From assembly GCF_012027645.1 (NCBI RefSeq), contig NZ_SNUU01000001.1, positions 1,054,001 through 1,118,000 on the forward strand: DNA of 64,000 nt. Direction: 5' to 3'. The number at the start of each line of letters is the position of its first letter. The first letter of the stretch is position 1. Below are positions 1 through 64,000 of this stretch, piece after piece. The DNA comes from Thermococcus sp. 18S1. Lineage in GTDB: Archaea; Methanobacteriota_B; Thermococci; Thermococcales; Thermococcaceae. A model generated the notes under the pieces. That model ran no database searches. It saw only the letters and a list, made by a program, of their open reading frames with translations, and was not told the origin of the DNA. The translations under genes were made by a program, and so were the position numbers.

Positions 1-1
1 T

Positions 2-808
2 GCTGTAACTTCGGGTGTTCCGAGGTACCTTGAGCTTTTCAACGGGAGAGATGTTGAGCATGAAATAATACGGAACTTCTTCGATCCAAACGCCTTCCTT
101 TTCCGCGAGGCGAAGGAGTTGCTTGAGGAGGAGTTCAGGGAGCCAGAGACCTACTACACGATACTTGAAGCCCTCGCGAGGGGAAAGACGCGCGTCAATG
201 AAATCGCCCAGTATTCCTTCATCGAGCCGAAGAACACGGCACGCTATCTTCGGATTCTCGAAGACCTTGGGATTCTGCGACGAGAATTGCCGGTTGGGAG
301 AAGGGCAAAGCGAGGTGTCTATCGTTTCAAGGACCTCTACTTCGCCTTCTGGTTCAGGTTTATCGCCCCATACTTCGAGGAGATTGAGAGCGGATTTCCA
401 GATGGGGCCCTTGAGGACTTTGGGCGGGACTTCAACCGCTACCTTGGCTTTGCGTTTGAGGACGTGGCGAAGCAAATCCTAATTGAGCTGAACAGGGTCG
501 GGAAGTTGCCTTTCAGCTTCACGAAAATTGGAAGATGGTGGCATAAGAGTGAGGAGATTGATCTGGTTGCCTTGAACGAGCGGGAAAGAACGGCTTTGCT
601 TGTCGAGGTGAAGTGGAAGGAGCTGAGTGAAAGGGAAGCGCGGGGAGTCTTGAAGGACTTGGAGAGAAAGGTAGAACTTGTGGGATGGGATGGTTGGGAG
701 AAAAGCTACGGGCTAGTGGCAAAGAGCATTGAGGGAAAAGAAAAGCTGGAAGACGAGGGCTGGCTTGTATGGGATTTGGAAGACTTCAAAGACATTTTTC
801 CCTTGTGA
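2..808 (+). CDS. Archaeal ATPase, C-terminal part (DUF234 domain), partial
   Basis: The frame is open from the first complete codon of the window, so the N-terminal P-loop ATPase region lies upstream and is not seen. The visible ~268 residues contain a winged-helix-like segment (ETYYTILEALARGKT, then NTARYLRILEDLGILRR). A C-terminal nuclease-like part follows, with EEIDLVAL and LLVEVKW, a PD-(D/E)xK-like D...ExK pattern. This layout fits the archaeal ATPase families that end in DUF234, often linked to mobile or defence functions but without a firm biochemical role. An internal TTG at 119 could be mistaken for the start. The family is an inference from motifs. Confidence 0.7.
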   Translation, partial: AVTSGVPRYLELFNGRDVEHEIIRNFFDPNAFLFREAKELLEEEFREPETYYTILEALARGKTRVNEIAQYSFIEPKNTARYLRILEDLGILRRELPVGRRAKRGVYRFKDLYFAFWFRFIAPYFEEIESGFPDGALEDFGRDFNRYLGFAFEDVAKQILIELNRVGKLPFSFTKIGRWWHKSEEIDLVALNERERTALLVEVKWKELSEREARGVLKDLERKVELVGWDGWEKSYGLVAKSIEGKEKLEDEGWLVWDLEDFKDIFPL

Positions 809-817
809 CGCATTTCT

Positions 818-1996
818 TTACTCTCCCATAGCCCCGAACAGCGATTCGAGGAAGGTCTCGACGTCATCTTTCGTGTTGTACAGGTGCGGTGAGGCCCGTA
901 TCCCGTAGTGACCGAGAACGCCGCGGTGGCTGACCGAGATTTCCTCCGCGGTGAGCTTCTCGTGCAGTCTCTCCTCTTCCTCGTAGCTCAATCCCGTCTT
1001 TATCGTGACTATCGGTGAGCCCTCCGCGAAGACCTCAAGGCCCGCACTTAGAACCTCGTCCCTTATTCTGCCCGCTAACCTGAGGTTGTGGCGCTCTATC
1101 TCCTCGATGCCTATCTCGTTTACCAGCCTCAGCGAGGCGGTGAAGGCAGCCGCAACGAGGTAGGGCGGCCCGCCGCCGAAGTCGAGCTTCTTGACGCCCC
1201 TCGCGGGTTTCAGCTCGCCCCATGGATCCTTCTCCGGAAGGCCCCACCAGGGTCCCCATTCGCCGGTCGGCGGTTCGTTGTTGAGTAATCCGGTTATCGG
1301 CTTGGCCTCCTCCAGGAGCTCGTCGGAGACGTAGATTAGTCCAGCTCCAGTGTCCGGGCTGAGGAGCCACTTCTCACCGCCCGCCGAGAGCGCATCAACG
1401 CCCTCCTTTTCAGGGAACAGCCTCATGGCTCCAAGGTGCTGGACAGCGTCAACTATCAGCCAGGCGCCGTGTTCGTGGGCAACCCTAGAAAGCTCTCTCA
1501 GGTTGAGCCTTTGTCCAGTGACCCAGTTGACGGAGCTTAAGACCACCGCAAAGGTGTCGTCGTCTATCGCCTTCTCGATATCCTCAAGGCTGTGAACCCC
1601 GTTCCTGTTCTCCACAACGCGCAGCTCAAGGTTAAAACGCCTAGCGTAGCTCCTGAGGAGCGCCGGGAGGGTCGGGAACTCGGTGTCCAGCGAGACGATG
1701 TTCCCTCCCTTCTCGGGTTCGAGTGCCAGCAGGATTCTCCTCAAGCCTTCCGTGGTCTGTATGGAGAGACCGACGTTTTCTGGCTTTGTTTTCATTAACC
1801 TGGCTGCCTCTTTCAGTAGGGGCTTCAGAACGAGCTCGTCCATGTAGTCAACCGAGTTGACCTCTCCGTTGAACTCAATGATATCCGTGAAAAGCTCCGC
1901 GGTACTCTGGAGTGCAGTTGAAGGCATCAGACCGAGGCTCGCGGTGTTCAGGTATGCTTTAAACCTTCCCAGTGCTGGAAACAGGCTTTTTCTCAT
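818..1996 (-). CDS. Class V aminotransferase (cysteine desulfurase-like), PLP-dependent
   Basis: A 392-residue protein with the fold-type I PLP signature. VDAVQHLGA supplies the cofactor-ring aspartate and SAGGEKWLLSPDTG the Schiff-base lysine, and the N-terminal TASLGLMPSTA loop is typical of the SufS/NifS/kynureninase-like group. No conserved catalytic cysteine loop is obvious, so desulfurase activity is not assured; aminotransferase or lyase activity is equally possible. The start ATG has an AGGGAT element upstream and a TTTAAAC box A about 25 bp before that. It converges on the ATPase gene with a 9-bp gap. Confidence 0.75.
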   Translation of the reverse strand: MRKSLFPALGRFKAYLNTASLGLMPSTALQSTAELFTDIIEFNGEVNSVDYMDELVLKPLLKEAARLMKTKPENVGLSIQTTEGLRRILLALEPEKGGNIVSLDTEFPTLPALLRSYARRFNLELRVVENRNGVHSLEDIEKAIDDDTFAVVLSSVNWVTGQRLNLRELSRVAHEHGAWLIVDAVQHLGAMRLFPEKEGVDALSAGGEKWLLSPDTGAGLIYVSDELLEEAKPITGLLNNEPPTGEWGPWWGLPEKDPWGELKPARGVKKLDFGGGPPYLVAAAFTASLRLVNEIGIEEIERHNLRLAGRIRDEVLSAGLEVFAEGSPIVTIKTGLSYEEEERLHEKLTAEEISVSHRGVLGHYGIRASPHLYNTKDDVETFLESLFGAMGE

Positions 1997-2064
1997 AGAA
2001 ATCCCTAAAGGAGTAGGGAAGGATAGTTTAAATGGGTTTTGAGATGGGAAGATGTGAAAAGGCC

Positions 2065-2967
2065 TCAGATAACCGCCGGAACACCTGGAATCCTCGGGAA
2101 CGGCTGCACCTCAGCTATGTGCTTCGCCCCGACCATGTAGCGGACCAGCCTCTCGACGCCGATTCCGGCACCTGCGCTCGGCCTCAGGAGACCGGCCTTG
2201 GCTACCTCCAGATACGGCCTGAAGGCCTCGAGGCTTATCCCGGCTTCCCTCATCTTTCTGACGATGACCTCGTACTCCCACTCCCTCTCGCCGCCGCTTG
2301 ATACCTCTCCGTAACCCTCCGGCAGGTAGAGGTCGTAGTTTCTGAAGTGGCCCGGCCTCTCGGGGTCTTCCCTGTCGTAGAACTCCCTCTTGATATCAAG
2401 TACCCAGAAGGGTTCTTTCATGACTTTGCTGGCCTCTTCCTCGTCTCCGAACTCCTCCTTTATCTCCTCCAGGGTGAAGCGCTTGAAGGGTGCTCTGACT
2501 TTCGGAACCTCCCTCTCGAGCCCCCAGCTTCTCGCCTCTTTGAAGAGGCCGCTGATGAGTCCCTCGATGAGGCTCATCACATCGTCCATACTGGCGTAGG
2601 CTATCTCGAAGTCGAGCTGGGTGAACTCGTAGGCGTGCCTTCCGTCGTCAGCTGAGCGTCCCTCAAGCCTCACGTTCGGCGAGAGGATGAAGAGCCTGTC
2701 TATTCCCATCGCCACCGCCATCTGTTTGTGTAGTATCATGCTATGTGTTAGTCTCAGCCTTGAGCCGTAAACTTCGACTTCAGGGGGCTTTAGGGCTTCC
2801 TCTGCCGCGGGATCCGGCCAGAGCGGGTCGGTGATGGAGCTGAGCATCACGGGGAGCATCCACTTGAAGCCCTCGCTCACCATGTATCTTGTCATATAGT
2901 CAATTACTCTCGTCTGTATCTCCATGATCGGTTCAATTTTTCTGGTTACAATTTGGAGGGCGTTCAT
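2065..2967 (-). CDS. Archaeal asparagine synthetase related to AsnRS
   Basis: A 300-residue class II aminoacyl-tRNA synthetase catalytic core without an anticodon-binding domain. Motif 2 is seen as SPNVRLEGRSADDGRHAYEF and motif 3 as GAGIGVERLVRY. The length and missing N-terminal OB domain match the archaeal AsnRS paralogue studied in Pyrococcus abyssi, which amidates aspartate to asparagine. ATG 2967 is preferred over GTG 2976 because AGGTGA lies 5 nt before the ATG and overlaps the GTG. It shares an AT-rich 199-bp intergenic region with the divergent downstream gene. Substrate assignment rests on family knowledge. Confidence 0.8.
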   Translation of the reverse strand: MNALQIVTRKIEPIMEIQTRVIDYMTRYMVSEGFKWMLPVMLSSITDPLWPDPAAEEALKPPEVEVYGSRLRLTHSMILHKQMAVAMGIDRLFILSPNVRLEGRSADDGRHAYEFTQLDFEIAYASMDDVMSLIEGLISGLFKEARSWGLEREVPKVRAPFKRFTLEEIKEEFGDEEEASKVMKEPFWVLDIKREFYDREDPERPGHFRNYDLYLPEGYGEVSSGGEREWEYEVIVRKMREAGISLEAFRPYLEVAKAGLLRPSAGAGIGVERLVRYMVGAKHIAEVQPFPRIPGVPAVI

Positions 2968-3166
2968 ATATATCACCTGATTTTTGTCACCGATTTTCTC
3001 CTTTATGGTCTTTGTGCAAAAACTTTTGGATTTTGGGCAAAATATGACATTAAACTGCAGTTATCTTTGAACAATCGACAATATTTGAGCCATTAATTGA
3101 CTTTTATCAACGGCCGGTGGCGATAGCGTTATAACGCCAGCCGAGAACCTTGTATGGTGGTAAAGC

Positions 3167-3748
3167 ATGGGAGTTTACATATTCACGCCGGAGGACCTGA
3201 TACGCTACGGCGCCGCAACCGGGGAGCAGTTTGAGGTTCTGAAGAACGCGGTTCTCTCCAAGAGGGACATCCTGGTGGTTGGTTCCAGCCGCTCCGGAAA
3301 GACCAAACTGGTGGAGGCTCTGATGCACTTCATACCCGATGACTGGAAGGTGGTCGTTATAACCGCCTACGGCGAGTTCAAGCCCTTCAAGCCGAACATC
3401 ATCGTCATAGATACTCAATTTGACAGCCAGCCCCTTGAGAGGCGCACCTCGGACGTTATCTCAAAAATCAAAGCTCTGAATCCAGACTACGTCGTCATCG
3501 ACACCCTTCACACCGTTGATGCCGCGAGGATATTCCGCGAGCTTATAGACGATTACGCATTCATAGTGACCTCCCTTGCTCTCACCGACGACATAAAGGG
3601 CGAGGTCCGGCACTGGCTCAGGATAAGCGGTGAGACCTTCGACAAATTCGACGTGGTTGTGGAGCTTAAGAGGGACTTCAGAACTGGCAGAAAGAGCATA
3701 AACCGCATATACGAGGTAAAGAACGGGGAGCTCAGGCTCCTTATTTAG
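3167..3748 (+). CDS. Small orphan P-loop ATPase, VirB11/type II secretion-like
   Basis: A 193-residue protein with a Walker A loop VGSSRSGKTK near residue 40 and a Walker B-like stretch DYVVIDTLHT. The arrangement resembles the C-terminal ATPase half of VirB11/CpaF/PilT enzymes, but the N-terminal domain is missing and the usual second conserved boxes are not obvious. No pilus or secretion partner lies nearby. It is transcribed away from the asparagine synthetase and its 3' end overlaps the convergent membrane-protein gene by 8 bp. The role is unknown: a stand-alone regulator or a reduced secretion ATPase are both possible. Confidence 0.6.
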   Translation: MGVYIFTPEDLIRYGAATGEQFEVLKNAVLSKRDILVVGSSRSGKTKLVEALMHFIPDDWKVVVITAYGEFKPFKPNIIVIDTQFDSQPLERRTSDVISKIKALNPDYVVIDTLHTVDAARIFRELIDDYAFIVTSLALTDDIKGEVRHWLRISGETFDKFDVVVELKRDFRTGRKSINRIYEVKNGELRLLI

Positions 3749-4526
3749 AGCGCTTTTTCAGACGCTCCTTTAACTTTCTCCAGCCGTCTCTTATCTCGTT
3801 TCTGATTTTTCTCTGCCCCTCTTTCGTTAGGTAGCCCTTCCTCCACGCGACGTACATGACACTGTTAAACACAACTGTGGCCACCAGCGCGAGGAATAGT
3901 GAGTTTATCGCAACGCCTGCTATCGTGTGCTGGGTTCTCCTGAACATTCCTAGGATGACGTAGTCCGCGGGAGTCATGCGTCTCATGGGGAGTATAACTC
4001 TTACTGTCCCCTCTTGGGGAATTAGAGATAGCATATGGTTCCATGTTACTGAATAAACCTTGACGTGTGTGCCGTTTTCAGCACAGTCTGGCACGATCAG
4101 GTCTTTTTCGAGCCATGTACAGCTTTCGTTGGGGGCAACAATTGCCCATACGTCAGTGTGTTCATACGTTTGGAAGTAGACGGTGCGGTTGTCGGGAAAG
4201 ACCTTCACCACTTCTATGTCTTGGGTGGCTCCTCCGTAAACAAGGGCCCGGAAGAATCGGTAGAGTCTGTCTATCAGCCAGTTATCGAAGTACTCATCCT
4301 CCCAGACGATGTAGTAGTAAATACTGCCATCCCAGTCCACCATGTAAAGTATACCGTCGGGTAGGTCGTTAGGGGGTGTGTAAACTATGGGGCCATAGTT
4401 TTCAGCTTCTTCGCTCTCCCAGGGCAGATAGCCTTCCAGTGAATAACCGCTTGTGTACAGACCAACGCTCCAGAAGATGAAGAAGTTAAGAATTAACCAT
4501 GTTGAAATCCACTTCTTTGAGACCAT
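3741..4526 (-). CDS. Hypothetical membrane protein, two terminal TM segments
   Basis: Not recognised as a named family. About 261 residues from ATG 4526 (GTG 4535 is an alternative; neither has a strong ribosome binding site). A first hydrophobic helix near residues 8-25 (WLILNFFIFWSVGLY) is followed by a ~180-residue aromatic- and acid-rich extracytoplasmic domain. A second helix (SLFLALVATVVFNSVMYVAW) precedes a basic cytoplasmic tail rich in KR. The topology suggests a cell-surface domain held by two membrane anchors. It overlaps the 3' end of the convergent P-loop gene by 8 bp. Confidence 0.55.
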   Translation of the reverse strand: MVSKKWISTWLILNFFIFWSVGLYTSGYSLEGYLPWESEEAENYGPIVYTPPNDLPDGILYMVDWDGSIYYYIVWEDEYFDNWLIDRLYRFFRALVYGGATQDIEVVKVFPDNRTVYFQTYEHTDVWAIVAPNESCTWLEKDLIVPDCAENGTHVKVYSVTWNHMLSLIPQEGTVRVILPMRRMTPADYVILGMFRRTQHTIAGVAINSLFLALVATVVFNSVMYVAWRKGYLTKEGQRKIRNEIRDGWRKLKERLKKRSK

Positions 4527-4555
4527 AATCTTCACACTGAAATAAAAAGGAAAGA

Positions 4556-5710
4556 TCAGCCCTTAAGCTTTTCTATGACCTCGCGGAGGTTGGCGAGCAT
4601 CTCCTCAATGTCCTCGAAGGTCATGTAGCCCATGTTTCCGATCCTGAAGGTCTTCTCCGCCACGCTTCCGTAGCCCTTAGCCAGCTCGAAGCCGCGCTCG
4701 CGCATGGCGTTGTAGACGTCGACGCCCTTCATTCCCTCGGGGACGACGACAGCGGTTATCGTCGGGCTCTCGTAGCCGGGTTCAGCCAGAACGCCGAGGC
4801 CCATCTCCTTGACGCCCTCGCGGATGGTCTCGCTCCTCTTCCTGTACATTCCAAGCCAGGCATCCTTGCCGCCCATCTTCTCGACTATCCTGAGCACGAC
4901 GTTGAGGCCGAATATCTGCGGAAGCGGGGGAGTTGAGGGGGTTCCCTTCTTCTTGCCGTTGAACTTCTTGTAGAGCGGCAGGTCGAAGTACCAGCCGCGC
5001 TCGGGCATCTTCTCGGCTATTTCAAAGACCCTCTCGCTGACGGCCGCCACAGCAAGCCCCGGCGGAACGCCGAAGGCCTTCTGGGAGCTGGCGAATATCA
5101 TGTCGAGGCCCCACTTGTCAAATTTGATGTCGGCGCCGCCCATCGCTGAGACGGCGTCAACGAAGAGGAGCTTGTCGTGCTCGTGAACGACCTTCGCCAG
5201 CTCCGGGAGCGGGTTCAGCACGCCGGTCGAGGTCTCGTTGTAGGTTATGGTAACTGCAACGACGTCGGGGTTCTTTCTGAGGGCCTCGTCGAGCTCCTCG
5301 GGCTTGATGGCGTAGCCAGGCTCCTTCTCAAGGACGATAGCTTCCCTGCCGTTGGCGTTGACGACGTCAGCGAAGCGCTTTCCGAAGGCACCTATGGCGG
5401 TGACCAGTACCTTTCCTCCCTTCGGCACGGTGTTTCTAACGGCGGCTTCCATGAAGCCGGTTCCGGAGCTGGGGAACATTATTATCTCGCCTTTCTCGGC
5501 CTCAAGAAAAGCCTTGAGTCTGTTGAGGGTATCAACGTGAACCTCCTTTGCCTCGGCCGAGCGGTGGCTGAACATCTGAACGCTCATTATTGCAAGAACC
5601 TCCGGAAAACATGCGACCGGCCCGGCGGTAAAGAGCTTGTACTTCGGCTTGACGAGCTCGTAAACCTCCCTGTAGGCTTCCTCATACTCCATATCGAACC
5701 TAAGCTCCAT
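4556..5710 (-). CDS. Alanine/serine-glyoxylate-type aminotransferase (class V)
   Basis: A 384-residue PLP enzyme of the alanine-glyoxylate/serine-pyruvate aminotransferase group. Visible are FTAGPVACFPEVL near the N terminus, PSSGTGFMEAA for the phosphate site, FVDAVSAMGG with the ring-binding Asp, and SSQKAFGVPPG with the Schiff-base Lys. ATG 5710 is chosen because GAGGTGAT sits 5 nt upstream; the frame runs on upstream to 5794 but without that support. It probably interconverts glyoxylate with glycine using alanine or serine as amino donor, as inferred from family. It is unrelated in detail to the other class V enzyme at 818-1996. Confidence 0.8.
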   Translation of the reverse strand: MELRFDMEYEEAYREVYELVKPKYKLFTAGPVACFPEVLAIMSVQMFSHRSAEAKEVHVDTLNRLKAFLEAEKGEIIMFPSSGTGFMEAAVRNTVPKGGKVLVTAIGAFGKRFADVVNANGREAIVLEKEPGYAIKPEELDEALRKNPDVVAVTITYNETSTGVLNPLPELAKVVHEHDKLLFVDAVSAMGGADIKFDKWGLDMIFASSQKAFGVPPGLAVAAVSERVFEIAEKMPERGWYFDLPLYKKFNGKKKGTPSTPPLPQIFGLNVVLRIVEKMGGKDAWLGMYRKRSETIREGVKEMGLGVLAEPGYESPTITAVVVPEGMKGVDVYNAMRERGFELAKGYGSVAEKTFRIGNMGYMTFEDIEEMLANLREVIEKLKG

Positions 5711-5874
5711 CAGCATCACCTCGGCGGGGGTTTGAAGGTGAAATATAAAAAGGGTTCGTTGGCGGTACGGGTTCTCCTCTGAAGCTCCGTTCATTTACCG
5801 GACCCATTGCTGAAAAATCTTCGGCGTAGTCAAGACTTTTAAAAGCTTCACCCTAACGTTCAGAAGGTGGTCGT

Positions 5875-7041
5875 ATGGAATCCAGACGTCTCGCCGGAAT
5901 ACTCCTGCTCATACTGTCAGCCTTCACCGGCACGATAGCCTTCCGCCTCGCCACCCCCGCCATAGCATTCTATACCCGTGATATACTCCAGGCCTCGATG
6001 CTGTCCGTTTCAATCGTCTCGATGTCTTTCGTTCTCGCGAGGGCATTTTCCTCGGTTTTCGGTGGACTGATCCTTGAGAGGGGCAAGAGGCTCGTCTATA
6101 TCGGCGCGGTGGCCATGATGGGGAACGCCCTGGCGGTTCAGCTCTACCCCCTGACCTCAACATGGGTTCAGGTTGCGGGAATAAAGCTCCTCAACGGCTT
6201 TTTAAACGGTCTCAGCTGGCCGATGGCACAGTTTGTAATAGCCGTGGCCACCCCAAAGGAGATAAGGGCGAGGGTTACGGCGATATACTTCTTCTTCGGC
6301 AGTATAGCATCCCTCCTCGGAAACTACGTCTACGCCTACACGATAGACCTCGGACTGGGCGGCCAGATGTGGATTTCCTCCGCCTTCTTTGTCCTGACCG
6401 GTCTGATAATGGTGGCCAGCTACGTCCTCCTCTACGAGAGGATAACTCCAAAAAGAAAGAAAACTCCCGACGGTGAAAGGCCGAGCCTTGACCCGAGGAG
6501 GATTTTAATCATCGCCTCACTGATGGCGGTGATAGTGGCCTTCACGTCCGGCGAGATAACCTACGTCTACGTCTCGGAGGCACTGGGGATGGACAAGGCA
6601 ACGACCGCGACGCTTATAGGCTGGGCCGGTTTCCTCGCCGCGATGCTCAGCTACTTCGCTTCCTGGCTCGCCGACGTGAGGAGCGAAAGGCGGATGGTTC
6701 TGCTCACCTCTCTGTTGGCGGCTCTCTCGCCGCTCCTTGCGGCAGTGAAGACCGCCCCAACGGTTTTCCTGGGGATATTCCTTGCCCTCTTCGCCTTCCA
6801 GAGCTTCCGCCCGATTTCCAGAAAAGTCTTGGCGAGCTACCATCGCTCTTCCCTTGCCATCGGGAGCGTTAACGGCGTCCAGAACCTCTCGACCTTCCTC
6901 GGGGGAATGCTGTTCGGCTTTGCGTACTCACTGGGCGAGTTCCAAGGGGTTGTAACGCTCAACCTAGCCCTGCTGGCATTCACGCCTGTTTCGATAGCCC
7001 TGCTCTGGCAAGGCGTTAAGCTTAAAGGCGGTGGGGAGTAA
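5875..7041 (+). CDS. MFS transporter
   Basis: A 388-residue hydrophobic protein with about 11-12 predicted membrane helices. The cytoplasmic loop 2-3 signature is recognisable as GGLILERGKRLVYIG, and a basic central loop (ERITPKRKKTPDGERP) divides the two six-helix halves. This is the major facilitator fold; substrate and direction cannot be read from the sequence. The ATG is preceded by AGGTGG, and a CTTTTAAAAG box A lies about 35 bp upstream in the region shared with the divergent aminotransferase. Confidence 0.8.
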   Translation: MESRRLAGILLLILSAFTGTIAFRLATPAIAFYTRDILQASMLSVSIVSMSFVLARAFSSVFGGLILERGKRLVYIGAVAMMGNALAVQLYPLTSTWVQVAGIKLLNGFLNGLSWPMAQFVIAVATPKEIRARVTAIYFFFGSIASLLGNYVYAYTIDLGLGGQMWISSAFFVLTGLIMVASYVLLYERITPKRKKTPDGERPSLDPRRILIIASLMAVIVAFTSGEITYVYVSEALGMDKATTATLIGWAGFLAAMLSYFASWLADVRSERRMVLLTSLLAALSPLLAAVKTAPTVFLGIFLALFAFQSFRPISRKVLASYHRSSLAIGSVNGVQNLSTFLGGMLFGFAYSLGEFQGVVTLNLALLAFTPVSIALLWQGVKLKGGGE

Positions 7042-7067
7042 GTTCCCTTTGACAAAGGCTCCAAAAC

Positions 7068-7101
7068 TTTTATAAAAGAGAGCACTCGCCTAAGTTTAGG
7101 C
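7068..7101 (+). promoter_or_regulatory. Promoter of L10e gene with palindrome near start of transcription
   Basis: TTTATAAAAG (7068-7077) is a good archaeal box A. A perfect 14-bp palindrome GCCTAAGTTTAGGC (7088-7101) lies where transcription should begin, about 30 bp before the ribosome binding site GGAGGTGA of the L10e gene. It could be a repressor site or a 5' hairpin; its role is not known. Confidence 0.55.
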
Positions 7102-7130
7102 TTAGCTTACGCTCATTTGGAGGTGAGAGT

Positions 7131-7679
7131 ATGGGACTGAGACCAGCCAAGATTGATAGGGACGTTGATAAGCCCGCTTACACGAGGAGGAAGTACATCC
7201 GCGGTGCGCCCGGTCCGAGAATAACGATCTTCGATATGGGCAACCTCTCAGCCGAGTTCGAGTATGAGGTCAGCCTTCATGCGGAGCAGGCCATGCAGAT
7301 AAGGCAGAACGCCCTCGAGGCCATCCGTATCCAGGTGAACAGGTACCTCCAGAAGAACGTCGGTAGGAGCAACTACCACTTCAAGATAAGGGTTTACCCG
7401 TTCCAGGTTCTTCGTGAGAACCCGATGGCTACCGGAAGGAAGGCCGACCGTTACGGAAACGGTATGAGGAGGCCCTTCGGAAAGCCGATAGGCCTCGCCG
7501 CCCGCGTCAAGAAGGACCAGAAGATCATCACCGTCTGGGTGAACGAGAACCACCTCAAGTTCGCCCTCGGTGCCATGCACAGGGCCAAGATGAAGCTGCC
7601 CTACAGCGCCTACTACAGGATCTACGACAAGGAAGGCAACGACATCACCAGCAAGGTTCTCTCGACCATGAAGCGCTGA
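7131..7679 (+). CDS. rpl10e: Ribosomal protein uL16 (archaeal L10e/L16)
   Basis: A 182-residue large-subunit protein with the archaeal uL16 opening [19 protein letters not shown] and the internal [18 protein letters not shown] loop that reaches toward the peptidyl-transferase/A-site region. It binds 23S rRNA domains near the central protuberance. It is monocistronic here, with its own strong promoter and a GGAGGTGA ribosome binding site, and is not part of the large ribosomal operon that starts 2.9 kb further on. Length is normal for Thermococcales. Confidence 0.95.
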
Positions 7680-7705
7680 AGCGCAGCGCTTGTCCTCTTC
7701 TACAT
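7671..7705 (+). terminator. Hairpin plus pyrimidine tract after L10e
   Basis: AAGCGCTG (7671-7678) and CAGCGCTT (7684-7691) form a perfect 8-bp stem over a 5-nt loop that contains part of the stop codon. A pyrimidine-rich, T-containing stretch follows. Archaeal termination mainly needs the T tract, so the hairpin may instead protect the mRNA end. Confidence 0.45.
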
Positions 7706-7802
7706 TTTCATAACCCCTTGCGTTTGCGCCTCGACCCAGTGGTTTTTGCCATATATTCATAATGATTATTAACGATGCAGTCCAACTTAAATTGGTGGGA
7801 TA

Positions 7803-8945
7803 ATGGTAAGCTCGGGCTTTAGGGCAATGCTTCTCAAACTCGGCGTTCCCGAGGACAGACTGGCGGTTCTTGAGGGCAAAGGTGGAGTTGTGGAGGGAGA
7901 ATTTGAAGGCATAAGATACGTCCGCTTCCGGGATTCCGCCAAGGGCTTCCGGCGCGGGACGGTTGTCTTTGACAACGGGGACGTTGTTCTTGGATTCCCC
8001 CACATAAAGCGCGTCGTCCAGCTGGAGAGCGGTATAAAGAGGGTCTTCAAGAACAAACCCTTCTACGTTGAGGAGAAGGTGGACGGCTACAACGTCCGCG
8101 TCGTGAAGGTGAGGGACAGGGTCCTGGCCCTCACGAGGGGCGGCTTCATATGTCCTTTCACGACGGAGAGGATACTGGACTTCATAAACGAGGAGTTCTT
8201 CAGGGACTACCCCAACCTAGTTCTGGCGGGAGAGATGGCCGGGCCGGAGAGTCCTTATATCGTCGAAGGGCCGCCCTACGTGAAGGAGGACATAGAGTTC
8301 TTCCTGTTTGATATCCAGGAGAAGGGGACGGGAAGGAGCCTCTCCGTGGAGGAAAGGCTCAGGCTGGCCGAGGAGTACGGGATTCGCCACGTTGACACCT
8401 TTGGCCTTTACGATCGCTCGAAGATCAAGGAGCTGCATGAGCTAATCGAAAGGCTCAGCCGGGAGAGGAGAGAGGGCATCGTCATGAAGACTCCGGATAT
8501 GAAGAGAATCGCGAAATACGTAACGCCGTACGCCAACATCAACGACATCCGGATAGGCTCCCACATATTCTTTGACCTGCCGCACGGCTACTTCATGGGG
8601 AGGATTAAACGCCTCGCGTTCTACCTGGCCGAAAAGCACGTCCGGGGCGAGGAGTTCGACGAATACGCGAAAGCCCTTGGAAAGGCCATCCTTCGGCCGT
8701 TCGTTGAGAGCATCCACGAAGTTGCCAACGGCGGCGAGGTCGAGGAGGTCTTCACGGTCAGGGTGAAGAGCATAAGCACGGCCCACAGGATGGTGACCCA
8801 CTTCGAGAGACTCGGCGTGAAGATTCACATCGAGGACATAGAGGACCTGGGCAACGGCTACTGGAGGATAACCTTCAAGAGGGTCTATCCGGACGCGACG
8901 CGCGAGATGAGGGAGCTGTGGAACGGCAGGGCTTTCGTGGATTGA
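7803..8945 (+). CDS. ATP-dependent RNA ligase, Rnl3 family
   Basis: A 380-residue nucleotidyltransferase-fold ligase. Motif I EEKVDGYNVR holds the adenylated lysine, motif III is seen around EFFLFDIQE, motif IV as EGIVMK and motif V as IAKYV. The C-terminal domain is the dimerising module typical of the archaeal Rnl3 group, whose Pyrococcus and Methanothermobacter members seal and circularise RNA. In the cell it may make circular box C/D RNAs or repair breaks; that is inference. It stands alone, with GGTGGGATA before the ATG and the repeat region directly downstream. Confidence 0.85.
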   Translation: MVSSGFRAMLLKLGVPEDRLAVLEGKGGVVEGEFEGIRYVRFRDSAKGFRRGTVVFDNGDVVLGFPHIKRVVQLESGIKRVFKNKPFYVEEKVDGYNVRVVKVRDRVLALTRGGFICPFTTERILDFINEEFFRDYPNLVLAGEMAGPESPYIVEGPPYVKEDIEFFLFDIQEKGTGRSLSVEERLRLAEEYGIRHVDTFGLYDRSKIKELHELIERLSRERREGIVMKTPDMKRIAKYVTPYANINDIRIGSHIFFDLPHGYFMGRIKRLAFYLAEKHVRGEEFDEYAKALGKAILRPFVESIHEVANGGEVEEVFTVRVKSISTAHRMVTHFERLGVKIHIEDIEDLGNGYWRITFKRVYPDATREMRELWNGRAFVD

Positions 8946-8946
8946 G

Positions 8947-9249
8947 CAAGCTTTGCTCCCGCAAAGCTTGACCAAAAGGAGTTGACTGCAGAAAAAGCAT
9001 GGAATGATTTCGTGCACTCTTTAATTGCAGCTTTATTTGTAGGTTTGGCTCTTTGATAAAGCTCTTCAACAGTTTCGACCTTATTTTTGGCGTCCTTTGG
9101 ACGCCTTCTGGAGGGTGAAACCCTATGAAACTCGGGATTTTTAATGCAAACCGTCATCCAGAACTGCCCGTTTTAAAGTGCACGACCTCAAAGTTCCCCC
9201 TTTAAACGGTTTGAATCTTTTGATGAAACTTTGCCCAGCAAAGTTTCGG
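8947..9249. repeat. Composite structured repeat, copy 1 (tandem cluster)
   Basis: Left hairpin CAAGCTTTGC (8947-8956) pairs with GCAAAGCTTG (8961-8970), followed by ACCAAAA. The central hairpin is GGCGTCC...GGACGCC near 9089-9105, with GTTTC/GAAAC outside it. The right hairpin is AAACTTTGC/GCAAAGTTT near 9224-9247, preceded by TTTGATG. The same three-part order recurs at four other places in the window. Confidence 0.65.
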
Positions 9250-9275
9250 GGGCGTGGGGGCGTTAGCCCCCCAGC

Positions 9276-9545
9276 AAGCTTTGCTTGCGCAAAGCTTGAC
9301 CAAAATGCTTTAACTGTCAAAAGGGCAAAAGGAAAGTTGCATGCGTTATCAAACAGTCAATGGATTCAGGGTTTACACTCATGATGGCGTGTGGAGGAAA
9401 GTTTTTAGTTTTAAACAGCGCCCGAAGGGCGCTAACGGGAGGAAAACACGTTCAAAACTGGCAGGTTTGGAAGTAAACCCTCCTGAGAACAAGCCATTCA
9501 AGAGGCATGCCGGCTTTGATGAAACTTTGCGAAGGCAAAGTTTCT
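9276..9545. repeat. Composite structured repeat, copy 2 (tandem cluster)
   Basis: The left hairpin CAAGCTTTGC (9276-9285) with GCAAAGCTTG (9290-9299) is the same stem as copy 1 with a different loop, again followed by ACCAAAA. The central hairpin is AGCGCCC GAA GGGCGCT near 9416-9432 inside GTTTT/AAAAC, with AAGTAAACCC about 40 nt later. The right hairpin is TTTGATGAAACTTTGC GAAG GCAAAGTTTC, ending near 9545. Confidence 0.65.
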
Positions 9546-9589
9546 TAACGTGGGGCGAAGCCCCACTCCGGGGGTTTGAGAGTACAGGA

Positions 9590-9893
9590 AACTTTTCTTA
9601 CGAAAAGTTTCATCAAAGTTTGTGATTCTTTTTTAAAATACATCGGGGAACGTTTGCGCTCTCAGGTATGCATTCCTAAATGGGAATTCACTTCCAAAGC
9701 TCCTGAAATGAAGGTTTAACTCCAAAAGCGCTCCGTTGGAGCGCAAGAAAAAGTAAACCCCACTCAAACATGGCCCAAAGTGAAGAATTCCAACAGCCAA
9801 AGTTACAACTCAAGAAGGCAAACTCTCATAGAAGGAACCGTTCTACGGAAGAATCACGAACCTTGATCAAACTTCGCGAAGGCGAAGTTTGCT
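9590..9893. repeat. Composite structured repeat, copy 3 (tandem cluster)
   Basis: The left hairpin GAAACTTTTC TTAC GAAAAGTTTC is followed by ATCAAAGTTTGTG. The centre is GGTTTAACTCCAAAA, then GCGCTCC GTT GGAGCGC (9728-9744), then AAGTAAACCC (9751-9760). The right hairpin CTTGATCAAACTTCGC GAAG GCGAAGTTTG ends near 9893. The centre and right end match copy 4 at 45.7-45.97 kb closely. Confidence 0.7.
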
Positions 9894-9941
9894 TTGCAAA
9901 AAATTTGTATACTTCCCAACCCAAAAAAGGGTGGAACGGTT

Positions 9942-9980
9942 CGAAAGCCTTTTAAATAGTCTCCATAGACCCCACTTCAG
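9942..9980 (+). promoter_or_regulatory. Promoter of the large ribosomal operon
   Basis: A purine-rich BRE (CGAAAG, 9942-9947) precedes box A TTTTAAATA (9950-9958). Transcription should begin near 9978-9980, downstream of every in-frame start before 10015. This supports ATG 10015 as the first start of the operon. Confidence 0.65.
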
Positions 9981-10014
9981 CGTTAAAGTACCCACAGCAA
10001 AGGATGACGGAAAA

Positions 10015-10785
10015 ATGGCCTGGCACATCTTCATTCCAGATTCGCTCCTTGAAGAGACCGATGACCCCAAAATCAGGACGTACAAGGTTGGGCAGATAGC
10101 CAGGGCCGCTGCAATCTTCGGCGTTGAGCACGTGTGGGTTTACAGGGCTGGCGGCAGGGACGGAAGGTTCATCAAAACGATCCTTGAGTACGCGGAAACG
10201 CCCCAGTACCTCAGGAAGAGGCTGTTCCCCCTCATGCCGGAGCTCAGGTACGTCGGCGTTATCCCTCCGCTGAGGACTCCCCACCACAAGCTTAAGGGGA
10301 AACCGAGGGTCGGAGAGATCCGCGAGGGCTTCGCCTTTCGGAAAGGAAGGAGAACCTACGCGGACATCGGCCTCGACGACCTCGCCGCGGTGGAGGGGGA
10401 CGTTGAGGGGCGTGCAACTTTCAGAATCGTCTCAGCAAGGCCTCTCAGGGTGATACCAGCGAAGCCGGAGGAATACTGGGGGTACAGGGTGCATCTAACT
10501 AGGAAGTCACTGGCAAAAACACTTAAAAAGGCCAGGCTGGATTTGGCGATTGCCACCTCCAGGAAGGGGCGTGATGTTCGAGAGGTGAAGCTTCCCCCGC
10601 TCGAGGGGGAGGTCGGATTCGTGTTTGGCTCACCGAGGAAAGGCGTGATGGAGCTCCTCGGCGAGGAGGAATATGACTTTGATCTAATCCTCAACACCAT
10701 CCCAAATCAGCGGACGGCCACCGTCCGCACCGAGGAGGCCGTGTTGGCCACACTCGCTGTGTTTAATCTCATAAGGAGGGATTGA
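10015..10785 (+). CDS. SPOUT-type RNA methyltransferase (C9orf114/SPOUT1 family)
   Basis: From ATG 10015 a 256-residue protein beginning [14 protein letters not shown]. The N-terminal part ([17 protein letters not shown]) and the C-terminal [18 protein letters not shown] with [19 protein letters not shown] form the knotted SPOUT SAM-binding core. The frame is open back to 9889, but the promoter at 9950 and the sequence character argue for 10015. Archaeal members precede L3 in many genomes; the exact RNA target is not established. It ends one base before the L3 start, so it is translationally coupled as the first gene of the operon. Confidence 0.8.
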
Positions 10786-10786
10786 G

Positions 10787-11830
10787 ATGGGAAAAATACA
10801 CAGGCCAAGGAGAGGTTCACTGGCTTACTCCCCGAGAAAGAGGGCTAGGAGCATAGTCCCGAGAATCAAGAAGTGGCCGAAGGACAGTGAGGTCAGGATG
10901 CTCGGTTTCGCCGGCTACAAGGCTGGCATGACCCACGTCCTCATGATCGACGACAGGCCAGGGCTCACCAAGGGCAAGGAGATCTTCATGCCGGTCACGA
11001 TAGTCGAGGTCCCGCCGCTCTTCGTCTATGGCATCAGGGCCTACAGGCAGGGCTACCTCGGTCTCGAGACCGCCACTGAGGTCTGGTTCCACGAGCTCAA
11101 CGACCACGTCAAAAGGCGCATAAAGACCCTGCCGAAGAACTACGACGAGGAGGCCTTCAAGGCCAAGCTTGCCCAGCTTGAGGAGCTTATCGAGAGCGGC
11201 GAGATAGTTGACGTTCGCCTTCTCGTCCACACCCAGCCGTGGCTCATCAAGCTCAAGAAGAAGCCCGAGGTCATGGAGTACGCCATCGGTGGCGACGACG
11301 TCAAGGCCAAGTTCGACTACGCCAAGGAGAAGATAGGCAAGGAGCTCCGCGCAAGCGAGGTTCTTCACGAGGGCGAGCTCCTCGACATCATAGCCGTCAC
11401 CAAGGGTAAGGGAACCCAGGGCCCGGTCAAGCGCTGGGGTGTCAAGATACAGTTCCACAAGGCTCAGAGGGCTGGCAAGGCCAGGCACATCGGTAACCTC
11501 GGTCCGTGGCACCCGACCAGGGTCATGTGGACCGTCCCGCAGGCCGGTCAGATGGGCTTCCACCACAGGACCGAGTTCAACAAGAGGCTCATCGCCATAG
11601 GTGAGAACGGCGTTCTCAAGCTCGGTGACAAGAAGGAGATAGAGATCACCCCGAAGGGCGGCTTCCCGCACTACGGTGTCATAAGGAGCGACTTCCTCAT
11701 GATACAGGGCACCGTTCCGGGAGCCTTCAAGAGGATCATCAGGGTCAGGCCGGCTATAAGGGCGCCGAAGAAGAGGCCGCCGGTTGAGAGGCCGCAGATA
11801 ACCTACGTCAGTAGGGAATCCAAGCAGTGA
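10787..11830 (+). CDS. rpl3: Ribosomal protein uL3
   Basis: A 347-residue archaeal L3, much longer than bacterial L3. It has the basic N-terminal tail [20 protein letters not shown] and the [11 protein letters not shown] loop that approaches the peptidyl-transferase centre. It nucleates 23S rRNA domain VI assembly. GGAGGGATTGAG before the ATG is the ribosome binding site and overlaps the previous stop region. L4 follows after 10 nt. Confidence 0.97.
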
Positions 11831-11840
11831 GGTGAGATAA

Positions 11841-12608
11841 ATGAAGGTTAAGGTTTTCAATCTCGAAGGCGAGCCTGTGGAGGAGATAGAGCTTCCGAAG
11901 GTCTTTGCCACTCCGTTCAGGCCCGACCTCATCAGGAGGGCTGTCATCGCCTCATGGACCCACAGGATACAGCCGCAGGGCAGGGACCCGATGGCCGGCA
12001 AGAGAAGGGTCACCGAGAACATCGGAAAGGGCCACGGAATGGCCAGGGTTGAGAGGATAAAGACCTCCCCGAGGTTTGCCGCCTTCGTTCCCTTCGCGAG
12101 GGGTGGAAGGAGAACCCACCCGCCCAAGGTCGAGAAGGTCATCTGGGAGGACATCAACAAGAAGGAGCGCAGACTTGCTATAATGAGCGCCATCGCTGCA
12201 ACCGCCAACTACGACCTCGTCAGGGCCAGGGGCCACATCGTTGACAACGTTCCGCAGGTTCCGATAGTCGTCACCGACGACCTCGAGAAGGTCTTCAAGA
12301 CCGCCCAGACCAGGGAGATATTCAAGAAGCTCGGCGTCTGGGACGACATCGAGAGGGCCAAGAAGAACACCAAGATAAGGGCCGGTAAGGGTAAGATGCG
12401 CGGAAGGCGCTACAAGAAGGCCAAGGGTCCGCTCGTCGTCGTTGCCAAGAACGAGGGAATCGTTCAGGGTGCCAGGAACCACCCGGGCGTTGACGTCGTC
12501 ACCGTTGAGAACCTCGGCGTTGAGCTTCTCGCTCCGGGTACCCACCCGGGAAGGCTCACGGTCTGGACCAAGGGCGCCATAGAGAGGCTTAGGGAGATTT
12601 ACGGGTGA
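11841..12608 (+). CDS. rpl4: Ribosomal protein uL4
   Basis: A 255-residue archaeal-length L4. It contains the long loop rich in G and R ([33 protein letters not shown]) that lines the polypeptide exit tunnel together with uL22. The C terminus is the globular surface domain. It lies 10 nt after L3 with GAGGTGAGAT before the ATG, and L23 starts 6 nt after its stop. Confidence 0.97.
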
Positions 12609-12614
12609 TGAGAG

Positions 12615-12875
12615 ATGGATCCGTACAAGGTTATCGTCAAGCCGGTCGTCACGGAGAAGGCCGTGGCCATGATCGAGAACGAGAACAAGCTCACCTTCAT
12701 AGTCGACAAGCGCGCCACCAAGCAGGACATCAAGAAGGCCGTGGAAGCGATGTTCGAGGTCAAGGTCGAGAAGGTCACCACCCTCGTGACCATGAAGGGC
12801 GAGAAGAAGGCCTATGTGAAGCTCAAGCCTGAGTACAGCGCAAGTGAGGTTGCTGCCAGGATAGGATTGTTCTGA
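12615..12875 (+). CDS. rpl23: Ribosomal protein uL23
   Basis: An 86-residue protein starting [20 protein letters not shown] and ending [14 protein letters not shown], the compact archaeal uL23. It sits at the tunnel exit and forms the docking site for SRP54 and the Sec translocon, both also encoded in this window. GGTGATGAGAG precedes the ATG. Confidence 0.97.
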
Positions 12876-12888
12876 CGGGGTGAGTGAG

Positions 12889-13608
12889 ATGGGAAAGAGT
12901 CTGATTCAGCAGAGGAGAGGTAAGGGAACCACGACCTTTAGGGCCCCCTCCCACAGGTACAGGGGTGCCGTCAGGTACGTTCCGCTCAACCTTACCAAGG
13001 AGAAGACCCTCGTCGGCAAGGTCGTCGAGATACTCCACGACCCGGGAAGGACCGCCCCGGTCGCCAGGGTCAAGTTCGAGAACGGCATGGAGAAGCTCAT
13101 CATAGCTCCGGAAGGAGTCCTCGTCGGCGAAGAGATAGCCATCGGGCCGAACGCTCCAATCAAGATCGGCAACACCCTCCCGCTTGCCATGATACCTGAG
13201 GGAAGCTACGTCTACGACATCGAGGGAGTTCCGGGCGATGGAGGAAAGTACGTCAGGGCCGGCGGTGCCTACGCCCTCGTCGTCAGCAGGGAGAAGGACA
13301 AGGTCATAGTCCAGCTTCCGAGCGGTGAGCTCAAGCAGTTCAAGCCAACCTGCAGGGCCACCATCGGTGTCGTCGCCGGCGGCGGTAGGCTCGAGAAGCC
13401 CATCGTCAAGGCGGGTAAGGCCTACTACATCGCCAAGGCCAGGAACAGGTTCTGGCCGAAGCCGAGGGGTGTCAAGATGAACGCCGTCAACCACCCGCAC
13501 GGTGGTAAGGAGCACCACATCGGTAGGCCGAGCACCGTTTCGAGGCGCGCCCCGCCCGGAAGGAAGGTCGGTCACATAGCCGCGAGAAGAACGGGTAGGA
13601 GGAAGTGA
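12889..13608 (+). CDS. rpl2: Ribosomal protein uL2
   Basis: A 239-residue protein starting [23 protein letters not shown] 12889 is chosen over GTG 12880 because GGGGTGAG lies just before it. The C-terminal loop [19 protein letters not shown] carries the conserved histidine near the peptidyl-transferase centre. It is needed for subunit joining. Its stop codon overlaps the likely S19 start (TGATG). Confidence 0.97.
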
Positions 13609-14015
13609 TGAAGATGGCGAGAAAGAAGGAGTTTAAGTACAGGGGTTACAGCTTTGAGGAACTGCTCAACATGTCACTCGAGGACTTTGCCAAGCTCCTC
13701 CCGGCCAGGCAGAGGAGGAGCCTTAAGAGGGGCCTCAGCCCGGAGCAGAAGAAGCTCCTCAGGAAGATAAGGCTTGCCAAGAAGGGCAAGTACAACAAGC
13801 CGATAAGGACCCACAGCAGGGACATGGTCATACTCCCCGAGATGGTCGGCATGACCATCCACGTCTACAACGGAAAGGAGTTCATCCCGATAGAGATCAA
13901 GGAGGAGATGATCGGCCACTACCTCGGCGAGTTCGCCCTCTCCAGGAAGGTCGTCCAGCACGGTTCACCTGGTGTCGGTGCGACCAGGTCGTCAATGTTC
14001 GTGGCGGTCAAGTGA
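13608..14015 (+). CDS. rps19: Ribosomal protein uS19
   Basis: About 135 residues ([20 protein letters not shown]). ATG 13608 has AGGAGG 5 nt upstream. ATG 13614 would give the MARKKEF... start found in many archaeal annotations, so two residues are uncertain. The core has [33 protein letters not shown] and the C-terminal GATRSS tail of the S19 head protein. It contacts uS13 and A-site tRNA. Confidence 0.95.
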
Positions 14016-14025
14016 GGTGGTATAG

Positions 14026-14496
14026 ATGAGCAGGGGCAGGTTTTCCTACTCATTCCAAAATTTTGACCCCGAGAAGATGGCTCGTGCCAGCGGAAGGGAC
14101 CTCAGGATATCCCCGAAGCACAGCGTCGAGCTCCTCAGGGAGATCAGGGGAATGATGGTCAACGACGCGCTCAGGTACCTCGACGACGTCATAGCCCTCA
14201 AGAGGCCGGTTCCGATGAAGCGCCACAATGACAGCCAGGGCCACAAGCCGGGCAGGGGCTTCGGTCCGGGTAGGTACCCGGTCAAGGTCGCCAAGGCCGT
14301 CAAGAAGGTCCTCCTCAACGCCAAGAACAACGCCGAGCAGAAGGGCCTCGACCCTGACAGGCTCAAGATAATCCACGCGGCGGCGCACAGGGGCCCGGTC
14401 CTCAGGGGTTACATCCCGAGGGCCTTCGGAAGGGCCACACCGTTCAACGAGCAGACCACCCACATCGAGATAGTCGTTGAGGAGATTAGGAGGTGA
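14026..14496 (+). CDS. rpl22: Ribosomal protein uL22
   Basis: A 156-residue archaeal uL22 with the extended hairpin ([20 protein letters not shown]) that reaches into the exit tunnel and the C-terminal [20 protein letters not shown] strand. GAGGTGGTATAG precedes the ATG. The S3 start follows after 5 nt. Confidence 0.97.
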
Positions 14497-14501
14497 GACT
14501 T

Positions 14502-15134
14502 TTGGCGATCGAGAGATACTTCATCAAGGAAAACGTTAGGGATATGCTCATCGACGAGTACCTCGAGAAGGAGCTCCGCAGAGCGGGCTACGGTGGAATC
14601 GACATCAAGAAGACCCCGCTCGGAACCAAGGTCACCATCTTCGCCGCCAACCCCGGCTACGTCATAGGCAGGGGCGGCAGGCGCATAAGGGAGCTCACCA
14701 GGATACTCGAGAGGAAGTTCAACCTCGAGAACCCGCAGATCGAGGTCGAGGAGATCAAGAACCCCTACCTCAACGCCAAGGTCCAGGCGGTAAGGCTCGC
14801 CCAGGCCCTTGAGAGGGGCGTCCACTTCAGGAGGGCCGCCTACTCGGCCATCAGGGCCATAATGAGGAACGGAGCAAGGGGTGTCGAGATCCGCCTCAGC
14901 GGAAAGCTCACCGGCGAGAGGGCCAAGAGCGTCAGGTTCTACCAGGGCTACCTCGCCAAGGTTGGAAACCCGGCCGAGACCCTCGTCAGCAAGGGCTACG
15001 CCCAGGCCAGGCTCAAGCTCGGTGTCATCGGTGTTAAGGTTTCCATCATGCCGCCCGACGCCAAGCTCCCGGACGAGATTGAGGTCATAGAGAAGCTCGT
15101 TGAGGAAGAGGTGAGCACCAATGAAGCCGAGTGA
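14502..15134 (+). CDS. rps3: Ribosomal protein uS3, TTG start
   Basis: A 210-residue protein starting [19 protein letters not shown] 14502 is selected over GTG 14493 because GGAGGTGA overlaps the GTG and lies 5 nt before the TTG. The KH domain GxxG loop is visible as [12 protein letters not shown]. It forms the mRNA entry site with uS4 and uS5. The gene overlaps the L29 start by 14 nt. Confidence 0.96.
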
Positions 15135-15321
15135 GATTAGGGAGATGAGCATCGAGGAGATCGACAAGAAGATCAGGGAGCTCCGCCTCGAGCTCGCCAA
15201 GGAGAGGGGTGTGCTCACCATGGGGGCCTCCATAGAGAACCCCATGGTCATCCGCAACCTCAGGCGCGACATAGCGCGCCTGCTTACCATAAAGAAGGAG
15301 AAGCTTAGGGAGAAAAGGTGA
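15121..15321 (+). CDS. rpl29: Ribosomal protein uL29
   Basis: A 66-residue two-helix protein beginning [20 protein letters not shown] and containing [17 protein letters not shown], typical of archaeal uL29. It sits next to uL23 at the tunnel exit. Its start lies inside the 3' end of the S3 gene, with GAGGTGAGCACCA as ribosome binding site. Confidence 0.96.
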
Positions 15322-15327
15322 GGTTCG

Positions 15328-15624
15328 GTGCCAAGGATTGTTAACCCTCTGGATGAGATGCTCTTTAAGGAGGTCCTGAAGGAGCAGCAGAGAATTAGAG
15401 TGTACATAGAGAAGGCCCGCTACGGAAAGCTTAAAACCATAATCGAGGGCATAGACGAGAAGGAGTTCGACCTGGATGATATAGCAAAGAAGCTGAAGGC
15501 GAAGCTGGCATGCGGCGGAACGGTCAAGAAGGGAAGGATAGAGCTCCAGGGAGACCACAGAGAAAGGGTCAAGAAGTTGCTCGGAGACCTTGGATTTTCC
15601 GAGGACTTGATAGAAATCGAGTGA
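15328..15624 (+). CDS. Translation initiation factor aIF1 (SUI1), GTG start
   Basis: A 98-residue SUI1-fold protein. [20 protein letters not shown] is the diagnostic SUI1 stretch, followed by [16 protein letters not shown]. It binds the 30S P site and monitors start-codon pairing. The GTG start has AGGTTCG just upstream and lies 6 nt after L29. Its last 115 nt also lie inside the longer reading frame of the RNase P subunit, in another frame. Confidence 0.93.
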
Positions 15625-15887
15625 ATCAGAAAAACATCATCTGGGGCGAGCTCATAGGGCTGAAAGCAAAAATTATAAGGGCATCTCATCCAGAGCTGGT
15701 TGGCATCGAGGGCTACGTCCTTGACGAGACGAGGAACACCCTCACCATCGGCGGTGAGAGGGTCTGGGTTATCCCGAAGGACGTGGCGGAGCTCGAGTTT
15801 GAAGTTGGCGATAAAAGAATCCGGATCAACGGAAAGGAACTGATTGGAAGACCCGAGATGAGATTGAAGAAGAGGTGGCGAAAATGA
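15510..15887 (+). CDS. rnp1: RNase P protein component 1 (Rpp29/Pop4 family)
   Basis: The core [19 protein letters not shown]...[14 protein letters not shown]...[10 protein letters not shown]...[13 protein letters not shown] is the archaeal Rpp29 fold, which binds the specificity part of RNase P RNA with Rpp21. ATG 15510 gives 125 residues, close to the 127 residues of Pyrococcus horikoshii Ph1771, including its MRRN... N terminus. This start lies 115 nt inside aIF1 in a different frame. GTG 15621 (88 residues), overlapping the aIF1 stop, is the alternative. Neither start has a clear ribosome binding site. The 3' end overlaps S17 by 4 nt. Confidence 0.85.
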
Positions 15888-16219
15888 GAGAGATCGGATT
15901 GAAGGTTCAGCCTCCCGCTGAGAAGTGTGACGATCCCCACTGCCCCTGGCACGGACACCTCAGGATACACGGCAGGTACTTCGAAGGTGTCGTCGTCAGC
16001 GACAAGGGCAAGAAGACCGTCGTCGTCGAGAGGCAGCACTACCACTACCTCAAGAAGTACGAGAGGTATGAGCTCAGGAGGAGCAAGGTTCACGCTCACA
16101 ACCCGGAGTGCATAGACGCCAAGGTCGGTGACAGGGTTCTCATCGCCGAGACCAGGCCGATAAGCAAGACCAAGAGCTGGGTTGTCGTTGCCGTCACCAA
16201 GAGGGCTGGCGAGAGGTGA
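15884..16219 (+). CDS. rps17: Ribosomal protein uS17
   Basis: A 111-residue protein [20 protein letters not shown] with archaeal C/H residues near the N terminus and the OB-fold core ([20 protein letters not shown]). ATG 15884 is preferred to GTG 15875, since AGGTGG overlaps the GTG. It overlaps the RNase P gene by 4 nt; L14 follows after 5 nt. Confidence 0.96.
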
Positions 16220-16224
16220 TATGA

Positions 16225-16650
16225 ATGGCGAAGAAGGGTGCAGGTGCTACGAGAGGAATTAGCCCGGTCAGGCCGACTCGCGCTCTTCCGATAGGCGCTT
16301 ACCTCAAGGTCGCCGACAACAGCGGCGCCAAGGTCGTCCAGATCATAGGCGTCGTTGGCTACAAGGGCACCAGGAGGAGGCTCGCCTCTGCCGGCGTCGG
16401 CGACATGGTCGTCGCCACCGTCAAGAAGGGAAGGCCCGACATCAGGCACCAGGTTGTCAGGGCCGTCGTCGTCAGGCAGAGGAAGGAGTACAGGCGCCTT
16501 GACGGAATGCGCGTCAAGTTCGAGGACAACGCTGCGGCTATAGTTACCCCCGAGGGTGTCCCGAGGGGAACCGAGATTAGGGGTGCCATAGCCAGGGAGG
16601 CCGCCGAGCGCTGGGTAAGGCTCGGCAGCATAGCGAGCATAGTGTTGTGA
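16225..16650 (+). CDS. rpl14: Ribosomal protein uL14
   Basis: A 141-residue protein with the uL14 core [20 protein letters not shown] and the C-terminal [19 protein letters not shown]. It forms an intersubunit bridge and the binding site for aIF6. An archaeal N-terminal extension of about ten residues ([11 protein letters not shown]) is present. Confidence 0.97.
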
Positions 16651-16660
16651 GGTGAGAAAG

Positions 16661-17026
16661 ATGAAGTTGAAGACCAGGCAGCCGAGGAAGCAGAGGAAGT
16701 TCCTCTACAACGCTCCCCTTCACCTTAGGAGCAAGGTAATGGCCGCCACCCTGAGCGAGGATCTCAGGAACAAGTACGGCGTGAGGAGCCTTCCGATCAG
16801 GGAGGGCGACAAGGTCCGCGTTATGCGCGGAGACTTCAAGGGCAAGGAAGGCAAGGTCGTTGAGGTTGACCTCAAGAGGTACAGGGTGCACGTTGAGGGC
16901 GTTACCCACAAGAAGACCGACGGAACCGAGGTTTACTACCCGCTCCACCCGTCGAACGTTATGATAATCGAACTCAACCTCGACGATGAGAGGAGAGAGA
17001 AGATAATTAAGAGGAGGGCTGGTTGA
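16661..17026 (+). CDS. rpl24: Ribosomal protein uL24
   Basis: A 121-residue protein [20 protein letters not shown] with a KOW motif ([20 protein letters not shown]). ATG 16661 has GAGGTGAG upstream; an in-frame GTG at 16652 is part of that site. It is an assembly initiator near the tunnel exit. The stop overlaps the S4e start (TTGATGG). Confidence 0.96.
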
Positions 17027-17757
17027 TGGCGAGGAAAGGCGCTAAGAGGCACCTTAAGAGGCTTGCCGCTCCCAATCAGTGGTACATCTCGAGGAAGACC
17101 TACAAGTGGGCGGTCAGGCCGAGGCCGGGTCCGCACAGCATGAGGACCTCGATCCCGCTGCTCTACATAGTCAGGGACTACCTCGGCTACGCCAAGACCG
17201 CCCGCGAGGCGAGGAAGATACTCAACGAGGGCAAGATCCTCGTTGACGGCCGCGTTAGGAAGGACTACAAGTTCCCGGTCGGAATCATGGACGTCGTTTC
17301 CATTCCCGAGACCGGCGAGCACTACAGGGTTCTTCCGAACAGGATCGGCAAGCTCATACTCCACCCGATAAGCGAGAAGGAAGCCAACATTAAGCCGCTC
17401 AGGATAAGCAACAAGCGCATGGTCAAGGGGGCCAAGGTTCAGCTCAACCTCCACGACGGAAGCAACCACCTCGTCACCATGGACGAGAAGGACAGGTACA
17501 TGACCGCCAGCACCGTCCTCATGAAGGTTCCCGAGAGGGAGGTCATCGAGGTTCTCCCGTTCGAGGTCGGTGCCTACGTCTTCGTTACCCAGGGTAAGAA
17601 CGTCGCCAGGAAGGGTAAGGTCGTCGAGGTCAGGCAGTTCCCGATGGGATGGCCGGACGTCGTCACCATCGAGGACGAGAACGGAGAACTCTTCGACACC
17701 CTGAAGGAGTACGCCTTCGTCGTTGGTAAGGAGAAGCCGGAGATTTCCCTTCCGTGA
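17026..17757 (+). CDS. rps4e: Ribosomal protein eS4
   Basis: A 243-residue archaeal/eukaryotic small-subunit protein with no bacterial equivalent. [20 protein letters not shown] is diagnostic. An S4-like RNA-binding segment ([20 protein letters not shown]), a central domain and a C-terminal KOW motif ([17 protein letters not shown]) follow. It starts on the last base of the L24 stop and is followed by L5 after 11 nt. Confidence 0.96.
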
Positions 17758-17768
17758 GGTGAGATAAG

Positions 17769-18320
17769 ATGCAGATCAACAGAGAGGCTATCCTAGCGGA
17801 CTGGGAAGCTCACCCGATGAGGAAGCCCAGGATCGCTAAGCTTACCATCAACATTGGAGTTGGCGAGAGCGGTGAGAGGCTCACCAAGGCCGAGACGATG
17901 CTGGAGCAGCTCGTCGGCCAGAAGCCCATAAGGAGAAGGGCCAAGCAGACCAACAAGGACTTCGGAATCAGGCGCGGAGAGCCGATAGCGGTTAAGGTTA
18001 CCCTCCGCGGCAAGAAGGCCGAGGAGATGCTGAACAGGCTCCTCGAGGCCGTTGACAGGAAGCTCAAGGCGAGCAACTTCGACGAGCACGGCAACTTCTG
18101 CTTCGGAATCCAGGAGCACATCAACATACCGGGCGTTGAGTACGACCCGGAGATAGGCATCTTCGGTATGGACGTCTGTGTTACCCTCGACAGACCAGGA
18201 TACAGGGTCGCCAAGAGGAAGAGGCAGAGGAAGAAGCTCCCGACCAAGCACAAGCTGACCAAGGAGGAGGGTATCGTCTTCGCTATTGAGGAGTTTAAGG
18301 TTACCGTGGAGGGATTGTGA
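17769..18320 (+). CDS. rpl5: Ribosomal protein uL5
   Basis: A 183-residue protein with [40 protein letters not shown] and [20 protein letters not shown], all uL5 signatures. It binds 5S rRNA with uL18 in the central protuberance. GAGGTGAGATAAG precedes the ATG. S14 starts one base after its stop. Confidence 0.97.
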
Positions 18321-18321
18321 G

Positions 18322-18492
18322 ATGGCGAAGGCTGACTACAACAAGAGGAAGCCCAGGAAGTTTGGAAAGGGCGCGAGAAGGTGCATGCGCTGCGGCCAGT
18401 ACGGCCCGATAATCAGGATACACGGCCTTATGCTCTGCAGGCACTGCTTTAGAGAGATAGCCCCCAAGCTGGGCTTTAAGAAGTACGAGTGA
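18322..18492 (+). CDS. rps14: Ribosomal protein uS14, zinc-ribbon form
   Basis: A 56-residue protein [20 protein letters not shown] with two CxxC pairs (CMRC and CRHC) forming a zinc ribbon in the 30S head. The ATG is preceded by GGAGGGATTGTGAG, which overlaps the L5 stop. Confidence 0.96.
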
Positions 18493-18503
18493 GGTGAGAG
18501 GAG

Positions 18504-18896
18504 ATGACGTTGCTTGATCCGCTGGCGAACGCTCTCTCCCACATAACCAACAGCGAGAGGGTCGGTAAGGAGGAGGTTTACCTCAAGCCGGCTTCCAAAC
18601 TCATGGGAGAGGTCCTCAGGGTTATGCAGGAGAACGGCTACATCGGCGAGTTTGAGTTCATAGACGACGGAAGGGCCGGCATCTACAGGGTGCAGCTCAT
18701 AGGTAAGATCAATAAGGCTGGAGCGATAAAGCCGAGGTTCCCGGTCAAGGCCAGGGAGTACGAGGCCTGGGAGAAGAGGTTCCTTCCGGCCTTCGAGTTC
18801 GGTATCCTCATCGTCTCGACCTCCCAGGGCGTCATGACCCACAAAGAGGCCATCGAGAAGGGAATCGGCGGAAGGCTGATAGCCTACGTCTACTGA
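18504..18896 (+). CDS. rps8: Ribosomal protein uS8
   Basis: A 130-residue protein starting [20 protein letters not shown] and ending with [20 protein letters not shown], the conserved rRNA-binding C-terminal region. It is a primary 16S rRNA binder in the platform. GAGGTGAGAGG precedes the ATG. Confidence 0.97.
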
Positions 18897-18906
18897 GGTG
18901 AGAGAG

Positions 18907-19461
18907 ATGCCGATAGACGCGTGGGTAAGGGAAGAGATTGAGATTCCAGAGGGAGTCGAGGTCACCGTTGAGGGGAACACCGTTAAGGTCAAGGGCCCCA
19001 AGGGCGAGCTCGAGAGGGAGCTCAAGTATCCGGGCGTTCAGATATTCACCGAGGACGGTAAGGTCGTCGTCTTCAAGGAGTTCCCGAGGAAGCGCGACGT
19101 GGCTATAGCCAGGACCTTCAAGGCCCACATAGCTAACATGCTCAGGGGAGTCACCGAGGGCTTCACCTACAAGCTTAAGATCGTTTACAGCCACTTCCCG
19201 ATGACCGTCAAGGTCCAGGGCAACGAGGTCGTCATCGAGAACTTCCTCGGTGAGAAGAACCCGAGGAGGGCGAAGATCCTTCCGGGAGTCACCGTCAGGG
19301 TCTCCGGCCAGGAGGTCATCGTCGAGGGCATAGACAGGGAAGCGGTTGGCCAGACCGCGGCCAACATCGAGCAGGCCACCAAGATAACCAAGTGGGACAG
19401 GCGTGTCTTCCAGGATGGTATCTACATCGTTGAGAAGGCTGGTAAGCCGATAAAGTTCTGA
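18907..19461 (+). CDS. rpl6: Ribosomal protein uL6
   Basis: A 184-residue protein with two similar beta domains. The first is near [20 protein letters not shown]; the second contains [20 protein letters not shown] and [20 protein letters not shown]. It lies near the sarcin-ricin loop. ATG 18907 follows GAGGTGAGAG; GTG 18898 is part of the site. Confidence 0.97.
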
Positions 19462-19471
19462 GGTGTGAGAA

Positions 19472-19852
19472 ATGAACGAGAAGGCGAGACTCCTTAGGAT
19501 AAGGGCCAGGATCAAGAGGAAGAAGCCCCGCTTCCTCCGCCAGGAGTGGTGGAGGTATCCGAAGTTCAAGAGCGATCCCAAGTGGCGCAGGCCCAAGGGA
19601 ATCGACAGCAAGATGAGGCTCAAGAAGAAGGGCAAGCCCCGCTCACCCAGCATAGGCTGGAGCTCCCCGAAGGCCGTTCGCGGTCTCCACCCGAGCGGCT
19701 ACGAGGAGGTCCTCGTCCACAACGTCAGGGAGCTTGAGGCCATCGACCCGACCAGGCAGGCTGCAAGGATAGCGAGAACCGTTGGTGCCAGGAAGAGAGA
19801 GGCCATACTCACCAGGGCCAAGGAGCTCGGTGTGAAGGTACTCAACCCGTGA
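19472..19852 (+). CDS. rpl32e: Ribosomal protein eL32
   Basis: A 126-residue archaeal/eukaryotic protein: [39 protein letters not shown] and [20 protein letters not shown] are diagnostic of eL32. GAGGTGTGAGAA precedes the ATG; L19e follows after 10 nt. Confidence 0.96.
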
Positions 19853-19862
19853 GGTGAGGCTC

Positions 19863-20309
19863 ATGCTCAAGATGCAGAGAAGGATTGCCGCTGATTTGTT
19901 GAAGTGCGGTGAGAACAGGGTCTGGATCGACCCGGAGAGGATTGACGACGTCGCCGCCGCCATAACCAGGGAGGATGTGAGGAGGCTCATCAACGACGGC
20001 GTCATCAAGAAGAAGCCCGTCAAGGGCCAGAGCAGGGCCCGCGCCAGGGTCTACCAGGAGGCCAGGAAGAAGGGTCGCCACAGGGGCCCGGGAAGCAAGA
20101 AGGGTAAGAAGACCGCCAGGATGGGTAAGAAGGAGCGCTGGATGATGACCATAAGGGCCCTCAGGAAGGAGCTCAGGAAGCTCAAGGCCGAGGGCAAGCT
20201 CGACGAGCACACCTACAGGAGGCTCTACATCCGCGCCAAGGGCGGCCAGTTCAAGAACAAGAGGCAGCTCTACCTGTTCATGCAGGAGCACGACATACTG
20301 AAGGAGTGA
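19863..20309 (+). CDS. rpl19e: Ribosomal protein eL19
   Basis: A 148-residue protein [20 protein letters not shown] with the basic linker [20 protein letters not shown] and a long C-terminal helix ([20 protein letters not shown]). It is an archaeal/eukaryotic large-subunit protein forming an intersubunit bridge. ATG 19863 follows GAGGTGAGGCTC. Confidence 0.96.
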
Positions 20310-20319
20310 GGTGAGAGAG

Positions 20320-20925
20320 ATGGCACACGGACCGAGGTATAGGGTTCCGTTCAGAAGAAGGAGAGAGGGTAAGACTAACTATCACAAGAGGCTCGCCCTC
20401 CTCAAGTCTGGGAAGCCCAGGCTTGTCGTGAGGAAGACCCTCAACCACCATGTCGCTCAGATAGTCCTCTACGACCCGAAGGGTGACAAGACTGTCGTTT
20501 CGGCTCACACCAGGGAGCTCATGAGGGACTTCGGCTGGAAGGGCCACGGCGGCAACACTCCGAGCGCCTACCTGCTCGGTCTCCTCATAGGCTACAAGGC
20601 CAAGAAGGCCGGCATAGAGGAGGCCATCCTTGACATAGGCCTTCACCCGCCGACCAGGGGTTCGAGCATCTTCGCCGTCCTCAAGGGAGCCGTTGATGCT
20701 GGCCTGGACGTTCCGCACAGCGAGGAGATCTACCCCGAGGACTACAGGATAAACGGCGAGCACATAGCGAACTACGCCAAGGCCCTTAAGGAGGAGGACG
20801 AGGCCCTCTACAGGAAGCAGTTCAGCGGCTACCTCGTCAAGGGCCTCGAGCCCGAGAAGCTCCCCGAGCACTTTGAGGATGTTAAGGCTAAGATAATCGA
20901 GAAGTTTGAGGGGGCGAGAGAATGA
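20320..20925 (+). CDS. rpl18: Ribosomal protein uL18
   Basis: A 201-residue archaeal-length uL18: [38 protein letters not shown] and [20 protein letters not shown]. It binds 5S rRNA with uL5. ATG 20320 follows GAGGTGAGAG. The 3' end overlaps the S5 start by 4 nt (ATGA). Confidence 0.97.
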
Positions 20926-21629
20926 GCGACCCGAGAGAGATTACTCAGCGCGTCCTTGAGGAGTGGGAGCCGAAGACCAAGCTCGGCAGACTCGTCAAGG
21001 AGGGCCAGATAACTGACATTCACGAGATATTCCGCAAGGGCTACCAGATCAAGGAGCCGGAGATAGTTGACGTCCTCCTCCCGGAGGTCAACCTGAGGGA
21101 GAACCAGGAGGTTCTCGACATAGCCCTCACCGTTAGGATGACCGACAGCGGAAGGAGGATCCGCTTCAGGGTTCTCGCCGCTGTGGGCAACAGGGACGGC
21201 TACGTCGGCCTCGGAATCGGCCACGGGAAGGAGGTTGGAATAGCCATCAGGAAGGCCATCAACTACGCCAAGATGAACATCATCGAGATCAAGCGCGGCT
21301 GTGGAAGCTGGGAGTGCAGGTGCAGGAGGCCGCACTCAATCCCGTTCGCCGTCGAGGGCAAGGAGGGCAGCGTTCGCGTTAAGCTCATGCCGGGACCGCG
21401 CGGACTTGGTCTCGTCATAGGTGACGTCGGCAAGAAGATACTCAGCCTCGCCGGCGTCCAGGACGTCTGGTCCCAGACCCTCGGTGAGACGAGGACCACC
21501 GTCAACTTCGCCAAGGCGGTCTTCAACGCGCTCTACAACACCAACAGCGTCGCCATCAAGCCTGAGGACATCGAGCGCTACGGCATAATCGTTGGAAGGG
21601 AGATGTCCACCAGCTTCCAGGTTGAGTGA
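20922..21629 (+). CDS. rps5: Ribosomal protein uS5
   Basis: A 235-residue protein with the dsRBD-like N-terminal domain ([40 protein letters not shown]) and C-terminal [20 protein letters not shown]. It shapes the mRNA entry channel and decoding fidelity. It is coupled to L18 by a 4-nt overlap; GGGGGCGAGAGA precedes the ATG. Confidence 0.97.
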
Positions 21630-21640
21630 GGTGAGAAAAG

Positions 21641-22108
21641 ATGGCAAAGCTCGCACTCATCAGGCTTAGGAGCGGGATAAGGGCGAAGGGTGAGGTCAGG
21701 GACACCCTCGCCATGCTCCGCCTCCACAGGATCAACCACCTCGTCATCGTTGACGACAACCCGAGCTACAAGGGAATGGTTCAGAAGGTCAAGGACTACA
21801 TCACTTGGGGAGAGATCGACGCCGAGACCCTCGCCGCCCTCATCAGGAAGAGGGGCAGGCTCATCGGCAACAAGCCGGTTACCGACGAGTACGTTCAGGA
21901 GAAGCTCGGAATGACCATCGAGGAGTTCGCCAAGAAGGTTGTCGATGGCGAGATGAAGCTCACGGACCTTCCGAGCATCAAGCCCGTCTTCAGGCTCCAC
22001 CCACCGAGGGGCGGCCTCAAGGGCGGCAAGAAGCGCACCTTCAAAGAGGGCGGAGCGCTCGGCTACCGCGGCGAGAAGATAAACGAGCTCATTGAGAGAA
22101 TGCTCTGA
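21641..22108 (+). CDS. rpl30: Ribosomal protein uL30
   Basis: A 155-residue archaeal uL30, much longer than the bacterial form. It begins [20 protein letters not shown] and ends with the archaeal extension [33 protein letters not shown] precedes the ATG. Confidence 0.97.
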
Positions 22109-22119
22109 GGTGGCGAGAG

Positions 22120-22566
22120 ATGATAAGGAGGAAGAAGAAGGTTAGGAAGCTCCGCGGAAGTCACACTCACGGATGGGGCTGCAAGAAGAAGCACCGCGGC
22201 GGCGGTAGCAAGGGCGGTAAGGGAATGGCCGGAACCGGAAAGAGGAAGAACACCAAGTGGACCTGGGTCATCAAGTACGCCCCGGACCACCTCGGCAAGC
22301 GCGGCTTCCACAGGCCCAAGGCCGTCCAGTACACCCCGAATACCATAAACCTCAGCGACATAGACGAGAACCTCACCCTCTTCCTTGACATGGGCGTCGC
22401 CTACGAGGAGGAGGGGAAGGTCATAGTTGACACCACCCAGCTCGGTGTTGACAAGGTTCTCGGAACCGGCAGACTCAGCAGGCCCCTCGTTGTTAAGGCC
22501 TACTACGTTACCCCGAAGGCCGAGGAGAAGATCAAGGCCGCTGGCGGCGAGGTTCTCCTCGCCTGA
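22120..22566 (+). CDS. rpl15: Ribosomal protein uL15
   Basis: A 148-residue protein beginning [20 protein letters not shown] with the glycine/lysine-rich tail [19 protein letters not shown] and the globular end [20 protein letters not shown]. It is the last ribosomal gene before secY, the order conserved in spc operons of bacteria and archaea. Confidence 0.97.
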
Positions 22567-22601
22567 TTCCCCTTTAATTTAACTTTTGGCGGGTGTTAAT
22601 C

Positions 22602-24047
22602 ATGGGGTTCAGAAACGTAGTGTTCGCGATTGAAAGGTATTTCCCCGAGGTTGAGCGGCCCAAGAGGCACGTGCCGCTTAAGGAAAAGTTCATGTGGACA
22701 GGGATCGTTCTGCTGCTGTACTTCATTCTCGCGGAGATTCCGCTCTATGGAATTCCCGCCCAGATCCAGGACTACTTTGCCACGCTCAGATTCGTGCTCG
22801 CAGGAAGAAGCGGTTCCCTCCTGACCCTTGGTATCGGTCCAATCGTCACCGCGAGCATCATCATGCAGCTTCTCGTCGGTTCCGAGATAGTTCACCTCGA
22901 TCTTTCGAATCATGAGGATAGGAGATTCTACCAGGCCGCTCAGAAGCTGTTTGCAGTCTTCATGAGCTTCTTCGAGGCGGCCATCTACGTGTTCGCCGGA
23001 GCATTCGGTAAGGTTGACATGGGACTCGGAGCGTTCCAGACAGTCACGACACCCGCCGGACAGGTTTACATAGGCCTGGGTCTCGGGATACTCATAATAC
23101 TCCAGCTTGGCTTTGCCTCAGTCATGCTCATACTCCTGGACGAGCTTGTTAGCAAGTGGGGAATCGGAAGTGGTATCAGTCTCTTCATCGCCGCGGGTGT
23201 TTCCCAGACCGTTGTTACCAAGTCACTTAACCCGTTCACCACCAGCCAGTACATGGATCCTGTTACTGGAGGTCCTGCCATAATCGGTGCCATTCCAGCG
23301 TTCATACAGCACCTGTTCTACGGTGACTTAACCGGAGCCCTCTACAGGGGTACCCTGCCGGACATGATGGACGTCCTTGCCACCATAGTGGTGTTCCTCG
23401 TGGTCGTCTACCTCGAGAGCATGCGCGTTGAGATCCCGCTCAGCTACGGCCGTGTCACCGTCCGCGGAAGGTACCCGATAAGGTTCATGTACGTCAGCAA
23501 CATACCGATCATCCTCACCTTCGCCCTTTACTCAAACATCCAGCTCTGGGCCAGGCTCCTCAACAACTACGGCTACACCTTCCTCGGAACGTTTGATGAG
23601 AACGGATACCCGCTTACTGGATTCGTCACCTACCTCTACCCGCCGAGGGACATCTATCATGTCATAGCCGACCCTGGAAGGGCCCTCATCTACGCGCTGA
23701 TGACGATATTCTGGTCTATACTCTTCGGATTCCTGTGGGTAGAGCTGACGGGCCTTGACGCCAAGAGCATCGCCAGACAGCTTCAGAGGGCAGGGCTGCA
23801 GATCCCAGGATTCAGGCGCGACCCGAGGATACTTGAGAGGGTGCTCAACAGGTACATTCCCTACGTTACCTTCTGGGGTTCGTTTACACTGGCATTAGTC
23901 GCAGTGCTAGCGGACTTCCTGGGTGCCCTCGGTACCGGAACGGGAATCCTCCTTACGGTCGGTATCCTCTACAGGCTCTACGAGGAGATTGCAAGGGAGC
24001 AGGCCACGGAGATGTTCCCCGCACTCAGGAAGTTCTTTACGAAGTGA
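22602..24047 (+). CDS. secY: Preprotein translocase subunit SecY (Sec61 alpha)
   Basis: A 481-residue polytopic membrane protein with about ten helices. Near the N terminus it has the plug region ([20 protein letters not shown]) and the [15 protein letters not shown] pore helix. The cytoplasmic loop [20 protein letters not shown] and the C-terminal [20 protein letters not shown] bind the ribosome. ATG 22602 follows GGGTGTTAATC; an upstream GTG at 22593 is less likely. It is the last step of the uL23-SRP54-SecY route whose other parts are also in this window. Confidence 0.96.
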
Positions 24048-24123
24048 GCCCTTTCTTTTCTTTCACAAAACCTTTTAAACTCGGTCCTGTTACTTTCTCC
24101 AGAAACCTTCCTGGGTGAGCGTG

Positions 24124-24714
24124 ATGCCGTTTGTGGTCATGATAACAGGAATTCCAGGGGTGGGGAAGAGCACCATAACCAAGCTCGCACTCAAGAAGTC
24201 CCGGGCCAAATTCAGGCTCGTCAACTTCGGAGACCTTATGTTCGACGAAGCCGTTAGGGCAGGACTGGTGAGGCACAGGGATGAGATGAGGAAGCTGGAC
24301 CCAAACGTCCAGAAGGAGCTTCAGATGAAGGCCGCGAGAAGGATAGTCGAGATGTCCCAGCACGAACCCATCCTGATCGACACTCATGCGACGATAAGGA
24401 CGCCCGTGGGCTACCTCCTCGGTTTCCCCAGGGAGGTTATCGAGGTCATAAATCCCAACTTCATAGTCATAATAGAAGCGGCACCGAGCGAGATACTTGG
24501 AAGGCGTCTGCGTGACCTGAAGCGTGACCGTGACGTGGAGACTGAGGAGCAGATACAGAGGCACCAAGACCTGAACCGCGCCGCCGCGGTCAGCTACGCG
24601 ATGCACTCTAACGCGCTCATAAAGATAATCGAGAATCATGAGGATAAGGGCCTCCAGGAGGCCGTTCACGAGCTTGTTGAAGTACTTGATCTGGCGGTGG
24701 GAGAATATGATTGA
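24124..24714 (+). CDS. adkA: Archaeal adenylate kinase
   Basis: A 196-residue P-loop kinase of the archaeal AdkA type. The Walker A loop is [19 protein letters not shown]; a [15 protein letters not shown] segment and a lid rich in R ([18 protein letters not shown]) follow. It converts AMP plus ATP to two ADP. ATG 24124 follows GGGTGAGCGTG. A box A (CTTTTAAAC) about 50 bp upstream suggests an extra internal promoter. It overlaps the next gene by 8 nt. Confidence 0.93.
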
Positions 24715-25234
24715 GGAGATATACACGTTCCTTGACAATATCTTTGGGCCGATGATACAGGCCTACAACCCCATAGTGGTGGTTACAGTATCAGGAATCA
24801 TACTGGGTTCCTTCTTCACCCTGCTGAACTATATCCTCGTTGACCAGGAGAAGGTCAAGAGGCTTCAGAAGAAGAGCAAAGAGTTCCAGAAGAAGTACAA
24901 GGAAGCCCAGGCTGCAAAGGATGAAAAGAAGCTCAAGAAGCTTCAGCAGGAGCAGATGGAGCTCATGAAGCTCCAGAGTGAGGTCATGAAAGACACGATG
25001 TTCAAGGTTACCCTCCTGACGCTGCCGATATTCTGGATATTCTTCGGCTGGCTCAGGAGGTGGTACGTTGAGGTTGGTATCGTGAAGTCACCCTTCGACT
25101 TTTTCCTCTTCGACTGGTTCCACGGCCTCTACCACTCGGGACTTCCGGCCAGCGAGCTCGGTTACATCGGATGGTACGTCATGACGTCCATGATAACCGG
25201 CTACGTCCTCAGGAAGCTCCTCGATATGGGTTAA
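24707..25234 (+). CDS. DUF106 membrane protein, archaeal EMC3/YidC-like insertase
   Basis: A 175-residue protein with an N-terminal helix ([20 protein letters not shown]), a long charged coiled coil (about residues 45-90, rich in K/E/Q) and two or three more helices ([37 protein letters not shown]). This is the DUF106 family, placed in the Oxa1 superfamily with EMC3, GET1 and YidC. It likely helps insert membrane proteins next to SecY, in keeping with its location. ATG 24707 overlaps the adenylate kinase stop. Confidence 0.88.
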
Positions 25235-25276
25235 ATTTAAAAACGATTCCCTGAAAGGAAAGGCGAGGTGAGAAGA

Positions 25277-25549
25277 ATGAAGCCGATGTACAGGTCAAGG
25301 TCATGGAGAAGGAAGTACGTCAGGACCCCTGGCGGAAGAACCGTCGTCCACTTCGAGAGGAGGAAGCCCAAGGTTGCCCACTGCGCCATGTGCGGCAGGC
25401 CGCTTAACGGTTTCCCGCGCGGCAGGCCCAGCGAACTCAGGAAGCTCCCGAAGACCGCCAAGAGGCCGGAGAGGCCCTACGCTAACCTCTGCCCGAGCTG
25501 CATGAGGAAGGTCATGAAGGCCCAGGTCAGGGCGGGCGTTGCCCTCTGA
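25277..25549 (+). CDS. rpl34e: Ribosomal protein eL34
   Basis: A 90-residue archaeal/eukaryotic protein [20 protein letters not shown] with a zinc ribbon made of CAMCGRPL and CPSCMRK. ATG 25277 follows GAGGTGAGAAGA. An AAATTTAAAAA stretch 40 bp upstream may be an internal promoter. Confidence 0.95.
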
Positions 25550-25568
25550 TTTCGGATGAGGTGCTAAT

Positions 25569-26150
25569 ATGCCCAAGGGCTGCCTCGTTATAACTGTCAG
25601 CGGCCTGGCAGGCTCGGGAACGACCACCCTCTGCCGCAATCTCGCCAGGCACTACGGGTTCAAACACATCTACGCCGGGCTCATCTTCCGGCAGATGGCG
25701 AAGGAGATGGGCATGACCCTGAAGGAGTTCCAGGAGTACGCCGAGCTTCACCCCGAGATCGACCGCGAGGTTGACAGGAGGCAGGTGGAGGCAGCCAAGG
25801 AGTGCAACGTCGTTATTGAGGGCCGCCTCGCCGGCTGGATGGTCAAGGATGCGGACCTCAAGATATGGCTCGACGCCCCCATGATGGAGCGTGCAAGGCG
25901 CGTTGCCCGCCGTGAGGGGGTCTCCGTCGAGGAGGCCTTTGTGGGAATTGCCGAGCGCGAGAAGGGCAACAGGAAAAGGTATTTAAACCTCTATGGAATT
26001 GACATCGACGACAAGTCGATTTATGACTTGATCATAAATACCGCCCATTGGAATCCCGATGGCGTCTTCGCGATTGTGAAGGCCGCCATCGACCACCTAT
26101 ACCCCGACGGTGACGCGGGGTCGGGTGCAAACCCGGGCAACAAAAAATGA
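25569..26150 (+). CDS. cmk: Cytidylate kinase
   Basis: A 193-residue P-loop kinase: LVITVSGLAGSGTTTLCRNL is the Walker A region, VVIEGRLAGWMV the nucleotide-binding segment and ARRVARREGVS the lid. It is the archaeal Cmk that phosphorylates CMP and dCMP. It lies between two ribosomal protein genes as in other Thermococcales; the 3' tail (PDGDAGSGANPGNKK) is low-complexity. GAGGTGCTAAT precedes the ATG. Confidence 0.93.
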   Translation: MPKGCLVITVSGLAGSGTTTLCRNLARHYGFKHIYAGLIFRQMAKEMGMTLKEFQEYAELHPEIDREVDRRQVEAAKECNVVIEGRLAGWMVKDADLKIWLDAPMMERARRVARREGVSVEEAFVGIAEREKGNRKRYLNLYGIDIDDKSIYDLIINTAHWNPDGVFAIVKAAIDHLYPDGDAGSGANPGNKK

Positions 26151-26163
26151 GGAGGTGGGATGA

Positions 26164-26415
26164 ATGCCAGCTATGGAAGTCGGAAGGCTTGCCGTTATAA
26201 TCGCCGGAAGGAGGGCTGGAGAGAAGGTCGTCGTCGTTGACGTCATCGACAGGAACTTCGTCCTCGTTACCGGCGCTGGCCTCAACAAGGTCAAGCGCAG
26301 GAGGATGAACGTCAAGCACCTCGAGCCCCTTCCGGAGAAGGTCAGCATCGAGCGCGGCGCCGACGACGAGGCCGTCAAGGCCGCCCTCGAGAGCGCTGGA
26401 ATCAGCCTTGAGTGA
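26164..26415 (+). CDS. rpl14e: Ribosomal protein eL14
   Basis: An 83-residue KOW-type protein [20 protein letters not shown] with [20 protein letters not shown], typical of archaeal eL14. It ends the long operon; a GC hairpin terminator follows within 10 nt. Confidence 0.95.
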
Positions 26416-26421
26416 ATTGGC

Positions 26422-26445
26422 GAGGCCTTTTGGCCTCTTCTTACT
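26422..26445. terminator. Bidirectional terminator between L14e and convergent gene
   Basis: GAGGCC (26422-26427), TTTT, GGCCTC (26432-26437) forms a perfect 6-bp hairpin followed by TTCTTACTTCTCT. It sits between the convergent ends of the ribosomal operon and the minus-strand membrane protein gene. Confidence 0.5.
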
Positions 26446-26869
26446 TCTCTGACAACTGGATCGTTTTTGATATTCCCGATGCCACTTTTGCTTGGGGATC
26501 TATGAATATGAAGAGTTCGGCATTTTTCAGCCCTGTTGCATTCAGAGTGTATTTTTTGAAGAATCTTTGTTTGGGGTTGAGGGATTCATTCACGTCCAGT
26601 AGTACCTCTCCGCTGGGGGATTTTAGTTGCACAACCCCTGTGTGTGTTTCAACACTGTCGTTGTTCATCATACTCACGTTGAGAATGAGGACTTCGTCGT
26701 TTAACGTTATCCCAACGCTCACGTTCAGATGGTTGCTCATGTAGCCAACCCTCTCGTTTTTGGGTATGTTGGTTAGTACTGCAGTATTTCTCTGCTCATA
26801 CCACTGACTGAAAAATATGCCCAGTAATATGACCCCAATAACCAAAACCGCAGTCATTTCCCTCCGCAC
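26441..26869 (-). CDS. Hypothetical membrane-anchored protein
   Basis: Not recognised. About 142 residues from GTG 26869, with GGTGG upstream (ATG 26857 after GGAGGG is an alternative). One N-terminal hydrophobic helix (TAVLVIGVILLGIFF) is followed by an extracytoplasmic beta-rich domain with several N-x-S/T sites (NVS, NDS, NES, NAT). It is more AT-rich than its ribosomal neighbours and opposite in strand, so it looks like an insertion between the L14e and Cbf5 units. Confidence 0.55.
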   Translation of the reverse strand: MRREMTAVLVIGVILLGIFFSQWYEQRNTAVLTNIPKNERVGYMSNHLNVSVGITLNDEVLILNVSMMNNDSVETHTGVVQLKSPSGEVLLDVNESLNPKQRFFKKYTLNATGLKNAELFIFIDPQAKVASGISKTIQLSEK

Positions 26870-27003
26870 TGTCCCCACCGAGATTGGTACTACTGCATAT
26901 GATTTAACATTTTCGATTTTTCATAATTAAAGTGGCTGGCCATTAGTCGACTTTATAAGGGAAATACCCAACCTATTCCGATAACGCTCATCGGGTGATG
27001 CTC

Positions 27004-28008
27004 ATGGCGAGGGACGAGGTAAGGAGGATTCTTCCCGCTGACATAAAGCGCGAGGTTCTGGTTAAGGACGAGAAGGCCGAGACGAATCCAAAGTGGGGCT
27101 TTCCACCGGAGAAGAGGCCCATGGAGATGCACATGCAGTTCGGGATAATAAACCTCGACAAGCCCCCCGGACCGACGAGCCACGAAGTGGTTGCCTGGAT
27201 TAAGAGACTGTTCAACCTGAACAAGGCCGGCCACGGTGGAACTCTCGACCCCAAGGTCAGCGGCGTTCTGCCGGTGGCACTTGAGAGGGCAACGAGGGTC
27301 GTCCAGGCTCTCCTACCGGCTGGAAAGGAGTACGTCGCGTTGATGCACCTCCACGGTGACGTTCCTGAGAACAAAATCCGCGCGGTTATGAAGGAATTCG
27401 AGGGCGAGATAATCCAGAGGCCGCCCCTTAGGAGTGCGGTCAAGAGAAGGCTGAGGACGAGGAAGGTTTACTACATCGAAATTCTTGAGATAGACGGTAA
27501 GGATGTGCTCTTCCGCGTTGGAGTCGAGGCAGGAACCTACATCAGGTCGCTCATTCATCACATCGGCCTCGCCCTTGGGGTTGGGGCGCACATGGCCGAG
27601 CTGAGGAGAACGAGGAGCGGTCCCTTCAAGGAGGACGAAACCCTCGTGACCCTTCACGACCTCATAGACTACTATCACTTCTGGAAGGACGACGGCATCG
27701 AGGAGTACTTCAGGAATGCCATCCAGCCCATGGAGAAGGCCGTTGAGCACCTTCCCAAGGTGTGGATTAGAGATTCTGCCGTTGCCGCCGTAACCTACGG
27801 CGCCGACCTGGCCGTTCCTGGAATAGTGAAGCTCAACAAGGGCATCAAGAGGGGCGACCTCGTTGCGGTCATGACCCTTAAAGACGAGCTGGTTGCACTC
27901 GGAAAGGCCACAATGACGAGCGGTGAAATGCTCCAGAAGAGTAAGGGTATAGCGGTTGATGTGGACAAGGTCTTCATGCCAAGGGACTGGTATCCGAAGC
28001 TGTGGTGA
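27004..28008 (+). CDS. cbf5: tRNA/rRNA pseudouridine synthase Cbf5 (H/ACA RNP, TruB family)
   Basis: A 334-residue TruB-family enzyme. GHGGTLDPKVSGVLPVALER carries the catalytic aspartate; EYVALMHLHGD and VGVEAGTYIRSLIHHIGLAL are further family motifs. A C-terminal PUA domain (VPGIVKLNKGIKRGDLVAVM) follows. It is the catalytic subunit of H/ACA guide RNPs and also modifies tRNA U55. ATG 27004 follows GGGTGATGCTC, with box A CTTTATAAGG near 26950. The stop overlaps the next gene. Confidence 0.95.
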   Translation: MARDEVRRILPADIKREVLVKDEKAETNPKWGFPPEKRPMEMHMQFGIINLDKPPGPTSHEVVAWIKRLFNLNKAGHGGTLDPKVSGVLPVALERATRVVQALLPAGKEYVALMHLHGDVPENKIRAVMKEFEGEIIQRPPLRSAVKRRLRTRKVYYIEILEIDGKDVLFRVGVEAGTYIRSLIHHIGLALGVGAHMAELRRTRSGPFKEDETLVTLHDLIDYYHFWKDDGIEEYFRNAIQPMEKAVEHLPKVWIRDSAVAAVTYGADLAVPGIVKLNKGIKRGDLVAVMTLKDELVALGKATMTSGEMLQKSKGIAVDVDKVFMPRDWYPKLW

Positions 28009-28709
28009 GGGACTTGTCCCGGCTCTTTCACTTTCTTGACGTCTTTTCTTCCCCGGCTGAGACCCGAGGGGTAAGGCTCCTTGTGAGGTTCATCCTCCTC
28101 TGGTTCTGGCTCGATGTTCTACTCTTTCTGCTCCTCGGCCTTCTTGAGCACTCCATCAGAAACGTCCTCAGTTCGGTGATACTCCTCCTCGTATGGCTCG
28201 CAGCGGTAGCTTTGCCCGGGGTTTTTGGAAAATTGGAGTGGTCCGGGAACCATCCGGGTTTCACGTATCTTCTTGCCGTTCTTCTGATGGCGCTGTTTGA
28301 AGAAACGCTGGTGACCCTGAACGGGGGTGGACTCGGGGGCAGGGCGACGGGCTTAGCGCACGACCTGACGATAGCCGTTCCGGTCTTTGTGGGGATTGGA
28401 ATGGGGCTTTACCTGGCTCATCGTATAGTGCCGATGTCGCGCGGTGAGTTCTTCCTCTTTGGAGCAATCTTTGGATTCTTCATCGAAATAGTCCTGAACG
28501 GTGCCTGGAGCGGTTTGGTGCTGCTCGGCGGGGGTGCTATGGGGCTCTACGGCATGATACTATCCGCCTGCACGCCGGTGGTTGAAAGGCCGGCACCGCT
28601 GGGAGTTAGAAAGGTTCTAATCGTCATGTCCCTCGGAACGGCCTTCATGCTCGTTGGGGCTGTAGTTGGGGACACCCTCTGGCGTTTGGCTGGAGGTTCA
28701 CCTTTATAA
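28002..28709 (+). CDS. Hypothetical polytopic membrane protein
   Basis: Not recognised. About 235 residues with roughly 6-7 hydrophobic helices (FILLWFWLDVLLFLLLGLL, VLSSVILLLVWLAAVAL, LFGAIFGFFIEIVLNG). Starts GTG 28002 or TTG 28014 are possible; GGTGAGG lies between them. It overlaps the end of cbf5 by 7 nt and is probably co-transcribed with it. No transport or enzyme motif is visible. Confidence 0.55.
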   Translation: MVRDLSRLFHFLDVFSSPAETRGVRLLVRFILLWFWLDVLLFLLLGLLEHSIRNVLSSVILLLVWLAAVALPGVFGKLEWSGNHPGFTYLLAVLLMALFEETLVTLNGGGLGGRATGLAHDLTIAVPVFVGIGMGLYLAHRIVPMSRGEFFLFGAIFGFFIEIVLNGAWSGLVLLGGGAMGLYGMILSACTPVVERPAPLGVRKVLIVMSLGTAFMLVGAVVGDTLWRLAGGSPL

Positions 28710-28731
28710 ACCCCTCAACGAAGCACCCCAC
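28703..28731 (+). promoter_or_regulatory. Promoter giving a likely leaderless mRNA
   Basis: TTTATAAA (28703-28710) lies 22 bp before ATG 28732, the usual distance from box A to the transcription start. No GGTGA-type site precedes the ATG. The methyltransferase mRNA probably begins at or next to its start codon. Confidence 0.55.
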
Positions 28732-29319
28732 ATGAGCCACTACTACTCGGAAGAGCCGAACGTTCCACTGAAGACGAAGACCATAGAGGTCTGCCTCAGG
28801 GGGCAGTGTTTCAAGTTCATCACAGCGAGCGGTGTCTTTTCCTTCGGGAAGCTCGATAGGGGAACGGAGTTGCTCATAGAGAGCATGATACTCGATGAGG
28901 GCTGGCGCGTCCTCGACCTGGGCTGCGGCTACGGGGCGATAGGAATAGTGGCATCGCGCTTCGTGAGCCATGTCGTCATGACCGACGTGAACAGAAGGGC
29001 CGTAAGTATAGCGAGGAAAAACTTAAAAATCAACGGCGTTAGAAACGCCGAGGTGAGGTGGGGAAGCCTCTACGAGCCCGTCAGGGGCGAAAGGTTCAAC
29101 GCGATCATCACTAATCCCCCGGTACACGCGGGGAAGGAAGTGCTGAGGGAAATAGTTATAAACGCTCCCCGGCATCTCAACGATGGAGGCCTCCTGCAGC
29201 TGGTGATTAAGACGAAGCAGGGGGCAAAGTATATTAAGGCTCTAATGGATGACCACTTCACCGAAGTGAGAGAGCTGGCTAAGGGGAGCGGCTACCGCGT
29301 GTATGCCGGGATCGCCTAG
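28732..29319 (+). CDS. RsmC-like class I RNA/protein methyltransferase
   Basis: A 195-residue protein with motif I VLDLGCGYGAIGIVAS, motif II MTDVNRRAVSIAR and motif IV ITNPPVHAG. The NPPxH form is seen in RsmC-type guanine-N2 methyltransferases. SAM dependence is clear; the target is inferred to be RNA. It appears to be translated from a leaderless mRNA (separate promoter entry). Its last codons and stop lie inside the 5' end of the tRNA-Ser gene (15-nt overlap), which is unusual. Confidence 0.82.
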   Translation: MSHYYSEEPNVPLKTKTIEVCLRGQCFKFITASGVFSFGKLDRGTELLIESMILDEGWRVLDLGCGYGAIGIVASRFVSHVVMTDVNRRAVSIARKNLKINGVRNAEVRWGSLYEPVRGERFNAIITNPPVHAGKEVLREIVINAPRHLNDGGLLQLVIKTKQGAKYIKALMDDHFTEVRELAKGSGYRVYAGIA

Positions 29320-29391
29320 CCTGGGATGGCGCGGGCCTTGAGAGCCCGTGTCCGCTTGGACACCGGGGTTCAAATCCCCGTCCCGGCGCCA
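29305..29391 (+). tRNA. tRNA-Ser (TGA anticodon)
   Basis: The acceptor GCCGGGA pairs with TCCCGGC, with discriminator G and encoded CCA. The anticodon arm CGGGC CTTGAGA GCCCG gives anticodon TGA. A long variable arm (GTGTCCGCTTGGACAC) marks it as a class II tRNA, as expected for serine. The T arm is CGGGG TTCAAAT CCCCG. Its first 15 bases are shared with the end of the methyltransferase gene. Confidence 0.96.
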
Positions 29392-29430
29392 AAATCCTCT
29401 CTGAAGGATTGAGATGGAGGTGTATTCGTA

Positions 29431-29880
29431 ATGACGGACAACTTCAGACACATAGTCCGTGTAGCGGGAGTTGATTTGAACGGAAATAAGCAGCTGAGAT
29501 GGGCCCTCACGGGCATCAGGGGTATAGGCATAAACTTCGCCACTATGGTGCTCAGGGTTGCAGGAATCGACCCGTACATGAAGACCGGTTACCTGACCGA
29601 CGAGCAGGTCAAGAAGATTGAGAAGGTGCTCGAAGACCCGATCGCCCACGGTATACCCGCCTGGGCCGTTAACAGGCAGAAGGACTACGAGACCGGCAAG
29701 GACATGCACCTCATCACCGCCAAGCTCGTCATGGCCTGGCGTGAGGACGTCAACAGGCTCAGGAGAATACGCGCTTACCGCGGCATAAGGCACGAGCTCG
29801 GCCTCCCGCTCCGCGGCCAGAGGACCAGGTCGAACTTCAGGCACGGCAGCACCCTCGGTGTGAGCAGAAGGAAGAAGTGA
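29431..29880 (+). CDS. rps13: Ribosomal protein uS13
   Basis: A 149-residue protein: [40 protein letters not shown] (helix-hairpin-helix) and the C-terminal [20 protein letters not shown]. It sits in the 30S head contacting tRNA and 50S. It is the first gene of the S13-S4-S11-RpoD group, with GGAGGTGTATTCGTA before the ATG. Confidence 0.97.
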
Positions 29881-29890
29881 GGTGATGTAG

Positions 29891-30433
29891 ATGGGAGACC
29901 CTAAGAGGCAGAGGAAGAGGTACGAGACTCCCTCTCACCCCTGGATTAAGGAGAGGCTCGACCGCGAGAGAGTCCTCATGAAGAAGTACGCCCTCAAGAA
30001 CAAGAAGGAGCTCTGGAGGCACGAGACCCAGCTCAAGGAGTTCAGGCGTAGGGCCAGGCGCCTCCTTGCCGCCCGCGGCAAGCAGGCTGAGGTTGAGAGG
30101 GCCCAGCTCCTCCAGAGGCTCAACAGGCTGGGCCTCCTTCCGGCCGATGCCGCTCTCGATGACGTTCTCTCCCTGACGGTTGAGGACGTCCTCGACAGGC
30201 GCCTTCAGACTCTCGTCTACAAGAAGGGCCTCGCCAGGACCATCGGACAGGCCAGGCAGCTCATAGTTCACGGCCACATCGAGATAAACGGCCAGATAAT
30301 ACGCTCTCCTGGCTACCTCGTCCTCAGGGAGGAGGAAGACACCATAACCTACTCGAAGACCTCTCCTTTCGCTAAGGAGAGCCACCCCGAGAGGATGGTT
30401 ATTGAACAGGCTAAGCAGGGTGAGGCCTCATGA
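29891..30433 (+). CDS. rps4: Ribosomal protein uS4
   Basis: A 180-residue protein with the archaeal start [20 protein letters not shown] and the S4 RNA-binding domain ([40 protein letters not shown]). It is a primary 16S binder. Its stop overlaps the S11 start (ATGA). Confidence 0.97.
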
Positions 30434-30852
30434 GCGAGGAAGTTCAGCAGCAGGTTAACCTTAAGAAGAAGGAGAAGTGGGGAGTTGCCCACATCTATTC
30501 CTCCTACAACAACACCATCATCCACATCACCGACCTCACCGGGGCCGAGACCGTCAGCAGGTGGAGCGGTGGTATGGTCGTCAAGGCCGACAGGGACGAG
30601 CCCTCCCCGTACGCGGCCATGATAGCCGCCAGGAGGGCCGCCGAGGAGGCCATGGAGAAGGGCTTCACCGGAGTCCACATCAAGGTCCGCGCCCCCGGTG
30701 GAAGCAGGAGCAAGAGCCCGGGACCGGGTGCCCAGGCCGCCATCCGTGCCCTCTCCAGGGCCGGCCTCAGGATCGGAAGGGTTGAGGACGCCACCCCGAT
30801 TCCGCACGACGGCACCAGGCCGAAGGGCGGAAGAAGGGGCAGGCGCGTCTGA
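30430..30852 (+). CDS. rps11: Ribosomal protein uS11
   Basis: A 140-residue protein: [40 protein letters not shown] and the C-terminal [20 protein letters not shown] are diagnostic. It forms the platform next to the mRNA exit. Translationally coupled to S4 by a 4-nt overlap. Confidence 0.97.
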
Positions 30853-30882
30853 CCCCCAACAACTTCTTTTTTGGTGATGCCG

Positions 30883-31668
30883 ATGGAGCCAAAGTTTCAG
30901 ATTCTTGAGAAAAGGGAGGACTCGATTAAGTTCATCGTCGAGGGAGTTGATGTACCCTTCGCCAACGCCCTGAGGAGGACCATCCTCGCGGACGTCCCGA
31001 CCTTTGCGGTGGATGAGGTTGAGTTCTTCGAGAACGATTCCGCCCTCTTCGATGAGATAATCGCCCACAGGGTGGGTATGATACCGCTCACCACTCCCCA
31101 CGAGAGGTTTTCCCTCGATTCACTTGAGCTTGACGAGTACACGGTTACGCTCTCCCTCGAGGCAGAGGGTCCCGGAATGGTTTACTCCGGCGACCTTAAG
31201 AGCAGCGATGAGGGCGTGAAGCCCGCCAACCCCGACATCCCGATAGTCAAGCTTGCCGAGGGTCAGAGGCTTACGTTTAACGCCTACGCAAAACTCGGCC
31301 GCGGTAAGGACCACGCCAAGTGGCAGCCCGGCTTCGTCTACTACAAGTACCTCACCAGGATTCACGTTAGCAAGGAAGTTCCTGACTGGAAGGAGCTCAA
31401 GGAGCTCGCCGAGAGGCGCGGTCTTCCGGCTGAGGAGACCGACGGGGAGCTCGTTATAACCACGATCAAGGCGTTCTACCTTCCGCGGAAGTTTGACGCC
31501 TACGTGGGGGAGAAGATCAGGGAAGAGACCGTGCCCAACGCCTTTGTCTTCACCGTTGAGACCAATGGGGAACTTCCGGTTGAGGAAATCGTGACCATAG
31601 CCCTCAAAATCCTCATGAGGAAGAGCGATAGATTTATAAGCGAACTCCATAAATTAGCGTCCGACTGA
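30883..31668 (+). CDS. rpoD: RNA polymerase subunit D (alpha/Rpb3 homologue)
   Basis: A 261-residue protein. [20 protein letters not shown] is the conserved alpha-motif for dimerisation with subunit L. The inserted domain lacks the cysteine quartet of Fe-S-containing archaeal RpoD, as usual in Thermococcales. ATG 30883 follows TTGGTGATGCCG; TTG 30871 and ATG 30877 are upstream alternatives. The stop is one base before tRNA-Leu. Confidence 0.95.
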
Positions 31669-31669
31669 C

Positions 31670-31757
31670 GCGGGGGTAGCCGAGCCTGGCCAAAGGCGCG
31701 GGATTCAGGGTCCCGTCCCGTAGGGGTTCCGGGGTTCAAATCCCCGCCCCCGCACCA
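31670..31757 (+). tRNA. tRNA-Leu (CAG anticodon)
   Basis: The acceptor GCGGGGG pairs with CCCCCGC, with A discriminator and CCA encoded. The anticodon arm CGGGA TTCAGGG TCCCG gives CAG. A long variable arm (TCCCGTAGGGGTT region) fits leucine class II. The T arm is CCGGGGTTCAAATCCCCG. It lies one base after rpoD. Confidence 0.96.
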
Positions 31758-31825
31758 GTATTTACGCTCACCCCGTTGGACCTGTCGGTTTCCCACCTGC
31801 GAGAGAGCGTTAAGGAGGTATGTTC

Positions 31826-32191
31826 ATGGTCAAGAGAACCGGACCCACTGACATCAACCTGAGGAGGCTCATCCGCTACCTCAGAAAGAAGTCTAACGAG
31901 GAAGGAGTTAAGATATGGAAGGATGTTGCCTGGCGCCTTGAGGGGCCCAGGAGGCAGAGGGCTGAGGTGAACGTCAGCAGGATCAACCGCTACACCAAGG
32001 ACGGCGACACCGTCATCGTTCCCGGAAGTGTCCTCGGTGCAGGAAAGCTCGAGCACAAGGTTACCGTTGCCGCTTGGAAGTTCAGCGAGACGGCCAAGAA
32101 GAAGATAGTCGAGGCCGGTGGAGAGGTCCTCACCATTGAGGAACTCATCGAGAGAAACCCGAAGGGTAGTGGAGTAATCATAATGGAGTGA
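31826..32191 (+). CDS. rpl18e: Ribosomal protein eL18
   Basis: A 121-residue archaeal eL18 (related to uL15): [43 protein letters not shown] 31826 lies 6 nt after AGGAGGT; an ATG at 31820 overlaps that spacer and is less likely. It starts the L18e-L13-S9-RpoN-RpoK group. Confidence 0.95.
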
Positions 32192-32197
32192 TGGGCC

Positions 32198-32626
32198 ATG
32201 AGGATAATTAACGCTGAAGGACTCATACTCGGAAGGCTCGCCTCGAAGGTCGCCAAGATGCTCCTCGAGGGCGAGGAGGTCGTCATTGTCAACGCCGAGA
32301 AGGCCATCATCACCGGAAACCGCGAGGACATCTTCGCCAAGTACAAGCAGAGGACCGGACTGAGGACCAGGACCAACCCGAGGAAGGGTCCGTTCTATCC
32401 GAAGAGGAGCGACGAGATAGTCAGGAGAACCATCAGGGGAATGCTCCCCTGGAAGACCGACCGCGGAAGGAAGGCCTTCAAGAGGCTCAAGGTTTACGTC
32501 GGTGTTCCGAAGGAGTTCGAGGGCAGGGAGCTTGAGACCATAAGCGAGGCCCACAGCTCGAGGATCGCAACCCCGAAGTACGTTACCGTTGGCGAGGTTG
32601 CCAAGTTCCTCGGTGGAAAGTTCTGA
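32198..32626 (+). CDS. rpl13: Ribosomal protein uL13
   Basis: A 142-residue protein: [38 protein letters not shown] and [20 protein letters not shown]. It is an early assembly protein of the 50S subunit. It starts 6 nt after L18e. Confidence 0.97.
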
Positions 32627-32637
32627 GGTGAGAGAAG

Positions 32638-33045
32638 ATGAAGGTCATCCAGACTGCTGGTAAGAGGAAGACGGCCATCGCGAGGGCCACCATCAGGGAA
32701 GGAAAGGGTCGCGTCAGGATCAACCACAAGCCGGTCGAGATAATCGAGCCGGAGATAGCGCGCTTCACCATCATGGAGCCGCTCGTCCTTGCTGGGGAGG
32801 AGATCGTCAGCAAGGTCGACATCGACGTCAAGGTTGAGGGCGGCGGCTTCATGGGGCAGGCCGAGGCTGCCCGCGTTGCCATAGCCAGGGCCCTCGTCGA
32901 GTGGACCAACGACATGAACCTCAAGGACAAGTTCATGAAGTACGACAGAACCATGCTCGTCGGCGACAGCAGGAGAACCGAGATGCACAAGCCCAACCGC
33001 TCGACCAAGGGTCCGCGCGCCAAGAGGCAGAAGTCCTACCGCTGA
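32638..33045 (+). CDS. rps9: Ribosomal protein uS9
   Basis: A 135-residue protein: [40 protein letters not shown] and the C-terminal [15 protein letters not shown] tail that reaches the P-site tRNA. GAGGTGAGAAG precedes the ATG. Confidence 0.97.
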
Positions 33046-33079
33046 CCGCTTTCCTTTAATATTCAAGAAGGTGATACGG

Positions 33080-33277
33080 GTGATAGTCCCCGTCAGGTGC
33101 TTCACGTGTGGAAAGGTCATAGGAGATAAATATTACGAGTTTAAGGCCCGTGTTGAGAAGGGCGAGGATCCCGAGAGGGTGCTCGACGACCTCGGGATCG
33201 AAAGGTACTGCTGCAGGAGGACCCTCCTCAGCCACGTCGAGCTCGTGGACAGCGCCATGAAGTACAGGGTGTATTAA
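33080..33277 (+). CDS. rpoN: RNA polymerase subunit N (Rpb10 homologue)
   Basis: A 65-residue zinc-bundle protein [20 protein letters not shown] with CxxC near residue 7 and [13 protein letters not shown] carrying the vicinal cysteines, exactly the Rpb10 pattern. GTG 33080 is chosen because AAGGTGATACGG lies before it; GTG 33071 is inside that site. Confidence 0.95.
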
Positions 33278-33293
33278 AAACCGCACTTCTTGG

Positions 33294-33371
33294 GGGGCCG
33301 TGGGGTAGCTTGGTCTATCCTCCCGGCTTGGGGTGCCGGAGACCCGGGTTCAAATCCCGGCGGCCCCACCA
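33294..33371 (+). tRNA. tRNA-Pro (GGG anticodon)
   Basis: The acceptor GGGGCCG pairs with CGGCCCC, with A discriminator and CCA encoded. The anticodon arm CCGGC TTGGGGT GCCGG gives GGG. The T arm CCGGGTTCAAATCCCGG is canonical. It lies between rpoN and rpoK. Confidence 0.96.
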
Positions 33372-33423
33372 AATGTTTGCAATGGATGTTTGATGCGGAA
33401 TGTGGAAGGCAGGGGTGGTAGTC

Positions 33424-33597
33424 ATGTTTAAGTATACCCGCTTTGAGAAGGCCCGTATCATCGGAGCAAGGGCCCTCCAGATAGCGATGGGTGCGCCCAT
33501 ACTCATCGACGTCCCGGAAGGAATCACGCCGCTCGACGCCGCGATGCTCGAGTTTGAGAAAGGAATAATCCCGCTCACCGTAATAAGGCCGAGCTGA
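33424..33597 (+). CDS. rpoK: RNA polymerase subunit K (Rpb6/omega homologue)
   Basis: A 57-residue protein MFKYTRFEKARIIGARALQI with MGAPILID and EFEKGIIPLTVIRPS, the conserved omega/Rpb6 core that latches the largest subunit. ATG 33424 follows GGGGTGGTAGTC. The enolase-like gene starts 6 nt after its stop. Confidence 0.95.
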   Translation: MFKYTRFEKARIIGARALQIAMGAPILIDVPEGITPLDAAMLEFEKGIIPLTVIRPS

Positions 33598-33603
33598 TGA
33601 GAG

Positions 33604-34629
33604 ATGACCGTGATAGAGAACGTGATCGGCAGGGTTGCGGTGCTCAAAGGTGGCAGATACTCCGTTGAAGTAGACGTCGTGACGAGCTCCGGCTTCGGCC
33701 GCTTTGCCGCGCCCGTGGACGAGAACCCGAGCCTCTACATAGCCGAGGCCCACCGCGCTGTGAGCGAGGTTGACGAGATAATTGGGCCCGAGCTGATAGG
33801 CTTCGATGCCAGCGAGCAGGAGCTCATAGACAGCTACCTATGGGAGATAGACGGCACAGAGAACTTCAGCCACATAGGGGCCAACACCGCGCTGGCTGTC
33901 TCGATAGCGGTCGCCAAAGCCGCAGCGAGCGTCAAGAGGATGCCCCTCTACAACTACATCGGCGGAACCTTCACCACCGAGCTTCCGGTTCCGATCCTTG
34001 AGATTGCGGGCGGTGAGGCCTTCGACTACTACGTCATGGTCAGGGACCTCATGGAGATAACCGACGTCGTTGACGCCGCCAACAAGGTCCTTGAGCACGC
34101 GGGAGACGGGACAGTGGAGGCCTTTTCAAAGGCAACCGAAAAAGCAACTGACGATCTCGGCCTTGAGGTTGCCCTCGGCCTCGTGCAGAAGGTTCCAATG
34201 GATATGGAGGAAGTGCTCTCGATAGTCGAGGACAACAACGTGGCATATATAAAGCCCCTCGGCGACGAGGAGCTGTTCCTCGAGCTGATAGCCGGCACCC
34301 ACGAGGTGTTCGTTGACGGCGAGCACCTCTTCCGCGAGAAGGACATACTGGACAGGCGCTACTACAACGCCCTGTCGATAAAGCCGATAAACCTTGGCAC
34401 GCTCACCGACTTATACAACCTCGTGAACGACGCGAAGTCGGAGAGGATAACCCCCATCCTCGCGGAGGCTCGCTACGAGTCCTCCGATGAGGCCCTGGCC
34501 CACGTTGCAGTGGGCCTTCGCTGTCCGGCGATGGTCCTCAGGAAGGATTCCATCGCCAAGCTGAACGAGCTGATTCGCATAGCCGAAGATTTGGGTGAAA
34601 GGGGTAGGATAATAACCTTTGAAGGATGA
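33604..34629 (+). CDS. Enolase-like protein, degenerate active site
   Basis: 341 residues, about 90 shorter than normal enolase (~430). The enolase fold is recognisable: SHIGANTALAVSIAVAKAAA, and NALSIKPINLGTLTDLYNLV in place of the KxNQIGT region. The catalytic and metal-binding signatures look altered: the loop HRSGE is replaced by ARYESS, the MNIINGG region reads PILEIAGGEAFDY, and the metal-site EDP and GDD motifs are not intact. A short enolase paralogue between rpoK and rpsB is usual in Thermococcales; glycolytic activity is doubtful. It lies in a transcription/translation operon, so a non-glycolytic role is likely but unknown. Confidence 0.75.
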   Translation: MTVIENVIGRVAVLKGGRYSVEVDVVTSSGFGRFAAPVDENPSLYIAEAHRAVSEVDEIIGPELIGFDASEQELIDSYLWEIDGTENFSHIGANTALAVSIAVAKAAASVKRMPLYNYIGGTFTTELPVPILEIAGGEAFDYYVMVRDLMEITDVVDAANKVLEHAGDGTVEAFSKATEKATDDLGLEVALGLVQKVPMDMEEVLSIVEDNNVAYIKPLGDEELFLELIAGTHEVFVDGEHLFREKDILDRRYYNALSIKPINLGTLTDLYNLVNDAKSERITPILAEARYESSDEALAHVAVGLRCPAMVLRKDSIAKLNELIRIAEDLGERGRIITFEG

Positions 34630-34642
34630 GGAGGTGTGAAGA

Positions 34643-35248
34643 ATGGAGGAATACCTCGTTCCACTCGACCAGTACCTTGCTGCCGGTGTCCACATCGGAA
34701 CCCAGCAGAAGACCCAGGACATGAAGAGGTTTATTTACCGTGTCAGGCAGGACGGCCTCTACGTGCTTGACGTCAGGAAGACCGACGAGAGGCTCCGCGT
34801 TGCCGGCAAGTTCCTCGCCAAGTTCGACCCCGAGAACATTCTCGCCGTCAGCGTCAGACTCTACGGCCAGAAGCCGGTCAAGAAGTTCGGCGACGTTACC
34901 GGCGTCCGCTCCATACCCGGCCGTTTCCTCCCGGGAACCATGACCAACCCGCAGGTCAAGAACTTCATGGAGCCGGACGTCCTCATCGTCACCGACCCGA
35001 GGGCCGACCACCAGGCCATGAAGGAGGCCATCGAGATAGGCGTTCCGATAGTGGCCCTCGTTGACACCGAGAACTTCCTCAGCTACGTTGACGTCGCCAT
35101 TCCGACCAACAACAAGGGTAGGAAGGCCCTTGCTCTCATCTACTGGATCCTCGCGAGGGAGATACTCTACAACAGGAAGGAGATCGAGAGCAGGGAGGAC
35201 TTCAAGGTTCCGGTTGAGGACTTCGAGATGAGGATCGTTAGAACCTGA
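34643..35248 (+). CDS. rps2: Ribosomal protein uS2
   Basis: A 201-residue archaeal uS2: [40 protein letters not shown] and [20 protein letters not shown] are diagnostic. It connects the 30S head and body and recruits mRNA. It starts 13 nt after the enolase-like gene with GAGGTGTGAAGA. Confidence 0.97.
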
Positions 35249-35288
35249 GGGGAAGATTTTTAACGCCCCTCGTTTTACACTCCCTCGC

Positions 35289-35376
35289 GCGGGGGTGCCC
35301 GAGCCTGGCCAAAGGGGGCGGACTTAAGATCCGCTGCCGAAGGGCTACGCGGGTTCGAATCCCGTCCCCCGCACCA
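35289..35376 (+). tRNA. tRNA-Leu (TAA anticodon)
   Basis: The acceptor GCGGGGG pairs with CCCCCGC, with A discriminator and CCA encoded. The anticodon arm GCGGA CTTAAGA TCCGC gives TAA. A long variable arm is present, and the T arm is CGGGTTCGAATCCCG. It follows rpsB and precedes the L40e gene. Confidence 0.96.
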
Positions 35377-35434
35377 AAGCTTTAAAAGTCGAGTCGTGTA
35401 GGTGAAGACGGTTTAAGATCATGAGGTGATCACG

Positions 35435-35593
35435 ATGGCGAGATTCCCTGAGGCTGAGGCCAGAATCTTTAGGAAGTACGTGTGCATGCGCTGCGGTGCC
35501 ACTAACCCGTGGAAGGCCAAGAAGTGCAGGAAGTGCGGCTACAAGGGTCTCCGCCCGAAGGCGAGAGAGCCGCGCGGTGGAATGGGACGCTGA
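35435..35593 (+). CDS. rpl40e: Ribosomal protein eL40
   Basis: A 52-residue gene starting at ATG 35435 after GAGGTGATCACG. It reads [20 protein letters not shown], then a second zinc pair CRKCGYKG and a basic tail [12 protein letters not shown]. The CxxC...CxxC zinc ribbon and sequence are the archaeal eL40. It is not fused to ubiquitin, as expected in archaea. Confidence 0.95.
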
Positions 35594-35689
35594 AGTCCCT
35601 ATCTTTGCTTCCTATTTCTACGCTTCTCAATTCTATGCTTTTCTGAGCAACTTCAGAAACGCAAAAATTATTTGCGGGCAATCGCCCCT

Positions 35690-36019
35690 TCATGCGCCCT
35701 TAAGCTTCGCGACCATATCCTCAAGAAAAGCTATTCCGTCCTCAAGAAGCTTCTCCCCCTCGGGGGTGAGTCTGTAGTACTTCCTGGAGGGCTTCCCAGT
35801 CTGGCTCTCCTGCCACTCCGCGGTAACGTACCCCTCCTTCTCGAGCTTGTAGAGGACAACGTATGAGCTGACGGTCGCGGGCTCGAAGTTGAACGCCTCC
35901 CTTATTCTCTCCTTCAGTTCATAGGCGTACATGGGCCTCTCCCGAAGTAGCCGAAGTATGTACAGCCAGAGAACCTCTTTGGTTATCTTGTTCTTGAGCC
36001 TTTCCATGGGGGTCGTCAT
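35690..36019 (-). CDS. PadR-family transcriptional regulator
   Basis: A 109-residue winged-helix protein: VLWLYILRLLRERPMYAYEL, FEPATVSSYVVLYKLEKEGY and GKPSRKYYRLTPEGEKLLED are the PadR DNA-binding core and wing. A short C-terminal helix probably dimerises. ATG 36019 follows GGGTGAGAGC. It is divergent from the FUN14 gene with a 107-bp promoter region between them, so it may control that gene or itself. Confidence 0.88.
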   Translation of the reverse strand: MTTPMERLKNKITKEVLWLYILRLLRERPMYAYELKERIREAFNFEPATVSSYVVLYKLEKEGYVTAEWQESQTGKPSRKYYRLTPEGEKLLEDGIAFLEDMVAKLKGA

Positions 36020-36126
36020 GCTCTCACCCGACTTTTATGGTCTGTAAATATTTTGGCTTCGTTTAATTTAAACGTTTTGGCAACAAGTTTTTATCCGATG
36101 AAGTACAAGGATTTTAGGGTGGTAGA

Positions 36127-36426
36127 ATGGAGTTCGACCTGAACGCCATGATGGGCGACATTGGAGTAGGGGCTGTAGTTGGCTTCGTAACGGGCTTTGC
36201 CCTCAAAAAACTCATGAAGCTGGCGCTGGCTATAATAGGGGCGTACATGCTGAGCCTCTTCTGGCTCGAGCAGAAGGGCGTCATAATAATCGACAAGGAC
36301 AGGCTCTTCAACCTCGCGGGCGAGTGGAGCCACGAGATCCTGACCCTCGGGGAGAAGGTTATGGGCATCCTGCCGGGAACTGCGGCTTTCATGGGTGGAT
36401 TTTACCTTGGTTTCCGTAAGGGATGA
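36127..36426 (+). CDS. FUN14-family membrane protein
   Basis: A 99-residue small membrane protein with glycine-rich helices (GVGAVVGFVTGFALKKLMKL, LALAIIGAYMLSLFWLEQ, GTAAFMGGFYLGFRKG) matching the FUN14 family. In eukaryotes FUNDC1 is a mitophagy receptor; the archaeal function is unknown. The ATG is preceded by GGGTGGTAGA. Confidence 0.8.
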   Translation: MEFDLNAMMGDIGVGAVVGFVTGFALKKLMKLALAIIGAYMLSLFWLEQKGVIIIDKDRLFNLAGEWSHEILTLGEKVMGILPGTAAFMGGFYLGFRKG

Positions 36427-36581
36427 TCATGTGTTTTTTCTTCAGGTTTCTCTTGAACTCTTCTTTTGGGCATTGTCTGGTTTCTTAGGGCATATATCCT
36501 GAATGAATTCCTGCACAGTATGTGGACAAAAGCTTGGAAAATCTGGGCTTAATAACAGATGCCTGTCAGAAGATTGTGTGA
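36427..36581. other. Intergenic spacer, nothing recognised
   Basis: AT-rich spacer between FUN14 and the 3' end of minus-strand tRNA-Arg. No gene with a ribosome binding site and no stable hairpin were seen. Confidence 0.4.
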
Positions 36582-36659
36582 TGGCGGACCGGCGGGGATT
36601 CGAACCCCGGACCTGCGGCTTAGGAGGCCGCCGCCCTATCCTAGCTAGGCTACCGGTCC
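36582..36659 (-). tRNA. tRNA-Arg (CCT anticodon)
   Basis: On the minus strand the acceptor GGACCGG pairs with CCGGTCC, with G discriminator and encoded CCA. The anticodon arm GCGGC CTCCTAA GCCGC gives CCT, reading AGG. The T arm is CGGGGTTCGAATCCCCG. Confidence 0.95.
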
Positions 36660-36729
36660 ACTGCCCGCTATTCCCTCCAAGGGAAGGGTATTTAAAGTTT
36701 ACGGTCTACTCGGATGGGGGTGGGATACT

Positions 36730-37179
36730 GTGGACGAACTCGACCTGAGGATACTCTCGCTGCTTCAGGAAAACGCCCGCCTGTCGTACCGTGAGATAGC
36801 GCGGGAGCTCAAAGTGGCCGTTGGAACCGTGTACAACCGCATCAAAAAGATGGAAGAAGAAGGTGTAATCAGGGGGTTTGCCCCGATCCTTGACTACGAG
36901 AAGCTCGGCTTTGGACTGACCGCGGTCATAGGCGTCAAGGCCAAGGGGAGACGTATCTTGGATATAGAGCGCGAGATAGCCAAAAACGAGAGGGTAATGC
37001 TGGTCTACGACATAACCGGTGAGTTCGATATAGTCCTGGTAGCGAAGTTCAAGGATAGGGCAGACATGAACCGCTTCGTTAAGTGGTTGCTCTCCCTTGA
37101 GGGAGTGGAAAAAACGAACACGAGTGTTGCGATGCAGGTGGTTAAAGAGGACACAAGGTTAAAGCTAACGGAGGACTAG
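36730..37179 (+). CDS. Lrp/AsnC-family transcriptional regulator
   Basis: A 149-residue protein: the N-terminal helix-turn-helix (LDLRILSLLQENARLSYREI, then VAVGTVYNRIKKMEEEGVIR) is followed by a RAM ligand-binding domain (ERVMLVYDITGEFDIVLVAK). It probably forms dimers or octamers that bind DNA in response to amino acids. The GTG start follows GGGGTGGGATACT. It converges on the next minus-strand gene with a 15-bp overlap. Confidence 0.9.
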   Translation: MDELDLRILSLLQENARLSYREIARELKVAVGTVYNRIKKMEEEGVIRGFAPILDYEKLGFGLTAVIGVKAKGRRILDIEREIAKNERVMLVYDITGEFDIVLVAKFKDRADMNRFVKWLLSLEGVEKTNTSVAMQVVKEDTRLKLTED

Positions 37180-37491
37180 AACCTCATCCAGGAACCGCTT
37201 CGCAAAATCGTCGAAGCTCTCAACTGGAAGGATGACTTCCTTTCCGTTGACTTTACCCTCAAAAATCAGGTTTCTTGCCGTTATCTCCAGTATCTTTTTG
37301 AAGTCGGGGTTTTCCGCGATGGTGTCCCTGAGAACCCTCGTGAACTCTGCCTCCTCCGCGTGCCGCACCACGCCCTCTATGACCACCTTTTTTCCGCACT
37401 CCTCCTCGGTGCATATGAATTTAAAAGGGAGGCCGGGTTCGACCTCCACCGGAATCGTCAGGCCGTCGGCGTTGTATATGAACACCTTCAT
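37165..37491 (-). CDS. Hypothetical protein downstream of gfcR
   Basis: Not recognised. 108 residues from ATG 37491 with GGAGTGATTCCC before it. It begins MKVFIYNADGLTIPVEVEPG and holds one CTEEECGKK pair. No membrane helix is visible. It directly follows the regulator at 37497-38213 and is probably co-transcribed with it; the 3' end overlaps the convergent Lrp gene by 15 bp. Confidence 0.6.
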   Translation of the reverse strand: MKVFIYNADGLTIPVEVEPGLPFKFICTEEECGKKVVIEGVVRHAEEAEFTRVLRDTIAENPDFKKILEITARNLIFEGKVNGKEVILPVESFDDFAKRFLDEVLVLR

Positions 37492-37496
37492 GGGAA

Positions 37497-38213
37497 TCAC
37501 TCCAGCCTTATGAGGCTCTCCACTGGGATGCTGTACTCCTCACGCAGCCGCTCTATAACGTCCCCGACGCTTATGAGGAAGAACATTCCGACGGGCTTCG
37601 CACCGGCCTGCCGGCACATCTCCAGGAGCGCCCTCTGGGTCTCGCCGCTCCTTATGACGTCGTCAACTATGAGGACGTTTTCGCCCTTCTTGAGAGCCCA
37701 CTGCGGGAGGTACAGCGTCGTGACGCTTCCCGAGGCGCTCGGAACATAGCTGACCTCGTAGAACTTCTCAACGCCGACTTCCTTCTTCTTCTTAGCGTAG
37801 ACAACATCGACGTTCAGCTCCCTCGCCACGTGAACGCCGAGGGCTATTCCGTCCGTCGCGGCCGTGAGGACCCTGTCGACGTTCTTGTCCATGTACCTGC
37901 CTGCCACGTCCTCCGCGATGAGGCTCATCAGGGCAGTATCGCTGAGAACGGGCATGTTGTCAAAGAACCCATACTCGTCGAATTTTATCCTCTTCCTGAC
38001 CTCCTCCTCTATGTTGATGTACGGGAGGAGCAGGTTGAGGAGCTCCTTTGTTCTCTCGGCGCTCGGCAGGACCTTTCCCCTCACGTACCTGTTCAGCACG
38101 GTGATGGGGAGGCCCGTTATCTTGGAGAGCTCCTCGTAGGTGTAGGTCTTCTTGAGCAGTCTGAGCACTCTGACCAGTCTCAGCTTTTCCTGCACGGACT
38201 TCAGCTGACTCAC
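37497..38213 (-). CDS. gfcR: PRTase-like transcriptional regulator (GfcR family)
   Basis: A 238-residue protein combining an N-terminal HTH (YTYEELSKITGLPITVLNRY) with a phosphoribosyltransferase domain. VLIVDDVIRSGETQRALLEM is the PRPP-binding loop, and ATDGIALGVHVAREL precedes it. This fusion is the archaeal GfcR type, which in haloarchaea activates sugar-catabolism genes; some members are labelled orotate PRTase-like. Its target here is not visible. The GTG start has GAGGTGAGAGC upstream. Confidence 0.82.
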   Translation of the reverse strand: MSQLKSVQEKLRLVRVLRLLKKTYTYEELSKITGLPITVLNRYVRGKVLPSAERTKELLNLLLPYINIEEEVRKRIKFDEYGFFDNMPVLSDTALMSLIAEDVAGRYMDKNVDRVLTAATDGIALGVHVARELNVDVVYAKKKKEVGVEKFYEVSYVPSASGSVTTLYLPQWALKKGENVLIVDDVIRSGETQRALLEMCRQAGAKPVGMFFLISVGDVIERLREEYSIPVESLIRLE

Positions 38214-38267
38214 GCTCTCACCTCCGGTGCCCCTGAATTAACAAGAAAATGTATAAATAGGTTTCGG

Positions 38268-38768
38268 TCACACGGGGCCCTTCACAACTTTTCCACGGTA
38301 CTCCTCTATGACGTCGCCGTACTCCCTGAGGAGGAACTCCTTCGTCACGGGCTCCCCCTCGGGGTGGTCTATGCCCGGGCAGAAGGGGTCCTTTTTGACG
38401 TAGATTTCCATCTTTTTTCCGTGCTTCACAAAGACGAATGGATAGAGCCTGCACGCGAGGGGCCGGTGGTTGTAAATTTTGCAGCGCATGGTCTCGGGAT
38501 CAAGGAAAACGCAGCCCCCGTCGAAGGGACGCTTTTTGATGGCGTAGCTGAGGAACTTGTCCCCGCGGTAGAACATTTTATCGTAGTCCACGAATTCCCA
38601 GGCACTGTAACCCAGTTCCTCTATCCTGGCTATATCTTCATCCCGGATGGGTATCTCCAGCTCGTAGCAGCATTTTCCGCAGTTTTCAAGGCACTTAAAT
38701 TTAAAGGTGGGGTCGTGCTTGACCTCCAGGGTCTCGAGGTCGATGGTGGCAACCCACCGCCTCTCCAA
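38268..38768 (-). CDS. YkgJ-family cysteine-cluster protein
   Basis: A 166-residue protein with the CLENCGKCCYELEIPI cluster and later cysteines (GGCVFLD, MRCKIYNHRPLACRLYP, DPFCPG). This is the putative zinc/iron-chelating YkgJ pattern; Fe-S binding is possible but unproven. TTG 38768 is taken as start because GGGTGAGGGG lies just before it. It is adjacent to a lone RAM domain and SRP54 on the same strand. Confidence 0.82.
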   Translation of the reverse strand: MERRWVATIDLETLEVKHDPTFKFKCLENCGKCCYELEIPIRDEDIARIEELGYSAWEFVDYDKMFYRGDKFLSYAIKKRPFDGGCVFLDPETMRCKIYNHRPLACRLYPFVFVKHGKKMEIYVKKDPFCPGIDHPEGEPVTKEFLLREYGDVIEEYRGKVVKGPV

Positions 38769-38772
38769 CCCC

Positions 38773-39012
38773 TCACCCCCTGTAGGAGCTCGCTATCAGC
38801 GTCTCCGTCATTTCGATGTTCTTTATCCTCCGTAGGACCTCATCGTGGAACCTGTCCAGCTCCTCTATGCTGCTGACCCCCACGCGGAGGATCAGGTCGT
38901 ACTCACCGTAGACCCTGTATATCTCGTTTATCTTCTCGTTGCCCCGGAGGGTCTCGTAGACCTTCTCCTCGGTTCCGGGTTTAACAACAACCAGGACAAA
39001 CGCTTCCATCAT
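38773..39012 (-). CDS. Stand-alone RAM (Lrp ligand-binding) domain
   Basis: A 79-residue protein: [20 protein letters not shown] and [20 protein letters not shown] form the alpha/beta RAM fold of Lrp/AsnC proteins, but no DNA-binding helix-turn-helix is present. Such lone RAM proteins may sense amino acids or modulate full-length Lrp proteins. The ATG overlaps the SRP54 stop, suggesting co-translation. Confidence 0.82.
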
Positions 39013-40355
39013 AGGCCGAACCCCCCGAAGTTAAACCTCTTGGCCATCTTGGCCAGCTTCCTCTTGTCCATGCTCTTGAACATCTTCTTCATCTGATTGT
39101 ACTGGTTGAGAAGCTCCCTTACCTCGGCGGTGCTGGTTCCCGAGCCGCGGGCTATGCGTTTGATCCTCGAGTAGTTGATTATCTCCGGGTGCTCGAGCTC
39201 CTCCTCGGTCATGGAGTCCATGATTACCCTGTACCTCCGGAGCTTCTCCTCGCCCACCCTCACGGCGTCATCCGGCAGGGAGTAGCCCAGTCCCGGGATC
39301 ATCTGAAGAACCTGCTTCAGCGGCCCCATCTTCTGCATCGCTTCGAGCTGGGCGTACATGTCCTTCAGGTTGAACTTGCCCTTGAGGAACTTCTCGAGGT
39401 CTTCCTCGCTGACGGCCTGCTGTTTCTGGAGCTCCTCGAGCTTCTCCAGAAGTCCCTCGATGTCTCCCATTCCCAGGAGCCGTGAAACAAAGCGCTTCGG
39501 ATCGAAGGCCTCGAGGTCGTCTATCCTCTCGCCAACACCGATGAACTTTATCGGGGCGCCGGTTGCGGCGACGGCCGAGAGTGCACCACCACCCTTGGCC
39601 GAACCGTCGAGCTTGGTGACTATTATCGAGCCTATCGGCGTTGCCTCCTTGAACGCCAGGGCCTGGTTATACGCCTGCTGGCCTATGGTGCCGTCTATGA
39701 CCAGTATGACCTCGTGGGGCTTTATGGCCTGGCTTATCTGCTTCATCTCCTCTATAAGGCCGGACTCCTCCTTGTGCCTTCCTGCTGAGTCCACGATGAT
39801 AACATCCACGTCCTTCCCCTTGAAGTACTCGACGCCCTCGGAGGCGAGCTTGACCGCGTCCTTCTCCTCGGGGTCCCCGGAGACCTCTATCCCGTACGGT
39901 TCAAGGAGCTGCTTGAGCTGGTAGTAGGCTCCCGGACGCCAGGTGTCCGAGCAGACGACGCCCACCTTGTAGCCCCTCTTCTGGAGGTGCCTAGCGAGTT
40001 TCGCCACGCTGGTTGTTTTACCCGAACCCTGAATACCGACGGTGAGCAGGACTGTGGGTTTCTCTTTTATCTCGAGGGGTTTGGCCTCCTTTCCGAGAAA
40101 TTTGGTCAGCTCCTCGTAGACTATCTGGATTATGTGCTCCTTCTTCGAAGCCCCTGCCGGGGGCTCCTCCTCAAGTGCCCTCTTCTCTATTGTTTTGGTC
40201 AGCTGAAGAACGAGCCTTACGTTAACGTCCGCCTGGATGAGTGCCCTCTGGATATCTCGCACTACCTCCTTTATCGTCGCCTCGTCCACGGTTTTCGAGC
40301 GGGCGAGCTTTTTCAGGGCGCTGTTCAGTGCCTTCCCAAGCTTCTCTAGGGCCAT
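39009..40355 (-). CDS. srp54: Signal recognition particle protein SRP54
   Basis: A 448-residue GTPase. An N domain precedes the G domain with G1 [22 protein letters not shown] for G3 and [11 protein letters not shown] for G4. A methionine-rich M domain follows ([30 protein letters not shown]) that binds 7S RNA and signal sequences. It delivers ribosomes to SecY. A TTTATAAAC box A lies about 35 bp before the ATG. Confidence 0.96.
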
Positions 40356-40635
40356 TTTCTCTCACCGTAGTGATGGCGTCTCCAAAGTTTATAAACAGTT
40401 GGGTCGGCTCCCGGAAAAATTCGATGTTCTAATGTGCGCTTTCTTCTTAATCGGAAATGTCAGAGCAGATTTAATCGAACATATTTGTACATCCAACTAC
40501 AAAGACGGACGACGTTGCTTTTTTGAAGGAATAAAGAACTCCAAGAGTCACTTATGGAAATTTGGGGGCTGACAAAGCTTTTAAACCTCTGAGGGGCCAG
40601 ATATTATTGAAAACGGGGAAACGGAGGTGATACGG
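40356..40635. other. 280-bp AT-rich intergenic region
   Basis: Holds the SRP54 promoter on the minus strand and, toward the right, a CTTTTAAAC box A that drives the small gene at 40636. An open frame at 40432-40572 (46 codons) has no ribosome binding site and is not called. Confidence 0.45.
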
Positions 40636-40746
40636 ATGATGTGGATGGCCCACCTGTACGGATACATGCTCGAGAGGGAGATGGAGAGGCGGAAGCGCAA
40701 GTCCATCCCCGAGGAGCTCGCGTACGTTGAAACCCTTGGAGCTTGA
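40636..40746 (+). CDS. Putative 36-residue microprotein
   Basis: ATG 40636 is preceded by an excellent ribosome binding site (GGAGGTGAT at 40623) and a CTTTTAAAC promoter about 50 bp upstream. The product MMWMAHLYGYMLEREMERRK continues with a basic/acidic helix and ends LAYVETLGA. It looks like one amphipathic helix. Function unknown; the strong expression signals, not homology, are the reason to call it. Confidence 0.5.
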   Translation: MMWMAHLYGYMLEREMERRKRKSIPEELAYVETLGA

Positions 40747-40801
40747 TGGTTGAATCACCTCGCTTTAATAAGGTGCGGTTCTATTTTTACCCGGTGGTGT
40801 T

Positions 40802-41665
40802 ATGAGGATACACTACGAGTGCATCGCTTGTGCCGTTAACCAGGCTCAAAAGATAGCCGAGATGAGTACCGAGGACTTTGAAAAGCGCAGGAGGGCTATG
40901 CTTTTCGTGGCCAGGAAGCTTGGCGAGCTGTTTAGCGAGGATTCAATTCCCGCGGTGAGCGGGGGTATACTCTTCCTTGAACTGTACCGTTTCCTTGGGG
41001 ACGATGACCCGTTCAACGGCTACAAGGAGACCTCCACGAGGCTGGCCCGCAAGGTGGCCCGGGACATTGGGGTTCCGAAGGATTTCAAAGCCGCCCTCAA
41101 GCTGGCGATAGCGGGTAACGTCATAGACTTCGCCGTTGGCTACGACCCCTCAAAGATGGAGGAGGACATCTTCGGGGTGACCGGGGAGGAGCTTAGGGTA
41201 GACCACAGCGATGAGCTTCTCAGGGCGCTGGAGAACGCCGGGGTGCTGCTTTACCTCACCGATAACTGCGGGGAGGTGTACTTTGACAGGCTCCTTCTTG
41301 AGTTCATACGCAGGAGATTTCCCGGCCTGAGGATATACGTGGCGGCGAAGGACGGTCCGATAATCAATGACGCCACGGTCGCGGACCTGCTGGAGGCGGG
41401 GTTCAACGAGTTTGCTGAAGTTATATCCACGGGCTCCAGACTTCCGGGCACTCCACTTGAACACTCCTCCGGAGAGTTCAGGAGAATCTTCAACGCCGCC
41501 GACGTCATAATCGCCAAGGGACAGGCCAACTTTGAGACTCTGAGCGACCTGGGGGACAGCAGGGTGTTCTTCCTCCTCAAGGCCAAGTGTCCTCCAATCG
41601 CCCGCGAGCTTGGTGTCGAGAGGGGTTCACTGCTCTGTGTGAGGGGCGGAAAAATAGACGATTGA
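40802..41665 (+). CDS. DUF89/ARMT1-type metal-dependent phosphatase
   Basis: A 287-residue protein of DUF89 subfamily I. The N-terminal YECIACAVNQ has the CxxC of archaeal members. YLTDNCGEVYFDRLLLEF carries the Asp-Asn metal site, and AAKDGPIINDAT and IIAKGQANFETLSD complete the core. Family members are damage-control phosphatases acting on sugar or cofactor phosphates, or protein-carboxyl methyltransferase-like; the substrate is unknown. The ATG follows CCGGTGGTGTT. Confidence 0.85.
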   Translation: MRIHYECIACAVNQAQKIAEMSTEDFEKRRRAMLFVARKLGELFSEDSIPAVSGGILFLELYRFLGDDDPFNGYKETSTRLARKVARDIGVPKDFKAALKLAIAGNVIDFAVGYDPSKMEEDIFGVTGEELRVDHSDELLRALENAGVLLYLTDNCGEVYFDRLLLEFIRRRFPGLRIYVAAKDGPIINDATVADLLEAGFNEFAEVISTGSRLPGTPLEHSSGEFRRIFNAADVIIAKGQANFETLSDLGDSRVFFLLKAKCPPIARELGVERGSLLCVRGGKIDD

Positions 41666-41739
41666 CGATATTATCTTTGACGAATGTCTATTAGAAACCT
41701 TTTTATATTTTCAAGTGGTATATACTTATGGTGATATCT

Positions 41740-41949
41740 GTGACAACGGTAATTCGGAAAGATGCAGAAAGGTTTTTGAGGGAGTTAAGGGCTCATTACG
41801 GCGATGCCTGGAGGATGCCGCGCAGTAACTACCTGTCCAAGCCAGATTTCGTTGTGATCGACCCCAAGAGCGGCAAAAAGACAAAAGTAAGCTTCGTTTC
41901 CCTTGACGATGGTGAAGTCGTTGGTGTCGTTTACGACGACCTTGGCTGA
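41740..41949 (+). CDS. Small hypothetical protein
   Basis: 69 residues (MTTVIRKDAERFLRELRAHY...). GTG 41740 has GGTGATATCT upstream; ATG 41728 is about 25 bp after a TTTTATATTTT box A and could serve as a leaderless start. No family recognised. The central SKPDFVVIDPKSGKKTKVSF is well-formed alpha/beta sequence. Confidence 0.5.
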   Translation: MTTVIRKDAERFLRELRAHYGDAWRMPRSNYLSKPDFVVIDPKSGKKTKVSFVSLDDGEVVGVVYDDLG

Positions 41950-42039
41950 ATTTTCGCTTTTTGACTAATTGTGCCTATTCTGTTTTGGCCGTTGGAAACC
42001 ATTAAATACTTCCATATCGTAAATTTTCCGGTGGAAATA

Positions 42040-43341
42040 ATGGCCGCCGATGTTTACCGCGAGGCCCTTCGGCTGGCCTCTGATATACGGGACAAGTACC
42101 TGCGAGCAGTCACCTACGCTAAAATTGGCTATTATATGCACAGAGCCAAGAATCCTGAGTACGGGACTGCGTTTAAGTACGCCTTCAACGCGGTCGCCTC
42201 CATCGAGAACCCAGTTCTGGCAGTCAGGGCTCTCATGGAGATAGGCACCTACCTTCAGCTGGCAGGAAAGAAGACGTCCAGAAAAGTCTTTGGACAGGCC
42301 CACGATGCAGTGCTCGACTTCCCCCAACCTCTCCGCGACGACCTCCTCAGTGAGCTGGTAGTGAGGCTTCTGGAGCTTGACCTAGTTGATGATGCCCTTT
42401 TCTACGTTGCCGACATTGAGGATACCGTAAAGCGCAACGACCTCCTTCTGAAGATACTCCGTGCGTACCTGAATCGCGGTAACATGCGCAGGGCCGCGAA
42501 GATAATTGAGCAGATTGATGAGGAGCCCTGGCACTCAATAGCGGCAATCGAAGCAGTGAAGGAGCACCTTAAACGGGAGGAGTTCGGCAGTGCAATACGC
42601 GCCCTGTCGGAACTCAGGAGTGACTATTGGCTTGGCGAGGCCATGAGGGAGGTTGCTGTATATCTGAAAACGTCCGATGTCCCCAAAGCGACATATGAGA
42701 AGTTTGTGGATATCGCGCTATCGCTCTCCGGGGAGACGGGTTCGGATATCCTCAACTCACTTCTAATCGGCCTTGGGAACCAGGGTGAGCTTGAGTTCGT
42801 CATGGGAATACTGAAACGGCTGCCTCCAGAGCAGAGAATCACTGTACTTGAGGGAATCGTCAAGGTATCCGCCGACAGGGAGGAGATACTCTCCAGGCTG
42901 CTGGAACTCCTGAAGGGGGAGGAGTTTGAACATATAGCCGGTTTTGTGGTGGATCAGCTGCTCTCCAGGCCCATCAGCGAGAGGTATTCAGGTCTTGTTA
43001 AGTCAATAGGTGAGAGAACCAGAGATGATGCTGTCCTCGTTAAAGTCGCCACGTACCTCTCCAAGCTCAGAGACTTTGACGGTGCGTGGAAATTTGCCTC
43101 CCGCGTTCGCGGCCACTACCTCCGTTCGCTGGCATTTGGCAGCATAGCTGTGGCGAAGCTCAATGCCGGGGATATAGACGGGGCCATCGATGCCGCCCTT
43201 GAGGTGAAGGACGCCAAGTGGGGTTCCTGGCTCCTCAGCGAGATACTGACGAAGATACTGGAACTCCAGACCGAGGGAGAGGTTAGGGAGGACATCGAAG
43301 AGCGGGCGGAATACCAGAGGGGACTCTGGGAAAAGGGCTAA
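42040..43341 (+). CDS. Alpha-helical repeat protein (TPR/HEAT-like)
   Basis: 433 residues made almost wholly of paired helices of 30-40 residues: ALRLASDIRDKYLRAVTYAK, ALMEIGTYLQLAGKKTSRKV, ALFYVADIEDTVKRNDLLLK and similar blocks up to AIDAALEVKDAKWGSWLLSE. No enzyme motif or signal peptide. Such solenoids act as protein-protein scaffolds; the partner is unknown. ATG 42040 follows CCGGTGGAAATA; a TAAATACTT box lies upstream. Confidence 0.6.
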   Translation: MAADVYREALRLASDIRDKYLRAVTYAKIGYYMHRAKNPEYGTAFKYAFNAVASIENPVLAVRALMEIGTYLQLAGKKTSRKVFGQAHDAVLDFPQPLRDDLLSELVVRLLELDLVDDALFYVADIEDTVKRNDLLLKILRAYLNRGNMRRAAKIIEQIDEEPWHSIAAIEAVKEHLKREEFGSAIRALSELRSDYWLGEAMREVAVYLKTSDVPKATYEKFVDIALSLSGETGSDILNSLLIGLGNQGELEFVMGILKRLPPEQRITVLEGIVKVSADREEILSRLLELLKGEEFEHIAGFVVDQLLSRPISERYSGLVKSIGERTRDDAVLVKVATYLSKLRDFDGAWKFASRVRGHYLRSLAFGSIAVAKLNAGDIDGAIDAALEVKDAKWGSWLLSEILTKILELQTEGEVREDIEERAEYQRGLWEKG

Positions 43342-43381
43342 CGTTTTAAGCCCTCCTCCGTTTCTTCCCCTAGGTGATACC

Positions 43382-44185
43382 ATGCCGAGGATAGCAATTA
43401 TTGGAGGTTCCGGAGTCTACGACCCGAAGCTGCTTCAGAACATAAGGGAGGAGTTCGTAAGCACTCCCTATGGAAAGGTCAGGGTGAAGATAGGCGAGTA
43501 CGACGGGGAGGAAATAGCCTTCCTGGCGAGGCACGGCGAGGGGCACAGCGTTCCGCCGCACAAGATAAACTACCGCGCCAACATCTGGGCGCTCCACGAG
43601 CTCGGTGTCGAGAGGATTCTCTCAACTTCCGCCGTGGGCTCGCTCAACGAGGCCATGAAGCCGGGCGACTTCGTCGTTCTCGACCAGCTTATTGACTTCA
43701 CCAAGACGAGGCACTACACATTCTACGACGGCGACGACAGCCCGCACGACAGGAAGTTCGTTGCCCATGTGGACTTCACAGACCCCTACTGCCCCGAGCT
43801 CAGGAAGGCCCTTATTACAGCTGCCAAGGAGCTTGGCTTTGACTACCACCCAACGGGCACCTACGCCTGCATGGAGGGCCCGAGATTTGAGACGAGGGCC
43901 GAGATAAGGGCTCTCAAGATACTCGGCGCCGATGTCGTTGGAATGACCCAGTGCCCCGAGGCAGCTCTAGCCAGGGAGCTGGAGATGTGCTACGCTAGCG
44001 TGGCCATAGTCACCAACTTCGCCGCGGGGATAAGCACTCAGAAGCTCACCCACACCGAGGTCGTCGAGCTGATGGCCCAGAAGAGCGAGGAGATCAAGTA
44101 CCTTCTCATGAAGTCCATCAAGTACATCCCGAAGGAGCGCCACTGCGCCTGCAAGGACGCCCTGAAGGGTGCGACCGGAGAGTGA
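43382..44185 (+). CDS. mtnP: S-methyl-5'-thioadenosine phosphorylase
   Basis: A 267-residue member of the PNP/MTAP family: IAIIGGSGVYDPKLLQ, FLARHGEGHSVPPHKINYRA and TYACMEGPRFETRAEIRALK. It cleaves MTA from polyamine synthesis to adenine and methylthioribose-1-phosphate; a related purine phosphorylase activity is possible. The ATG follows AGGTGATACC. Confidence 0.93.
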   Translation: MPRIAIIGGSGVYDPKLLQNIREEFVSTPYGKVRVKIGEYDGEEIAFLARHGEGHSVPPHKINYRANIWALHELGVERILSTSAVGSLNEAMKPGDFVVLDQLIDFTKTRHYTFYDGDDSPHDRKFVAHVDFTDPYCPELRKALITAAKELGFDYHPTGTYACMEGPRFETRAEIRALKILGADVVGMTQCPEAALARELEMCYASVAIVTNFAAGISTQKLTHTEVVELMAQKSEEIKYLLMKSIKYIPKERHCACKDALKGATGE

Positions 44186-44288
44186 CCCCTCTTCTCTCAT
44201 TTTGTTACCGATACTGCTTACATTCAGGCGAGTTTGATAACGAAACTGTTTAAAACCTTTGAGTGGAGATATTAGTGGTGATTTCAAA

Positions 44289-45629
44289 ATGATGAAGTAC
44301 GATGTTGTAGTTGTCGGCGCGAGCGCCGGCGGCATAACCACGGCCCTCGCCGCGAGGCGGTTCTATCCCGACAAGAGCATCCTTGTGATCAAAAAGGAGG
44401 ACGTTGGGATAATCTCGTGCGGCATTCCGTACGTCTTTGGAACGCTCAAGAGCATCGATGAAGACCTCATCCCCCTCGACATGTTCTTCAAGCCGACAGG
44501 CATAGACGTCCTTGTGGACGAGGTGACCCACATAGACCCCAAGGCCAAGCTCGTGAGGACTAGAGGCGGAGAGGAGATTCGGTGGGAAAAGCTCGTCATA
44601 GCCACCGGCTCCCGGCCGGTTCTTCCGCAGGTTCCTGGATTTGACCTCGATGGCGTGCACACCATACCCAAGGACTACGAATACCTAAAGGAGCTTAAGG
44701 AGAGAGTGAAGGAAGCAGAAAACGTCGTTATAATCGGCGGTGGGTTCATAGCCCTTGAGGTGGGGGACGAGATACGAAAACTCGGAAAGAACGTCACCCT
44801 GGTCGTCAGGAGCAGGCTCCTGAGGAACTCATTTGACCCGGAGTTCAGCGAGATGGTGGAGAATAGGCTCCGCGAGGCTGGTGTTGATATTGTTTACGGC
44901 CATGTGGAAAGGCTCCTCGGTGGGGGAAGGGTCGAGGGAGTCAAGCTGGTTGATGGCACCGAGCTTCCGGCCGACCTCGTGATATTCTCCATTGGCTACA
45001 GGCCGAACGTTGAGCTTGCCGTTAAGGCGGGTCTCAAGGTTACGCGCTACGGCATCTGGACCGACGAGTACATGAGAACCTCCCATCCGGACATCTTTGC
45101 GGTTGGAGACTGCGTGGAACACAGGGACTTCTTCACGGGGAAGCCATACACCCTCATGCTGGCTTCAACGGCAACCTTTGAGGCCAGAATAGCCGGAGCG
45201 AATCTCTTCAGGCTTCAGATAGTGAGGGAGAACAGGAGAACGATAGGCGTCTACGCCACCCATGTTGCCGGCCTGACCCTCGCGGCGGCAGGCCTCACTG
45301 AGGAAGCAGCGAGAAAGGAGGGCTTTGAGGTCATAGTGGGCTACGGAAAGGCCCCGGACAAGCATCCCGCGGTTTTCCCGGGAACTTCCATGATAACTGC
45401 GAAGCTGATATTCTCCCGCGACAGGGGAGCTATACTCGGCGCCCAGATAGCCGGCGGGGAGAGTGTAGGAGAAATGATAAACGTCCTCGCGCTGGCGATA
45501 CAGAAGCGCCTTACCGCGAGCGAGCTCTACACGCTGCAGATAGCGACCCACCCGCTCCTCACGGCGTCCCCTGTGGCCTATCCGATACTTCAGGCGGCCG
45601 AGGATGCCCTAGCGAAGCTGCGGACATAA
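44289..45629 (+). CDS. CoA-disulfide reductase / NAD(P)H oxidase
   Basis: A 446-residue flavoprotein: the FAD-binding VVVGASAGGITTALAARR, the redox cysteine in IISCGIPYVFG, and the NAD-binding VVIIGGGFIALEVGDEIRKL. FAVGDCVEHRDFF and a C-terminal dimerisation domain follow. Single-cysteine members of this type in Pyrococcus reduce CoA disulfide and also act as NAD(P)H oxidase, handling sulfur and oxygen stress. ATG 44289 follows GTGGTGATTTCAAA. Confidence 0.92.
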   Translation: MMKYDVVVVGASAGGITTALAARRFYPDKSILVIKKEDVGIISCGIPYVFGTLKSIDEDLIPLDMFFKPTGIDVLVDEVTHIDPKAKLVRTRGGEEIRWEKLVIATGSRPVLPQVPGFDLDGVHTIPKDYEYLKELKERVKEAENVVIIGGGFIALEVGDEIRKLGKNVTLVVRSRLLRNSFDPEFSEMVENRLREAGVDIVYGHVERLLGGGRVEGVKLVDGTELPADLVIFSIGYRPNVELAVKAGLKVTRYGIWTDEYMRTSHPDIFAVGDCVEHRDFFTGKPYTLMLASTATFEARIAGANLFRLQIVRENRRTIGVYATHVAGLTLAAAGLTEEAARKEGFEVIVGYGKAPDKHPAVFPGTSMITAKLIFSRDRGAILGAQIAGGESVGEMINVLALAIQKRLTASELYTLQIATHPLLTASPVAYPILQAAEDALAKLRT

Positions 45630-45967
45630 CTTTTCCTTCCTTTTAGGTTGAGACGTTCTCGTAAAAGTCATCTTTTTGGGAAAAGCTTCAATAAAAGTTT
45701 GTAGCTCTTCTCCCCGGTTGCATTTTTATAAACGGGTTTCTCAACTCAAAGCCGAGGTTTTGGGTGAGAACCAGTTTGAAATCCTGTGAATAGGGTTTAA
45801 CTCCAAAAGACGCCCACGGGGCGTCAAAAGAAAGCAAACCCATTGTGAGATTGCATTTTTGGGTTGTTCTCCGTGTTAAACGCTCCGATAATGAGAAACC
45901 CATTGAAAATTGACACCTCAAGAAGGAGCTACAGACCTTGATCAAACTTCGCGAAGGCGAAGTTTGT
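45630..45967. other. Gene-free 338-bp stretch filled by a composite repeat
   Basis: Between the CoA-disulfide reductase gene and attL. It holds copy 4 of the composite structured repeat and no gene. The repeat ends directly against the attachment site of the integrated element. Confidence 0.7.
45681..45967. repeat. Composite structured repeat, copy 4
   Basis: The left arm is degenerate (GAAAAGCTTCAATAAAAGTTTG). The centre GGGTTTAACTCCAAAA is followed by GACGCCC ACG GGGCGTC (45809-45825) and AAAAGAAAGCAAACCC. CTCAAGAAGG leads to the right hairpin CTTGATCAAACTTCGC GAAG GCGAAGTTTG, which ends at the attL edge. Centre and right arm match copy 3. Confidence 0.65.
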
Positions 45968-46018
45968 TAGAATGGTGCGGTGGCCGGGATTTGAACCCGG
46001 GCCAGCGGCGTGGCAGGC
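45968..46018. repeat. attL: 51-bp copy of the 3' part of tRNA-Gly
   Basis: Identical over 51 bp to 56644-56694 (TAGAATGGTGCGGTGGCC ... GCGTGGCAGGC). The matching sequence in the intact tRNA-Gly gene runs from the anticodon loop to a few bases past CCA. It lies inside the integrase reading frame (peptide EWCGGRDLNPGQRRGR). Confidence 0.92.
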
Positions 46019-46857
46019 ATCGGAAATCGGAGTTTTTTGGAAACGAAGGTGGGATATGGGAGTATGCAGGAGTTAAGGGCGAGTTCGGGGAGTGGTTACA
46101 TAAGAGGAAAGGCCTCGCGGACAGGACGAGGCGGGAATATGTACGTCGGCTGGAGAAGTTCTTCAATAAGTATAAAATACGAACACTCCACGACCTCGAA
46201 GCCGCCCTCGAAGCCGAGGGGAACCCCCGGAACCTCGCCAAAGCCCTGAGGAACTACATCGCCTTTCTGTTGGAGAAGGGCGTCATCGACGAGGCCTACT
46301 ACAACGAACTCAAGAAGCGAATAGTTATCCGCTCGACGGGGACTGACTTATACGTGCCCGACGACGCCGAGGTTCGGGGCTGGTATGAAAAACGCGGCGA
46401 GTGGGAGGAGCCCTACCAGTTGGTCTTCGAACTCATACTATTCAGCGGCATCAGGGTATCCGAGGCGTTGAAGGTTCTCAGCGAGTTCGAGCCGTCCCGG
46501 CTCCACATCAACGACCAGTATGCTTATTATGATTTAGGGTGGTCGAGAGGTTCGAAGAAGTCGTGGGTGGTCTTTATGCCCCCAGAGCTCGCCAACCGTC
46601 TCAAGCGCCTCACGGTCACGGACGATGGGGTGTACAGCTACTTCTCCAAGAGGAAGATCCATCTAAAATATCTCCGCAAGTGGTTCATCAATAAAGCATT
46701 GGAAGCCGGGGCACCCGTGAACGTCGTGAAGTTCCTCGCAGGCCATAGCCTATCCGGGGATATAACCTCATTACATTATATAGATATGCTGGGTCAGGCG
46801 CGACGCTACTATCCTGACATACTATATAATATACGTACTGCCACAAAAAGTTTATGA
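45970..46857 (+). pseudogene. SSV-type integrase, C-terminal part (split by integration)
   Basis: 296 codons from the att core to the stop. After EWCGGRDLNPGQRRGR the protein continues HRKSEFFGNEGG and a SAM-like core-binding domain (KGLADRTRREYVRRLEKFFN). The tyrosine-recombinase catalytic domain has Arg in FSGIRVSEAL, KxxR in LKYLRKWF, His in AGHSLSGD and the nucleophile Tyr in SLHYIDM. Joined to the right-end fragment it makes a 390-residue integrase. Alone it lacks the N-terminal part and a proper start, so it is probably inactive while integrated. It is a mechanism-driven split, not decay. Confidence 0.88.
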
Positions 46858-46889
46858 ACTCAAAAAACCTACCACGTTAAGTTGAAAGG

Positions 46890-47002
46890 TTTATAAACTC
46901 CCAACGCCACATTTTTTATGGTGGGGACAGGGGCACGTAGTCGGCGACCCTGCTGGGACGGGACGTAACAATAGGCCATAACTCACCGCCCCATATTTTC
47001 AG
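46890..47002 (+). ncRNA. RNA-like leader, copy 1 (paralogue of 47820-47944)
   Basis: TTTATAAAC (46890-46898) is a box A. About 25 bp on comes GC-rich GGTGGGGACAGGGGCACGTA GTC..., ending CTCACCGCCCCATATTTTC. GGTGGG can pair with CTCACC (one G-U), closing a ~70-nt domain that ends before a T run. A second copy with the same promoter, the same GTAGTCxGxGAC core and a compensating CCCACC lies 0.93 kb downstream. The conserved shape argues for a small RNA; its class (antisense, H/ACA-like, other) is not determined. Confidence 0.5.
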
Positions 47003-47039
47003 TGTTACACGGCCCCCTGTAACCACCAGTTTAAGCAAC

Positions 47040-47068
47040 ATCTGATATATAATAAGTTGGTGATTGTG
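47040..47068 (+). promoter_or_regulatory. Second conserved promoter before the element gene at 47069
   Basis: GATATATAATAAG sits about 24 bp before the ATG and is also present before the gene at 48019. In both cases it follows the RNA-like block and a shared CTGTAACC...CAGTTTAA stretch, so each gene seems to have its own promoter downstream of the RNA. Confidence 0.45.
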
Positions 47069-47746
47069 ATGGCAGGTGTAAAGGCGAACACGACACAGAA
47101 GGTTGAAGTGAAGGACACGTACACGTCGTACGAGGAGATGCTGGACGACGTGGTCGCGTACGTTCTACAGAACGTGGAGGGTGCGGACGAGTACACGTAT
47201 CTTGCAAGCGCTGAGTACAGTATACACTCAGGAAGCACGCCGTATGACCAGCTGTTCGCGGAGATTGACGCCGGCATCGCATCTTCACTATACAACGACG
47301 TCGAGGACTTTGGATACATTGGGTTCATCGAGGGCGACTTCGTTTCCCTGCTCGAGGAGTACCTGTCCAGCTTCGTCGACGCTATGTGTTTCTATGACAA
47401 CTACGACTATCACGTCGAGCATCTAGACGACGTGTTCGACGGCGTCTACGTTGATTGCTCGACTTACGAGCACTACCTCGACCATCGCGTGGAAGAGTAC
47501 GCAGACATCGCTGGGATCTCACCCGACGAACTCACCGAGGAAGAACTCAGCGACCTGTCCTGGGACTTCAAGGTCGAAGCCCTCACGGTTAACCTATGTT
47601 TCAGTATGCCAGCACGCCTTGTCTATAAGGAGTATACTGAAAACACAGATTTGTGCGGTTGCGTGAGTATAACGTTCTACAAGCAGAACCCGGTCGCCGT
47701 CCTGAAAAAGCTCGTCGAGGAGATAAAGAACAGGCGTGGCGAGTGA
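47069..47746 (+). CDS. Hypothetical acidic protein of the integrated element
   Basis: Not recognised. 225 residues from ATG 47069 (GGTGAT 4 nt upstream). Very acidic and rich in Tyr and Asp: KDTYTSYEEMLDDVVAYVLQ, DVEDFGYIGFIEGDFVSLLE, DNYDYHVEHLDDVFDGVYVD. It ends with a basic helix (LKKLVEEIKNRRGE). Several cysteines lie near the C terminus. The acidity suggests a DNA mimic or adaptor, but that is speculation. Confidence 0.6.
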   Translation: MAGVKANTTQKVEVKDTYTSYEEMLDDVVAYVLQNVEGADEYTYLASAEYSIHSGSTPYDQLFAEIDAGIASSLYNDVEDFGYIGFIEGDFVSLLEEYLSSFVDAMCFYDNYDYHVEHLDDVFDGVYVDCSTYEHYLDHRVEEYADIAGISPDELTEEELSDLSWDFKVEALTVNLCFSMPARLVYKEYTENTDLCGCVSITFYKQNPVAVLKKLVEEIKNRRGE

Positions 47747-47819
47747 AACAAGACATTCTCTCTTCCCTTCTGGCTCCTTCTTCAACGCGTATTTTTTCTC
47801 ATACTTTATGTTGAAAGAC

Positions 47820-47944
47820 TTATAAACTTCCAACGCCATAAGTGATATGGTGGGGGGACAGGCGGGCTCGCGGGGTAAAGTAGTCAGTGACTCGGCTGGA
47901 ATATGGTGTAACGCCCTTGTGTAACCCACCGTTCCAAATTTTTC
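47820..47944 (+). ncRNA. RNA-like leader, copy 2 (paralogue of 46890-47002)
   Basis: CTTATAAAC (47820-47828) is the box A. GGTGGGGGGACAGGCGGGC starts about 25 bp later; GTAGTCAGTGACTCGGCTGG is the core shared with copy 1. GTAACCCACC near 47930 pairs perfectly with GGTGGG, and a T run (AAATTTTTC) follows. The region then continues with the shared CTGTAACCCTCAGTTTAA and GATATATAATAAG into the next gene. Confidence 0.5.
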
Positions 47945-48018
47945 GACCCCACGGCCTCTGCCTGTAACCCTCAGTTTAAACCTTAGTCGATATATAATAA
48001 GTGGTGAGCGTGATAGTG

Positions 48019-48342
48019 ATGGAGCTGGTAAAGCTGAAAACGAAGCTCTACAACAAGGACAAGCGCCGTTCCGGCCTCGTGTTCATCGCTAAGGGCAAGC
48101 TCAACGAAGACGAGCTCGCCCTGTTCAGGAAGCTCGCACAGAAGAAGAAGGTCGTCGGCGGACTGGAGTTCTCAGAGAGCAAGGTCAGCCTGTTCACCAC
48201 CCGCGTCCACGAGCGCAGGAACGGCTTTGAGGTCATAGTGCCGCGCGCCGTGGCCGACCTTCTGGAGCCCAGCAACATTGACGTCATCGTACAGCTGAGC
48301 AGAACGGGGATAACCATAAAGCCCTGTGGAGGTGAGCACTGA
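48019..48342 (+). CDS. Hypothetical small protein upstream of the MCM-like gene
   Basis: Not recognised. 107 residues from ATG 48019 (GTG 48016 and GTG 48010 are alternatives; GGTGA lies at 48003). A compact alpha/beta protein: MELVKLKTKLYNKDKRRSGL, FEVIVPRAVADLLEPSNIDV. The second half, VIVPRAVADLLEPSNIDVIV followed by LSRTGITIKPC, resembles an AbrB-like or swapped-hairpin DNA-binding strand pattern. It ends 1 nt before the helicase start (TGATG) and is surely co-transcribed with it; it may be a replication accessory or repressor. Confidence 0.6.
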   Translation: MELVKLKTKLYNKDKRRSGLVFIAKGKLNEDELALFRKLAQKKKVVGGLEFSESKVSLFTTRVHERRNGFEVIVPRAVADLLEPSNIDVIVQLSRTGITIKPCGGEH

Positions 48343-50903
48343 TGCCGAAGACCTTCACCCTTGAGGATATGATAGATGACGTCGAGGCCAGCATCATAGA
48401 CACCCCGAAGGAAGTCAGGCCGAGCCTCAAGAAGCTGAAGGCCGGCCTCTTCAAGTACCTCAACGCCGAGGAGCGCCTTGAGCGGGCAAAGGCAAGGAAG
48501 GACGCTATGGAGATTGAGGCTACACAGAACGAGCTCGTCCGTGCGGGACAGGACATCAGTAAAGCGCTCGTGGAGTTCGTGAGCGAAGTAGATGACTGGC
48601 TTTCCAAGATCGAAGAGAGGGACGACCTCTTTGAGGCGGCCGCCCGCTACAAGGCCGACCCGCTGTCCGTCGGGGAGAAAACACAAGGAGAGCTCCTCAA
48701 GGTGACGGGCCGCGCCATTATCCTCCAAGATCTCATCATCAGGATGCTCCACACCCCGAGGCTCATCGACCTCAACAACGCAGTCGAGGTTCTTCTGGAG
48801 GGCCTCATCAGCAGGCTGGAAAAGCTCGACGACCTTCGAGTGGTGAACCGCTACGCCTTCGAGCTCCCGGACGCCAGCGACCCCCACTACAAGGTCATAC
48901 TCCGCCCCTCCAAGAAGGCCGTCTACGTCTACCCGCTGAAGTCCCTCGACGACCTCGTCCCCCTGAACATAGAGATGATACGCAAGGAGCTGGACGACGG
49001 CTTCAGGGGAGAGATACTGCTTCTCAGGCCCGACCCAAAGCACACACCGGGGACGCTCAACCTGCGCGAGGTCACGTCAGCGCACCTGTATAGACCCTTC
49101 AAGGCGAGGGCACGCGTGATACAGAGCGAGTTCCCGACCACGAGGCTCTACTACGCCCGCGTAGACCCCGAAGATGACATATTCAGGAGAATGTTGCTCC
49201 ACCAGGAGGCCTACGACGGGCACGGAAAGAGGATAAAGGCCGTCCCCGACCTTCGTAACGTCCGCGTCGACGTGCAGGAGCTCATACTCGAGGACGTTGA
49301 GAACAGCGACTTCATAATGCCTGCCTACGTCGAGCACGACCTCGTAGGAAAGCTCGAAGTTGGTAGGGAGTACGTCTTCATCGTGATACCGATTGAAACC
49401 GACCCGCAGAAGAGGGAAGGCGGCATCAAGCTCTACATCACAGCGTACGAGGACGCCAGCGCCACCGAACCGACCGAGGAAGACCTCAAGAAGTTCGAGG
49501 AGTTCAAGAGGCTCAGCCCCGCTGAGAAGCTCAGGGTGCTCACGGAAGACTTTGCCTGGTTCATCTTTCCGGAACACGCCGGGTTTACCTTGAAAGACCA
49601 AGTTCGTACAATGAAGCTCGCTATGCTCCTTTCCGCGCTCAGGGCGTCGAGTGCTCTGGAGAACACGAGGGGGATGATACACACGCTCGTGATAGGTGAG
49701 CTGGCCACAGGTAAGAGCGAAGTGGCGAGGGAGCTCGTGAAGATAACGCCGAAGAGCAGGTTCATACAGGTGAAGACGAGCCTCGCCGGCCTCATCGGTA
49801 CCACCACAAGGCTCGACGGAAAGCAGGTTGTCCGCCCCGGCGTCCTCGCCCAGGTGGACGGCGGGACGGTGGTTATAGATGAGCTGGACAAGTTCAATGA
49901 GAAGAAGAAGGAAGAACTCGCCGCCCTCAACAACGCGATGGAGCAGGGGTCGGTAACGATTACCCAGGATGGAACGAGCAGGGAGTACCCGGCACGGACG
50001 AGCATCATAGCCCTCGCCAACCCCCGTGGCGGTCTCTTCAACGAGCGCGACGTCGTCCAGGAGTTGGAGAGGCTTGGCCTCGACTACACGATGCTCAGCC
50101 GCTTTGACATCAAGATAGCGATCTACAACAAGACCATTAGGAACAGGAGGGTAGCCCTCGAGCGCGCCTCCCTCAGGAAAAAGATGGACGAGGCTGGCTA
50201 CGTCAAGACGAAGAGCAAAGAGAGAGGTCACGGCTTTGTGTTCACAAGGGAGCTACTGTCCAAATACCTCGCCTACGTCAGGGAGAAAGCGCCCACCGTT
50301 CCCGTCGACGTCGAGGGGTACCTCATAGAGGTCATAGACCGGGAGCTTCAGAAGCTTGAGAACGCCGGCTTCGAATCAAGCCTTTTGGCCGACCTCTTCC
50401 GCATCCACGACGCCGTGACGAGGGTCTCCACAGCGGTGGCGAAGCTACTCAACGAGGACGAGGTGACGAAGCTCGACGTGGATATAGCCGCCGCCCTTGT
50501 GTTCTACAGCTACCGCCTCAGCGCCGCGCTTGAGCGCTACGAGCGCGAGCAGGAAGCCCTCGATTTTATCCGCACCCTCCCGATGAGTATGAAGTCGGAC
50601 AAGTTCATTGTGGCCCTTGGCGACCTCGTTGGCCTCAACAAGGCGAAGAAGTTCGTCACGATAGTCAGGGAGCACAAGCTCGCCTCGGTCAAAAAGAAGG
50701 ATAAAGACAGGGAGTACATCTATTTCAAGGAGGGCTTCGTGGACGTCCTCAAGGCCTACCTCGCCCTGGAGGGCATCGTCAGCGAGGGTGGGGAGGTGAA
50801 GTCCGCCCGCCTACGCGAGCGCCTCGAGGAGCTGGCAAGGGGGGAAGAACAGCAGAAGCTCATCGACTTCGACGAGCTCACCGACGCCGAGCTCTTCGCC
50901 TGA
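48342..50903 (+). CDS. MCM-like AAA+ replicative helicase of the element
   Basis: 853 residues. The AAA+ core has Walker A GELATGKSE near residue 452, Walker B GGTVVIDELDKF near 507, a sensor region with the PS1-type EQGSVTITQDGTSREYPA hairpin, and the arginine-finger LSRFDIKIAIY near 585. A C-terminal winged helix is likely. The ~400-residue N-terminal part is only weakly MCM-like, and the protein contains no cysteine at all, so the usual zinc-binding subdomain is absent. It likely replicates the free element. It overlaps the upstream small gene by one base. Confidence 0.88.
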   Translation: MPKTFTLEDMIDDVEASIIDTPKEVRPSLKKLKAGLFKYLNAEERLERAKARKDAMEIEATQNELVRAGQDISKALVEFVSEVDDWLSKIEERDDLFEAAARYKADPLSVGEKTQGELLKVTGRAIILQDLIIRMLHTPRLIDLNNAVEVLLEGLISRLEKLDDLRVVNRYAFELPDASDPHYKVILRPSKKAVYVYPLKSLDDLVPLNIEMIRKELDDGFRGEILLLRPDPKHTPGTLNLREVTSAHLYRPFKARARVIQSEFPTTRLYYARVDPEDDIFRRMLLHQEAYDGHGKRIKAVPDLRNVRVDVQELILEDVENSDFIMPAYVEHDLVGKLEVGREYVFIVIPIETDPQKREGGIKLYITAYEDASATEPTEEDLKKFEEFKRLSPAEKLRVLTEDFAWFIFPEHAGFTLKDQVRTMKLAMLLSALRASSALENTRGMIHTLVIGELATGKSEVARELVKITPKSRFIQVKTSLAGLIGTTTRLDGKQVVRPGVLAQVDGGTVVIDELDKFNEKKKEELAALNNAMEQGSVTITQDGTSREYPARTSIIALANPRGGLFNERDVVQELERLGLDYTMLSRFDIKIAIYNKTIRNRRVALERASLRKKMDEAGYVKTKSKERGHGFVFTRELLSKYLAYVREKAPTVPVDVEGYLIEVIDRELQKLENAGFESSLLADLFRIHDAVTRVSTAVAKLLNEDEVTKLDVDIAAALVFYSYRLSAALERYEREQEALDFIRTLPMSMKSDKFIVALGDLVGLNKAKKFVTIVREHKLASVKKKDKDREYIYFKEGFVDVLKAYLALEGIVSEGGEVKSARLRERLEELARGEEQQKLIDFDELTDAELFA

Positions 50904-51377
50904 CCCCCTTTCTACCCCCTCTTTTCCCAGGCCCCATCGGCCCCGGCCTTGAACCCACGGTTCTGGTGTTACACGTTGTTGCGGGAAAGCTCAAGTTTTT
51001 GGGTAGTCCTGCGGGTGTCCCGTTCAATTGCGACCAAAAATTTCCCAAAATATTGTAACATAGAGTTGGCCCCAAAAGCCCCAAGGGCCCCAGGGCATAT
51101 AGAGTCAAGTCATCAACCCTGACCCCCTGCCCAGAATCTTGATGGCAACACCTCGATGGGGTTGGGGCCAATGGGGCCTCTGGGGCTGGGCCAGCACAGG
51201 GAAGCTACTCGTCCCTTGAAAAGTCAGGAACTGCTGTCGCCCTACTCGTGTCTGTAGGGGGTGTGAGGACAAAATTTGCAAGTGGCCGTACAAGTTGGGG
51301 TGACTACGCATCGGCCTCTCCCGCTCTTTTAAACCGGTTCCCCCTCCCACTGCCGGACAACAAGGGGGTGACGGGAT
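50904..51377. other. 474-bp non-coding region after the helicase gene
   Basis: No convincing gene. It is rich in GGCC and CCCC/GGGG runs (TTGGCCCCAAAAGCCCC around 51066; GGTTGGGGCCAATGGGG around 51158) that can pair with each other. An AT block (CCAAAAATTTCCCAAAATAT) lies near 51033. Its right end has box A CTTTTAAACC and GGGGGTGA for the next gene. Position beside the helicase makes it a candidate origin, but no Orc-box was recognised. Confidence 0.45.
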
Positions 51378-51707
51378 ATGGGTGAAAGCGGCTACACAGG
51401 TTACAGGGTTGATGCAACGTTTAGGTTCGGGGAGATAAGGAGGGAGAACCTGCAGAGGTTCGTGTTCCAGCTGGCTGAGGTTTTTAGTAAGGAGCGGAAC
51501 GTCGGGCGTGACCTTGCAAGTGAGCTCGAGAAGTGTAACGTAGACGTCCTACACAACGTTGAGGTGACCCTGTTCCGCGGAGAAAGTGGTGCTATGGCCA
51601 GTATTACTGGTGATGAGGTTGTAATACGCCTCATCTACGGGTACTCTACTCCTGGACGCTGGAAGCTGGACGACATCTTGAACACCTGCACCACGTCGAT
51701 TGAGTGA
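51378..51707 (+). CDS. Hypothetical protein of the element
   Basis: Not recognised. 109 residues starting MGESGYTGYRVDATFRFGEI, with mixed alpha/beta character (NVEVTLFRGESGAMASITGD). The ATG has GGGGGTGACGGGAT before it and a good box A 45 bp upstream. It is convergent with the putative restriction enzyme gene. Confidence 0.6.
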   Translation: MGESGYTGYRVDATFRFGEIRRENLQRFVFQLAEVFSKERNVGRDLASELEKCNVDVLHNVEVTLFRGESGAMASITGDEVVIRLIYGYSTPGRWKLDDILNTCTTSIE

Positions 51708-51819
51708 TCTTTTCTTCTCCACAATGTTTATGGCATTGTACTCGTTCTCTTCCAAGGTGGTCAACAAGTCTATTCCAATATATGGTGTTAAAAAAGGAGA
51801 TCCCGAACACGGCAGAAAC

Positions 51820-52587
51820 TTATGACAGATCCTTCAGTAGTCTCGAGATGTCTTCCCCGTACATCTCGTGTAACTCCCTTTTTAGCTCCTGTACTTTGAG
51901 CTCGATTGCCTCAGAGAGGGCCAAGTGTTCGGCTTTTGTGGTTTCGATTATCTTCTCAATGAGCTCATCGTAGTACTCCCTTCCCACTCCGAGGAATTTC
52001 TCGTATATCTGTCTACCGACGATGACGTAGTCCTCGGGGTTCATCCCGTATTGGGGTAGGGTTGAGGTAACAACACTCCATATGTGTTTTCCATACGTGA
52101 ACACAAGGAAGGGCCTGTAGTTGTGTTCAATTGCCTCCTTGGCGTGGTCTACAAACTTTTCGACTATGTCCTTGTTCACGTTTGTATAGCTACTCTTGAC
52201 TGCGAGGACTACTCCATCAAAGGTCTTGTTGCCCTCTGTATATGGCCTCTGTATTATAATATCCCACCAGCAGTACCACGGCTTTTGACCCCTACCAGTA
52301 CACCCATCGAGGTCTTTGCCCCGTGTACCTCCCAAGAGCACAGCCAAGAACTTCTCCATAGTCTTCTGGCCGAAGCTCGTCCCCAAGGATCGCTCAACGC
52401 GTTTATGGATAAACATCTCTATGGCGGTGTCTAGGTCGAGCCCCAACGCGGCCACCATATATGGGTTTATGCCCCCTTCGTCTACTAGTGTCTCTACTGT
52501 TATGCCGGCTATTAGTTCTTTTGCACGTCTTGCAAATTCTTTCATCTCTTCTAGTGCCAGGAGCTCCCGCTCTTCCAACGTCGTCAT
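51820..52587 (-). CDS. Putative type II restriction endonuclease
   Basis: 255 residues from ATG 52587 (AGGTGGCGACT upstream; GTG 52596 is inside that site). HKRVERSLGTSFGQKTMEKF precedes a candidate PD-(D/E)xK centre: Asp109 in WWDIIIQ and Lys131 in VVLAVKSSYTN. The ERSLGTSFG stretch recalls some archaeal type II enzymes (TdeIII/MjaII-like, low confidence). A C-terminal helical part ends LLKDLS. It is transcribed away from the AbrB-methyltransferase-glycosylase genes across a shared 95-bp control region, the classic R-M layout. Specificity is unknown. Confidence 0.7.
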   Translation of the reverse strand: MTTLEERELLALEEMKEFARRAKELIAGITVETLVDEGGINPYMVAALGLDLDTAIEMFIHKRVERSLGTSFGQKTMEKFLAVLLGGTRGKDLDGCTGRGQKPWYCWWDIIIQRPYTEGNKTFDGVVLAVKSSYTNVNKDIVEKFVDHAKEAIEHNYRPFLVFTYGKHIWSVVTSTLPQYGMNPEDYVIVGRQIYEKFLGVGREYYDELIEKIIETTKAEHLALSEAIELKVQELKRELHEMYGEDISRLLKDLS

Positions 52588-52612
52588 AGTCGCCACCTAT
52601 ATGAAGACCACC

Positions 52613-52671
52613 ACAAGCTTTTTATGTGTACCTGAGTATTACAAGCAATAGTGCTTGTAATAATGCTTGTA
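52613..52671. promoter_or_regulatory. Operator of the restriction-modification module
   Basis: The inverted repeat ATTACAAGCA (52638-52647), spacer ATAG, TGCTTGTAAT (52652-52661) is perfect. A third half-site TGCTTGTA (52664-52671) follows 12 bp after the second, and an ACAAGC half-site (52613-52618) overlaps the likely box A of the restriction gene (CATAAAAAG on the minus strand). The AbrB-like protein encoded next to it is the obvious candidate ligand. Confidence 0.65.
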
Positions 52672-52682
52672 TGGTGGGGGCG

Positions 52683-52844
52683 ATGCGAGAGAAAGTACTG
52701 GGCAGATCCAAACTATGGGGCAGGGGGTATACAACTGTTCCGGTCACAGTCAGGAGGGTGCTTGGTATAGAAGAGGGTGACAAGATCCGGTGGATTTTCA
52801 CAGATGACGGAAAAGTGGTAGTCGAAAGAGAGGAGGGTGAGTAA
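52683..52844 (+). CDS. AbrB/SpoVT-like regulator of the R-M module
   Basis: A 53-residue swapped-hairpin protein: MREKVLGRSKLWGRGYTTVP, VTVRRVLGIEEGDKIRWIFT, DDGKVVVERE. ATG 52683 follows GGTGGGGGCG. This is the SpoVT-AbrB DNA-binding fold, usually dimeric. It precedes the methyltransferase with a one-base overlap (TAATG) and lies beside an inverted-repeat operator, so it probably balances restriction and methylation, a role played by C proteins in other systems. Confidence 0.75.
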   Translation: MREKVLGRSKLWGRGYTTVPVTVRRVLGIEEGDKIRWIFTDDGKVVVEREEGE

Positions 52845-54349
52845 TGGAAGAAGCAGTGAGGTATGATACGCTCAAGCCCCAAATTTGGGCGTTCACTCAG
52901 AAGTTCCGCGGGAAAGGGTTCAGTAAGGGGGACGCTAGGGCGTACCTCTCGCTCCTGGCCGAGCTCGTACACCTTGAGACCGGCGAGGACATAGTAAGTG
53001 CGCTAGGGTGGGCCTTGGAACACGCAATGGCCCTATTCAGGAAAGGGAAGGGTGCTGTCGAGGAGGACTACCACAGGAAATACCGGGAGTGGCTAGACGC
53101 GGACAGGTCAAAAATTGACCTGAAGAGGTTTGTCCCAATGGAAAACAGAGTGAAAGCGGAGAGGTACCGGCCGGCAGAACCTGTTTACAGCATATCCCTT
53201 TTTACTGGGGCTTACGGCCTTGACCTGGGCTTTGAACAGGCAGGCTTTGAGGCCACGGTCGGCCTGGACATATCGGAGTGGTCTTACCGGAACTTCCACG
53301 CAAACCGTCCGAAGAGCCCCTTCATACTCGGAGACATAAATAAGATTTCGACAGAGGACATACTGAAGGAGGCCGGCCTCCGGCCTGGTGAAGTAGACGT
53401 CCTCACCGGCGGCCCCCCCTGCCAGCCGTTCAGCACGGCCGGGAAGAGGCAGGGGCTAAACGACCCGAGGGCCTCGGCCCTTATGCAGTACATACGGGTC
53501 ATCAAGGAAGCGAGGCCGAAGGTATTCGTGATGGAAGAAGTGACCGGGCTACTCAACGCACGCCTCAAGCACGTCCCCATAAAGGAGCGTGGTAAACGGC
53601 CTCTCCGGCCCGAAGAGGAGCCCGGCTCTGTATGGAAAGTGGTTATGAAAGAGCTCGAGGGCACTGGTTACCTAGTAAAAGACGCTGTCTTGAATGCCGC
53701 GGACTACGGCACCCCGCAGTTCCGTGAGAGGGTCATTGTCATTGGCGTCAGGCCAGACATCGCCAAGGAACTGGGGCTTACCAAGGACAGCGTGCTACAC
53801 CCAAGGCCCACCCACACAGGGCCTAACAGGAATAGGGGGAGGGCGAAAGAGGTTCCTCTTGACGAATGGCTGGGCCATAGAAAGGTTGGTCTGCCCCCGT
53901 GGCTGACCCTGGCAGAAGCGATAGCAGATATAGAAGACCACATAGGGTACATCCCGCTCGGGCCGAAGTATATGAGGTACATAAAGTACGTGCCCCCAGG
54001 GGGGAACTGGAGGCAGATACCTGACGAACTGAAGCCTGAGGCTATGAACAGCGCATACTATGCTGGGGGCGGAAAAATGGGCTTCTACCGGAGGCTCACG
54101 TGGTTCGAACCTTCCCCGACACTCGTCACCTCGCCGTCTATGAAGGCCACGATGATGGTGCACCCACTTGAGGACAGGCCAGTCTCAGTCAGGGAGTACC
54201 TCCGGATACAGGGGTTCCCTGACGACTGGAAAGTTGTTCTCTCAGTGTCACAGGCCTACAAGGTCTTTGGTGAGGCAGTGCCCGTGCCATTGGCCAGGGC
54301 AGTCGCACTCAAGGTCAGGAGGGATATCCTTGGAGTGCCCGACGCCTGA
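52844..54349 (+). CDS. DNA (cytosine-5) methyltransferase
   Basis: 501 residues. A 115-residue extra N-terminal domain precedes motif I ISLFTGAYGLDLGFEQAG. The motif IV nucleophile is GGPPCQPFSTAGKRQG (Cys193). The motif VI region reads VMEEVTGLL instead of the usual ENV. Motif VIII is QFRERVIVIGVR, and motif X is VFGEAVPVPLARAVAL. Between VIII and X lies the target-recognition domain. It makes m5C in a sequence-specific context; the target is unknown. The end overlaps the glycosylase start by 20 nt, which suggests coupled synthesis. Confidence 0.9.
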   Translation: MEEAVRYDTLKPQIWAFTQKFRGKGFSKGDARAYLSLLAELVHLETGEDIVSALGWALEHAMALFRKGKGAVEEDYHRKYREWLDADRSKIDLKRFVPMENRVKAERYRPAEPVYSISLFTGAYGLDLGFEQAGFEATVGLDISEWSYRNFHANRPKSPFILGDINKISTEDILKEAGLRPGEVDVLTGGPPCQPFSTAGKRQGLNDPRASALMQYIRVIKEARPKVFVMEEVTGLLNARLKHVPIKERGKRPLRPEEEPGSVWKVVMKELEGTGYLVKDAVLNAADYGTPQFRERVIVIGVRPDIAKELGLTKDSVLHPRPTHTGPNRNRGRAKEVPLDEWLGHRKVGLPPWLTLAEAIADIEDHIGYIPLGPKYMRYIKYVPPGGNWRQIPDELKPEAMNSAYYAGGGKMGFYRRLTWFEPSPTLVTSPSMKATMMVHPLEDRPVSVREYLRIQGFPDDWKVVLSVSQAYKVFGEAVPVPLARAVALKVRRDILGVPDA

Positions 54350-55079
54350 AGAACTAGTAACTGAGTTTAGAAAACGGCTCATAGAGTGGGGGAGGGCGAA
54401 CTATGAGGAGTGGCCCTGGAGGAAGGACAGGACACCTTACAAAGTCCTCATAGCAGAACTGTTGCTAAAAAGGACTACCAGACAGGCAGTGGGTAGGGAA
54501 TACAACAAGTTTATAGAAAAGTTCCCGGACATTGAGAGCATCTACCGGGCAAGTTTTGAGGAAGTGCGGGACGCATTTCGCCCCCTTGGCCTTTACAACC
54601 AGAGGGCAAAACAGCTCAAAGAGGTGGCCAGGGCTGTTGTGGAACAGTACGGGGGCGAGATCCCCGACGACATAGACAGGCTGAAGTCCCTCCCGGGGGT
54701 AGCTGACTACATAGCTGGGGCGGTGATGAGTTTCGGGTTTGGGAAGCCCGCCATAATACCCGACGCGAATGTGATACGGGTTCTGGCACGTGTGACGGGA
54801 ATTGAGAGGTGGTCATCAAGGGGCAAACTTAAGCTATATGCTGTGTTAGAAAAACTCCTGCCAGAAGACGGCCACGAGGACTTCAACTACGCCCTCCTTG
54901 ACCTGGGTGGTACTGTGTGCCGCTATGATCGTCCTAGGTGTTTTAAGTGTCCACTCCGGGATCTGTGTGTGATGGGGCACAACGACGAGGAAATGAAACA
55001 GTGCCTCAGAAGACTTTACAAAAAACTAGGAAAAAGGGACTCGGTACATACTAAGGTAAAAGAGCAGAACAAAAGATAG
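54330..55079 (+). CDS. HhH-GPD DNA glycosylase, Mig-type (thymine-DNA glycosylase), TTG start
   Basis: 249 residues from TTG 54330, with GGAGGG 7 nt upstream. The frame is open further 5', but that lies inside the methyltransferase. The HhH motif LPGVADYIAGAVMSFGFGKP has Tyr where endonuclease III has its catalytic Lys, as in Mig.Mth. The catalytic Asp is in IIPDANVIRVLAR. A 4Fe-4S cluster is formed by C-x6-C-x2-C-x5-C (CRYDRPRCFKCPLRDLC). This combination marks a monofunctional G:T(U) mismatch glycosylase. Next to an m5C methyltransferase its job would be to undo m5C deamination. MutY-like activity is the main alternative. Confidence 0.85.
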   Translation: MECPTPEELVTEFRKRLIEWGRANYEEWPWRKDRTPYKVLIAELLLKRTTRQAVGREYNKFIEKFPDIESIYRASFEEVRDAFRPLGLYNQRAKQLKEVARAVVEQYGGEIPDDIDRLKSLPGVADYIAGAVMSFGFGKPAIIPDANVIRVLARVTGIERWSSRGKLKLYAVLEKLLPEDGHEDFNYALLDLGGTVCRYDRPRCFKCPLRDLCVMGHNDEEMKQCLRRLYKKLGKRDSVHTKVKEQNKR

Positions 55080-55364
55080 GGCTCTGGAGGTACTCAGTCC
55101 GTAGCCGGTCTTGTGCTGTATACGTTCTTTCAGTTTTTCCAATTTGGACAGGCTGGTACTGTCAAGGTAGACACTGAGAAGTGCTGTCCTGCCACAGACA
55201 GCAGGGTTGTCCAAGTTTTCCAGTACAAACTTCAGGAAATCTCCCCTACGTTTGGACGCGGTGTTGATGGCCCGTATAATAATGGCCGTCTTGTTATTTC
55301 GGACGTTTTTGTCAAAGGCGTCCAGGATTGGGTAGGGTATTGAAAACGTCTTCTTCTCCTTCAC
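55026..55364 (-). CDS. Small DNA-binding-like protein (RHH candidate)
   Basis: 112 residues, GTG start. Not recognised with certainty. VYLDSTSLSKLEKLKERIQH followed by STSRALSFVLLFYLSM has the strand-helix-helix layout of ribbon-helix-helix regulators. The 5' side faces an inverted repeat (55398-55440) shared with the divergent gene at 55451. The 3' end overlaps the glycosylase gene by 54 bp on the opposite strand. Confidence 0.5.
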   Translation of the reverse strand: MKEKKTFSIPYPILDAFDKNVRNNKTAIIIRAINTASKRRGDFLKFVLENLDNPAVCGRTALLSVYLDSTSLSKLEKLKERIQHKTGYGLSTSRALSFVLLFYLSMYRVPFS

Positions 55365-55397
55365 CTTTACACCGGTATAATGATATCATAAAAACAC

Positions 55398-55440
55398 CTT
55401 AAGGCATCGGGTACTGTGCCTTAACGATGGTTTAAGGCAC
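55398..55440. promoter_or_regulatory. Inverted-repeat operator between divergent element genes
   Basis: GTGCCTTAA (55416-55424) and TTAAGGCAC (55432-55440) form a perfect 9-bp inverted repeat with a 7-bp spacer. An additional CCTTAAGG palindrome (55398-55405) carries the same CCTTAA core. It lies between the RHH-like gene (minus) and the gene at 55451 (plus) and fits autoregulation. Confidence 0.6.
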
Positions 55441-55450
55441 TTCCCATATA

Positions 55451-55963
55451 ATGCGTACTGGTGAAACCGTGAGGGACGACACCTTCAGTGTCCTGCAGGA
55501 GTTTATATCGCCCCGGGAAGCGTTCGAACAGCTAGACCTTCTCGCCCCGCACTTTATCGGCAGAGATGCGACGGCAGAGACGGTCATACTGAGCGTTAAG
55601 TACGAGGAGCTGATGCTACAACTGGAAGGGCTACTGGAAGACGCTGACAGGATAAAGGCCGCCCTCGAGGCCGGCAATATTGACCCCGAGGAGGCGAAGA
55701 TCGAGCTGTTAGACGTGCTATATGGGGTCAGGAATATCATCGGAGAACTAGAAGTCGTCGAGGCCCTACGCGCGAGGTTCGGGGTGGGGTATGTCGAAGT
55801 CCTCAGTGAATACCTCCGGGCCCTGGGGGCAATAGCGTTTGCCGAGCTGGTACAGAAGAACGGGGACGTCGTGTCCAGGGTGAAACAGGAAGTGGCGCAG
55901 AGGTGGGGCATCTATCTTCCTTCCCTAGAAGGGCACCACGACGTGAGGGGAGATGATAGTTGA
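55451..55963 (+). CDS. Hypothetical helical protein of the element
   Basis: Not recognised. 170 residues, mostly helical and acidic: SPREAFEQLDLLAPHFIGRD, LMLQLEGLLEDADRIKAALE, VGYVEVLSEYLRALGAIAFA. The ATG lies 11 bp after the inverted-repeat operator, so repressor binding would block its transcription or translation. It overlaps the next small membrane gene by 11 nt. Confidence 0.6.
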   Translation: MRTGETVRDDTFSVLQEFISPREAFEQLDLLAPHFIGRDATAETVILSVKYEELMLQLEGLLEDADRIKAALEAGNIDPEEAKIELLDVLYGVRNIIGELEVVEALRARFGVGYVEVLSEYLRALGAIAFAELVQKNGDVVSRVKQEVAQRWGIYLPSLEGHHDVRGDDS

Positions 55964-56189
55964 CCGCTCGGTGACCTTCCCTCTTTTTGTTTCAGGGGTA
56001 GCCCTCCTCCTGCTGTCCGCTAGTGTGGGGCCTGCTCTAGCTCACACTGGGTGGTGGCGGACGTTTTTTGTGTTCGTAGCCGGGGAGTCTTTTCTTGTCG
56101 CTGTGATAAGCCTCCGAGTGGCACTGTGGAACTACCGGCTGAGGAGACTGGTCTACGGCCCAATAATCCCGAAACGAAAAAGGTGGTAG
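55953..56189 (+). CDS. Small membrane protein of the element
   Basis: 78 residues with two hydrophobic helices (FPLFVSGVALLLLSASVGPAL and FFVFVAGESFLVAVISLRVAL split by HTGWWRT) and a basic C-terminal tail (RLRRLVYGPIIPKRKRW). The ATG is preceded by GTGAGGGGAG and overlaps the upstream gene, so the two are coupled. The function is unknown; a holin-like or membrane anchor role is possible. Confidence 0.55.
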   Translation: MIVDRSVTFPLFVSGVALLLLSASVGPALAHTGWWRTFFVFVAGESFLVAVISLRVALWNYRLRRLVYGPIIPKRKRW

Positions 56190-56205
56190 TAGTTATGGTG
56201 TCTCT

Positions 56206-56228
56206 GGACGTTTCTCTCCTGAACGTCC
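56206..56228. promoter_or_regulatory. Hairpin upstream of the tRNA-like sequence
   Basis: GGACGTT (56206-56212) and AACGTCC (56222-56228) form a perfect 7-bp stem with a 9-nt loop, 13 bp before the tRNA-Gly-like copy. It may be a processing signal, an operator or a terminator of the preceding gene. Confidence 0.4.
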
Positions 56229-56241
56229 ACTGGCTTGAACT

Positions 56242-56317
56242 GCGGTGGTGGTCTAGCCTGGTCTAGGACAGCGGGCTGGCGCGGCGGTGGCCCGGGCGGG
56301 CGTTGTTTTACCACCAG
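56242..56317 (+). pseudogene. Degenerate tRNA-Gly-like sequence inside the element
   Basis: The first 55 bases match tRNA-Gly(GCC) at 49 positions; positions 1-33 differ at one base only (A9 to G). Later changes are C or A to G and destroy the anticodon stem. A CCACC at 56311-56315 can still pair with GGTGG of the 5' end, giving a tRNA-sized unit of 76 nt. It lies on the strand opposite to the real tRNA-Gly gene, 350 bp away. The well-conserved part is the half that the att site does not carry. Confidence 0.6.
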
Positions 56318-56329
56318 AACTGTAATATA

Positions 56330-56347
56330 GTTGTACAGCAGTTGTAC
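56330..56347. promoter_or_regulatory. GTTGTAC repeats before the integrase start
   Basis: GTTGTAC occurs at 56330-56336 and 56341-56347 (11-bp period), and GTACA/TGTAC form an inverted repeat inside. They lie 14 bp before the integrase ATG next to TAATATAG, as expected of a repressor site controlling integrase. Confidence 0.45.
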
Positions 56348-56360
56348 TGGCTGGTGGTAT

Positions 56361-56705
56361 ATGGTGAAAGCCCGGTTCTCACGTTCCCGGTCTAAGGGAT
56401 ATACGTACGCTTACTGCCGTCTCAAGGATACGGAGCTGATAGGAAAGACCTTCGAGGTGATAAAGGGTGAAGTGGGCGGCAGGACTGTTCTTATCTTCGT
56501 TGAGGAAGAACGAGTTGCACAACAGTTGTGCAAATCGAATGAAGAAAACAGCCTCGTAGAAGTCCTCACGAAGATTTTTTCCCGTAAAACCGGAGGAGAG
56601 CCTAATTCGAAGCCCGTAGAAGTTGCAGAAACCACAGAAGACGTAGAATGGTGCGGTGGCCGGGATTTGAACCCGGGCCAGCGGCGTGGCAGGCCGCTGT
56701 CCTAG
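56361..56705 (+). pseudogene. SSV-type integrase, N-terminal part (split by integration)
   Basis: Starts ATG 56361 after CTGGTGGTAT: MVKARFSRSRSKGYTYAYCR, then IGKTFEVIKGEVGGRTVLIF and VEVLTKIFSRKTGGEPNSKP. It enters the att core at EWCGGRDLNPGQRRGR and runs only three residues beyond it before a stop in the tRNA gene. The frame at att equals that of the left-end part, so circularisation restores 390 residues. A perfect 19-bp palindrome (TTGCACAAC A GTTGTGCAA, 56515-56533) lies within it. Confidence 0.85.
56644..56694. repeat. attR: 51-bp repeat within tRNA-Gly
   Basis: The second copy of the 51-bp repeat. It covers tRNA-Gly positions 33 to the 3' end plus CCA and five flanking bases. Here the tRNA gene is intact, so the element rebuilt the 3' half of the gene on entry. 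Confidence 0.92.
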
Positions 56706-56726
56706 ACCAGGCTAGACTACCACCGC
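56649..56726 (-). tRNA. tRNA-Gly (GCC anticodon), integration target
   Basis: The minus-strand acceptor GCGGTGG pairs with CCACCGC, with A discriminator and encoded CCA. The anticodon arm GCGGC CTGCCAC GCCGC gives GCC. The T arm is CCGGGTTCAAATCCCGG. The gene is intact, and its 3' part (from the anticodon loop) is duplicated at the left end of the element. Confidence 0.96.
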
Positions 56727-56832
56727 ATTCCGCGGCCCGTTACATACTCACCTGCGGTTGATTTATAAATCTTTCGGTCCCGAGGGACGGTTAAATTTAT
56801 AAAGCGTTCTCGGGAAGGTTTAGCTGGCAAGT

Positions 56833-56910
56833 GCCCCGGTGGCCTAGTCTGGATAGGGCGCAAGGCTGCGGACCTTGAGGTCCGGGGTTCGAATCCCCGC
56901 CGGGGCGCCA
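56833..56910 (+). tRNA. tRNA-Arg (GCG anticodon)
   Basis: The acceptor GCCCCGG pairs with CCGGGGC, with G discriminator and encoded CCA. The anticodon arm CAAGG CTGCGGA CCTTG gives GCG. The T arm CGGGGTTCGAATCCCCG is canonical. A hairpin repeat begins three bases after the CCA. It is divergent from tRNA-Gly across an AT-rich promoter region with TTTATAAA-like boxes. Confidence 0.95.
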
Positions 56911-57402
56911 CAGAAACTTTTGCCAAGCAAAAGTTCATCAAAGTCAGCAGCTCCTTTTCATGGCTCAATTCTGTGTGATTTCTTATCAATTGGCTGTTTT
57001 AAAGTTGAGAACTTTTCAAGTTTTGCTCTTTGAGTGTGGGTTTAACTTTAAAATCAACGCCCGAAGGGCGTCAAGAGGGAAGTAAACCCTCTGTTATGGT
57101 TTTTGTATGATGCGTTCTCTTCTAAAAATGTGGGGGGGCTTGTAGGCAAGATCTCTTTCATCCGAGCCTTTATATGGAGAGTTACGAACTTTTGGTGAGA
57201 CCTTTGGAAAAAGCTTCCTTCCCAAGGAGCGCTGGCGGAGGATCAAATGCATTTTCTATACTGTTTCCAGGCAGGTTTTAATTTTAAGTTGTTGTCGCCT
57301 GTTGGATGGTTTCGGTATCTAAAGGTGCCCTGAGGGTTCTAAATAAGAGAAAAGAAATTTTTGCGAGCGTTTCAGGAAAACAACAAAACAAAAACTTGGG
57401 TG
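56911..57402. other. Gene-free 492-bp region with a composite repeat
   Basis: No convincing gene on either strand. The left 330 bp hold copy 5 of the composite repeat; the rest is AT-rich flank before the convergent end of the uridine phosphorylase gene. Confidence 0.65.
56913..57240. repeat. Composite structured repeat, copy 5 (degenerate right arm)
   Basis: The left hairpin AACTTTTGC CAA GCAAAAGTT is followed by CATCAAAGTCAGCAGCTCC. The centre GGGTTTAACTTTAAAATC is followed by ACGCCC GAA GGGCGT (57057-57071) and AAGTAAACCC (57080-57089). The right arm AGACCTTTGGAAAAAGCTTCC is recognisable but decayed. It directly follows tRNA-Arg. Confidence 0.55.
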
Positions 57403-58239
57403 TCAAACCCTTCTCAGTCCTGGGAACCAGACCTTCTTCCCGGCCTTCTCCTTCTCCTCGTCCCACTCCGCGAGTATCTTTACGGCCTCGCTGGCAACGA
57501 GAGCCGCTTCCTTCTCTCCGGCCTTGCCAAACTCGTTGGTCACCCTGTTGGCGAAGACGGAGCAGACGCAGCCGGCCCTCAGCCCGTAGATGCTGGAAAG
57601 CGTGTAGAGCGTCGCCGCCTCCATCTCGAAGTTGGTGACGTTGGCCTGCCTCAAGTCATCCATTATGTGCTTTGCGAAGCTAGGGAAGTAGCCCTTGAGT
57701 CCCGGCCTCCCCTGGCCGAGGTAGAAGCTGTCGGTCGAGGCCGTTATGCCGAGGTGATAGCGCACACCCAAAGTCTCCGCGGCCTCGATGAGCGCTAGAG
57801 TAACCTCGAGGTCCGCAACCGCCGGATACTCGACGCGGACGTACTGCTTTGAAGTCCCTTCAAGCCTAACCGCTGCCTTTGCTATGATCAGGTCCCCTAT
57901 CTCCATGCCCGGCTGGATTGCACCGGTTGAGCCGACCCTTATGAAGGTGTCTGCGCCTATTGCGGCAAGCTCCTCTATGGCTATCGCCGTTGATGGGCCG
58001 CCTATTCCTGTCGAGGTAACGCTTATGGGGACCCCCTTATACTTGCCGGTGTGCGTTCTGTATTCCCTGTGGAAGGCTATCTCCCTAGCCTCGTCCCAGA
58101 GGGAGCTTATCTTCGGCACCCTCTCAGGATCGCCGGGGAGCAGAACGTACCTCGAAACGTCCCCCGGCTTGCACGCAATATGGTACTGATAGCCCTCTTC
58201 CGTCTGAGGTCTGTCCGCTGAAACGAACTTTTCCACCAT
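57403..58239 (-). CDS. udp: Uridine phosphorylase
   Basis: 278 residues: YVLLPGDPERVPKISSLWDE, FIRVGSTGAIQPGMEIGDLI (phosphate and ribose site) and TNFEMEAATLYTLSSIYGLR. It splits uridine to uracil and ribose-1-phosphate, feeding the archaeal AMP/pentose salvage route. ATG 58239 (MVEKFVSADRPQTEEGYQYH) follows AGGTGGTTGCC; an upstream in-frame ATG near 58269 lacks a ribosome binding site. It is divergent from the threonine-synthase-like gene. Confidence 0.92.
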   Translation of the reverse strand: MVEKFVSADRPQTEEGYQYHIACKPGDVSRYVLLPGDPERVPKISSLWDEAREIAFHREYRTHTGKYKGVPISVTSTGIGGPSTAIAIEELAAIGADTFIRVGSTGAIQPGMEIGDLIIAKAAVRLEGTSKQYVRVEYPAVADLEVTLALIEAAETLGVRYHLGITASTDSFYLGQGRPGLKGYFPSFAKHIMDDLRQANVTNFEMEAATLYTLSSIYGLRAGCVCSVFANRVTNEFGKAGEKEAALVASEAVKILAEWDEEKEKAGKKVWFPGLRRV

Positions 58240-58309
58240 GGCAACCACCTTTTTATTGACCTGTGCCATAGATATCAACGCACGCCCTAAAAAGTCTTGG
58301 GTGGTTCCG

Positions 58310-59377
58310 GTGCTGGTATGCTCTAAATGCGGGAGGGAATACCCCGAAGAATTCAGGCTAACCTGCGAATGCGGGGGCACGCTGCTGGTCAGGCGTGAAC
58401 TTCCCCTAGACTTCAGCGATGCCCTCACCGGATATCTCGATATGAGAAGGTACCTGAGGCTCCTTCCGGTTTCTGAAGGGCATCTCCCAGAACTGGCTCC
58501 CGCGATAACTCCCGTCTCCAAACTCGATATCGGAGGTGTAACAACTTTCTTCAAGCTCGAATACCTCCAGCCGACTGGCTCATTTAAGGACAGGGGCACC
58601 TGGGTGACTGTGGCGAAGCTGAGAGAGGAGGGCATCGCCGAGGTAGTCCTCGACAGCTCCGGTAACGCGGCGATAAGCCTGGCCGCCTTTGCAAGGAGTG
58701 CCGGAATAAAGGCCCATCTCTTCGTCCCGGCTCACACAAGCCCCGGAAAGCTGACCCTCCTGGAGAAGCTGGGGGCGGAGCTTCACATCGTCAACGGCGA
58801 TAGAATGACCGTTCACCGGGAGGCCGTGCGCTTCTCTGAAGGGAAAGGGCTACCCTACGTTTCCCACTGGCTCAACCCCTACTTCCTTGAAGGAACCAAG
58901 ACCGCCGCCTTCGAGGCATACGAGCAACTCGGCGTTCCCGACTACGTTATTGCTCCGGCCGGAAGCGGAACGCTCTTCCTCGGTCTCTGGAAGGGATTCT
59001 CAGAACTCAAAGGCATGGGAGAAATCGATGAACTCCCCATCTTTGCCGCCGTCCAGGCTTCGGGCTACGAGAGCCTCTGCGAGCGTTCCTCGGTTAAAAG
59101 CCATCTCGCGGAGGGGATAGCGATAACCGAGCCTCCTCGGCTGGAGGAGATGAAAGCAGTTCTTGACGAAACCGGGGGGATATGTGTAAGCGTCGGAGAT
59201 TCTGAAATAGCGCGCGCTTTGAAATGGCTCTGGGAGAGGGGCTTCATGGTGGAGCCGACCTCCGCAGTGGTTCTCGCAGCCCTGTGGAGGCTCCAGGAGA
59301 GCGGTTTCATCTCATCTGGCTCAAGGGTTCTCCTTCCGCTCACCGGCTCAGGGCTGAAGATGGTTGAAGGTATTTAA
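58310..59377 (+). CDS. thrC: Threonine synthase-like PLP enzyme
   Basis: 355 residues from GTG 58310 (GGGTGG 6 nt upstream). An N-terminal zinc-ribbon-like CSKCGREY...CECGG precedes the fold-type II PLP core: EYLQPTGSFKDRGTWVTVAK has the Schiff-base Lys, LDSSGNAAISLAAFA is the phosphate/serine loop and APAGSGTLFLGLWKG the glycine loop. It probably converts O-phosphohomoserine to threonine; threonine dehydratase or cysteate-synthase-like roles are alternatives. Confidence 0.8.
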   Translation: MLVCSKCGREYPEEFRLTCECGGTLLVRRELPLDFSDALTGYLDMRRYLRLLPVSEGHLPELAPAITPVSKLDIGGVTTFFKLEYLQPTGSFKDRGTWVTVAKLREEGIAEVVLDSSGNAAISLAAFARSAGIKAHLFVPAHTSPGKLTLLEKLGAELHIVNGDRMTVHREAVRFSEGKGLPYVSHWLNPYFLEGTKTAAFEAYEQLGVPDYVIAPAGSGTLFLGLWKGFSELKGMGEIDELPIFAAVQASGYESLCERSSVKSHLAEGIAITEPPRLEEMKAVLDETGGICVSVGDSEIARALKWLWERGFMVEPTSAVVLAALWRLQESGFISSGSRVLLPLTGSGLKMVEGI

Positions 59378-59411
59378 GGGTTGAATCCCAAGAACCGCTG
59401 GAGGTGGGAGA

Positions 59412-60293
59412 ATGGCTGAGGTGAGATACCCCGCCGTTGCAGGCAGCTTCTACCCGTCGGGCGAAGCGCTCATCGAGATGCTGGAGGAGTTCTTCAACGA
59501 TCTCGGCGAGGAGGGAAGCGAGAGGAGGATTACTGCCGGCGTTGCGCCCCACGCGGGCTACGTCTTCTCGGGCTACACAGCTTCGAGGACGTACAAGGCC
59601 ATCTTCGAGGACGGCCTGCCGGAGACCTTTGTAATCCTCGGCCCGAACCATACCGGCCTCGGCTCTCCGATAGCGATCTATCCCTCAGGAAAATGGCGCA
59701 CACCCCTCGGCGACATCGATGTTGATTCCGAGATGGCCAAGACCATAGCGAAGCTCTCAGGAATAGCTGACTTGGACGAGCTTGCCCACGAATACGAGCA
59801 CTCGATAGAGGTCCAGCTTCCCTTCATCCAGTACCTCGCCGAGCTCGCCGGTAAAGAAGTTAGAATCGTGCCGATAGCCCTCGGCATTCAGGACGAGGAG
59901 GTTTCCGAAGACCTCGGAAAGGCCGTCTTTGAAGCGAGCGAGGAGCTTGGTAGGGACGTTATTGTCGTAGCGAGCACCGACTTCATGCACTACGGCCCGA
60001 TGTACGGCTACGTGCCCTTCAGGGCGAGGGCGAGCGAGCTTCCCCACAGGATAAAGGAGTGGGATTTCAGGGTGATAAGGAGAATCCTCGACTTCGACGT
60101 TAGGGGCATGTTCAGGGAGCTCCACGAGATGAACCACACCATGTGCGGGCCTGGAGGAGTCGGAACGGCGATGGTTTACTCCCGCCTTGTCGGAGCGCTT
60201 GAGGCGGAACTGCTACATTACACGACGAGCTTCGAGGTCAGCCGCTCTACGGATGCCATCGTAGGCTACGCGAGCATCGTGATGAGAAGGTAA
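59412..60293 (+). CDS. MEMO-family protein (AmmeMemoRadiSam system protein B type)
   Basis: 293 residues. The likely metal ligands His, His and Cys are visible in [24 protein letters not shown] and [15 protein letters not shown]. It resembles LigB-like dioxygenases and human MEMO1, which binds copper/iron. The archaeal role is unknown, but it sits directly before the mevalonate-pathway kinases, a neighbourhood often seen in archaea. The ATG follows GGAGGTGGGAGA. Confidence 0.88.
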
Positions 60294-60344
60294 GACCAAA
60301 AGCCACATAAACTTTCACTTCTTTCTCTTCTGGGAGGGTCAAAG

Positions 60345-61349
60345 ATGAGGGTTCTGGCATCTGCCCCGGCTAAAATTATACTCTTCGGCGAGCACAGCGT
60401 CGTTTACGGCAAGCCCGCGATAGCTGCCGCCATAGACCTCAGAACCTATGTGTGGGCGGAGTTCAATGATAGGGGTGCGATAAAGATAGAGGCCAAGGAC
60501 ATACGCGTTCCGGGCCTTACCGTTTCGTTCTCCGAGGACGAGATTTACTTCGAGAGCGACTACGGTAAAGCTGCCGAGGTTCTCAGCTACGTCCGGCAGG
60601 CGATAGAGCTGGTGAGGGAGGAGGCCGATGCGAACGGTAAGGGTGTAACAGTTTCGATAACATCCCAGATTCCCGTTGGAGCCGGCCTCGGATCATCCGC
60701 CGCCGTGGCTGTAGCCACCATCGGGGCCGTCTCGAAGCTCCTCGGCCTTGAGCTGACCAACGAGGAGATAGGAAAGCTGGGTCATAAGGTCGAGCTCCTC
60801 GTTCAGGGGGCATCGAGCGGTATAGATCCCACCGTATCTGCCATAGGCGGCTTCATCCACTACGAGAAGGGGAACTTCGAGCACCTGCCCTTCATGGAGC
60901 TGCCCATAGTCGTCGGCTACACAGGGTCGAGCGGGTCAACTAAGGAACTGGTGGCCATGGTGAGGAGAACCTACGAGGAGATGCCCGAGGTCATAGAACC
61001 GGTGCTCGTTGCGATGGGCAAGATAGTCGAGAAGGCCCGGGAGGTAATAATCTCCGACCTAGACGAGGAGGTTCGCTTTGAAAAACTCGGACGGCTCATG
61101 AACATCAACCACGGCCTCTTAGACGCCCTTGGAGTTTCAACGAAAAAGCTCAGTGAGCTGGTCTATGCCGCGAGGGTTGCCGGAGCGATAGGGGCGAAGA
61201 TAACCGGCGCCGGCGGTGGCGGCTGCATGTACGCCTTAGCTCCTGAGAACCAGAGTGAAGTCGCGACAGCCATAACGATAGCCGGCGGAACGCCGATGAT
61301 AACGAGGATAAGCCGCGAAGGACTCAGGGTAGAGGAGGTTCTGCCATGA
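60345..61349 (+). CDS. mvk: Mevalonate kinase
   Basis: 334-residue GHMP kinase: [39 protein letters not shown] (ATP-binding glycine loop) and [17 protein letters not shown]. It phosphorylates mevalonate to mevalonate-5-phosphate at the start of archaeal isoprenoid lipid synthesis. The GGGAGGGTCAAAG element precedes the ATG. The stop overlaps the next start by 4 nt (ATGA). Confidence 0.95.
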
Positions 61350-62137
61350 TAATCGTCAAAGTTGGCGGCAGCGTCTTCAGCGATAAGAAGGGTGAGCCCG
61401 AGAACTTTGACCACGAAACCGTGGGGAACATAGCCAAGGAGATAGCCAAGTTCTATCCCCGTGAGGACTTCATCATCGTCCATGGAGGAGGGAGCTTTGG
61501 CCACCCCGAGGCAAAAAAGTACGGTATACGGGAAGGCCTCCCCGAAGACTGGGATACCGCCAACTTCAGGAGGATAGGCTTCACCGAGACCCATCAGGCC
61601 ATGCTCCGGGCAAACGCGAACTTCATCAAAGCGTTCGTCCGTGAGGGTCTGCCTGCCTTCTCCGTCTCGACATCCTCCGTCTTCATAACCGAGAACGGTG
61701 AGGTGGCCTACGGAGACCTTGAGGTCGTGGAAAGACTGCTGGAACTCAGGTTCATTCCCGTTCTCTTTGGAGACGTTTCGATAGACCTCGCGAAGGGCAT
61801 AGACATACTCTCCGGCGACCAGATCATCACCTACCTCGCCAAGATGCTTGAGCCGGACAAGGTTATCTTCCTCATGGACGTTGACGGAATCTACGACGGC
61901 AGGCCCGGCGAGGGGAGCCTGATTCAGAACCTCAGCAGGGCGGAGATAGATTCCCTCCTCGAAAGGCTCCACTGCATGGCGGCTGGAACCGACGTCACCG
62001 GCGGAATCTGCAACAAGCTGAGGGAGGCGAAGAAGATAGCCGAGCACTCGGAGGTCTGGTTCGTCAACGGAAAGGTTCCGGAAAGGCTGAGTGGGGCGAT
62101 AAGGGGCGACGGCTTTGGAACGAGAATCAAAAGGTAA
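61346..62137 (+). CDS. ipk: Isopentenyl phosphate kinase
   Basis: A 263-residue amino-acid-kinase-fold enzyme: [40 protein letters not shown] (catalytic His in GGGSFGHP) and [20 protein letters not shown]. It turns isopentenyl phosphate into isopentenyl diphosphate in the archaeal variant mevalonate pathway. Coupled to mevalonate kinase by a 4-nt overlap. Confidence 0.95.
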
Positions 62138-62194
62138 CGCTCGCAAATCGTAAACTTTTTATTTTCATCTGGTTATTCACCACGGGGATTCAGG

Positions 62195-62929
62195 ATGGCT
62201 AGAAAGGCTCTCGCCGTTGTGCTTATCATTGTGGTCTTCGGATGGGTGTTCCTCGGCATTGAAATGGCCGCCAGAATGGGCGCTCTGAACGACTTCATGG
62301 CCGGCCCGGAGGATCTCAGGGTCACTAGCTCCGTTGCGGAGACATCGAACGGGTCTGTACTCGTCATCGAGTGGCATCTCCAGAGGAAGCCCCTGGAGCG
62401 GCTCCTGAACGGCCGTGACTCGGTGTTCCTGTTCTATCCCTTGGGTGTTCACGTATCCGGAGATGTTTACTCGCTCATAGCAGGCTTTCCTTGGGTGAAC
62501 CTCACGGTTTACCCCATGGGAAGGCAGGTAACCCGGAGCGAGATTTATTATACCATCTGGTACTACGACACCCCCGGCTGGGCCGTTCCGAATGTTGAGA
62601 TGGTGAGGGCGGTCTATCCGGTTCCCCCAAACGTGAGCGGTGGTAGGATAGAAGTTCCCTTTGCGGCAACAAACTGGTCTCTCTGTTCCTCTGTCCCCGT
62701 AATCTTCGCTTACTTTCACGACACCGGCGGAAAGCAGGTAAATCCGGATCACATCGACCTCCGGCCGGAGCTTCATCTCGGCCCGAATTACCCATTCCTC
62801 GGCAACGGCACCCTGGAGGTGCTCTTTGACTTCAACACGACCCAATGGGTCGAACGGTATATGGGGAAGCGCGGCGGCTGGATGGAGGTTAGGATCTTCA
62901 ACGTGACGCTCCCGTGTGAGGGCGGCTGA
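62195..62929 (+). CDS. Hypothetical secreted or membrane-anchored protein
   Basis: Not recognised. 244 residues: MARKALAVVLIIVVFGWVFL is a signal anchor, followed by an extracytoplasmic beta-rich domain with several N-x-S/T sites and aromatic stretches (SEIYYTIWYYDTPGWAVPN). A box A-like TTTTTATTTTC lies about 35 bp upstream. It ends one base before the convergent flavoprotein gene. Confidence 0.6.
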   Translation: MARKALAVVLIIVVFGWVFLGIEMAARMGALNDFMAGPEDLRVTSSVAETSNGSVLVIEWHLQRKPLERLLNGRDSVFLFYPLGVHVSGDVYSLIAGFPWVNLTVYPMGRQVTRSEIYYTIWYYDTPGWAVPNVEMVRAVYPVPPNVSGGRIEVPFAATNWSLCSSVPVIFAYFHDTGGKQVNPDHIDLRPELHLGPNYPFLGNGTLEVLFDFNTTQWVERYMGKRGGWMEVRIFNVTLPCEGG

Positions 62930-64000
62930 TTATCCCCAGGCTTCCTTTATCTTGATGTACGCCTCCGCGGAGCCTATCGAATGGAAATGGCCAAGATGAA
63001 CCCTCTGCCATCCGAGCACGCGTCCCTTCTCATCCTTTAGGATGGCTTCCCTCCAGTTCCGCCCCTCCGAAATTTCCACCTTCACCCCGAAGCCGAACCG
63101 CTCTGCTTCCGCAGGTGTCAGTCCAATGGAGTAGACCTCCGCCCTTCCAATCCTCTCGTAGACCGCGGGGATCACCCCCCTGTCGAGAGCGCCCTTCCCC
63201 GCGACCTCCTCCGCTATCAACCGCGCGTAATGTCCGGCGACGAAGCCGAGGGGGCGGTAAACGGCCTTTCCGGTGATAAAGTCCCAGCTCATCGCGCAGT
63301 CTCCCAGGGCGTATACATCGGGAACCGCGGTCCTCCCAACCCTGTCGATCTCTATCGGCCTCCCATCGTCCCTCAAAAGCGAGGAGTTGGGCCTCACACC
63401 CGTGGCTAGAACAATCGCATCTACATCTAGTCTCCTCCCGTCCACCAGTCTTATTCCGTCCATCCTTCCATTTCCCTCAACTTCCTTCACGAGGGAACTC
63501 GTGAGAATCTGAGTTCCTGTGTCCTTCAAGTGTTCCTCGAGGAACCCCGAGAGTTCTCCCGCCAGAATGCTGGGAAGTACTCTCTCCCTCGCCTCAATCA
63601 CCGTGACGGCGTGTCCCCTCTCCCTCAGCGCCACCGCCGCCGTCAGCCCGACGAGCCCGGCCCCGATTACCGCCACCTTGCTTCCAGAGGGCAGGGAGGT
63701 GAGAAACTCAACGTCTTTCCGGCCGTGGAATCCGATAACACCACTCTTCTCAATCCCTTTTATCGGCGGCACGAAGGGCTTTCCCCCCGTTGCCACCACC
63801 AGCTTGCTGTATCTCAGCCGGCGTTTTCCGTTTCCGGTTTTAACTACAACGAGCTTTTCCTTCTCTCTGGGTTCTAGGGCCTCACCTTTCAGGATCTCGA
63901 TGCCCGCCCTTTGAAGGTTCTCCGCAAGGCCGAGTACGGCCTCGTCTGGGGAAAGTCCCCCGGAGACTATCTCCGCAAGGCGGTGCCTCGTGTACGGAGG
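62930..64000 (-). CDS. FAD/NAD(P)-dependent disulfide oxidoreductase family protein, partial
   Basis: The minus-strand frame is open to the window edge, so the N terminus is missing. About 356 residues are visible, beginning PPYTRHRLAEIV. LVVATGGKPFVPPIKG is the FAD-domain loop, KVAVIGAGLVGLTAAVALRE the NAD(P)-binding Rossmann motif and VYALGDCAMSWDFI the FAD C-terminal motif. It resembles NADH oxidases, CoA-disulfide reductases and related flavoproteins, but the redox-cysteine region is outside the window. It is distinct from the complete CoA-disulfide reductase at 44.3-45.6 kb. Confidence 0.8.
   Translation of the reverse strand, partial: PPYTRHRLAEIVSGGLSPDEAVLGLAENLQRAGIEILKGEALEPREKEKLVVVKTGNGKRRLRYSKLVVATGGKPFVPPIKGIEKSGVIGFHGRKDVEFLTSLPSGSKVAVIGAGLVGLTAAVALRERGHAVTVIEARERVLPSILAGELSGFLEEHLKDTGTQILTSSLVKEVEGNGRMDGIRLVDGRRLDVDAIVLATGVRPNSSLLRDDGRPIEIDRVGRTAVPDVYALGDCAMSWDFITGKAVYRPLGFVAGHYARLIAEEVAGKGALDRGVIPAVYERIGRAEVYSIGLTPAEAERFGFGVKVEISEGRNWREAILKDEKGRVLGWQRVHLGHFHSIGSAEAYIKIKEAWG

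Follow-up and report, generated by a model that had tools for sequence, protein, structure and literature searches.

Hairpin-ended repeat cassettes behind gene 3' ends in Thermococcaceae, with a probable crossover point in the terminal hairpin

In the genome of Thermococcus sp. 18S1 (G000, 1.99 Mb), of which we analyzed a 64,000-nt stretch (here called the window), the gap at positions 8946-9900 raises the question of what fills it and how it came to be there. On its left lies a Pab1020-type RNA ligase gene (7803-8945; PF18330, TIGR01209) and on its right the promoter of a SPOUT-type methyltransferase gene (10015-10785; PF02598), which precedes L3. The original prediction had described three units of ca. 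270 to 300 bp with outer hairpins and a GC-rich central hairpin, and all three are present where it had placed them. The array starts 1 nt past the stop codon of the RNA ligase gene and ends at a TTTGCAAAAA(A/T)TT block upstream of the SPOUT-methyltransferase/L3 promoter. We call the units A, the repeat found between them B, and a further type of end C, all three names being coined in this analysis. The elements of the window are the following:

8947-9247, no strand assigned: cassette A1, 301 bp; left hairpin 8947-8970 followed by ACCAAAA, apex 9089-9105, TTTTGAT followed by the right hairpin 9225-9247
9248-9274, no strand assigned: piece of spacer repeat B in the A1/A2 interval; GC hairpin GGGGGCGTTAGCCCCC, a motif that recurs beside arrays elsewhere
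9275-9544, no strand assigned: cassette A2, 270 bp; hairpins 9275-9298 and 9521-9544, apex 9417-9433
9545-9587, no strand assigned: piece of spacer repeat B in the A2/A3 interval; GTGGGGCGAAGCCCCACTCCGGGGGTTTGAGAGTACAG
9588-9891, no strand assigned: cassette A3, 304 bp; hairpins 9588-9611 and 9868-9891, apex 9728-9744, inverted arms ATCAAAGTTTGTGATTCTT / AAGAATCACGAACCTTGAT
9892-9907, plus strand: conserved block TTTGCAAAAAATTT, where the repeat arrays of relatives have their right edge and which array-free relatives also keep
45676-45966, no strand assigned: further family copy; right end hairpin 45943-45966 adjoins a truncated tRNA gene; degraded left end, with an approximate left limit
56914-57225, no strand assigned: further family copy; left hairpin 56914-56936 follows directly on the 3' side of the tRNA gene at 56833-56907; degraded right end, with an approximate limit

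Each of the cassettes A1 to A3 has an outer hairpin at either end, with a stem of 8 to 11 bp and a loop of mostly 3 to 4 nt, inward-facing inner motifs (left, AYCAAA; right, TTTGRT), arms that are imperfectly inverted, and a 7-bp apical hairpin that is rich in GC and has a 3-nt loop. The proposed inversion of left and right arms, in the manner of terminal inverted repeats, was borne out, the ends of A3 being inverted repeats of each other with 45-nt arms that are 78% complementary. The description as a tandem cluster needs correction: the three units are not copies of one tandem repeat and belong to different subfamilies with different bodies. Folded as single-stranded RNA, most of the twelve copies gave a hairpin, one long interrupted hairpin, and a second hairpin.

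The cluster is not a product of chance, since the 955-bp gap sequence matched 22 of the 24 sampled congeners as well as its own genome, where the best ends reached an E value of 3e-8. Its comparison with plasmid and phage collections gave no match, and viral contigs contained no exact match to three typed patterns. A covariance model of the ends (31 positions, built from 40 ends, full-length ends counted at E values up to 0.001) identified 44 full-length ends in G000 and matched 76 of the 94 Thermococcaceae genomes, namely, 58 of 61 in the genus and 3/3, 0/9, 7/13, 7/7, and 1/1 in five other genera; G003, G019, G078, and the nine g9 genomes had no ends. Instead of a few copies without stem conservation, the genome-wide search thus returned the dispersed copies that the original prediction had led us to expect. 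From the loci first gathered, we extracted 37 elements with both ends, mostly 301 to 307 or 264 to 277 bp long. Several subfamilies can be told apart by their arms, the plan being identical in all; A2 was 92% identical to a copy beside tRNA-Lys in the genome G005 and 87% identical to one at the sR44/sR36 site of G015. The fourth base of the end stem tracked the inner motif: among 94 distinct ends, 57 combined A with ATC and 28 combined G or C with ACC, with nine exceptions. This pairing may reflect descent rather than function. Judged on the open-licence literature, in which we found no description of them, the A units are a previously undescribed repeat family of Thermococcaceae.

Two other repeats share this environment. 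Repeat B is a second dispersed repeat with several GC-rich hairpins that often separates A cassettes and also stands by itself after genes and tRNAs (window 9248-9274 and 9545-9587; L064 1880-2020; L069 1387-1510). The C-type end, CAGCCCTTTC..GAAAGCGCTGGCGGAAA, was found at 3' sites also used by A (L066 1215-1240; after tRNA in L155, L161, L165, and L168) and probably belongs to a sister cassette family. We also noted a structured insert, GACGTTGGAG...ACGACAGCCCCGT, that interrupts an A-end hairpin (L153, about 1960-2035, and G000 near 1214.46 kb), with a similar insert in two genomes; at E values up to 0.5, there was no Rfam match to this insert in L153 or L064.

The position of the cassettes relative to genes was tight. 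Ten of the 44 tRNA genes of G000 had a family end 5 to 9 nt beyond the Rfam 3' boundary, i.e., 2 to 6 nt past CCA, always with its outer side towards the tRNA, against 0.01 expected under random placement, and none of the 44 had an end within 10 nt of its 5' side. Most tRNA genes of this genome carry no intact A end, and at the same 3' spot of other tRNA genes we found degraded A ends, the C type, or B. Two convergent small RNA genes tightly enclose the L052 array, with sR36 (RF01124, 71.7 bits) to its right and, to its left, a below-threshold match to an sR44/sR1-like box C/D RNA whose final base is also the hairpin's first. In all, 18 of 19 clusters faced at least one gene 3' end (ORFs were called by a simple script and some are doubtful). 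Gaps to genes facing the arrays by their 5' side measured 45 to 102 nt in 7 of 12 cases, the other five resting on doubtful ORF starts.

At a given site, the content of the spacer turned over while its borders stayed. In relatives, the right edge of the array at the SPOUT locus, of A or C type, abuts the same TTTGCAAAAA block, and the cassette differs. Between the window and locus L101, the neighboring gene is 90.6% identical and the cassettes are unrelated; between the window and L091, the gene is 76.8% identical and A3 96.7% over 307 bases, L091 being a short metagenome contig in which misassembly is possible, as it is for several other loci that are metagenome contigs. The TTTGCAAAAA(A/T)TTT block itself (window 9892-9910) is conserved across Thermococcus loci even without arrays and is a possible regulatory element.

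The complete genomes G000 and G013 proved collinear at the 12 sites placed (flank queries were built for 17 sites; both flanks were run for 11 sites and the right flank alone for L061). At eight sites with aligned flanks (left, 87 to 99%; right, 93 to 100%), their arrays averaged 53% identical columns (45 to 72%), versus 47% for nonorthologous and 45% for shuffled controls; the mean does not include L055 and L063, whose right flanks aligned over no more than 20 and 12 bases. Behind tRNA-Val(CAC), the 28 readable genomes (of 30 loci) carried an intact A in 13 cases, a degraded or interrupted A in 3, C in 8, B in 1, and nothing recognizable in 3. Between close relatives, arrays at the same site are almost unrelated, and units are absent in some relatives, the outcome anticipated if single units come and go at orthologous gaps, a comparison that the original prediction had proposed.

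Where the exchange breaks the DNA could be read at the sR44/sR36 spacer, for which 19 of 28 loci showed both flanks, the other nine being without a usable right flank. In G000, this spacer consists of cassette, B, and cassette. G072 agrees with it in the flanks, in B, and in the second cassette, but the place of the first cassette is taken by a single hairpin, CAACCTTTGC-CCGC-GCAAAGTTTC, in which the outer arms of that cassette's left and right hairpins are joined. The G071 spacer measures 33 bp and consists wholly of a single hairpin flanked by short ends, GAAACTTTGC-ACCA-GCAAAGTTTG; it is composed of the outer halves of a G075-like array, and its basal pair is mismatched, as expected for a hybrid. 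Both genomes show the joined outer halves of left and right sites that excision at a hairpin of att-like type would leave behind, and G007 has a spacer without any hairpin. In addition, a shared outer arm, GCGGATAGAAACTTTGC, is followed after the hairpin by an A body in G013, G001, and G018 or by B in G050 and G088. The hybrid hairpins, together with this shared arm and its differing insides, therefore point to a break in the hairpin core, and the hybrids are precise enough to show, by sequence alone, where an archaeal repeat crosses over. The guide motif lay on one side in 98 and on the other side in 88 of 220 hairpins, and on both sides in none (0/220). Simple circle insertion, which predicts a shared hairpin between two cassettes, was rejected on this last count.

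With such anatomy, dispersal, close placement at 3' ends, turnover at fixed sites, and hybrid solo hairpins, the units are probably MITE-like, noncoding, nonautonomous exchange cassettes with their crossover in the terminal hairpin. In Thermococcaceae, they occupy the spacers that follow immediately on the 3' ends of genes for tRNA, box C/D RNA, and proteins, and their gain, loss, and exchange would result from recombination that crosses over in the hairpin core CTTTGC-loop-GCAAAG. A spacer could then be free of hairpins, have a single one, or have a cassette between two of them, and the outer arms would remain with the chromosome as the inside changes. We infer that recombination acts on the hairpin itself, which would then be more than a short homology used passively, and that both insertion and loss would occur at this place. 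A low-specificity tyrosine recombinase, for example, the pTN3 integrase, is a candidate enzyme. Recombination with taken-up DNA may be another route; slippage on folded DNA, from which hybrid solo hairpins could also arise, would account for losses only. Weighing against exchange cassettes are the lack of a visible target duplication, of a Y1 transposase as partner, and of matches in plasmids, phages, and viral contigs, as well as the count of 0/220, since a circle entering an existing end should create hairpins with the motif on both sides.

Which part of this structure is maintained could be judged by comparing copies. The original prediction had taken the kept stems as a sign of selection for structure, which holds for the ends and the apex and hardly for the fold as a whole. 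The end stems covary, with 39 double-changed cells against a shuffle mean of 12.6 and none of 500 shuffles reaching 39 (the ends had been chosen for pairing, which biases the count towards structure). In an alignment of ten sequences, the end stems, an 18-bp arm beside the ends, a stem in the middle, and the apex are kept, and 13 of 61 pairs are double-changed. However, the long arms decay, and in close copies the fold was retained only somewhat better than under random substitution. Six of ten close-copy pairs reached the upper 5% of the null in at least one direction and four in none, with few compensatory changes, so that selection on the whole fold is at most weak. The inner folding energy of the 37 copies ranged from z = +0.3 to -9.3 (median, -3.4), with 29 below -2. 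We read these sequences as those of elements that were probably born as palindromes and then decayed, with constraint on the ends and the apex.

The main rival to exchange cassettes, which we consider rather unlikely, is that the units are host-maintained 3'-end elements, in which the hairpin and an inward pyrimidine tract would stop transcription in both directions, or act as an insulator, behind RNA genes; the sequences would diverge fast, since only the ends matter. Edges that abut mature 3' ends with almost no other spacer would suit such a role, as would the facing of clusters towards 3' ends and the wider gaps on 5' sides, the pyrimidine-rich positions 16 to 21 after the hairpin, and the G071 spacer, reduced to a hairpin. 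However, an intact end is missing at most tRNA genes of G000, the G007 spacer is hairpin-free, and cassettes that are nearly identical occur at nonorthologous sites. Of 159 ends, 31 had T runs of at least 5 in the inward and 17 in the outward reading, an asymmetry so weak that we rejected a terminator model built on it, and unoccupied tRNA genes, inspected by eye, had no strong T runs right after CCA. A family of structured noncoding RNA genes, to which the 29 of 37 copies with a strong inner fold might point, is very improbable, and we set it aside on two grounds: no Rfam match covers the units at gathering scores (in the window, only seven tRNAs matched), and pairs are little conserved in close copies. 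The strand is also inconsistent, and the accessible text of the primary transcriptome paper on T. kodakarensis (PMC4247193) does not contain the word "repeat."

The cassettes have the terminal inverted repeats, the length under 600 bp, and the absence of an internal transposase gene that define MITEs, and like them they are short, noncoding, dispersed, and intergenic. That they are classical MITEs of some DDE transposase, inserting behind genes and leaving solo hairpins as slippage remnants, is nonetheless improbable. The inverted ends, the near-constant length, and the mixture of near-perfect palindromes with decayed copies agree with it, but stems of varying length (8 to 11 bp) and outer arms conserved while the insides change are unusual for MITEs, as are ends that are themselves hairpins, a crossover within the end hairpin, and an exchange of content at fixed sites. 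Inspection of A1 to A3 and other elements by eye showed no target duplication (at the clean empty site, in G007, the spacer was too diverged), and no partner transposase was found in a search limited to PF01797, the Y1 transposase, which had no match in G000 and was present in 9 of 41 congeners. With REP, BIME, and REPIN elements (RAYT/Y1), the cassettes share paired inverted hairpins and a short motif beside each stem; they differ in having the motif inside the element, units of 270 to 300 bp, and a host, G000, without Y1 transposase. IS200/IS605 elements combine end hairpins with guides in direct orientation, whereas the cassette guides are inverted, and a RAYT/IS200 origin as the present partner was discarded on this and on the missing Y1 transposase. 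Integron attC cassettes likewise have a hairpin-type recombination site bounding exchangeable units, but the ends of the units described here are symmetric and no cargo genes were noticed in them.

Exchange cassettes may also bear on chromosome rearrangement. In the accessible part of one study, Thermococcus genomes are described as repeat-poor yet very fast at rearranging (PMC2718504). According to the accessible text of another (PMC5495485), the pTN3 integrase recombines homologous stretches of about 100 bp, the borders of species-level inversions lie in opposed tRNA gene pairs, and the tRNA-Leu/tRNA-Thr endpoint pair did not recombine in vitro. Breakpoints at opposed tRNA genes and low-specificity recombination over about 100 bp of homology resemble what we describe, but the substrates named in that text are paralogous genes and not a repeat family. 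When the arrays of G000 were compared with G005, eight of nine placeable arrays coincided with synteny breaks (L055, L057, L062, L064, L065, L066, and two other window copies; only L052 was intact), versus about 1 of 23 ordinary junctions (Fisher p 7e-6). Both counts were made by hand; the control junctions, about 22 intact and 1 broken at a tRNA 3' end, do not come from an annotation and lie in a stretch of the window that includes the unusually stable ribosomal genes.

In G005, repeats lie on the RNA-gene side of several breaks and are absent on most protein-gene sides, so that a causal role of the arrays in inversions is no more than a possibility, and breaks and cassettes may simply share tolerant spots. 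It is a tentative and, on balance, doubtful proposal that the terminal hairpin is a true attachment-like site of cassette exchange behind small-RNA genes and that the arrays, homologous in both orientations, are the missing substrate of the rapid Thermococcales inversions ending at opposed tRNA genes. Cassettes behind opposed tRNA genes would then be the real inversion substrate. Homologous cassettes of 270 to 300 bp just behind tRNA genes in any case provide a concrete substrate to test, and they may help explain the fast rearrangement of Thermococcus chromosomes.

Two larger segments of the window deserve mention. About 9 kb (36580-45644) is inverted in G005, with a tRNA 3' end and an A array as borders. 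An integrated mobile element (45910-56650), absent at the collinear place of G012, lies beside a truncated tRNA gene and carries an archaeal phage integrase (PF16795), an MCM-like helicase, a C-5 cytosine methylase, and an HhH-GPD gene; the integrase gene (45910-46857) adjoins an array and a tRNA.

Follow-up and report, generated by a model that had tools for sequence, protein, structure and literature searches.

How m5C-based immunity is tolerated in hyperthermophiles is a standing question, because m5C turns quickly into thymine at their growth temperatures; it comes up again in two earlier publications, where the authors conjecture an 'original repair system' (PMC10609329, PMC8557920). General avoidance of m5C, assumed in the initial annotation of the locus described here, needs correction: hyperthermophiles do have m5C methyltransferases without Mig (for example, a persistent CCWGG m5C methyltransferase in Pyrococcus and Crenarchaeota (PMC10609329) and M.ApeKI (PMC8557920)). 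The closest described system is MthTI with Mig.Mth on the Methanothermobacter plasmid pFV1 (GGCC), a mobile archaeal element that, like the locus below, combines an m5C methyltransferase, a restriction endonuclease (only putative in the locus below) and a short Mig-type glycosylase. In Escherichia coli, Dcm/Vsr very-short-patch repair also has an m5C methyltransferase gene overlapped by a downstream T:G repair gene, as here; the Vsr enzyme is an endonuclease that nicks a strand and has a different fold, whereas Mig is a glycosylase. We compared with these systems a locus of Thermococcus sp. 18S1 that had been read as an m5C module of restriction-modification type, equipped with its own Mig-type glycosylase and belonging to a hyperthermophile lineage; our analysis supports this reading.

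A four-gene locus in an integrated element

The window (the whole stretch of DNA analysed, 64,000 nucleotides of contig NZ_SNUU01000001.1) holds at 51820-55079 a divergent gene for a 258-aa protein and genes for an AbrB/PrlF-like regulator, an m5C methyltransferase and an HhH/FeS glycosylase, the same four genes, with the same open reading frames, as initially listed. The interval first delimited, 52587-55079, begins at the start codon of the putative restriction endonuclease but omitted the body of that minus-strand gene, which runs left from there as far as 51820. The features of the module and of the surrounding element are as follows.

45968-46018, no strand: attL, 51-nt perfect direct repeat, tRNA-Gly(GCC) sequence
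45970-46857, plus strand: C-terminal part of a partitioned SSV-type tyrosine integrase (PHROG 5127 integrase, 3.1e-54)
48342-50903, plus strand: MCM-type helicase of the element (Pfam MCM, 2.1e-30)
51820-52596, minus strand: putative restriction endonuclease, 258 aa, likely start ATG 52587, role suggested by position
52637-52671, no strand: candidate operator between the divergent genes, a perfect 11-bp inverted repeat and a third half-site
52683-52844, plus strand: AbrB/PrlF-like regulator, 53 aa, best start ATG 52683 (the open reading frame opens at 52626)
52844-54349, plus strand: m5C DNA methyltransferase, 501 aa, ~110-aa N-terminal extension (Pfam, 1.1e-62), predicted site GGWCC
54330-55079, plus strand: Mig-type HhH/FeS DNA glycosylase, 249 aa, start TTG 54330 (best PDB match 1KEA; PADLOC V-type, 1.7e-42)
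56361-56705, plus strand: N-terminal part of the integrase, joining 45970-46857 in frame
56644-56694, no strand: attR, second 51-nt copy, within tRNA-Gly(GCC) 56649-56726 (minus strand)

The module is carried by a 10.7-kb element that has inserted into tRNA-Gly. This element encodes an MCM helicase and a split SSV-type integrase, whose two parts, read in frame through the att site, make up a 390-aa protein; of 94 Thermococcaceae genomes, one contained the element. The proposal of a mobile version with a different regulator and an N-terminally extended methyltransferase is supported. The regulator matched PrlF_antitoxin (1.3e-7) and MazE_antitoxin (3e-6) in Pfam as well as PRK09974 (2e-9), consistent with the AbrB-like label it was first given and with the MazE/PrlF class of the AbrB fold, and the inverted repeat of the candidate operator reads TATTACAAGCA-ATAG-TGCTTGTAATA. 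The regulator and methyltransferase genes share bases within TAATG (52842-52846). An AGGAGG Shine-Dalgarno sequence lies just 5' of TTG 54330, making this codon the best reading of the glycosylase start, and the methyltransferase stop codon (TGA) occupies 54347-54349, so the two genes overlap by exactly the 20 nt initially reported.

Predicted methylation, putative restriction and site avoidance

The methyltransferase matched Pfam DNA_methylase (PF00145; 1.1e-62) and dcm (1e-58), and the PCQ motif (motif IV) by which it had been recognized is present as GGPPCQ. Motif VI reads EEV (ENV expected), retaining the catalytic Glu with the adjacent Asn replaced, and motif X reads GEAV (GN(A/S)V expected), so that activity of the enzyme is not certain. 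The closest N-terminally extended methyltransferases all adjoin SinI-family restriction endonucleases, and for this reason GGWCC is predicted as the site at which the window enzyme would most likely place m5C; the target-recognition domain is 38-42% identical to those of the SinI-paired extended methyltransferases, versus 21-23% for the pFV1 and DISARM enzymes. GGWCC is absent from the element (0 observed, 14-33 expected), but CATG and GCWGC are likewise missing and GANTC is depleted, so the absence of GGWCC need not stem from this module. C-to-T decay was rejected as the main cause, because GGWTC and GAWCC, the sequences it would leave behind, show no excess (39 observed, 48-50 expected). Avoidance of several sites points instead to selection by restriction enzymes, and the lack of GGWCC, CATG and GCWGC fits general restriction-site avoidance.

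The divergent gene, initially put forward as that of a restriction enzyme, is indeed present, but its role as such is unproven. Its 258-aa product had no significant match in Pfam, NCBIfam, PADLOC, PHROGs or PDB sequences and no relatives in plasmids, phages, IMG/VR or 115 Thermococcota genomes. The single-sequence AF2 model was poor (pLDDT 48), with a PD-(D/E)XK-like order of elements and an incomplete signature (D112 and K134 present, Ala132 at the D/E position), and the best fold match of this low-confidence model was EcoO109I (E 0.025, non-significant). Membership of the SinI family (PF09570) was rejected (no Pfam match; hhalign probability 0.3%), and the TdeIII/MjaII and EcoO109I families had no sequence support, the final search being silent for controls too. 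An orphan protein with Ala132 at the D/E position would suit a modification and repair pair without restriction, in which the divergent gene encodes no nuclease and the methyltransferase, acting alone or against restriction, protects the element from enzymes of the host; solitary methyltransferases are common in archaea (PMC10609329), and an element without GGWCC would have no need of self-protection. We regard this arrangement as unlikely, given that the divergent layout, the regulator and the shared inverted repeat are typical of type II restriction-modification, that every one of the nearest extended methyltransferases has a SinI-family endonuclease beside it and that the top fold match, weak as it is, is a restriction enzyme.

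The glycosylase and the proposed mechanism

The glycosylase contains an HhH-GPD domain (Pfam, 5e-19) and four iron-sulphur cysteines (C-x6-C-x2-C-x5-C). Its top PDB sequence match was 1KEA (Mig.Mth; 6.6e-41), which also ranked first in the fold comparison (2.4e-13) with the predicted model (pLDDT 93), and the PADLOC V-type model matched it as well (1.7e-42). Aligned to Mig, it has Tyr at Y126, Asp at D144, Glu at 42 and Arg at 47. The Tyr/Asp pair first cited as the Mig hallmark is therefore in place but is not diagnostic alone, because most MutY proteins also carry it, and other residues decide. EndoIII (Nth) was ruled out by the Tyr at Mig-126, where the host's own EndoIII has the catalytic Lys, and also by residues, domains and fold. 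The residues that tell Mig from MutY are Ala50 and Leu187 (PMC2714593): at 187 the window protein has Tyr, hydrophobic like the Leu of Mig.Mth and the L, F, W or Y of other methyltransferase-linked Migs, where MutY has Q/E, and at 50 it has Arg, where Mig has Ala and MutY has Val.

The non-Mig residue at 50 leaves room for a chance neighbour of the methyltransferase, either a captured MutY-like enzyme (acting on A:8-oxoG or A:G) or an enzyme of general base excision, as do the best NCBIfam model (mutY; 4e-53, yet at 180.7 bits far under the 286.5-bit cut-off) and the MutY cores, which ranked close behind 1KEA in sequence and fold. Twelve MutY-type proteins formed a starred clade that leaves the glycosylase out, whereas joining it with MutY was not rejected (p-AU 0.43); the tree by itself cannot decide between Mig and MutY. 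MutY identity was rejected on residues (Tyr at 187 rather than Gln/Glu, Arg47 rather than Gln), on fold and on the absence of the C-terminal 8-oxoG recognition domain, the 249 aa comprising a catalytic core and a short low-confidence tail; furthermore, in our sample, overlap with an m5C methyltransferase was seen for other Mig-type proteins and for no MutY-type protein. We consider either kind of chance neighbour improbable: with Mig.Mth its best match by sequence and fold, no MutY C-terminal domain and a hydrophobic residue at 187, the glycosylase looks Mig-type rather than MutY or EndoIII.

The locus is probably, in our judgement, a mobile type II-like m5C restriction-modification module carrying its own mutation-avoidance enzyme. 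By adding m5C at a single short site, of which GGWCC is the likeliest, the methyltransferase would guard the DNA of host and element alike against the divergent putative endonuclease; at growth temperature, m5C would deaminate to T, giving a T:G mismatch from which the translationally coupled glycosylase may remove T (and U), with host base-excision repair restoring C; and the AbrB/PrlF-like protein may balance modification against restriction by binding the inverted repeat of the candidate operator. Weighing against this explanation are the orphan putative endonuclease without a clear catalytic signature, Arg50, the p-AU of 0.43, the altered motifs VI and X, the other depleted sites and the Thermococcaceae m5C methyltransferases without Mig. 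That the protein is instead a restriction glycosylase, which would cut bases out of foreign or unmodified DNA, is very improbable: base-excision restriction is known in Pyrococcus abyssi, in an unrelated protein family (PMC10273834), and PADLOC classes Mig-like proteins with type II nicking enzymes, but Mig.Mth is a mismatch repair glycosylase and Mig-type genes also join DISARM and restriction-modification sets with their own endonuclease (pFV1, Caldicellulosiruptor).

Mig-type glycosylases beside other m5C-based defences

In a survey that, beyond Thermococcota, was a sample rather than a census, 16 of 19 Mig-type glycosylases lay near an m5C methyltransferase, versus 0 of 12 MutY-type; such neighbours occurred in Thermus, Caldicellulosiruptor, haloarchaea, Asgard and virus contigs. 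Conservation of the overlap in relatives had been set as a test of the module, and methyltransferase/Mig overlaps recur with unrelated methyltransferases (49, 49, 29, 29 and 26 nt). A DISARM operon with drmA, drmB, drmC and drmMII occurs in two other Thermococcales, G017 and Thermococcales archaeon 44_46, and in each of them a Mig gene overlaps drmMII (PADLOC scores of 1571/1657 bits for DrmA, 734/791 for DrmB and 160/172 for DrmC; the G017 methyltransferase scored 849 bits as DrmMII and has a close homologue at the equivalent place in 44_46). We found no published report of this DISARM-Mig association, which is the most novel part of our results; the MthTI/Mig kind of system is already known, and the window module is a variant of it. 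Most m5C methyltransferase matches in Thermococcaceae were without Mig.

It had been suggested that the system may be undescribed, but V (repair) genes in Thermococcales were already counted in the 2023 REBASE survey (0.045 per genome, ~2 of 44; Table 1, PMC10609329). As a second version in Thermococcales, the module is distinct from pFV1 but not isolated, Mig-methyltransferase pairs being widespread and found in DISARM too. On balance, we lean towards Mig-type glycosylases being a general, horizontally assorted repair accessory of thermophile m5C-based immunity, joined to unrelated m5C methyltransferases, often through overlapping genes, both in type II restriction-modification (the window element, pFV1, Caldicellulosiruptor and Thermus) and in DISARM (two Thermococcales). 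If so, 'modify, restrict and repair' would stand as a defence architecture built from modules, not as one plasmid's curiosity, and would help to explain tolerance of m5C-based defence at 85-100 °C. A mobile element with the mark and its presumed repair enzyme in overlapping genes, together with the DISARM case, makes the question testable in genetically tractable Thermococcus, and Mig-methyltransferase loci point to sources of thermostable T:G glycosylases.

Among known systems, SinI-family type II restriction-modification (GGWCC) has methyltransferases that are 37-39% identical to the window enzyme, with a partly alignable N-terminal extension and a similar target-recognition region, but the divergent gene of the window is not a SinI-family endonuclease, and the bacterial SinI-family systems viewed had no adjacent Mig gene annotated. 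The DISARM loci of G017 and 44_46, which adjoin recombinase genes, resemble the window module in that the m5C methyltransferase gene is overlapped by a downstream gene for a Mig-type glycosylase (39-41% identical to that of the window), and they come from the same archaeal family; they differ in having DrmA-DrmB-DrmC rather than a type II endonuclease as the defence part, and a methyltransferase of another subgroup (29% identical). With pFV1, whose Mig is about 36% identical to the window glycosylase and differs from it at pocket residues 50 and 187, the module shares a proposed role, the repair of m5C that has deaminated at high temperature. On pFV1, however, an NgoPII-family endonuclease accompanies a methyltransferase of another subgroup, and mig lies apart from the R and M genes on the opposite strand, whereas the window combines a SinI-like extended methyltransferase, a different regulator and an orphan putative endonuclease with a glycosylase gene that overlaps the methyltransferase gene.

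Organization of the module and identity of its glycosylase

The window DNA is part of the main contig of a genome that groups with Thermococcales relatives, and an ORF check confirmed the genes from which the initial annotation had composed an m5C restriction-modification module with a dedicated thymine-DNA glycosylase:

51820-52596, minus strand: putative restriction enzyme, 258 aa, leftward from the divergent promoter region
From ATG 52683 (best start), rightward: AbrB/PrlF-like regulator
52844-54349, rightward: m5C methyltransferase, 501 aa
TTG 54330 to 55079, rightward: HhH/FeS glycosylase, 249 aa

The last three genes form a gapless rightward run: TAATG is common to the regulator stop and the methyltransferase start, and the glycosylase gene, with AGGAGG ahead of its start codon, overlaps the final 20 nt of the methyltransferase gene, as first described. 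The stretch 52637-52671 between the divergent genes holds a perfect inverted repeat of 11 bp and a third half-site; from its sequence, it is a plausible candidate operator.

The closest PDB sequence to the glycosylase (HhH-GPD in Pfam) was Mig.Mth, the thymine-DNA glycosylase of Methanothermobacter plasmid pFV1 (1KEA, 6.6e-41), which also ranked first by fold against a good AF2 model (pLDDT 93; built from window and locus sequences). MutY catalytic cores ranked closely behind, and diagnostic residues were therefore compared, using determinants that separate Mig from MutY (PMC2714593). Numbered as in Mig, these residues of the window protein are Trp27, Glu42, Arg47, Tyr126, Asp144 and Tyr187. 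At 187 the usual MutY-type residue is Gln or Glu; the MutY-type rows also mostly carry a C-terminal 8-oxoG domain, which the window protein lacks. The Tyr/Asp pair originally offered as the mark of Mig is not diagnostic, being common to most MutY proteins. Position 50 is Arg (Ala in Mig, Val in MutY), so the pocket is no plain copy of that of Mig. In the glycosylase tree, 12 MutY-type proteins formed a starred clade that excluded the window protein; the branch of the latter is long, and its joining with MutY was not rejected (p-AU 0.43). The one other match in the host genome is an EndoIII.

Predicted target site and proposed mechanism

The nearest N-terminally extended methyltransferase relatives, on plasmids of Pseudomonas, Treponema and Ligilactobacillus, each adjoin a SinI-family restriction enzyme, and the target-recognition region shares 38-42% identity with these SinI-paired relatives versus 21-23% with the pFV1 and DISARM methyltransferases (two further relatives, without a known restriction enzyme, are equally similar in this region). 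SinI cleaves GGWCC. Because the SinI-paired relatives point to this site, it was counted in the integrated element that holds the module: GGWCC is missing, with 13.7 sites expected at host density and 32.8 under a first-order Markov model, and in the coding part synonymous shuffling gave a mean of 19.5 (0 of 1,000 shuffles as low), while GGSCC is present in normal number. Also missing are CATG (0 versus 36 expected) and GCWGC (0 versus 12), with GANTC almost so; the host chromosome does contain all four sites. Since these other sites are lacking too, and plasmids are known to avoid restriction targets (PMC10359461), the missing GGWCC agrees with the predicted methyltransferase site but is no proof of it; the missing sites are a record of restriction enzymes met. 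Decay of m5C as the main cause of GGWCC loss was rejected, as C-to-T products are not in excess. In plasmid pTN3, GATC is likewise missing (0 versus 88 expected).

Methyltransferase activity is itself putative and should not be assumed, since the usual Asn is replaced by Glu in both motif VI (EEV, 53524-53540) and motif X (GEAV, 54269-54283), unlike in 7 of 7 aligned relatives. The divergent 258-aa protein had no relative in any sequence library or collection searched, and its assignment as a putative restriction enzyme rests on gene position. AF2, run on the single sequence, gave a poor model (pLDDT 48) that still shows an alpha-beta order resembling PD-(D/E)XK enzymes; the top fold match, EcoO109I, is non-significant (E 0.025), and low-confidence models match unreliably. 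The usual second acidic residue is replaced by Ala, and D112 and K134 could be the catalytic residues. Elsewhere, an RE_TdeIII (MjaII-like) restriction enzyme occurs in six Thermococcales; in all five loci viewed (L079-L083), it is flanked by one gene resembling a methyltransferase and another resembling the DNA polymerase D large subunit.

In the most likely mechanism, derived at every step from family functions rather than from these proteins, the methyltransferase would place m5C on GGWCC, and the divergent enzyme would cleave DNA lacking the mark; heat would convert m5C to T, the co-translated glycosylase would excise T from T:G, and host base-excision repair would then restore C.

An integrated element at tRNA-Gly(GCC)

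Two identical 51-nt direct repeats, at 45968-46018 and, inside tRNA-Gly(GCC), at 56644-56694, delimit 10,676 bp. A tyrosine integrase is split between the two ends, its C-terminal part on the left (45970-46857; PHROG integrase, 3e-54) and its N-terminal part on the right (56361-56705); fused in frame across the attachment site, the halves give an intact 390-aa protein, matching by sequence the pattern of partitioned integrases of the SSV type. An MCM helicase is encoded by the element, as it is by some archaeal plasmids and viruses. Because its left-half DNA had no real match among 93 other Thermococcaceae genomes, the element is sporadic and presumably a recent arrival. Beside attR, on the opposite strand within the element, is a degraded second copy of part of tRNA-Gly (56241-56296, matching at 50 of 56 positions). 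Two blocks, each repeated at ~79-81% identity (46874-46926 with 47803-47855; 47016-47057 with 47961-48002), lie upstream of two neighbouring genes and are possibly a duplicated leader or origin repeats.

Recurrence and known counterparts

An m5C methyltransferase lay near 16 of 19 Mig-type versus 0 of 12 MutY-type glycosylases (Fisher p 3e-6), in a sample drawn from glycosylase searches rather than a census. The pairs were on:

pFV1
Caldicellulosiruptor pCALKR01
two Thermus thermophilus plasmids
four haloarchaeal plasmids
one Lokiarchaeota and one Thermoflexales contig
three IMG/VR virus-type contigs (L045, L061, L062)
three Thermococcaceae, the window among them

The overlapping gene order was found again with unrelated methyltransferases, by 49 nt in the other two Thermococcales, by 29 nt in Thermus and by 26 nt in Thermoflexales. 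In the Thermococcales genome G017 and the MAG Thermococcales archaeon 44_46, the pair is the end of a DISARM operon with recombinase genes alongside:

L077:1009-9547 (G017): drmA-drmB-drmC-drmMII and overlapping Mig-type gene
L078:2429-11005 (44_46): drmA-drmB-drmC-drmMII and overlapping Mig-type gene

DrmA, DrmB and DrmC had very high PADLOC scores at both loci; the G017 methyltransferase scored 849 bits with the DrmMII model, and 44_46 has a close homologue in the same place. No report of DISARM paired with a Mig, MutY-like or mismatch glycosylase was found in a single literature collection, mostly titles and abstracts, where the most relevant DISARM paper treats the system without such a pairing. 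Relative to that collection, which is no proof of novelty, the recurrence of Mig in DISARM is new here.

The suggestion of an undescribed type of system did not hold: the pairing as a kind is known from MthTI with Mig on pFV1, Dcm/Vsr is its known counterpart in function, and V genes have already been counted in Thermococcales (0.045 per genome, ~2 of 44; 2023 REBASE survey, Table 1 of PMC10609329). The premise that hyperthermophiles avoid m5C needs tempering, as M.ApeKI and persistent CCWGG methyltransferases exist (PMC8557920, PMC10609329). Most m5C methyltransferase loci in the Thermococcaceae surveyed are without Mig; what is new here is that a Thermococcaceae element combines a SinI-like methyltransferase with Mig and a regulator of the AbrB type.
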